DNA from: Thermoplasmata archaeon | GTDB taxonomy: Archaea; Thermoplasmatota; Thermoplasmata; Thermoplasmatales; Thermoplasmataceae | Length of the DNA stretch: 28,816 nucleotides | Direction of reading: 5' to 3' | Assembly (NCBI GenBank): GCA_021797265.1 | Contig: JAJZZZ010000003.1 | Coordinates: forward strand, 1 to 28,816 | In this document: piece after piece, positions 1 to 28,816 of the stretch | Numbering within the stretch: the first letter of the stretch is position 1 | How the letters are laid out: each line of letters opens with the position of its first letter | Program-made: the position numbers and the translations under genes | Notes under the pieces: generated by a model | Database searches by the model: none | The model's input: only the letters and a program-made list of their open reading frames with translations | What the model was told of the DNA's origin: nothing

Positions 1-2
1 AC

Positions 3-224
3 GATTTCTTCAGGAAGAGGGTTTACAAGCCGGAAATGGACACCAAGAATTTTGCCAAGGCATATGAAATGGCACTTCAGTGGGGAGACAAGATCCCAAT
101 AGGCATTTTCTATGATGTGGATGAGGAAACCTATGAGGACAGGAGCCCCGTCATAGGCGCAAAGTCACTCATTGACCAGCCGCTTTACAAACTGAAGCCT
201 GAAGACCTGGCAGAATTTCTTTAA
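3..224 (+). CDS. 2-oxoacid:ferredoxin oxidoreductase, beta subunit (C-terminal part)
   Basis: This is the last 73 codons of a gene that begins before the window. The frame is open from base 3 to the TAA at 222-224. The protein reads through a KRVYKPEMD segment into GDKIPIGIFYDVDEETYEDR, which is the characteristic C-terminal tail of archaeal 2-oxoacid (pyruvate or 2-oxoglutarate type) ferredoxin oxidoreductase beta subunits. The beta subunit carries the thiamine diphosphate site and works with an alpha subunit to decarboxylate 2-oxoacids to acyl-CoA with ferredoxin as electron acceptor, in the cytoplasm. The thiamine-binding part and any partner gene lie outside the window, so the exact 2-oxoacid cannot be decided. 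The gene converges on the tricorn gene, with only 11 bases between the stop codons. Confidence 0.82.
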   Translation, partial: DFFRKRVYKPEMDTKNFAKAYEMALQWGDKIPIGIFYDVDEETYEDRSPVIGAKSLIDQPLYKLKPEDLAEFL

Positions 225-231
225 ATATAGA

Positions 232-251
232 TTATTTATTTTTTGTTTTTC
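232..251 (+). terminator. T-rich probable terminator of the oxidoreductase gene
   Basis: Directly after the stop of the oxidoreductase gene the plus strand becomes T-rich, with runs of six T and five T. Archaeal transcription commonly ends at such T-tracts. The tract overlaps the lysine-rich last codons of the converging tricorn gene. Confidence 0.4.
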
Positions 252-3200
252 ATCATTTCCATTATTTCACCTATGGCCCTATCCAGTTGTGGGTCTGAGT
301 TCTTGAGGTAATCATCGGGTGAAGGTTCTACCTCAATTGTCGGATCAGTGCCGTAGTTTTCAACACCGAATCCAACATCAATGAAGCTGAAGGAAAACTC
401 GGGCTGGGTCACTATGGTGCCATCCACCAGAGTGGAATCAGTGTTGATCCCGACCACTCCTCCCCAGGTCCTGGTGCCAACCAGTGGTCCAAGGCCGAAA
501 AGTTTCCACGAGTGGCTGAATATATCTCCATCAGAGCCTGCAAATTCATTGGTGACAGCAATCATGGGCCCTGCAACGGAATAATCAGGATACGGTATTT
601 TCGGCCCTCTTCTCGGCTGATCGAAGCCTATCCTCTTTCTGGCAAGCTTCTCAAGGAGCAACTGGGATACATGCCCTCCGCCGTTGAATCTCACATCCAC
701 GATGAGGCCTTCGTACTTAGTCTCGGATTCAAGTAGCCTGTGGAATTCATTGAACCCATTGGGGCCCATGTCCGGGATATGTATGTACCCGACTTTTCCA
801 TCTGTTTTTTTGTGCACATATTTCTTGCGGTCCTCAACCCAGTCCCGGTACCTGATGCTTCGGTCATCCGGAATTGCCGGTACCGTGAAAAAGGTTCGAT
901 GCCCGTCCCTGTAAAATTCAAGCTGGACATCTTCACCTGAATGGTTGAGAAGGGCGGCATTTGGTGGCATGTCCTTTCCAACTCTGATGCCGTTAACGGA
1001 TAACAGAAGGTCTCCGGACCTGACGTCAATTCCCGGGAGAAGCAGTGGGGATTTCTCACCCGGGCTTGACTCGTCGCCACAGTAGATTCTGGAAACCATG
1101 AATGCACTGCCATTCCACTGAAAGTCTGCACCCAGCCGTCCTATGGAATAGTTGGGAACAGTGGTCATCTCTCCCCCGATCTCATAGGAATGTGAAGTGC
1201 CAAGTTCGCCCTGCATCTCCCTTATAAGATCGGAAAGAGCATATCTTGTGGTTATTCTTGGCAGCAATTTTTCATACTTGGTATAGGTATCATTCCAGAA
1301 ACTGCCGATTCTATCAGGATTCCAGTAGAATTCGCGCATCCTTATCCATGCCTCCCTGAACATCTGTTTCCACTCAGAACGAGGATGAACTCTGAGCTTT
1401 ATCCTCTGCAGATCAACAGGTACTGCCTTTGACGGATCAGCTACCGTTGGAAAAACTATGTCTTTCTGCGGCAGGTTCATGAGGAAAAATTTACCCTGAG
1501 ATTTGATGAGCATATGCTTCAGGTCCGGTGAAAGCTTGAAGTCAGTCAGACCGGTTGCAACTATTTCGCCCCTCCGTCTCTTCAGATCGAAGTTCTCCAG
1601 TATGCCTGAGCTTCTTTCTGCGGAGGACCAGAGGTAATATTTCATGCTTCCCTCAACAGGGAACTTCAATGTATAGAACGATTCCTCGGCAGCTTCCAGC
1701 CTGGTGTAATCAGATACTTCCATTGGAAAGCTGCCAACCCTGCCGGTTATCCCCTGAAAGGAAATTTCGCTGTATGTTTCTGTCAGGTCATTTGAAAGGA
1801 GTGGTGATTTCACTTTCTCATCGAGTGTCACAAAATACGGCCTTGCGGCCATGGGATATCCAAGTTCAAAGACTATCTTGTCATATACCGGATCCAGGTC
1901 CCGCTGGGACAGGTAGTACAGGTATCTTCCCTTTGGATCAAAGCTCGGGCTGTAATCCCTGTAGCCACCGGTTGTTACACGATGAGCGTCAAGCCTGTCA
2001 GCATCAGCTACGAATATGCTTGACTGGCTTCTGCTTTCTGGGAATGAATATGCTATATATTTTGAATTTCTGTGCCAGCTGAAGTCATCAATGAAGCCGT
2101 ATTCAGACCTTGCAACAAGATCTATGCTGTCATTCGATAAATCCAGGACGAATAGCTCATAGCGGCTGTTAGAAAATGCCAGTTTTTTTCCGTCCGGGCT
2201 TGCGTATGCTTTTCTGATAAGCCCTCTCTCAATTTTAATACGCCTGACCAATTCTCCATTGAGATCATAAATGGAAAAACCATCTTCACCATCCTCATCT
2301 GATATTCCTATGGTATTGTTAGAACCGGGAATGAAGATCAGTGACTTTATCCGGCCTTTCTCTTCACTCCCAAGCTCAACCACGGGCCCGTGCTCCGGAC
2401 TCATAACAAATGAATGGCCCCTTGAGACAAAAGATACTCTGAACGAATCTGGAGAGACCGAAAAATCGGTGAGAAAGTGTGATGGATCTGCGAAGCGCAT
2501 TGAGGTCTGAAGTCCCCCGATTTCCGGTGCCAGATTCAGTTTCTCAGGGCTGGAGCCTTCGTCCGCCATATAAAAGATTTCTCCGCCGGACTGAAATACA
2601 ATTGAATGGCCGTCTGATCTCACATTTCTTGCATAATATGTTCCAGAGGACGTGTGTTTTCTGATATCCCTGCCACGAATATCAACAGAATACAGTTCCC
2701 CTGTTCCTTCATAATCCGATGTGAAGAAAATCCTGTTGCCTGCATATGTGATTGAAGTAATGTTTCCATCCAGATCAAGAAGCTTACGGAACTGATCGCC
2801 ATCACTCCTGACCCATATTTTGCCTCTCAGCCCTCCTCTGTAGTGTTTCCAGTTTGGAATATCGAATGTGTTTCTTCCAAGGATTGTGTACTTATCTGAA
2901 TAGAGAATTGTGGTGGCCGGCCCAAGATTCAGTGGTTTCCAGGATCCTGTATCCTCATCTATCTCAATGAGTTCAGAGGCCCTTCTGAATGGGCTCAATG
3001 AATCGGTTGTCACGATAAGTTTTCCATCCTTTGAGAATCCGGCAATACCAAGGGAAGGACTTCCGAAGAAAGTTACCTGGATGGGTGTTCCTCCGGAAGA
3101 TGAAACTTTGAAAACTTCGCTGGAGGTTGCCTCTGTTCCACGGAGAAGGCAGAAATATATGTGCTTACCATCAGGCGAGAATCTCAGATTTGTCACTGCA

Positions 3201-3322
3201 CCAAAGTTAGATAGTATCTTCTGGTAGCTCCCTCTTCCGGTTTCGTATTCCCATATTTCATCGTCAGCCACAAAAGCAATTCTATCACGGTGAATGTCTG
3301 GAAAGAGTTGGTATGTTTCCAT
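236..3322 (-). CDS. tri: Tricorn protease paralogue A, lacking the double-arginine anchor
   Basis: This is a cytoplasmic serine protease of the tricorn family (S41), which cuts proteasome-derived oligopeptides into very short peptides. Numbering from the start proposed here gives 1028 residues: six-bladed propeller about 1-270, seven-bladed propeller about 285-640, C1, PDZ about 725-820, and C2. The active site is complete: S710 and H711 (GTSHSYE), nucleophile S930 (AGSDGD) and E988 (FGVENYG), matching S745/H746/S965/E1023 of the Thermoplasma enzyme. D901 matches D936, which gives preference for basic P1 residues. The R131-R132 pair that anchors the substrate carboxylate is absent, because a short loop is deleted after VTFFGSPS. 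The start at 3322 is preferred over 3346: METYQLFPDI aligns residue for residue with the starts of its paralogue and of Thermoplasma tricorn, and a TATA-like box lies 24-31 bases upstream. It is divergent from the second copy. Confidence 0.93.
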   Translation of the reverse strand: METYQLFPDIHRDRIAFVADDEIWEYETGRGSYQKILSNFGAVTNLRFSPDGKHIYFCLLRGTEATSSEVFKVSSSGGTPIQVTFFGSPSLGIAGFSKDGKLIVTTDSLSPFRRASELIEIDEDTGSWKPLNLGPATTILYSDKYTILGRNTFDIPNWKHYRGGLRGKIWVRSDGDQFRKLLDLDGNITSITYAGNRIFFTSDYEGTGELYSVDIRGRDIRKHTSSGTYYARNVRSDGHSIVFQSGGEIFYMADEGSSPEKLNLAPEIGGLQTSMRFADPSHFLTDFSVSPDSFRVSFVSRGHSFVMSPEHGPVVELGSEEKGRIKSLIFIPGSNNTIGISDEDGEDGFSIYDLNGELVRRIKIERGLIRKAYASPDGKKLAFSNSRYELFVLDLSNDSIDLVARSEYGFIDDFSWHRNSKYIAYSFPESRSQSSIFVADADRLDAHRVTTGGYRDYSPSFDPKGRYLYYLSQRDLDPVYDKIVFELGYPMAARPYFVTLDEKVKSPLLSNDLTETYSEISFQGITGRVGSFPMEVSDYTRLEAAEESFYTLKFPVEGSMKYYLWSSAERSSGILENFDLKRRRGEIVATGLTDFKLSPDLKHMLIKSQGKFFLMNLPQKDIVFPTVADPSKAVPVDLQRIKLRVHPRSEWKQMFREAWIRMREFYWNPDRIGSFWNDTYTKYEKLLPRITTRYALSDLIREMQGELGTSHSYEIGGEMTTVPNYSIGRLGADFQWNGSAFMVSRIYCGDESSPGEKSPLLLPGIDVRSGDLLLSVNGIRVGKDMPPNAALLNHSGEDVQLEFYRDGHRTFFTVPAIPDDRSIRYRDWVEDRKKYVHKKTDGKVGYIHIPDMGPNGFNEFHRLLESETKYEGLIVDVRFNGGGHVSQLLLEKLARKRIGFDQPRRGPKIPYPDYSVAGPMIAVTNEFAGSDGDIFSHSWKLFGLGPLVGTRTWGGVVGINTDSTLVDGTIVTQPEFSFSFIDVGFGVENYGTDPTIEVEPSPDDYLKNSDPQLDRAIGEIMEMMKNKK

Positions 3323-3345
3323 AGTGGTATATGCAGCAACCTGCA

Positions 3346-3353
3346 TAATAATA
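3346..3353 (-). promoter_or_regulatory. TATA-like box of tricorn A
   Basis: Read on the minus strand the sequence is TATTATTA, 24-31 bases before the start codon at 3322. This is the usual spacing for a leaderless archaeal mRNA. The box would sit inside the coding region if the upstream ATG at 3346 were used, which argues for the 3322 start. Confidence 0.45.
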
Positions 3354-3363
3354 CTTGTTTCAA

Positions 3364-3378
3364 ATGAACTTAGTTCAT
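3364..3378. promoter_or_regulatory. Perfect palindrome between the divergent tricorn genes
   Basis: ATGAACT-T-AGTTCAT is a perfect inverted repeat with seven-base arms around one central base. It lies between the two TATA boxes of the divergent tricorn genes. Its place and symmetry suit an operator for a dimeric regulator acting on both genes. No regulator is identified. Confidence 0.4.
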
Positions 3379-3392
3379 ATTTTTGAGAAATG

Positions 3393-3398
3393 CATATA
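3393..3398 (+). promoter_or_regulatory. TATA box of tricorn B
   Basis: The sequence CATATA lies 25-30 bases before the ATG at 3423. No ribosome binding site precedes that ATG. The gene is therefore probably transcribed as a leaderless mRNA. Confidence 0.5.
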
Positions 3399-3422
3399 GA
3401 GGAATAAAGACATTAAGCAATT

Positions 3423-6400
3423 ATGAATGCATACATAACTGCACCAGATATTAACGGTGAGAACGTAATTTTCACTGCCAATGACAGTCTCTGGATAATG
3501 TCCATCAGAGAGAGGGTACCACATTACCTTGCAGGAGGCATGGGCATAATCAGCAATTCTAAATTCAGCCCTGATGGCCATAAAATTGCTTTCCGGGTGA
3601 TGTCTGGTGAAGATGCAAGTTCTGCCGATATATATGTCATTGATGCCGATGGCACCGATCTGCATAGGCTCACTTATTTGACGGGCAAAAGCACAAGCAG
3701 GAGGATGTATACTGATGTGGCAGGGTGGAAAGATAACCAGCACGTGATAATATCCACAGACGCATTGAGTCCATTCACAGCACTGACACATCTCTATTCT
3801 GTTGACACAGCAAATGGAATTCTGGAGCGAATGTTATACGGCCCTGCTTCCCACATAATATTTGGAGATGGTAATATCTTCCTGGGGCGCAATACCTGGG
3901 AAATGCCACACTGGAAGAGATACAGGGGAGGTACCCGCGGTAAAGTATGGAAAGGAACCACTGATGGAGGTTTTTCCTTGATTGTGGACATGGAAACCCA
4001 TGTATCTTCTCCGGTGTACATGAATGGCAGGATATATTTCCTGACAGACAGGGATGGATTCGGCCAGATATATTCAATAAATCAGTATGGTTCAGACTTG
4101 AAAAAACACACGGAATTCAAGGACTTTTACCCAAGGCATCTCTCTTCGGATGGTTCTCTGGCAGTATTTTCCAAAGCCGGAAAATTGTATAATTTTAATC
4201 CGAAGGATGGTATAACCAGTGATATTACTCCGCAGTTCAGGGTTGGGTTCACCAGTCTGACCACCAGATATGTTGATTCCTCTAAATTCCTGGAAGAGTT
4301 TGAACTTAATAACACTGGCGATGTGGTCCTCACGGTGGTCAGAGGGCAGGGATTCATAACGGGTGTGAAGGATGGTCCGTCCATTAAAATTGATGCTGCT
4401 TCCGGAAGAATAAGATTGGCCAGATTTATTGGCCCTGACAGTGTAGTGTTTGATGGAGACAAGGATAATATCGAAACAATTTACAGATACAATTTCCGAA
4501 CCGGCAAATGTTCAAAGCTTAAGGGGGAGCTTGGCAGTATTGAATCTCTTGTTCCATCACCCGACGGGAAATGGCTGGCCGTAACAAACAACAGTTTTCA
4601 GCTTATTCTTGTAAATAATGAAGATGCAAGCCATATTGTGGTGGATACAAGTCCACAGGGAAGGATATACGATGTTGCCTGGTCCCGCGATTCCTCCAAG
4701 ATTGCTTATGTGTTCCCTGTCATAAGGCAGTTCCTGGGTGGACATGAATTTGCCACTCTAAGGATATATGACCTGAAAACAGGCAATATCAGGCATATAA
4801 CCACGGATAATTCCCGCGACTACTCTCCTGCTTTCAGTGATGATGACAAATTTTTATTTTACTTATCAGACAGGTCGCTGGATCCAGTATCGGACAAGCT
4901 TGTTTTCGATCTGGGTTTTCAGCAGATAACCCGCCCTTATTCCATTGCACTGGGTAAACTCAGTTCTCCTGATGACGTGCCATTGCCTGCAGATCTGGTA
5001 CCAGAAAATTATATTGATACCGGCACGGGAGATGAAAAACTTTCAAGCAAACCCTTAATGGTGCCAGCAGGAGATATTTCCGCTTTGAAGTCAGTCCCCG
5101 GGGGTCTCACTTACTTGAGATATGAAGTGGAAGGTGGAATGAAATACTATAATACTATGGCCCTGAGGACAGGAAAACTATGCCTGTACAGCTTTGCCAA
5201 AAGGGAGGAATCGGTAATTGCAGAAAAGGTTGCAGAATACACTGTTTCCAGATCAGGCAGTTCAGTAATGGCCAGATTTGAGGGGGACGTTCTCAGGCAA
5301 TTAGAATTCAATGTGGCGAGTGAATTTAAACCGTTCAAGATAATAGCGGAAACAAATTTTGACACAAAGCGCATCAGCGTATCTATTGATCCCAGTGAAG
5401 AATGGTTGCAGATGTTCAGGGAAAGCTGGAGGCTTGCAAGGGATAATTACTGGAACGGAGAAATTTCAAAGAAGCTTTCAGTTGATATTTATGCAAGATA
5501 CGAAGAACTTGTGAAAAACGTAACCAGCAGATACGAACTCTCTGATGTGATCAGGGAGATGCAGGGGGAATTCGGTACGTCGCATTCATATGAGATGGGC
5601 GGTGATTTCCATGTAGCTTCTTCCCTGCAAGTTGCCAGGCTTGGAGCGGATTTTTCATTCAAGGATGGCAGATATGTCCTAACTAAGGTGCTCATGGGAG
5701 ACCCGTCCAACGAAAACGAAAAGTCTCCGCTTGCCTATGGCGGATTTGCACAGGCCGGTGATGTGATCAACAGAATAAATGGTCAGGAACTCAACAAGGA
5801 TTTCACACCATGGAAGGCTCTCATCAATTGTTCCAATAGAATCGTAAATGTGGAGTTAATCAGGAAGGATGGAAGAATAGTTGCAAGGCCGGTGAGAGCA
5901 ATTCCCGACGATCGCTTTCTAAGATACAGGGACTGGGTCGAAACGAACAGAAAATATGTTCATACTAAGAGCAACGGGAGGCTTGGATACGTGCATATAC
6001 CTGATATGGGGGTCAACGGATTTAACGAATTTTCAAGACTGTTCAGCAGGGAAGCAAATTACGATGGCCTGATTGTGGACGTACGATTTAACGGGGGAGG
6101 TTCTGTATCACAGATCATTCTGGAGAAGCTGATGCGCGCCAGGCTTGGTTTCGATAAACCAAGATACGGTATTCCGCATGCATATCCAGCGGATTCTGTA
6201 AACGGGCCAATAGTGGCAATCACAAATGAGAATGCGGGATCAGATGGTGACATCTTCACCCACGCGTTTAAATTGCTTGGTATAGGTCCAGTTGTGGGCA
6301 AACGAACATGGGGTGGCGTCGTGGGAATAAGCCCCCGCAGGAAACTGGTGGATGGCACCATAGTAACCCAGCCTGAATTTGCTCTCTGGTTCAAGGATAT

Positions 6401-6560
6401 AAAATTTGGATTGGAGAATCATGGCGCAGAACCCACAGACGATGTTGAAAACCCACCTGACGCTTACATGAATGGCAAGGACGAACAGCTTGATTACGCT
6501 TTGCAGAAATGCATGAAAATGCTTGATGGATCAGAACGGCGTGTGGAATTTAAGCCATAG
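3423..6560 (+). CDS. tri: Tricorn protease paralogue B, canonical active site and anchor
   Basis: This is a full-length tricorn protease of 1045 residues, a cytoplasmic, probably hexameric serine protease that trims oligopeptides. Domain order follows the Thermoplasma enzyme: six-bladed propeller (about 1-280), seven-bladed propeller (about 300-650), C1, PDZ about 735-830, and C2. Catalytic residues are S720 and H721 (GTSHSYE), S940 (AGSDGD) and E998 (FGLENHG). D911 corresponds to the P1-selecting D936. Unlike the neighbouring copy it keeps the double arginine R93-R94 (STSRRMYTD), equivalent to R131-R132, which anchors the substrate C-terminus. This makes it the better candidate for the classical tricorn function. 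The start is supported by alignment (MNAYITAPDI) and by the TATA spacing. No tricorn-interacting aminopeptidase genes (F1, F2, F3) are present in the window. Confidence 0.95.
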   Translation: MNAYITAPDINGENVIFTANDSLWIMSIRERVPHYLAGGMGIISNSKFSPDGHKIAFRVMSGEDASSADIYVIDADGTDLHRLTYLTGKSTSRRMYTDVAGWKDNQHVIISTDALSPFTALTHLYSVDTANGILERMLYGPASHIIFGDGNIFLGRNTWEMPHWKRYRGGTRGKVWKGTTDGGFSLIVDMETHVSSPVYMNGRIYFLTDRDGFGQIYSINQYGSDLKKHTEFKDFYPRHLSSDGSLAVFSKAGKLYNFNPKDGITSDITPQFRVGFTSLTTRYVDSSKFLEEFELNNTGDVVLTVVRGQGFITGVKDGPSIKIDAASGRIRLARFIGPDSVVFDGDKDNIETIYRYNFRTGKCSKLKGELGSIESLVPSPDGKWLAVTNNSFQLILVNNEDASHIVVDTSPQGRIYDVAWSRDSSKIAYVFPVIRQFLGGHEFATLRIYDLKTGNIRHITTDNSRDYSPAFSDDDKFLFYLSDRSLDPVSDKLVFDLGFQQITRPYSIALGKLSSPDDVPLPADLVPENYIDTGTGDEKLSSKPLMVPAGDISALKSVPGGLTYLRYEVEGGMKYYNTMALRTGKLCLYSFAKREESVIAEKVAEYTVSRSGSSVMARFEGDVLRQLEFNVASEFKPFKIIAETNFDTKRISVSIDPSEEWLQMFRESWRLARDNYWNGEISKKLSVDIYARYEELVKNVTSRYELSDVIREMQGEFGTSHSYEMGGDFHVASSLQVARLGADFSFKDGRYVLTKVLMGDPSNENEKSPLAYGGFAQAGDVINRINGQELNKDFTPWKALINCSNRIVNVELIRKDGRIVARPVRAIPDDRFLRYRDWVETNRKYVHTKSNGRLGYVHIPDMGVNGFNEFSRLFSREANYDGLIVDVRFNGGGSVSQIILEKLMRARLGFDKPRYGIPHAYPADSVNGPIVAITNENAGSDGDIFTHAFKLLGIGPVVGKRTWGGVVGISPRRKLVDGTIVTQPEFALWFKDIKFGLENHGAEPTDDVENPPDAYMNGKDEQLDYALQKCMKMLDGSERRVEFKP

Positions 6561-6960
6561 GTCTTTAAGATATTCCACATTTATCTCATGCACAGTATCT
6601 TCAGAGTAAATGGTGTGGTGGTAACCCAGTATATCTTATCATTCTCTGATAAATATTTTCATTGGAACAAAGTGTTGCAAGTAATTGATACTTGTAATTT
6701 CAGAAAAGTGCCTTCGACATTGAAATCAGAATATCCATCTTTAATGAACCCTTTTTCTGTAAATTCACACTTCGATCCTATTAAACAGGATGTGACTCGA
6801 GAGTTGAAAATCATCCAATAAACTGGCAAACATTGAAGTTTGCTATGGTTTTTAACTGAAGCATCGAGGTATGCCGAAAAGGCAAAATTCTCTTCGTAAT
6901 GGCCAATAGATCCTTATTTCAACTCTATAGAACTGGTTATGGATTGTTATTAATCCAGAT
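6561..6960. other. Intergenic stretch without a convincing gene
   Basis: A 77-codon open frame (6588-6821) is present, but its product resembles no family I know, and it has neither a ribosome binding site nor a well-placed TATA box. I see no stable RNA or repeat. The promoter of the following gene begins near 6968. Confidence 0.4.
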
Positions 6961-6967
6961 ATTGAAC

Positions 6968-6989
6968 GATAGTTATAAATATGATAGTT
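6968..6989 (+). promoter_or_regulatory. TATA box of binding protein 1, flanked by direct repeats
   Basis: TTATAAATA at 6973-6981 is a strong archaeal TATA box and predicts a transcript start near 7003. The seven-base sequence GATAGTT occurs on both sides of it, at 6968-6974 and 6983-6989, so a factor bound to the repeats would compete with or assist the TATA-binding protein. Confidence 0.55.
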
Positions 6990-7000
6990 TTCATAAACAT

Positions 7001-7012
7001 TTCATCGATGAA
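7001..7012. promoter_or_regulatory. Palindrome at the predicted transcript start of binding protein 1
   Basis: TTCATCGATGAA is a perfect 12-base palindrome lying on the transcript start predicted from the TATA box. It could be an operator. It shares the ATGAA half-site with the palindrome between the tricorn genes, in the opposite arrangement. Confidence 0.3.
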
Positions 7013-7018
7013 GGTGAT

Positions 7019-7048
7019 ATGCTATATCAAGTGATGGAAGAAAGTTAG
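7019..7048 (+). CDS. Possible leader peptide (upstream mini-ORF 1)
   Basis: The mini-ORF encodes MLYQVMEES. Its ATG follows the strongest ribosome binding site in the leader (AAGGTGAT at 7011-7018), the same type used by the permease genes at 13768 and 24238. The following giant binding-protein gene has no comparable site. The stop codon is immediately followed by a second ATG. It is too short for any similarity argument, so this is a proposal based on signal and position only. Confidence 0.35.
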   Translation: MLYQVMEES

Positions 7049-7066
7049 ATGGAAAAAGATATATGA
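7049..7066 (+). CDS. Possible leader peptide (upstream mini-ORF 2)
   Basis: The mini-ORF encodes MEKDI. It starts on the base after the stop of the first mini-ORF, and its TGA overlaps the ATG of the binding-protein gene in an ATGA junction (7063-7066). The arrangement looks like a translational relay in which ribosomes entering at 7019 are handed down to 7063. It could also be chance. Confidence 0.28.
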   Translation: MEKDI

Positions 7067-10000
7067 AACTTGGTGCCGTAATGGCCATACTTATTGTATT
7101 TGTTATGGTTGGCCTTGCTGTATCGGAATCAAACGCTGTGGGCAACGGCTCCAATGCAGTATCAGCTGTAGGAAGCTCTGCAATTGCTTCTGCAGGCTCG
7201 GTAACACCTTATACATATCCCACCACGACAATGCAGGAACCTGGCTATACTAATGGAACATATATAATGGCAGCAACTAACAATGTTGAACATTTGAATG
7301 TTTATCTTACGACCGATGTTTATAGCTTCTACCTGCTCGACGAGATATATGATTCGGCAACCAACCTGCTGCCAAATGAAACAATTTCGCCGTGGCTGGC
7401 AACTAACTGGTCAGAAACTGCGGTGACATCAACAAATGCAGCTAGCTTCCTGGGTCTTGTCAATTCCACTACAAAAGCGACGTACGATCCCCTAAATGGA
7501 AAACTTGAACCGGTGAAATATGTATATACTGTAAATATAAGACAGGGCGTACAGTGGACTGACTGGACACCAGCTAACGCAGGCAGTACATACACATACA
7601 GCAATGTAACAACTTTTAATGGTCCAAGGGGCAACACACACACAATACACTACAGATTCAGCCCAATGACCATGAAGACACATTATGTCCAGTCTGCAGA
7701 TTTTATACTTTCGTGGAAAATACTGCAATCATCTGAAGATTACAGTGGTTCATTTGCCAACATTGTAAATGTGGTTCCTGTAAGCAACACTACAGTGGAT
7801 TTCTATCTCTCAAATCAGTCTGCTACATTCGTGACGTACAGCCTTGAAACACCCATACTTCCATATCATATATGGGTCAATCACGACTATTCAACAGTTC
7901 CAGGGGTCTGGAATTACACTGCATCCCCTCCAAGTTCCACGGGCGGATACAATAACTGGAACGTCAGTTACAACCCCACCACTGGCATGGCTCCACAACT
8001 CGTTGGAACCGGTCCATTCATGATGAATGGAGGATATGGCATGCCGAGCGGTCAGTGGATATTTGATCAGTACTGGAAACTTTACGTAAATCCCCATTAC
8101 TTCGTACAGTACACAAAATCACTCAGGCAGTGGACTCCAAAATTCTATGAACTTTACGTTCCAGAGTACCTGTCGCTATCATCCGCTGTTATAGCAATGT
8201 CTCTCAATCAGGTGTATCAGATCGAGGGTGGAGTTACCCCAACATTTATTCCTACAATAGCCACGTTCTCGCACACATACATATTCAAGAAGCCCACCAC
8301 TGGCTATGGATATATTCAGCTGAACTCATTTGGCCCCAGATCTGCGGCAAACGCATCGGCTGGAGCCTATCCCGGAATGAGTGGGCCATTCACGCCTGCA
8401 AAGATGTATCCTCCGCTGAATATAACATCGGTGAGACAGGCTCTTAACTATGCGGTGAACAAGGTCTATCTTAATTCAGTCGTTGACCAAGGGTATGGTA
8501 TTCCTGGGACTTCAGTTGTTCCTGATTCAGATAGTGTCTGGCAGAATACCAGCTTACCGTCTTTCTCATACAATCCAGCAAAGGCCATGCAGCTGCTGAA
8601 CGAGACACCTGGAATGAAATATGTGAATGGTGTGTACGAGTACTATGGAGTTCCATTCACCATGAATATACAGATTACTTCTGCGGCATCTAACCCGCTT
8701 GGTGTTGAGGGGGCACTGCTCATTCAGAAGTGGTGGGATTCTATAGGCGTTCATACAACTGTAACGCAGGAAGCTTTCAGCACAATCGTCTCAAACTTAC
8801 TGGATTACGGATATAGTGGCATAGAGCTCGGGATAAGTGGAATAGAGGGAGATCCAACCGGGGACTTCGTCACATTCTACACACCTGCAGGATATGGTAG
8901 CGGGTTCTATCTGGGGCCCTTCACTCCTATGAATTCAACAACATTCCCAGGCCTAACAACATCCCACAACGGAACTTACTACGACAACCTCATGACATCA
9001 TTATACAACAAAATGAATACAAACACAACTCTGTCTGTAAGAATAGCTGCCGGAAATGAGATTCAGGGAATAGCGGCCTATGAGTCCACAATGATAAATG
9101 TTGGATACGGTATAGATCTGTTCCCAATAGATAATTCAACATTTGTTAATACAACACATGACACTCTAAGCCAAACCGGTTTTGAGTACTGGAATTTCAT
9201 GTCAGTCCACCTGAGGTCCCAAGTTGTTGCTGCACCTCCCAGCAAGGCTCCAGAACAGCTGAGTGTTGGAGTAATGACTCCCAAACAGGTTTACACCAAT
9301 GGAGAATACGGAAACGTTACAGTACAGGTCAGGAACCAGTACGGATCACCTGTATCGGGTGCCAATATTACGCTTGGTGTGAATCCTTCCGGAGCACTGC
9401 TGAACATAACAAGCCTGAACGGTGTTACGAATTCTAACGGCATTTACACACTGGAGTTCAAAGTGCTTGACAACCAGCCTCTGGTATACACATCAGACTA
9501 CATTGGAGAAATCAACATCTCTGCTGCTGCGACAATTTCAAGCGCCACACCAGGTTCTGTTGTTCCTGGACTTGGCTATACTTTCATAGACGTCCAGCCT
9601 CAGCCGGTCGCCTATAAGGTAACTGAAATGCCGGCACTCAATGACAGCTATAATGTATTGAAGCCAATGCAGATAGAGGTATACAATCCGCTTACTGGAG
9701 ACCCAATAAGCAATTACAGCCTCACGTTGCAGACCATTGCGGGCATTGTCACCATGACAAATGTAACATACAGTAACGCTGCCCTTTCCATGGTATCAGG
9801 CAACCCGCTCAACGAACTGTACAATTCCATAAACTATGGAACACAGGTATCAAACATATCGTCAACGAGTACTAAACCAGTGAATCTTGCACTGACTCCA
9901 AACGGTACATTTGCAGTTATCGTAAACAACGAAACCAACAGCATCTCACTGCTCAATCTATCCAGCATGAAAATCTCCAAGACTTTCGCCGTGGGAACTG

Positions 10001-12021
10001 GTCCTGATTCAGTTTCGGTAGCACAGATGACATCGAACACCACCTCTGTCTGGGCCTTTGTTTCGAACTATGGAAGTGCCAATGTAACAGCGGTTAACCT
10101 AAGTAGTGGCAAAACTGCTGGGAACTTTGCAGTAGGTAATAATCCGAGCGACGTCTCCCTGATAATGAACGGAGTAAACGACAGCTTTGCTCTGGTAACT
10201 AATGCCGGGTCTAACAACGTAACAGCGATTAATCTAACCTATTACGTAAATGCATCACACGGACACGGTTCTAACGTAAACATCGCTGTGGGTAGCATGC
10301 CTGACTATATTGCCTTCTCCGGCAATTACGCCCTGGTATCAAACTACGGAAGCAGTAATGTGAGCGTAATAAACATCTCAAAGCTAAGCTCCTCGACTAC
10401 CAGCAAATCCCAGATTAAGCTTGGCACACAGAAGGGACCGGATGGTATGGCAGTTGTGGGGGCAGATCTCTATGTGGCAGAATCGGGTAGCAACAACGTA
10501 TCAGCAATCCAGCTGGTAAACCTGTCATACAACAGTTCCCTTGCAGCAGAAGGCTATGTTAACTACAGCTGGATCACAAACGTATCTGTGGGCAAAAATC
10601 CACAACAGCTTTCAGTTTCCGGTGGCTTCCTTTATGCGTCAGACACCGGATCCAACGTGCTGTCTGCAATAGCACTGTCCGATGTTGGAACATACAGCAC
10701 TATGGATACTGTTGTAACAAATATATCAACCGAAGCAGGCCCCATGGGTATGCTTACAGTGGGAACCATGACTCTTGTTGCTGATAGTTCTGGATATATT
10801 ACAGTGGTAAACGATTCCAGCTCTGCAATATACCAGAATTATACACTGTGGCAGGTAACTGGCGCCACAGCCAAGAACGGTACTCTAACTGTGATGCTTA
10901 AAGTTGGGCCCAGAGCGGACTTTAACCTAATGGGACAGAATCTTGAAAGCTATGTATTCCTTGGAAACTATGGAGCTGGTGCGCCGGTATCGGGAGCTGC
11001 ACCATATATGACTATAGGACAGATCACATCGGCCACAAACCCCAACGGATTCGGAACACTTCAGCCAGTGGAGCTTCCACTTGGGATTTCAGTTAGTAGC
11101 CCTGCTTACACAATCTCAATGACAACATATCCAAACAACATATCGTCCCCGGGAGGAGCAGTCCAGGTGAATGTGACAGTTGTTAACGCGACAGGGGCTC
11201 CGGTACCTAACTTTGAACTGGACCTTATGAGTCAGAATGCACTGGGTGCAAACCGCGGATATTTCAGCGGAGCTGGACCAGTAATCCAGGCCACTGATCA
11301 GAACCAACTGTTCGGAAGCCTGGAACTCCCCGGAATACAGCTTACAACCAACTCTATGGGAATGGCCACAGCCATGTTCAACGCTGGGATGTATTCAGTG
11401 GCAATGCAGAATGGCAATTTCATAGGGTTCACACCGCAGTCTTTCACAGATCCTTACCTGATACCTGCTGACGACTTCGAGATAAGTGCTGTTGGTGTTA
11501 CAGGCACTGCAGTGACTCAAATGTCCATAAACTCCTCCCAGTCTGTGACAAACGTGCCACCATCTCCAATGGCTGCAACCTATTTCCCCGGAATATCGCC
11601 GGTTGACGGTGCCGTAATCCTGAGCAGTGGATCCACCTACACTCTGTACGTGAATTCCACATACAATTCACCTGCAGGTGTATCAGCGGGAAATGTTCCA
11701 TTCACACTGTCCGCAACATACGGAACATTCTCTCAGACATCAAATACAACAAACTCCAATGGAACATACACGGTCAGTTACACTGCGCCGAAGGTTACCA
11801 CACTAACTGAGGTTACAATAACTGTGGTGGCTGATGGAACAACCTATCTGGAGCACGTCTACATACAGCCTGCACCGACGCCACCCAATAATATTCTGTA
11901 TTATTCGTTGATTGGTGTATTTGCTGCACTATTTGTGATCTTCGCAGCACTGTATGTCATGGGAAGAAGGAAAGTCGTTCCACCGCCAACAGGAGGAGAA
12001 CCACCAAAGACCGGTAACTGA
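7063..12021 (+). CDS. Giant peptide-binding protein with YVTN beta-propeller (ABC importer 1)
   Basis: This is a 1652-residue extracytoplasmic solute-binding protein of family 5 (oligopeptide/dipeptide type), about three times the usual length. Residues 1-25 form a signal peptide (KLGAVMAILIVFVMVGLAV core). The binding domain spans about 55-720, including SVRQALNYAVNK near 456. An Ig-like domain follows (about 740-835). Residues about 940-1260 form a YVTN-type propeller with seven blade motifs such as VSNYGSANVTAVNLSS, VTNAGSNNVTAINLT and VAESGSNNVSAIQLV. Two more Ig-like regions follow (about 1350-1490 and 1510-1606). A C-terminal membrane helix (about 1611-1634) and a short basic tail anchor it outward-facing. 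Many N-X-S/T sequons suggest dense glycosylation. It is the likely peptide-capture partner of the importer genes that follow. The propeller's role is unknown; docking to the permease ectodomain or to surface glycoproteins is inference. Confidence 0.9.
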   Translation: MKLGAVMAILIVFVMVGLAVSESNAVGNGSNAVSAVGSSAIASAGSVTPYTYPTTTMQEPGYTNGTYIMAATNNVEHLNVYLTTDVYSFYLLDEIYDSATNLLPNETISPWLATNWSETAVTSTNAASFLGLVNSTTKATYDPLNGKLEPVKYVYTVNIRQGVQWTDWTPANAGSTYTYSNVTTFNGPRGNTHTIHYRFSPMTMKTHYVQSADFILSWKILQSSEDYSGSFANIVNVVPVSNTTVDFYLSNQSATFVTYSLETPILPYHIWVNHDYSTVPGVWNYTASPPSSTGGYNNWNVSYNPTTGMAPQLVGTGPFMMNGGYGMPSGQWIFDQYWKLYVNPHYFVQYTKSLRQWTPKFYELYVPEYLSLSSAVIAMSLNQVYQIEGGVTPTFIPTIATFSHTYIFKKPTTGYGYIQLNSFGPRSAANASAGAYPGMSGPFTPAKMYPPLNITSVRQALNYAVNKVYLNSVVDQGYGIPGTSVVPDSDSVWQNTSLPSFSYNPAKAMQLLNETPGMKYVNGVYEYYGVPFTMNIQITSAASNPLGVEGALLIQKWWDSIGVHTTVTQEAFSTIVSNLLDYGYSGIELGISGIEGDPTGDFVTFYTPAGYGSGFYLGPFTPMNSTTFPGLTTSHNGTYYDNLMTSLYNKMNTNTTLSVRIAAGNEIQGIAAYESTMINVGYGIDLFPIDNSTFVNTTHDTLSQTGFEYWNFMSVHLRSQVVAAPPSKAPEQLSVGVMTPKQVYTNGEYGNVTVQVRNQYGSPVSGANITLGVNPSGALLNITSLNGVTNSNGIYTLEFKVLDNQPLVYTSDYIGEINISAAATISSATPGSVVPGLGYTFIDVQPQPVAYKVTEMPALNDSYNVLKPMQIEVYNPLTGDPISNYSLTLQTIAGIVTMTNVTYSNAALSMVSGNPLNELYNSINYGTQVSNISSTSTKPVNLALTPNGTFAVIVNNETNSISLLNLSSMKISKTFAVGTGPDSVSVAQMTSNTTSVWAFVSNYGSANVTAVNLSSGKTAGNFAVGNNPSDVSLIMNGVNDSFALVTNAGSNNVTAINLTYYVNASHGHGSNVNIAVGSMPDYIAFSGNYALVSNYGSSNVSVINISKLSSSTTSKSQIKLGTQKGPDGMAVVGADLYVAESGSNNVSAIQLVNLSYNSSLAAEGYVNYSWITNVSVGKNPQQLSVSGGFLYASDTGSNVLSAIALSDVGTYSTMDTVVTNISTEAGPMGMLTVGTMTLVADSSGYITVVNDSSSAIYQNYTLWQVTGATAKNGTLTVMLKVGPRADFNLMGQNLESYVFLGNYGAGAPVSGAAPYMTIGQITSATNPNGFGTLQPVELPLGISVSSPAYTISMTTYPNNISSPGGAVQVNVTVVNATGAPVPNFELDLMSQNALGANRGYFSGAGPVIQATDQNQLFGSLELPGIQLTTNSMGMATAMFNAGMYSVAMQNGNFIGFTPQSFTDPYLIPADDFEISAVGVTGTAVTQMSINSSQSVTNVPPSPMAATYFPGISPVDGAVILSSGSTYTLYVNSTYNSPAGVSAGNVPFTLSATYGTFSQTSNTTNSNGTYTVSYTAPKVTTLTEVTITVVADGTTYLEHVYIQPAPTPPNNILYYSLIGVFAALFVIFAALYVMGRRKVVPPPTGGEPPKTGN

Positions 12022-12036
12022 TTAACCGGAAATACA

Positions 12037-12060
12037 TTTTTTTTTCATTTTCAAAATTTT
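12037..12060 (+). terminator. T-run terminator after binding protein 1
   Basis: Nine consecutive T followed by further T-rich sequence begins 16 bases after the stop codon. This is a typical archaeal intrinsic terminator. It suggests that the binding-protein transcript ends before the permease genes. Confidence 0.65.
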
Positions 12061-12745
12061 ATCTACATTTTGATCTTTATCAACTGTTTTATAACTTACC
12101 TGTGTCTTATATTTGGCACCAAGATTTACGTCTCATCAGTTCTGATTCTGCGTGGTGCATGAGGTGATATTATGGTCGGGTAAACCAGGAACCGCTCACT
12201 ACAGCCGACAATTTTGCCGCAATCATTCTCCTGTGTTGATGCAAACATTCCATTTTATAAGCGCAGAGATCAATTTAGGATTATAACCACCGTAGAGGAC
12301 GAACAACTTTACCCAGAAGAATGAAAAGAGACACGTTGAGAACTTCACAAAGTTTCCTGATTTTATCCGTACTCTCGAAATGGGCTTTTCAAAATGCCCA
12401 TACTGAGAATCAGAATTGCACATATTCCTGAACTCTCGGGATAAGATTCACTGGTAATTTTGTGACTTTTAATGAAAATATGCAGTTCAGTGCAAGCAGA
12501 GGTTCTTCCTGGTGAAATCAAGTCCTATAAGTTGTGGACTGATTCAGCCTGGATAGTGTGGTCAAGAGCAGAGGGAATTGACCACTAACTGGGATATGGA
12601 GACGTGTATGCAATCTCATGGCTCAAGGCAAATCCGTAATTGGAAAATAATGGGATTTCAATTTGGGCCTACTTTCCAGAGAAGTTAAATGATTCCATAT
12701 CTTAATAGCAAAATTTAACACGCCCTCATTCACTGGCGATTTAGT
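12061..12745. other. Long gap between binding protein 1 and its permease
   Basis: No convincing intact gene lies here. Features seen are a GAGGTGAT ribosome-binding-like site at 12161-12168 before an ATG (12172) that stops after three codons; a small hairpin with six-base arms at 12380-12401; and a possibly decayed coding frame, listed separately. Short minus-strand frames in this stretch are unconvincing. Confidence 0.4.
12472..12705 (+). pseudogene. Possible decayed coding remnant
   Basis: One frame runs from an ATG for 38 codons to TAA at 12586, continues open with LGYGDVYAISWLKANP to another TAA at 12637, and then for 21 more codons. The pieces look protein-like (KSYKLWTDSAWIVWSRAEG) but match no family I recognise. 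A chance open frame is quite possible. Confidence 0.18.
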
Positions 12746-12750
12746 TAGAA

Positions 12751-12757
12751 TTAAATA
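12751..12757 (+). promoter_or_regulatory. TATA box of the importer 1 permease operon
   Basis: TTAAATA lies 25-31 bases before the ATG at 12782, and no ribosome binding site precedes that ATG. This predicts a leaderless transcript that starts with the permease gene, independent of the binding-protein gene. Confidence 0.55.
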
Positions 12758-12781
12758 GAGTATTTCGTTATAACAACAGGC

Positions 12782-13759
12782 ATGAATCCCTATCTCATTG
12801 CAAGAAAGATAGTTCAGGATGTAATTCTGATAGTTCTGATGGCTGTGGTCATTTTTGTTGTATACAGACTGATGCCTGGCAATCCAGCTCAATTGCTTTT
12901 ATTTGGTGCCAAGAAGGCGGGGTTATCATCCCAGAAATTGCTGGCAGTTGAATCGCAGCTTGGCCTTGCTGGAGGTAAATGGAACTTTGCTAATTTCCTC
13001 ATTTACATGAGGGATATGTTCACGTTCAACTTTGGATTTGATTATTTCGAACAGCTCTCTGTTTGGGATATTATAAAGCAGGCTTTGCCATATACAATGC
13101 TCCTGTTTGGAACTGCAGCAGTGGTCTCATTCGTTATTGGTATACCGCTTGGAATCGTAACGACCTGGGTCAGGGGCACGAAAAAGGAAAGCACACTTGT
13201 TTCAACTTCCAACATACTGAATGCCATACCTTTTTTTGTGTTAGCCATAGTACTGATAATATATCTTACTGCAAAATTCCCTGTGTTTCCAGTCAGAGCT
13301 GATTTCCCAATTGCATGGATCTCCGAGCCCGGTCACTGGGGCGGAGTGCTATATTATATGTTCCTTCCAACCGCGTCCCTTGTAATAATAGAAGCTGCGG
13401 GGCATCTTTTAACAACAAGGGCTGCCATGGTAGGGACACTTGGAGAAGATTTCATAACCACAGCAAAGGCAAAAGGGGTCAGTGAAGGAAGCATTATGTT
13501 TCACCATGCAGCCAGGAATGCCATGATCCCCATAAGTACCCGTATGGCTCTGGAATTTGCATTGCTTATGAGTGGTGCTGTAATTGTTGAGATTATATTT
13601 TCATGGCCTGGAATGGGGCATCTGCTTTATCAGGCGACGCTTTCACTTGATTACCCGCTCGCTGAGGGCGCTCTGTTTGTCATCTCTCTGGTTACAATTA
13701 TAACGTACTCATTTGTAGACTTCATACACGCCTGGCTTGACCCGAGGATTAAACTGTAG
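12782..13759 (+). CDS. Peptide ABC transporter permease, DppB/OppB type (importer 1)
   Basis: This is a 325-residue inner-membrane permease of the binding-protein-dependent transport family, of normal length for a DppB-type subunit. A first helix at about 12-31 is followed by an extracytoplasmic loop with the conserved RLMPGNPA turn and then by the transport core (about 90-320). The EAA loop that contacts the ATPase is visible at about 220-245 (DFITTAKAKGVSEGSIMFHHAARNA). The C-terminus ends in the usual DPRIKL. It pairs with the second permease, which begins eight bases after its stop behind a GGTGA ribosome binding site. The start fits the TATA spacing of a leaderless mRNA. Confidence 0.93.
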   Translation: MNPYLIARKIVQDVILIVLMAVVIFVVYRLMPGNPAQLLLFGAKKAGLSSQKLLAVESQLGLAGGKWNFANFLIYMRDMFTFNFGFDYFEQLSVWDIIKQALPYTMLLFGTAAVVSFVIGIPLGIVTTWVRGTKKESTLVSTSNILNAIPFFVLAIVLIIYLTAKFPVFPVRADFPIAWISEPGHWGGVLYYMFLPTASLVIIEAAGHLLTTRAAMVGTLGEDFITTAKAKGVSEGSIMFHHAARNAMIPISTRMALEFALLMSGAVIVEIIFSWPGMGHLLYQATLSLDYPLAEGALFVISLVTIITYSFVDFIHAWLDPRIKL

Positions 13760-13767
13760 GTGAATTT

Positions 13768-15987
13768 ATGGTTGATGACAAGGATAACGGTTCCAGTATC
13801 AGAGAGCTCAGAAAGAAGAGGCTTAATTTCAGGCTATATCAGTTCAAAAAACAATGGAAAATATTCTACCGATCCGCATATGGAAAGGTGGGTTTTTACA
13901 TAATTCTAATTTTTGCCATAATTGCCATTCTGACTCCCTTTCTTGAAGTTCATCGGGATGCGCTTTCTTATGTAGCACCTTCAGTGGACACAACTGCGAT
14001 GAGTCTCTCAGTAAAATCGGATATAGGGATCCCTGCCATGATAAATTCAACCCCTGTTGCTGTTGCAGCCTCAGCAATTTCAGATCTTGGTTCAAACATG
14101 GTATACTCGGTAAATTCAAATGGCCAGGTCTATGGGACGTCTCTTGGTTCTGCGACATCGTTGCATTCAGGAGCTAATGTGAATTTGTTCAATGCGAGTG
14201 TATCTCGCAATAACAGGGTGCTTGGAATAAGAGTGTTTCCACTTCAGACAATTACACTGGCTGGTGTAGGTGTAAAGGATAACTACATTCTCATAGCAAC
14301 CGCAGGGGGCAATTTGACCCTTGCCAGTCTAGATTGGACGGGAGGTTCTCCAGGTGTTGGAAGATTGGTGGCTTCAGGAATCAGCCATGTTGATCTTGGC
14401 CTGAATTTAAGTTCAATGCCGGTTTCCAGTTCATTTCCCGTGGATACATCCGTGTTCCCAAGCATACCATTTTCCGGTGCCGTTTTTGCCATAGGGTCAA
14501 ACGACACCGGAACATATCTTGTCAAGATTCAGGATAGCCCATTTTCGGTGATGTGGACGAAAAGCTTGCCGTTTGCCTCCCCGTCCAGCATGGCTTTCAT
14601 AGGTGCGTTTTACAGCAACAGCCAGGTTAGACATCAGACGGTTGTAATTTCTGATAAAAATAGCCTATACGGATTCTATGCTTCAAATGGAACAGAAATA
14701 TGGAAAGCAACTGAGCCATATGTTTTCTCGGGGAAATATTCGGTTCCCGCTTCATACCAGCAATCTTACAGTTCTTATGATTCCATCTTTGAAGTTCTTT
14801 CTTCAGGTTCTGGATATTACGTCGATGGGTTCTATATCTCAAATGGTACAGCTTATCAGGTCTACAGCAGCGATCATCCAATATCCGCTTTATCATCTTC
14901 CCTAGGAGAAAGCGGTTTCCCCTCATCATTACTTGCCATCACTGGAAATACGGCTGTAATACTTAGTTCGCCAGGAAATGTTCGTGGTAATGCATCTATG
15001 ATAACCACCTATGGCGGTTACCTTTATGATCCGGTATACGTACCAAGCTTGAACAGTTACATAATTTCTTCACAGAAGGGGGAGTTATATTCACTGTCAG
15101 CAACCCTTGGAAAAAATCCATTCAACTGGCTTGGATCAGTTTCGAAATCGCCTGTCAATGTCTCTGCCGCTACTCTTCTGCTTGACGCTAACACTGGGCA
15201 GGAAGCCATTGCCATGGTAAACGCGACTGGAGCCGTCTTTGTATATTCTGCCAACGGTGTAACTCTAAATCCTATGCCTCCAACCTTGCATACGCCGTCA
15301 GGCACTATGTATCTGCTCGGAACCAACACAGAGGGTAACGATGTATGGAGCCAGTTTATTGCAAGTTTCCAGCCGGACTGGATAGTCGGAATAAGCGTGG
15401 GGCTAATAGGAATAGCAATTGCCCTTGTCCTGGGAATGATAATAGGATATTACAGGGGATTTGTGTCAGTTGCTCTTGACACTGTCACACTTGTAATATA
15501 TCTGATTCCGGGTTTAGCTTTGCTTATTGCCCTCACATCTGTTCTGAGCCCTTCCTTCTTCAATATAATCTGGATCTTAAGCTTCCTGAGCTGGCCTTTC
15601 ACAACATTTACCATTCTTGGCATAATCAGAAGCATCAAGCAACGTGCCTTTGTTGAAGCCGCCAAAGTGTCAGGGGCTGGAACGATGCAGATACTCAGGA
15701 GGCACATGCTGCCTAACGTGACACCTCTCCTCATATACCTGACGGCACTCAATGTAAGCGGAGCAGTGGGCGGAATAGCCACTCTGCAGTTTCTCGGCGT
15801 TGCGCCTCTGACAATACTCACCTGGGGTGCAATGCTCAACCCACTTGAAAACAACTTCTATCTGGCAGCCTCTGCGCCTTGGTGGGTGATCCCCCCAACG
15901 GTAGCCCTCACTCTTTTCATCATGGCATTCATATTTCTTTCAAGAGGGGTTGACGAAGTGGTAAATCCAAGGATAAGGAGAAGGTAA
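13768..15987 (+). CDS. Peptide ABC permease, DppC type, with large propeller-like ectodomain insertion (importer 1)
   Basis: This is a 739-residue permease where the DppC family is normally about 300. The cytoplasmic N-terminus and first helix (about 40-58) and the transport core (about 510-739) are standard. The core begins with LLGTNTEGNDVWSQFI, the segment that normally follows the first helix closely, and contains the EAA loop AFVEAAKVSGAGTMQILRRH near 628. Between them lie about 440 extra extracytoplasmic residues with repeated strand-turn motifs (VYSVNSNGQVYG, ILIATAGGNLTLASLDW, NSLYGFYASNGTEIWKA, VNATGAVFVYSANG), resembling PQQ/WD-type propeller blades. The start follows GTAGGTGA, eight bases after the previous stop, and the ATPase gene begins one base after its own stop. 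The insertion may dock the propeller-bearing binding protein (inference). Confidence 0.9.
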   Translation: MVDDKDNGSSIRELRKKRLNFRLYQFKKQWKIFYRSAYGKVGFYIILIFAIIAILTPFLEVHRDALSYVAPSVDTTAMSLSVKSDIGIPAMINSTPVAVAASAISDLGSNMVYSVNSNGQVYGTSLGSATSLHSGANVNLFNASVSRNNRVLGIRVFPLQTITLAGVGVKDNYILIATAGGNLTLASLDWTGGSPGVGRLVASGISHVDLGLNLSSMPVSSSFPVDTSVFPSIPFSGAVFAIGSNDTGTYLVKIQDSPFSVMWTKSLPFASPSSMAFIGAFYSNSQVRHQTVVISDKNSLYGFYASNGTEIWKATEPYVFSGKYSVPASYQQSYSSYDSIFEVLSSGSGYYVDGFYISNGTAYQVYSSDHPISALSSSLGESGFPSSLLAITGNTAVILSSPGNVRGNASMITTYGGYLYDPVYVPSLNSYIISSQKGELYSLSATLGKNPFNWLGSVSKSPVNVSAATLLLDANTGQEAIAMVNATGAVFVYSANGVTLNPMPPTLHTPSGTMYLLGTNTEGNDVWSQFIASFQPDWIVGISVGLIGIAIALVLGMIIGYYRGFVSVALDTVTLVIYLIPGLALLIALTSVLSPSFFNIIWILSFLSWPFTTFTILGIIRSIKQRAFVEAAKVSGAGTMQILRRHMLPNVTPLLIYLTALNVSGAVGGIATLQFLGVAPLTILTWGAMLNPLENNFYLAASAPWWVIPPTVALTLFIMAFIFLSRGVDEVVNPRIRRR

Positions 15988-15988
15988 G

Positions 15989-18196
15989 ATGATTGAAATT
16001 CAGGAAAATCAGGAAAATAAAAAAACGGCACAATCTTCGACGCCATTACTGCATATACACAACTTTTCAGTCACTTTTGATACTTATGAGGGCAGACTTA
16101 AGGCGCTGGAGAACATTGACCTGAACCTTGCCAATGGGGAATCTCTTGGCATAATAGGCGAAAGCGGGTCAGGAAAAACCACTCTTGCCACAGCTATTAT
16201 GGGACTGATTTCCGACAATGCCGAGCTGGGGGGGACCATTTACTTTGATGGAAATATGATCATAGATTCTGAACACTTTGGGAAGGCTTACCAGAAACTC
16301 AAGAGAAGGGAAAGGAAGATCCTGTCAGAAAAACTCATACTAATGCGCTGGAAGGAGATATCCATGGTCTTTCAGGGTTCCATGAATGCCTTCAACCCTG
16401 CGTACACAATAGAAAAACAGATAGGGGAAGTGTTCAAAATTCATACAAACCTGACGGACAAGGAAATAGAGGAAAGATCCCTTCAGGTAATCGAATCAGC
16501 TGGACTCAACAGATCGGCGCTCAAGGCATATCCACACGAATTAAGTGGAGGAATGAAGCAGCGCGCTGTTATTGCAATGGCGCTGGCACTTTCACCAAAA
16601 TTAGTAATTGCCGACGAGCCCACAACCGGGCTGGACGTGATCACCCAGGCGAAGATAATTTCGGAGCTCAAAAGTCTGCGGGGAACCTCAATAAATTCCA
16701 TGATCGTAATCTCCCACGATGTGGGGGTGGTGTCACAGCTATCGGACAGGGTTGTAGTGCTCTATTCGGGACGCATAATGGAGATTGGCCCAACGTGGGA
16801 AGTTTACAGGCGTTCCCTGAATCCTTATACCCGGGCTCTTCTGAGCAGCTATCCATCCATTGATAGCACAAAATCTCATATAGACGGTATTCCCGGGGCA
16901 TTGCCGGATCCACTAACGGAAAGGGAGGGTTGTTATTTTGCACCCCGATGCAAATATGCAGACAGCATATGTTACAGCACCGTACCTAAGCTTGAAGAGA
17001 TATCCCCCGGCAGATTTAGCAGATGTCATTTTGCCAATAAATTCCTTGATGGTGAAATGGTTGAAGAGATCAAACCACATGCCTCAGAAAAGAAGAATCG
17101 CAGTGTTGAAACGGAAGTTCTTAAGACAGATGAACTTACAGAATATTTCAGCTTACGAACAAAAACATACGGGCAGCTCTATGGCAAGGAAGAGGCCACA
17201 AGAATAGTCAGGGCAGTTGATCACATCGATATGGACATCAAGAAGGGTGAGATTTTTGGCGTTGTTGGGGAAAGCGGGTCAGGAAAAACCACGCTTGGTC
17301 GTGTAATTCTTAAATTACTGGACGCGACCTCTGGTAAAGTTCTGTTCTATGCCAATAAAAACATGGAAAACTCAGTGTCAGAGAATTTCGTGGAAATAGA
17401 TGTTACTGCAAGTCATCAGAGATCGCCACAGATGAAGCTTTTCAGAAGGGAAACCCAACTCATATTTCAGGATCCGTATGATTCCATAGATCCCAAGCAG
17501 ACCGTATTCAACATAGTCCAGGAGCCAATAATTGCGCACAGGATAACCAGCGATCCAATAAAGATAACAGAAATGGTTAACATGGCGCTGGAGATCGTGA
17601 GGCTGAATCCACCTGAGAGTTATTCTGAGAGATATCCACACGAGCTTTCTGGTGGAGAAAGGCAGCGAGTGGCAGCTGCAAGGGCACTGGTTCTGCGGCC
17701 TGAATTTCTTGTGGCAGACGAGCCCATATCCATGCTGGATGTTTCTCTCAGGGCGGGGTTCATGAATCTGCTCCTTGAACTGAGGAATCAGTTCGGGATA
17801 ACAGTTATGTTCATAACCCATGACCTGGCTTCTGCAAGGTATCTCTGCGACAGGATTATGGTTATGTACCTCGGAGTTAGCGTTGAAAGCGGCGATTCAG
17901 AGCAGGTAATGAGGAATCCGCTCCATCCGTACACGAAAGCCCTTATTAAGGCGGTTCCTAAGCCCAATCCGAACTGGGACCCCTCAAAAATAGAAATAAA
18001 AGGAGAGATTGGGAATGCCATAGATGTGCCAAAGGGATGCAGATTTTACAGGAGGTGCCCATATGCCAGAGATATATGCAAAAATACCCCACCCCCAAGA
18101 AAGGAGCCTGAATCCGGCCACTGGTATGTCTGCCACTTCACCCAGGATGAGCTCAGCAGCTACAGGAGCTTCAACAAAGCGGATAATGAGGAATGA
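15989..18196 (+). CDS. Fused double ATPase of peptide ABC importer 1 (DppD-DppF type)
   Basis: This cytoplasmic protein of 735 residues contains both nucleotide-binding domains that are usually separate DppD and DppF proteins. First half: Walker A GESGSGKTT (57-65, K63), signature LSGGMKQR (185-192), Walker B with D209-E210, then the oligopeptide-transporter C-terminal cysteine motif (GCYFAPRCKYADSIC...C). Second half: Walker A (427-435, K433), signature LSGGERQR (553-560), Walker B D577-E578, and a second cysteine motif (GCRFYRRCPYARDIC...C). In related peptide transporters this cysteine motif can hold a [4Fe-4S] cluster. The DNA for the two Walker A motifs is identical over about 22 bases (from 16160 and from 17270). 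The start lies one base after the permease stop behind a GGAGAAGGT site. It powers the two upstream permeases. Confidence 0.94.
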   Translation: MIEIQENQENKKTAQSSTPLLHIHNFSVTFDTYEGRLKALENIDLNLANGESLGIIGESGSGKTTLATAIMGLISDNAELGGTIYFDGNMIIDSEHFGKAYQKLKRRERKILSEKLILMRWKEISMVFQGSMNAFNPAYTIEKQIGEVFKIHTNLTDKEIEERSLQVIESAGLNRSALKAYPHELSGGMKQRAVIAMALALSPKLVIADEPTTGLDVITQAKIISELKSLRGTSINSMIVISHDVGVVSQLSDRVVVLYSGRIMEIGPTWEVYRRSLNPYTRALLSSYPSIDSTKSHIDGIPGALPDPLTEREGCYFAPRCKYADSICYSTVPKLEEISPGRFSRCHFANKFLDGEMVEEIKPHASEKKNRSVETEVLKTDELTEYFSLRTKTYGQLYGKEEATRIVRAVDHIDMDIKKGEIFGVVGESGSGKTTLGRVILKLLDATSGKVLFYANKNMENSVSENFVEIDVTASHQRSPQMKLFRRETQLIFQDPYDSIDPKQTVFNIVQEPIIAHRITSDPIKITEMVNMALEIVRLNPPESYSERYPHELSGGERQRVAAARALVLRPEFLVADEPISMLDVSLRAGFMNLLLELRNQFGITVMFITHDLASARYLCDRIMVMYLGVSVESGDSEQVMRNPLHPYTKALIKAVPKPNPNWDPSKIEIKGEIGNAIDVPKGCRFYRRCPYARDICKNTPPPRKEPESGHWYVCHFTQDELSSYRSFNKADNEE

Positions 18197-18205
18197 TTGG
18201 ATGAT

Positions 18206-18607
18206 ATGAAGGCATATGCTTCCGGGGAAAAAAATGAGGAAATCAGGAAAGCATTGATACAGGCCAGGTGGAAGTATATCAAGCCTCCATTGCTGGCCTT
18301 ATTCCTTCTGGTTTTTCTGCCACTTTCATCTGTTTTCTTTTACGGTTTCATACCGTATCTGACATACATGCCTGATGTAATATTTATTGCAGCAATTGTT
18401 GTGATATTTTTCGGTGCCTGGTTCGACTTTGGGGCATCCTCATACCTCAAAGACCTCAAAGATTTTTATCACAAGACCCCAAATGATGCAGACATGGTGT
18501 ATATACAGAAGCAGCAGCTCATCCTGACAGGGCTCTACATTCTCGTAGGAATGCTCTATATTTCTGTCTCTATATTATTGTATTTTATACTGATTCATGT
18601 GTTCTAA
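18206..18607 (+). CDS. Small membrane protein at the end of importer 1 operon
   Basis: This is a 133-residue protein of no family I recognise. A charged N-terminus (about 1-35) is followed by hydrophobic segments at about 37-62, 70-92 and 110-133, so three or four membrane helices are likely. A hydrophilic stretch (YLKDLKDFYHKTPNDADM) lies between the second and third. The start is uncertain: the ATG at 18206 follows GGATGAT, while a TTG at 18197, directly after the ATPase stop, is in frame. It is cotranscribed with the importer. A small membrane protein of different sequence closes the second importer operon too, suggesting an accessory role in transporter assembly or regulation (inference). 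Confidence 0.75.
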   Translation: MKAYASGEKNEEIRKALIQARWKYIKPPLLALFLLVFLPLSSVFFYGFIPYLTYMPDVIFIAAIVVIFFGAWFDFGASSYLKDLKDFYHKTPNDADMVYIQKQQLILTGLYILVGMLYISVSILLYFILIHVF

Positions 18608-18740
18608 ACAGTATCAAGTGTGATATCCACATCCAGAGAATAGGAAATACGGCAGTTTGTGCTGACATTATTTCAGTTCAATATCATGTTACTCTGTTAT
18701 AAATTGACAGATACCTATCCACCCGATCCACATATTGAAT

Positions 18741-18753
18741 TGTGAAATTCACA
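18741..18753. promoter_or_regulatory. Palindrome upstream of binding protein 2 promoter
   Basis: TGTGAA-A-TTCACA is a perfect inverted repeat with six-base arms, located about 30 bases before the TATA box of the second binding-protein gene. It is a candidate operator. Its likeness to a bacterial CRP site is probably coincidental because the spacing is wrong. Confidence 0.3.
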
Positions 18754-18781
18754 GTGATATGAATATCTTCTCAAAACAACT

Positions 18782-18826
18782 TTTATATACATATATTTAG
18801 ATCATCTCAAACTCTCTAAAGGAGGT
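18782..18826 (+). promoter_or_regulatory. TATA box and strong ribosome binding site of binding protein 2
   Basis: TTTATATA at 18782-18789 predicts a start near 18812 and a leader of about 20 bases. AAAGGAGGT at 18818-18826 is the best ribosome binding site in the window and sits at ideal distance from the ATG at 18832. High expression is expected. Confidence 0.65.
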
Positions 18827-18831
18827 AAAAA

Positions 18832-21800
18832 ATGGAAAATCAAAGTGGAAACGATGAACCAAAAGCCCCTCAAGCTCCAGTGGCTCCACCACGGAGGCCG
18901 GCGGGTAATGGCAAATGGTATGTCATTATAGCTGTCCTCATAGTGGTGATAGCTGCACTTGGAGTTTTGGGCTTCTATCACCCAGTTACAGTAGGCTCTA
19001 CGTCTACTGCGTCAGTAGTGACCAACAGTGCAACTCTGGGGTCACCATTTAACCTGAGCTTAACAGTTAACGGCAAGTTCAGCAGTATTGACATATACTG
19101 GGGCGATGGGCATGAAACTGTAATGCCATGGAGCGGTAGCGATAAGGTATCTCTGGCGCATACGTACAATAATCCTGGAACATATCTGATATATTATGTG
19201 GTTAATTTCCCGTCAGGTGCAACCTACAACAACAGCAACAACCTTATTCCCGTAGTGACGAACTATCAGTCTTCATCAACAATCAACCCTAACTCGGCAG
19301 TTGGTCAGGTTTATCTTTTAAACAACACGGATAATGGCCTGTTTGATTACCATAATGGGACTCTCACACTGAAGCCTGGCGTCAACCTTTCAGCACAGAT
19401 TGGTTTTTACCAGAGCCCGCAGTCTGGAGAAGTTTTCGCACAGTCTGCTAACCTGTACTACATGGATGCCTTCAACCAGTCTTACACACTGCCATACTAC
19501 TTCAACACCACACAGGACAGGTATATTGTTAACCCGGCAAACACAACGTGGAACATAACAAATCTGTCCCAGGGATTCTACCAGCTTGAAGTCACAACTC
19601 AGGCGGGCCAAGTATATTCTCAGACTTACACAGTTCCAACAACCGTTACAAATACATCAGTTGTGAAAACCAGTGGGGTAAAGACATACAATAGTACATA
19701 TCTTGTTAAAATCGCGGGTGCTCCAGTTTTGAACACTTCCATTGAACTTGGCTACAATACCGGTACGTGGGTAACAAACTACGCTAACACAAATGTGACC
19801 TATGAGGCTCTTGCAAACGTATCATATACTGAACCACACAGCACGCCCGCTGTTGTACTGAACATGTATGACAATATGACGTATGTGGCAGGTGACAACC
19901 TGACGTTCAATCACGACACAAACTTAAGCTTCATGTCAAATACCACAGCTCTGTACCATAACGCCAGCTCGGGAAAGACAAAATCCATGGTCTTCAACGG
20001 CTCAAGCTACACCACAAGCTACTTTGTTCCAAGTGGATCTTATCTGAACTTCACAAAGACAGCTGAAGTGGAAGTTCTTAACGAAACTAATGTAACGTAC
20101 AATCACAACAGCTACATGTGGTATAATATGGGAGATATGCTTCAATATGTGAGCCAATACAGCAATACAACATACAACATGAACACCACACTTTCATATA
20201 CCAACCCCAGCACCACGGTCAATTACACTAAAGAAAACGTGAACGTAACCGTTATTACCTTCCATTCCGGAACAACAACAGTTACTGTCCCTACTGGAAC
20301 TGTTGACACGGCCCTTGGGGTTTACTCAACAGAGTACTACATAGACATACCGGTGTTCTCGCAGCCCACAGTTAATGTCCCAATATTCGGATTCGCTCCA
20401 TATGCTCCAGTAGTATCTGGCGCTGGAACATACACGGCAGTTGAACTTGAAACTGGTGGTTACAAATCACTGGACCCGGCAATAGAATACGATACTGTGT
20501 CCTATGAAGTACTCCTGAACACACTTCAGACACTTGTGATGTACAAGGGAAACAATTCTTCAGCATTTGAACCAATGCTGGCCAGTCATCTTCCTAATAC
20601 GGTAGCTGGTGGAGTGAACCTACATTACCACAACTACACCATGAAGACTCCATGGGGAACACACTACACAGTGCATGAAGTTCCATACCAGAATTACACA
20701 TTCAACATCAGGAGCAATGCATCCTGGCAGAATGGTAAACCCGTCACAGCTTGGGATGTTATGTACTCAATAACGAGGACTCTTCTATTCGATGCTGGAA
20801 CACCCGGTACTCCAGGCTGGATACAGGCACAGTACTTGCTCCCGGGCAATTACTACACATCCAATACTTTCTACAACATTACAACGAACATCACAGTGAA
20901 CAACGCTACGAACAACATAACTTTCCACTTCCAGAAGGCAATGTCTCCAACGCTGGTTTATGAAATACTGGGTCAGGTATCAGGAGCGGCAATTGCAAGT
21001 GCATCTTGGCTGATTGCCAATGGTGCAGGCATAACGTGGTCACCAGCAGGCTTCCAGGCATACAAGGCCCATGGCAACTCCGGTGATTACAACACCTATG
21101 TGCAGAATAACGTCTTGGCGGATGGTCCGTTTGAGATACAGTATATAGTGCCGTCCCAGGAAGTTGTGTTTGAGAAAAACCCTGCTTTCAAATCTCCAGG
21201 GCCATGGTATCCAGCAGCACGCCTAAGCCACGTAGTGATTCAGTGGGTGCCTGAAGAAACAACAGCCTATCTGGACCTGAAATCAGGGATCGCACAGAGT
21301 TCCACAATACCCAGTTCTTCCTGGAACCAGGTACAGGCACTTGAAAATTCCGGAATCGCCAAAGTATACAGCTTCCCAACTCTATCAATATTCTGGTATA
21401 ACTTCAACGCTCAGGTCAACGTGAGCATGGCTCAGAAAGTAGTGTATTCCGGCACAAACATGCCGTCAGCACTGTTTGTGAGCCACAACGTCAGAAAGGC
21501 ATTCGCGTATGCATATAACTACCCGTATTACTTCGGTCAGCAGGTTGGCAACAGCATATACCATACGACCTTTGCAGTGCCATATGCAGGAATGCTTCCG
21601 GCTGGAATGGCCTTTGCTCCTACACTGACTTCTAACAACAATACACTGGTAACCCAGTATAACGGCAACGTATCAGTGCCTGTTTTCAACATGACATTGG
21701 CTAAAGAAGCTTGGAACAACTTCACTAAATCTGCAGACTTTAGTGCACTGGGTCTTACGAATGTCTCAGGAGTAATTGAGTATAATGGCCATCCACTGGT

Positions 21801-22365
21801 CATTCCGATTGTCATAGATACAGCTGACCCCACTGACCTTGCAGGCGCAACAACATGGGCATCTAACCTAATGAAAGTAATACCTGGGTCCACGTTCGTT
21901 GTCACGCCTCTTGCTTTCCCAACAATACTTGGATATCAGGTACAGGGGGCAAACCCGATGCCAGTGTATTTCCTGGGCTGGGCTCCAGACTACCCATACC
22001 CAACGGATTATCTGGCTCCAATGGGTCTGCCTACGAACACTTCCCTGTACCCTGGCGCCAATGAGTTCACACCGTACTGGTTCGCAAAGAGTGGAGTTCC
22101 AAGTGGAGTGCAGCAGGCAGCAGTAATGAAGCAGATGATATCCGAATACAACAATGGTTCAGCAGCAACTAGCTCACAGCAGGCAAGCTTCTGGTTCAAT
22201 GCTATGAACAATCACATCGTGAACCAGACATGGTACGTGTATCTGTATCAGGAGAACGAGTTCTGGATACACACATCATCGATACCTAACAGCATGTATG
22301 CTGCTAACGAATCCAATATAATGACCGGCGGCGGCGGAGACCAGATGTATAACTTCTATCAATAA
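18832..22365 (+). CDS. Large peptide-binding protein with N-terminal anchor and PKD-like domain (importer 2)
   Basis: This is a 1177-residue family 5 solute-binding protein. A proline-rich cytoplasmic N-terminus (about 1-30) leads into one membrane helix (about 31-52, WYVIIAVLIVVIAALGVLGFY), not followed by a clear cleavage site, so it is probably a signal anchor with the rest outside. Residues about 55-140 form a PKD-like fold (IYWGDG near 86, HTYNNPGTY near 110). A Thr/Asn-rich, sequon-rich region of unknown fold spans about 150-520. The binding domain fills about 530-1177 (GGYKSLDPAIEYD near its start). It ends in a glycine run without a C-terminal membrane helix, so its orientation is the reverse of the first binding protein. 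It is the likely capture subunit for the permeases and ATPases downstream. Confidence 0.9.
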   Translation: MENQSGNDEPKAPQAPVAPPRRPAGNGKWYVIIAVLIVVIAALGVLGFYHPVTVGSTSTASVVTNSATLGSPFNLSLTVNGKFSSIDIYWGDGHETVMPWSGSDKVSLAHTYNNPGTYLIYYVVNFPSGATYNNSNNLIPVVTNYQSSSTINPNSAVGQVYLLNNTDNGLFDYHNGTLTLKPGVNLSAQIGFYQSPQSGEVFAQSANLYYMDAFNQSYTLPYYFNTTQDRYIVNPANTTWNITNLSQGFYQLEVTTQAGQVYSQTYTVPTTVTNTSVVKTSGVKTYNSTYLVKIAGAPVLNTSIELGYNTGTWVTNYANTNVTYEALANVSYTEPHSTPAVVLNMYDNMTYVAGDNLTFNHDTNLSFMSNTTALYHNASSGKTKSMVFNGSSYTTSYFVPSGSYLNFTKTAEVEVLNETNVTYNHNSYMWYNMGDMLQYVSQYSNTTYNMNTTLSYTNPSTTVNYTKENVNVTVITFHSGTTTVTVPTGTVDTALGVYSTEYYIDIPVFSQPTVNVPIFGFAPYAPVVSGAGTYTAVELETGGYKSLDPAIEYDTVSYEVLLNTLQTLVMYKGNNSSAFEPMLASHLPNTVAGGVNLHYHNYTMKTPWGTHYTVHEVPYQNYTFNIRSNASWQNGKPVTAWDVMYSITRTLLFDAGTPGTPGWIQAQYLLPGNYYTSNTFYNITTNITVNNATNNITFHFQKAMSPTLVYEILGQVSGAAIASASWLIANGAGITWSPAGFQAYKAHGNSGDYNTYVQNNVLADGPFEIQYIVPSQEVVFEKNPAFKSPGPWYPAARLSHVVIQWVPEETTAYLDLKSGIAQSSTIPSSSWNQVQALENSGIAKVYSFPTLSIFWYNFNAQVNVSMAQKVVYSGTNMPSALFVSHNVRKAFAYAYNYPYYFGQQVGNSIYHTTFAVPYAGMLPAGMAFAPTLTSNNNTLVTQYNGNVSVPVFNMTLAKEAWNNFTKSADFSALGLTNVSGVIEYNGHPLVIPIVIDTADPTDLAGATTWASNLMKVIPGSTFVVTPLAFPTILGYQVQGANPMPVYFLGWAPDYPYPTDYLAPMGLPTNTSLYPGANEFTPYWFAKSGVPSGVQQAAVMKQMISEYNNGSAATSSQQASFWFNAMNNHIVNQTWYVYLYQENEFWIHTSSIPNSMYAANESNIMTGGGGDQMYNFYQ

Positions 22366-22380
22366 GGGTCATAAACTCAA

Positions 22381-22419
22381 TTTTATTTATTTTACTAATT
22401 TTTATTTTTTCTTTTTTCT
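22381..22419 (+). terminator. T-run terminator after binding protein 2
   Basis: A T-rich tract with several runs of five or six T starts 16 bases after the stop codon, matching the arrangement after the first binding-protein gene. It probably ends the transcript. Confidence 0.65.
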
Positions 22420-23087
22420 CGTTAGAATTGAGAATTTTATGTTCTTACTATGATGCACATTTATATTGATTCTATTCGCCGAGGTATAAAGATAATAGGA
22501 GAAGCTTACTAATCCTAACTCCCCCACGTTTCATTACAGAGATATCTTGTCTGTAACCTAACCAATTTTATCATGCCATTTAGTCCTCTCAACTCCAAAG
22601 AGCACTCTACTTAGGAAATGCTTATCCGCAAGGACAGAAATGAACTTTCTCCTTGTTGATAGTATCTCAGTTTTGCGTGGGTTCTACAACAATCGTGGGA
22701 ACGCATCATGAGTGATATTTCATGAAGAGGAAACGGCACCTCTTCGAAGGACCAAAAAGGCATGAACATTATTTCCGAAAATACCTGCATTGTGAGATTA
22801 TATTCGTGATAGCATTACTTGACAGATACCAAAGGAACAAGGCGTGGGCCAATTTGCTGTGTCTCGGTATTCTGATAAATATCAACGAGGAAGATGGCCA
22901 AGACCCCGGTTGGATTGTCCCGCCAAGAATACAGCTAATCCAGTATCGGGGATAGAAGACCTAAAAGTCCCCGAGATAAGCAAGTGAAAATCAAGGCCAG
23001 AGAAGAAGTACATTGCAAAATTCATGGGTGTTCTCTTCTTCTCCATGAGGTAGGATACTGTTCAGGAAGAATGCATCATATTTCCTC
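22420..23087. other. Long gap between binding protein 2 and its permease
   Basis: No convincing gene is seen. A 77-codon open frame (22722-22955, beginning MKRKRHLFEG) has only a weak GAGTGAT site upstream and no recognisable family. There is no clear tRNA-like fold or terminal repeat of an insertion sequence. The length is close to that of the corresponding gap in importer 1. Confidence 0.4.
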
Positions 23088-23096
23088 TTTTAAATA
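23088..23096 (+). promoter_or_regulatory. TATA box of the importer 2 permease operon
   Basis: TTTTAAATA predicts a transcript start near 23120. That lies after an in-frame ATG at 23114 and before the ATG at 23153, which helps decide the permease start. Confidence 0.5.
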
Positions 23097-23152
23097 GCGG
23101 AAAGAACATTATCATGGAAAGAGTGAAATATCACGTTCTGATAAGGCACACG

Positions 23153-24229
23153 ATGGAGTTACGTTACTTCATAATCAGACGACTCTTGGTCATGATTCCC
23201 ACTCTTATAGGCTTGCTTGTGATCGTTTTCGCATTGCTGAGTGGGATACCAAAGTCGGTTCTCGCGGCACCATATCTGAATCCTCATTCTTCAGTTCCAA
23301 AGGCTCAGCAGCTTCAGAATATATATGCTCTGCTTGGGCTCAATCAACCACCACCCATACATTTCTTTATATATGTAAAGGATGTTTTCACAGGTAACCT
23401 CGGCATTATGAATCTTGCCGGGTATCCTTCTAACGTGCTAAGTGCCATAGAACTGGCTTTCCCCAACACCGTTCAGCTTGCACTGTTTGCAACCCTGCTT
23501 TCAATTGTTATTGCAATTCCTCTCGGTACATATATTGGGGCAAGACCAAACTCACTGAGCGATCAAGCCGGAAGAATTTTCTCACTCAGTGGCTACTCAA
23601 TGCCTGCATTCTGGCTGGGGATATTATTGATTTACGCTTTAGGGAGCGGTGTAATCACTGGTAACCCTCTGGGAGTACTACCATATTCTGGCTCATTCAA
23701 TCCTACAGCAATACCATCTCCGAACCCGACGTGGTTTCACGGTGAATTCACTTCTCCCACTCATCTTTTCATTTTTGATGCCCTTCTAAATGGTGCATGG
23801 GGGTTGGCTTGGGATGGATTCAAGCATGTAATCCTCCCAGTTATAACACTTACCTACACTATCCTCGCAGGGGTCCTAAGGTTCATACGTGCTGGAATGG
23901 TAGATTCTTCCTATCAGGAATATGTCAAGACTGCACGCGCAAAGGGGGTGCCAGAGAAGATTGTGATAAAGAGGCACATAAGAAGAAATGCTTTGATCCC
24001 ATCTATTACAGTAATGGGTCTCCTGTTCTCCAGTCTTCTTGGCGGGGTTGTGATAATTGAAGATCTTTTCGCATACCCAGGAATAGGTATGCTAGCGGTC
24101 AATGCAGCGGAAACCTATCAGGTTTACGGTGTTCTGGGAACAACGTTTTTCTTTGGAATAATACTTATAGTTGCCAACCTGATCGTTGATGTGGTGTATG
24201 CTTTCGTAGATCCCAGGATAAGATATTGA
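23153..24229 (+). CDS. Peptide ABC transporter permease, DppB/OppB type (importer 2)
   Basis: This is an inner-membrane permease of 358 residues from the chosen start. MELRYFIIRRLLVMIPTLIG is the typical beginning of this family and matches the TATA position. An in-frame ATG at 23114 would add 13 residues, and a GTG at 23123 is also possible. The first helix (about 11-31) is followed by a long loop with GLNQPPPIHFFIYVKDVFTGNLG, as in other DppB proteins, and then the core helices. The EAA loop is EYVKTARAKGVPEKIVIKRH. The C-terminus is DPRIRY. It overlaps nothing upstream, and the second permease starts eight bases after its stop with a GAGGTGA site, exactly as in importer 1. Confidence 0.92.
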   Translation: MELRYFIIRRLLVMIPTLIGLLVIVFALLSGIPKSVLAAPYLNPHSSVPKAQQLQNIYALLGLNQPPPIHFFIYVKDVFTGNLGIMNLAGYPSNVLSAIELAFPNTVQLALFATLLSIVIAIPLGTYIGARPNSLSDQAGRIFSLSGYSMPAFWLGILLIYALGSGVITGNPLGVLPYSGSFNPTAIPSPNPTWFHGEFTSPTHLFIFDALLNGAWGLAWDGFKHVILPVITLTYTILAGVLRFIRAGMVDSSYQEYVKTARAKGVPEKIVIKRHIRRNALIPSITVMGLLFSSLLGGVVIIEDLFAYPGIGMLAVNAAETYQVYGVLGTTFFFGIILIVANLIVDVVYAFVDPRIRY

Positions 24230-24237
24230 GGTGAATT

Positions 24238-25221
24238 ATGGCAGACATTACTGAGATTAAGAATGCGGGAAGAATTCAGGCAACCCGTAAACGTCACCCG
24301 AGAATTGAAAGCTTCAAGAGTACTTTCAATCTGTTTCTTAAAAATAAGCTGGCTCTGGCAGGCTTCATAATAACCATGACGTATGGGATAATAGCCATAC
24401 TTGACTGGGCTCATCCCTCCTGGCTGGGAATTGCCAACATTAATAATGCTGCCAATTTCACACCAGGGGGTGCGAGCGCATTGAGCTTGGCCCCTCCAAC
24501 CGCCCCTACCCTGAGCCACGGTTGGTGGTATTGGTTAGGGACAACAGAATACCAGATCCCCATATTGCCCGTTATGCTGGCGGCATTGAAGTTTGACATT
24601 GCCTACTCTGTCCTTATAGTAGTAACCGGGATGTTGATTGGTGTTGTCGTAGGTACAATATCAGGTTACCTTGGAGGTGCCGTTGATGAAACCGTGATGA
24701 GGATAACTGACATATTCTTCAGTGTGCCCTCGCTTATCCTTGTAATTGCCATAACTTTTGTCTTGGGTGAATCGCTGTTCTTTGTAGTTATAGCTCTTAT
24801 TATAATTTGGTGGCCCATATATGCGCGTCTTACAAGAGGTCTCACCCTTTCTGTTCGAAGTATGAAATATATTGAAGCAGCGACAGCTTCAGGTTCATCA
24901 AAGATAAGGACAATATTCTCACATATAATACCGAATGTACTTTCACCAACGTTTGTGCAATTCTCCCTAGATCTGGGTAGCATAGTGTTAATATTTGCGT
25001 CCTTCGATTACATAGGTCTGAACAAGGGAAACCCTCTTCTGCCCGAGCTTGGACAGATGATAAACTGGGGACAGACGTTCTTTACATACACCACGCCAAG
25101 TGGGATGATAATGTGGTGGCCTGTGGTTATTCCTGGAGTCTTTCTCCTGATATTCACAGTTGCTGTTAATCTAATGGGTGATGGACTTAGAGATGTTCTG
25201 GATCCAAGGTTGAGGAGATAA
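24238..25221 (+). CDS. Peptide ABC transporter permease, DppC/OppC type (importer 2)
   Basis: This is a 327-residue permease of about normal DppC length, in contrast to its counterpart in importer 1. A basic cytoplasmic N-terminus and first helix (about 38-58) are followed by about 45 extracytoplasmic residues containing WWYWLGTTEYQIPILPVML, then the core from about 115. The EAA loop is YIEAATASGSSKIRTIFSHI. The C-terminus DVLDPRLRR is typical. GAGGTGA lies five bases before the ATG. The ATPase gene follows after two bases, so these genes form one tight operon. Confidence 0.92.
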   Translation: MADITEIKNAGRIQATRKRHPRIESFKSTFNLFLKNKLALAGFIITMTYGIIAILDWAHPSWLGIANINNAANFTPGGASALSLAPPTAPTLSHGWWYWLGTTEYQIPILPVMLAALKFDIAYSVLIVVTGMLIGVVVGTISGYLGGAVDETVMRITDIFFSVPSLILVIAITFVLGESLFFVVIALIIIWWPIYARLTRGLTLSVRSMKYIEAATASGSSKIRTIFSHIIPNVLSPTFVQFSLDLGSIVLIFASFDYIGLNKGNPLLPELGQMINWGQTFFTYTTPSGMIMWWPVVIPGVFLLIFTVAVNLMGDGLRDVLDPRLRR

Positions 25222-25223
25222 AG

Positions 25224-26801
25224 ATGGAGTCCGTGCAGGAAAAAGCATTAAAGAATGAGCCGAACACTAAGGATTATTTCGTTGAAGTGAGGAATCTCAA
25301 AACACAATTTTTCACGTCCAAGGGCATCGTAAAGGCCCTGGATGGTGTCACACTTGGGATCCGGAGAGGAGAAATATTCGGGCTCGTAGGCGAAAGCGGT
25401 TGTGGGAAGAGTGTTACTGCAAGTTCCATAATGGATCTCATACCTGACCCACCAGGGAAAATAATGGCGGGTAGTGTATTCATTGATGGCTTTAACATAT
25501 TATCTGATCTTCGCAAACTCTCGAAAGTCACCATAAAAAGTGAGACAAACGTCAAAATTAAAAGGAATAAGCGATTGATTAAACGACATAATTTCATTCT
25601 ATCGCAGATAAGAGGGAAAACCGTATCTATGATATTTCAGGAACCGTCGCTTTCACTTAATCCGGTTCTCAGCGTAGGAAGTCAGATTGAAGAGGCGGTT
25701 CTGCTTCACTCAAGAATTGAAATTGCAAACGCAATACTCAGGAGGTCTCAGATCTCGGAAGAAGACATAAAGAAATTTCTGGAATCATCCTCAACTATTT
25801 CCGATCCTTACAAGAAAAGGGGGGCTGTCAGGGTCTGGTGCAGGAACTACGGGGTAGCTGAACTTGATGAGAGGATCTATGAAGCAGTTCTCTCCAACAA
25901 TGATACTACCGTGATTTCTAAGGAGATACTCTCCCTGATCAATGAAAGCAACCAGAAAGTGGATCTTGTAGCAATAGGTCAGGCGAGAGATTATTACAAA
26001 TACGAGGAAGATCTGTTCAAGCTTAACCGGGATCTTCTACAGGCAGAATCTGAGAACAATAGGGAGAAAGTCGACACCGTGCAGGCTAAGATCCAGGACC
26101 TTAAGAAGTCGGTGGGATCTGAATTCTTCAGTTACAAGTTCCTGAGGCGATTTCTCAAAAGAAAATATGAAAGGCCATTTCAATTGGCTGCCAGAAACAG
26201 AGCAATTGAAATGCTTGAAATGGTCAATATCCCGGAGCCGGAAAGGACACTGGACTCATTCCCGCACGAACTGAGCGGAGGTATGCAACAGAGAGCAATG
26301 ATAGCCATGTCTCTGGCCACAAACCCAAAAATGCTTATTGCGGATGAGCCCACAACTGCTCTTGATGTAACAACTCAAGCGCAGATACTTGATCTTATAA
26401 AAGATTTGAAAAATGTCACAGGATCATCCATTCTGTTCATCACCCACGATCTTGCAGTAATAGCTGAGATGTGCGATCGTGTTGGTGTGATGTACGGCGG
26501 CAACCTCGTAGAAGAAGCTTCAGTGAATGATATATTCTTCAATCCAAAGCATCCTTATACAACAGGCCTTCTTTCATCTATCCCGAGGGAATTCGGAAAG
26601 GAAAGGCGAAACATGAAGCTGAGCACCATACCAGGAAGCGTACCGAATCTGATTACACCACCTTCCGGCTGCAGGTTCCATCCAAGATGCAAATTTGCAA
26701 TGGATGTCTGCAAAGAGAAAAAACCAAAGCTAGTGGAATTAGAGGCCGGCCATAAGGTAGCTTGCTTCCTTTATTCAAGTGAAGTGGAGGAGAATGCATG
26801 A
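25224..26801 (+). CDS. Peptide ABC ATPase, DppD type, with large helical-domain insertion (importer 2)
   Basis: This is a cytoplasmic ATPase of 525 residues, about 200 longer than usual. Walker A is GESGCGKS (56-63, K62), the Q-loop glutamine is Q139, the signature is LSGGMQQR (350-357), Walker B is D374-E375, and the switch histidine is in FITHDL. The Q-loop and signature are about 210 residues apart, where some 60-90 is common. The extra sequence (about 165-310) is highly charged and probably helical, with a coiled-coil-like part (DLFKLNRDLLQAESENNREK). A complete cysteine motif of the oligopeptide transporter family closes the protein (GCRFHPRCKFAMDVC, then C 18 residues later). Its stop overlaps the next start in ATGA, indicating coupled translation with its ATPase partner. 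Confidence 0.93.
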   Translation: MESVQEKALKNEPNTKDYFVEVRNLKTQFFTSKGIVKALDGVTLGIRRGEIFGLVGESGCGKSVTASSIMDLIPDPPGKIMAGSVFIDGFNILSDLRKLSKVTIKSETNVKIKRNKRLIKRHNFILSQIRGKTVSMIFQEPSLSLNPVLSVGSQIEEAVLLHSRIEIANAILRRSQISEEDIKKFLESSSTISDPYKKRGAVRVWCRNYGVAELDERIYEAVLSNNDTTVISKEILSLINESNQKVDLVAIGQARDYYKYEEDLFKLNRDLLQAESENNREKVDTVQAKIQDLKKSVGSEFFSYKFLRRFLKRKYERPFQLAARNRAIEMLEMVNIPEPERTLDSFPHELSGGMQQRAMIAMSLATNPKMLIADEPTTALDVTTQAQILDLIKDLKNVTGSSILFITHDLAVIAEMCDRVGVMYGGNLVEEASVNDIFFNPKHPYTTGLLSSIPREFGKERRNMKLSTIPGSVPNLITPPSGCRFHPRCKFAMDVCKEKKPKLVELEAGHKVACFLYSSEVEENA

Positions 26802-28240
26802 GCGACGGAAATGGCACTTTATTGTACGTATCACATCTCAAGAAATACTTTGACATCAACAACGGGCTCAAGAAAACAGGAACGGTCAAGGCAGTCGACG
26901 ACGTCACATTCAGTCTGAAAAGCGGAGAAACCCTTGGAGTTGTTGGTGAAACAGGATGCGGAAAAACAACTCTGGGCAGGACAATACTCCATCTTACAAA
27001 GCCCACAGATGGCGACGTTTACTTTGATCTTCCTCAGGAAATCATGGAGGACGTAATCCGAACCGAGCAAAAGTTCCACGATCTTCATCTTAAAAAGAAC
27101 AGGAGCCCTTCTGAACAGGAAGAATATACAGAACTGAAACAGAAGGTTGACAAGTATCGCTCTCGCTATTCTTTAACAAAGAAGAGCCAGAGGGAACTCA
27201 AGGATTACAGGAAAAAGATGCAGCCTGTGTTTCAGGACCCTTTCAGTTCGCTTGATCCCAGAAAGTTGATCAAGGATGTAATAGCTGAACCCATGAAATT
27301 GCTCACCAAATACTCTGACGAGGAGATACTCGAAAAGGAAAAGGCGCTGATCGAGGAAATTGGTTTAAGTGAGGATCACCTTTATCGTTTCCCCCACGAG
27401 TTCAGCGGTGGACAGAGGCAGAGGATAGGGATACTCAGGGCAATAAGTATTGAACCCATAATGCTCGTTCTTGATGAACCTACTTCGGCCCTTGACGTTT
27501 CTGTACAGGCTCAGATTCTCAATATCCTTAGGGATATACAGCAGAAGAGAGGTCTTTCTTACATATTCATTTCGCACCATCTTCATGTCATAAGGATGAT
27601 GTCAGACAAAGTGGCAGTGATGTACCTTGGTCAGATAGTTGAGATTGCAGATACTGAGGAACTGTTCTCGGAAATGCTGCACCCTTACACAAAGGCGCTT
27701 TTATCTGCAATTCCATTGCCAGATCCAACACTTAAAAGGGAACGTACAATCCTGGAAGGAGATATCCCAAGTCCTGCCAATCCACCTGCGGGATGCTATT
27801 TTCATACACGGTGTCCTTCGGCGATGAAGACGTGCGGCTGGACGCCAAGGGACATGGGCGAATCAATGAGGAGAATGTTCGACCAGTACCGGAACCCTGA
27901 AGTACTGAACTTTCCACCCATTGATAATATCGAACTTGATGAAGATAATCGAAAAATCACGGTGTTCTTCACTACTGCCCTGAATCCCTCGCATCTGGAA
28001 AGCATTAAGGATCTTATTGACAAGGAAAGCAATCTGAAGAACGGCATCCGTTTCAAGGCCATCAACAGTGTAGAACTTGGAAGCGATCAGAGTTCGGTTG
28101 TAATCACAATGATAGAACCTTCTATACCCAGGTTGAAGGAGATAAAGCCAGACCATTTTGTATCGTGCCTTCTGTATGACGAACCCGGTGCCCTGGAGGA
28201 GGCTGATGAGGGAGCAACCCAGAGTATATTACAAAGATAA
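26798..28240 (+). CDS. Peptide ABC ATPase, DppF type, with split cysteine motif (importer 2)
   Basis: This is a cytoplasmic ATPase of 480 residues (the family is usually 320-350). Walker A is GETGCGKT (50-57, K56), the signature is FSGGQRQR (202-209), Walker B is D226-E227, and the switch region reads FISHHLHV. A charged helical insertion of about 50 residues lies between Walker A and the Q-loop (PVFQDPFSSLDP). At the C-terminus the family cysteine motif begins normally with C333, C339 and C346, but the fourth cysteine is C457 (FVSCLLYDE), about 110 residues on instead of about 18. The inserted stretch (about 350-450) contains alternating strand- and helix-like segments and looks like a small added domain. 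The start overlaps the DppD-type gene by four bases. Confidence 0.93.
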   Translation: MSDGNGTLLYVSHLKKYFDINNGLKKTGTVKAVDDVTFSLKSGETLGVVGETGCGKTTLGRTILHLTKPTDGDVYFDLPQEIMEDVIRTEQKFHDLHLKKNRSPSEQEEYTELKQKVDKYRSRYSLTKKSQRELKDYRKKMQPVFQDPFSSLDPRKLIKDVIAEPMKLLTKYSDEEILEKEKALIEEIGLSEDHLYRFPHEFSGGQRQRIGILRAISIEPIMLVLDEPTSALDVSVQAQILNILRDIQQKRGLSYIFISHHLHVIRMMSDKVAVMYLGQIVEIADTEELFSEMLHPYTKALLSAIPLPDPTLKRERTILEGDIPSPANPPAGCYFHTRCPSAMKTCGWTPRDMGESMRRMFDQYRNPEVLNFPPIDNIELDEDNRKITVFFTTALNPSHLESIKDLIDKESNLKNGIRFKAINSVELGSDQSSVVITMIEPSIPRLKEIKPDHFVSCLLYDEPGALEEADEGATQSILQR

Positions 28241-28553
28241 GCAGGAGTACAAGGACGTCTCCTCTAAGGATCTCACCAGGTCTCAGCTGCTTCGTTATAT
28301 TTTTGATGATTTCTTCAGAGTCTCTTATATCGTCCTGATGCTTTTTATAGATGCAATAATCATAGCACAGTTTTTTTACTTCATTCCAGGTTTCCAGAAT
28401 GATCTGACCCTGATTTCCGCTGTGTACCATGGCAGTAATCTGCTTGAGTACTATACGGTGATTATGATATTGTTTGTGGAAAGTGTATGTATTTACTATC
28501 AGGCAATTCTTTTCAGAAAAATATGGCCAAGGAAACCATTGAATGATGAATGA
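28206..28553 (+). CDS. Small membrane protein at the end of importer 2 operon
   Basis: This is a 115-residue protein of no recognised family. The ATG at 28206 follows GGAGGAGG and overlaps the ATPase gene by 35 bases; an earlier in-frame ATG at 28158 lies deep in that gene and is less likely. A charged N-terminus (about 1-32, EQPRVYYKDKQEYKDVSSK) precedes two membrane helices (about 35-58 and 82-101), and a short basic C-terminus (FRKIWPRKPLNDE) follows. It is almost certainly translated with the importer. It occupies the same position as the 133-residue membrane protein of importer 1, without obvious sequence similarity to it. Confidence 0.75.
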   Translation: MREQPRVYYKDKQEYKDVSSKDLTRSQLLRYIFDDFFRVSYIVLMLFIDAIIIAQFFYFIPGFQNDLTLISAVYHGSNLLEYYTVIMILFVESVCIYYQAILFRKIWPRKPLNDE

Positions 28554-28635
28554 TATGCCGGGATAGCAGTGAAACTCTGGGAACTATATTCCCTGACTCA
28601 ATGAGGGAGATAGGGAAATATCAGAAATGTCTGAT

Positions 28636-28816
28636 TCAGGATGGTGCAGCAGGGGCTTTCTGTGTAAATGGAAGAACTGTTTTCCTTGTTTTCACGTGGT
28701 TGAACCACCATATCTTTGATACCAGCTTGGCATCCTCGAATGGACTCGGTATTGAGGGTTCCCTGAAGCACTGCGTGAAACAGTCATTGCAGTCATTGTC
28801 AAAGACTTCCCACTGT
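28636..28816 (-). CDS. Unidentified protein, C-terminal part
   Basis: On the minus strand the frame is open from the window edge for 59 codons to a TGA at 28636-28638. The visible end of the protein contains a cysteine cluster (FDNDCNDCFTQCFREP), then KIWWFNHVKTRK, and finishes APAAPS. It has protein-like composition and no internal stop, but I do not recognise the family. The three clustered cysteines could bind metal. The gene converges on importer 2. Confidence 0.5.
   Translation of the reverse strand, partial: QWEVFDNDCNDCFTQCFREPSIPSPFEDAKLVSKIWWFNHVKTRKTVLPFTQKAPAAPS

Follow-up and report, generated by a model that had tools for sequence, protein, structure and literature searches.

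A Thermoplasmata peptide ABC importer permease with a predicted eight-bladed propeller in the loop after its first helix

The window, i.e., the whole 28,816-nucleotide stretch of DNA analyzed here from a Thermoplasmata archaeon (GCA_021797265.1, contig JAJZZZ010000003.1), carries two tricorn protease homologues and two peptide ABC operons. The tricorn genes encode proteins of 1036 aa (236..3346, minus strand) and 1045 aa (3423..6560, plus strand), both with Tricorn_C1, PDZ_Tricorn, and S41 domains above the Pfam cut-offs. The first operon, located entirely on the plus strand, is composed of a giant peptide-binding protein of 1652 aa (7063..12021; Pfam, NCBIfam, and hydropathy), a DppB/OppB-type permease of 325 aa without an insert (12782..13759; Pfam and NCBIfam), an enlarged OppC/DppC-type permease of 739 aa (13768..15987), a fused DppD–DppF ATPase of 735 aa with two ABC_tran and two oligo_HPY stretches (15989..18196; Pfam), and, directly 3' of the ATPase, a small membrane protein of 133 aa with three hydrophobic helices (18206..18607). 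DppB, two oligo_HPY ATPases, and a family-5 binding protein occur together, as is characteristic of a peptide (Opp/Dpp) importer operon; family membership and the tricorn neighbours are what suggest peptides as the substrate. The second peptide ABC operon (18832..28240, plus strand), which has no ectodomain and serves as an internal comparison, encodes a binding protein of 1177 aa, a DppB of 371 aa, an ordinary DppC of 327 aa, a DppD of 525 aa, and a DppF of 480 aa. The window holds the genome's only two Tricorn_C1 proteins, both giant binding proteins among its five of family 5, and the only enlarged DppC among its 16 BPD_transp_1 matches; two further matches share one 558-codon frame.

The enlarged permease is encoded by a single in-frame ORF with an ATG start, and its assignment relies on Pfam and PDB sequence matches. 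Pfam detected OppC_N at residues 26–59 (E 0.0042; 17.4 bits, below the cut-off of 23.9) and BPD_transp_1 at residues 553–738 (E 5.8e-21; 75.5 bits against a cut-off of 26.4), with no significant match between them (PQQ_2 at E 0.23, 11.5 bits against 27.6). OppC_N was found at E ≤ 0.1 in 25 of 27 aligned permeases, and some relatives exceed its cut-off. The first helix, TM1 (residues 41–59; 13888..13944, plus strand), is supported by composition, the OppC_N match, and hydropathy, which places it inside residues 36–63 and the next helix not before residue 535. In a PDB sequence search, residues 68–299 of the E. coli DppC chain aligned with residues 504–737 of the query (E 1.5e-23 to 8z1v_B); since the alignment starts at residue 504, about 436 extra residues lie between TM1 and the canonical pre-TM2 segment. 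The permease core (residues 506–739; 15283..15984, plus strand) is normal by Pfam and by DppC/OppC sequence matches in PDB, and contains the EAA-x3-G coupling motif (EAAKVSG, residues 630–636), as defined in a passage of PMC3150292. Pfam, the PDB alignment, and hydropathy thus confirm the preliminary description of this locus, which had placed an insert of ~440 residues right after the first helix of an otherwise normal transporter subunit. The closest NCBIfam models were oligopeptide and nickel permeases, with Opp4C as the best (E 1.7e-37), and no equivalog (Opp4C, DppC, NikC, and others) passed (Opp4C, 129.2 bits against 350); by sequence, the permease is of the OppC/DppC type, and no named equivalog is claimed.

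AlphaFold2 modeled residues 75–500 of the permease (13990..15267, plus strand) as an all-β domain of 32 strands with block pLDDT averages of about 86. Comparison of the insert model with Foldseek and VIA-align identified an eight-bladed BamB/PQQ-like propeller, with eight four-stranded blades and a closed ring; identity to BamB in VIA-align is ~14% over the aligned part. A profile of the N-terminus and insert gave zero matches to PDB sequences, so the fold assignment rests on the model and on Pfam matches in relatives. Among the 27 aligned permeases, Beta-prop_ACSF4 was found in 4 and PQQ_2 in 3 at E ≤ 0.1. The inserts of some relatives gave matches above the Pfam cut-offs, namely PQQ_2 in L119 (1.1e-9), Kelch in L117 (2.9e-30), and both Kelch (2.4e-35) and PQQ_2 (28.2 bits against 27.6) in L114. 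The DppC permeases of L114 (8820-12032) and L117 (8656-11973) reach 1071 and 1106 aa, and their inserts match Kelch and PQQ-type propeller families, with PQQ above the cut-off in L114 only. The structure prediction bears out the propeller suspected in the preliminary description; of the strand-turn repeats on which that suspicion was based, the predicted fold stands, and the sequence repeats are weak, with marginal off-diagonal matches in a profile self-comparison of the insert (E 0.0013 and 0.0026). In the same AlphaFold2 model the transport core has pLDDT below 50, and the orientation of the propeller to the membrane is therefore not given by the model.

Composition and charge predict that the insert lies outside the cell, as had been proposed. 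Lys and Arg make up 29% of residues 1–41, and this Lys/Arg-rich N-terminus is predicted to be cytoplasmic, which puts the insert outside. The insert itself has 3.8% Lys+Arg and 22.9% Ser+Thr, close to the two binding proteins of the window (3.0 and 3.1% Lys+Arg; 21.4 and 19.4% Ser+Thr) and unlike the fused ATPase (12.2% Lys+Arg) and the tricorns (~12%); inserts of other subfamilies are less extreme, at 6.3–7.2% Lys+Arg. N-glycan sequons in the insert number 10 against 6.1 expected, and at p 0.05 this excess was too weak and was dropped as evidence of side. The gene very probably encodes a DppC/OppC subunit of a peptide ABC importer that bears an eight-bladed BamB/PQQ-like propeller in its external TM1–TM2 loop.

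The insert is retained in relatives and shows signs of constraint. One homology search returned seven further proteins of 738–763 aa that match along the whole insert, and the gene order around the enlarged permease is kept in relatives. In a single pair, the window and L055 (79% identical), dN/dS was 0.107 in the insert versus 0.013 in the core, and it was well under 1 in all three of N-terminus, insert, and core; synonymous sites in this pair are near saturation (pS 0.70 in the insert, 0.61 in the core). Relatives with the full insert, the kept gene order, and the dN/dS of 0.107 place the insert beyond chance, and it is under purifying selection, yet fast-evolving as surface domains are. Synonymous divergence is similar in insert and core, which indicates that the insert was not recently swapped in and leaves a foreign insert acquired by recombination unsupported. 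In a 14-row alignment, identity to the 739-aa permease ranges over 27–82% in the insert and 59–99% in the core. The most conserved insert positions include many Gly, Pro, and aromatic residues, often in loops, and the loops at residues 326–338 and 378–387 rank among its best conserved parts. In the modeled propeller, the last blade seems to be closed by the N-terminal strand, which would bring entry and exit of the insert onto one face; judged from strand order rather than coordinates, the two conserved loops would sit on the opposite, membrane-distal face.

The search for other DppC proteins above 600 residues, suggested in the preliminary description, yielded many. A DppC match was detected in 108 of the 117 genomes of the order, and in at least 58 of the 117 it lies within an open frame of at least 600 codons, although frame length alone is no proof of an ectodomain, as some long frames hold extra helices. 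In the phylum sample, 154 of 389 genomes have a DppC match of any kind. A subfamily B permease matched 129 of the 300 genomes searched in the class at 1e-40, and 23 of the best 24 of these 129 matches lie in frames longer than 700 codons. The named matches include Cuniculiplasma sp., Candidatus Sysuiplasma superficiale, I-plasma, and Methanomassiliicoccales-titled records; the last of these carry a long insert at the same site, a likeness in size and site. The TM1-to-core spacing is 158–825 residues in long rows and at most 39 in short rows. A search with two short patterns, which is no census outside the phylum, gave 56 loci, and the 20 bacterial ones among them, L080 aside, all have an ordinary spacing of 4–19 residues. 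L080 itself, a 3-kb contig titled 'bacterium', encodes a 727-aa enlarged permease that groups with archaeal ones and is probably a mis-binned archaeal contig. The long DppC frames of L125 and L127 have many predicted helices before the core and resemble DppB–DppC fusions more than permeases with an ectodomain, and L123, L126, and L129 also carry extra helices. The enlarged-permease design has counterparts across a broad archaeal group and is not unique to the genome of the window.

Inserts of other subfamilies are less clearly assigned. AlphaFold2 gave a mean pLDDT of 37.9 for the subfamily B insert in 10 sequences, and a single propeller match better than E 0.001 was found by Pfam in 10 members (Beta-prop_ACSF4, 5.7e-5), which hints at a propeller. 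Pfam detected no domain in the inserts of L128, L131, L132, and L133 (158–783 residues from TM1 to core) or of L035. The profile comparison of insert A with insert B was not significant (E 0.014), and insert B matched the group with the f3-type (3.6e-7). A first core tree, built with identical cores merged and nine loci (fusions, cut or split genes) and three rows without TM1 left out, requires three changes of the long label on 113 rows. Once the long-branch rows L123, L124, and L110 are removed, a branch with support 17 separates the 68 long rows from all others, so that the core tree allows a single origin of the long permeases.

The genomic context of the enlarged permease follows a recurrent order of binding protein, DppB, enlarged DppC, and fused ATPase; the binding protein lies on the other side in some genomes, and a second subfamily has the two ATPases as separate genes. 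Of 37 related loci that could be scored, 36 encode the small three-helix protein 3' of the fused ATPase (L049 and L060 are one place, counted twice), with no homologue matched at L068. Its homologues measure 113–147 aa, apart from one of 208 aa with an early start. Pfam gave no match for the 133-aa protein of the window and none in three of four scanned members; the L051 homologue matched DUF3040 at 23.7 bits, under the cut-off of 24.7. The protein is a candidate new subunit of the transporter. The flanks contain a tricorn gene at 14 of 39 loci of the window permease's subfamily, at none of the 32 remaining ecto-permease loci, and at none of the 16 with a short permease; flank length varies among these loci. 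Five loci encode enlarged DppB partners of 491–679 aa, compared with 325 aa here (L036:5953-7425, L043:9411-11150, L114:12036-13757, L117:11978-13708, and L119:5142-7178), whose additional residues follow the N-terminal domain and precede the core; in these residues the sole Pfam match is a short InlK_D3 in L114 (25.7 bits, cut-off 25); the scoop region of DppB may also be enlarged in these loci. Between binding protein and DppB, both operons of the window have long gaps, 12022-12781 (760 bases) and 22366-23113 (748 bases), neither of which contains a long ORF or reaches the gathering score of an Rfam family; 39 bases of the former and none of the latter match L055. An explanation of the locus by noncoding or repeat elements was rejected: the window contains no tRNA, and no Rfam family matched it at the gathering score.

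The 1652-aa binding protein comprises an N-terminal signal, SBP_bac_5 at residues 108–612, a stalk, and a C-terminal membrane anchor at residues 1609–1636. The preliminary description had spoken of a binding protein with its own propeller in the same operon; the shared operon is correct, and for the propeller the stalk gives sub-threshold matches, both propeller-like and Ig-like. The C-terminal anchor and stalk put the binding domain at the far end of a membrane-rooted stalk. Among 41 giant binding proteins, all have an N-terminal hydrophobic stretch and 37 a C-terminal anchor; three of the four misses are SBP2-type, and in L083 the helix lies just beyond the 60 residues scored. Shorter binding proteins carry a C-terminal anchor in 9 of 21 cases. 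The second giant binding protein of the window (18832-22365, plus strand) has an N-terminal hydrophobic anchor, ~560 unmatched residues, and a binding domain at residues 620–1070, the reverse of the layout of the first; since the DppC of its operon is an ordinary one, the ectodomain is not a prerequisite for a giant binding protein.

Computation also links large permeases with large binding proteins. The nearest uncut binding protein within 6 kb measures 866–1722 aa in 37 of 40 scored ecto-permease rows, and 535–822 aa in 17 of 18 short-permease rows, the exception being the 1177-aa protein of the window's second operon. The three remaining ecto-permease rows (749, 984, and 988 aa; L050, L062, and L069) took the binding protein of a neighbouring operon because their own extends beyond the sequence retrieved. 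These counts comprise 39 of 66 ecto-permease and 14 of 18 short-permease rows, to which the window row and four rows of the same genome, respectively, were added by hand; 27 of 67 and 4 of 22 rows received no score because no uncut binding protein lay within 6 kb (in 4 of the 27, it was cut). Ten loci (fusions, cut or split genes) and the repeats L111, L130, L060, and L061 were left out. In nine loci of families f3, f4, and f6 (L035–L043), no binding protein was found in 9–19 kb with a query set that may miss distant ones. The Mann–Whitney p of 8e-9 treats relatives as independent observations and is not to be taken literally; because the long permeases are one or few lineages, the association amounts to few independent events. 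A mirror-tree analysis of 24 loci, with seven comparisons run, gave a residual r of 0.25 (p 0.009) for insert versus binding domain, 0.04 (p 0.35) for insert versus stalk, and a stronger 0.47 for core versus binding domain, so that co-variation of insert and binding domain is a hint only.

The operon shares with Dpp/Opp importers (E. coli DppABCDF of the 8z1v family; Mtb Opp and Dpp) the permease core, the DppB partner, the family-5 binding protein, and the two oligo_HPY-type ATPases. Unlike these systems, its DppC has ~440 extra residues with a predicted propeller, its ATPases are fused, a small membrane protein is added, and its binding protein has 1652 aa and a C-terminal membrane anchor. 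Giant archaeal anchored binding proteins are likewise family-5 proteins held by a C-terminal helix; those found here have a stalk of up to several hundred residues, with Ig-like matches and sometimes a propeller, between binding domain and anchor. BamB is a separate lipoprotein that works with BamA in outer-membrane assembly, whereas the present propeller sits inside an ABC permease, and BamB membership is not claimed. MalF P2 (residues 91–271) is not known to be a propeller, lies in another loop, and is less than half the size; the likeness we propose is one of working mode, not homology.

By this analogy, the propeller could well work like MalF-P2, as a permanent platform on which the tethered binding protein docks, a proposal to which we give an even chance of being correct. 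In MalFGK2, according to an excerpt of PMC3150292, the P2 region (residues 91–271) is likewise a folded extracytoplasmic insert on one permease subunit and contacts the binding protein, MalE. In E. coli DppABCDF, as described in PMC12136057, DppB and DppC are capped by the binding protein, and contact is again made by the region after TM1, here on DppB, whose scoop motif enters the cleft of the binding protein. A propeller in the DppC loop that matches the DppB scoop site is placed to touch a docked binding protein, which we infer to be its contact partner. The propeller would hold the ligand-binding domain of the giant, C-terminally anchored protein above the channel mouth; peptides would be released into the channel and then pushed inward by the fused DppD–DppF ATPase, and could plausibly be cut by the adjoining tricorn proteases.

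Other roles of the propeller were weighed against this one. The small membrane protein encoded 3' of the fused ATPase in 36 of 37 loci would fit a propeller that docks some other surface partner, such as a secreted protease, a neighbouring transporter, or the small protein itself, into a surface peptide-processing assembly, and the Kelch and PQQ matches of L114 would suit varied partners. We regard this as unlikely: the small protein consists largely of membrane helices and exposes little that a propeller could contact, no secreted-protease match was found among the window proteins scanned with Pfam, and the residual co-variation was seen with the binding domain. Propellers in tricorn and prolyl oligopeptidases gate access, and PQQ-like propellers often bind small ligands in their central channel; together with the two tricorn homologues of the window and the tricorn flanks in 14 of 39 loci, this would favor a propeller that itself captures or filters peptides before guiding them into the channel. 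Against such handling of the substrate, which seems to us quite unlikely, the operon retains a dedicated binding protein, no conserved cluster of ligand-type residues stands out among the best conserved insert positions, and the insert diverges far faster than the core (27–82% against 59–99% identity).

The wide range of TM1-to-core distances (158–825 residues) and the much faster evolution of the insert than of the core might instead point to a passive spacer or shield, which guards the channel mouth in acid or raises the docking surface and binds nothing specifically. This is improbable given the constraint expressed in a dN/dS of 0.107 and the two well-conserved loops; moreover, the Methanomassiliicoccales-titled records also have a long insert at the site, and Methanomassiliicoccales are not known to be acidophilic. 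That the joined protein is not real, through an annotation or assembly artefact or removal of the insert after synthesis, is scarcely credible with full-length frames in dozens of genomes and dN/dS values far under 1 for each of the three segments, N-terminus, insert, and core. The one locus in its favor is L070 (I-plasma, 9896-12185), where ORFs of 451 and 278 aa, lying in different frames, share the permease gene between them. The interpretation offered in the preliminary description is partly supported. A docking platform for the tethered binding protein is the reading we retain. Beyond it, and only as a tentative conjecture, Thermoplasmatota might keep a whole machine assembled on the surface, made of the propeller-DppC, the stalked anchored binding protein, the fused ATPase, and the three-helix subunit. 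The insert site would then act as an interchangeable adaptor, occupied by PQQ or by Kelch plus PQQ and in some cases accompanied by an enlarged DppB; it would determine the binding protein or surface partner that can dock, and the machine would feed tricorn directly.

Consistent with the preliminary description, which knew of no peptide importer of such build, we found none described in the open-access literature, nor any propeller-bearing ABC permease, among the matches listed; a passage of PMC10354927 mentions secreted propeller proteins, which are not permeases. In many archaea the permease itself has gained a large surface domain, and among the relatives this one site accommodates inserts of graded size and of more than one propeller family. 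The usual picture of Type I ABC importers is that of a small core in the membrane served by a mobile binding protein, and the present family provides a natural system to test how far transport depends on holding the binding protein in place, with a candidate new subunit for a well-studied transporter class. The peptide supply of tricorn is usually assumed to be the proteasome; the genomic proximity described here hints at a route by which peptides from outside may reach it.
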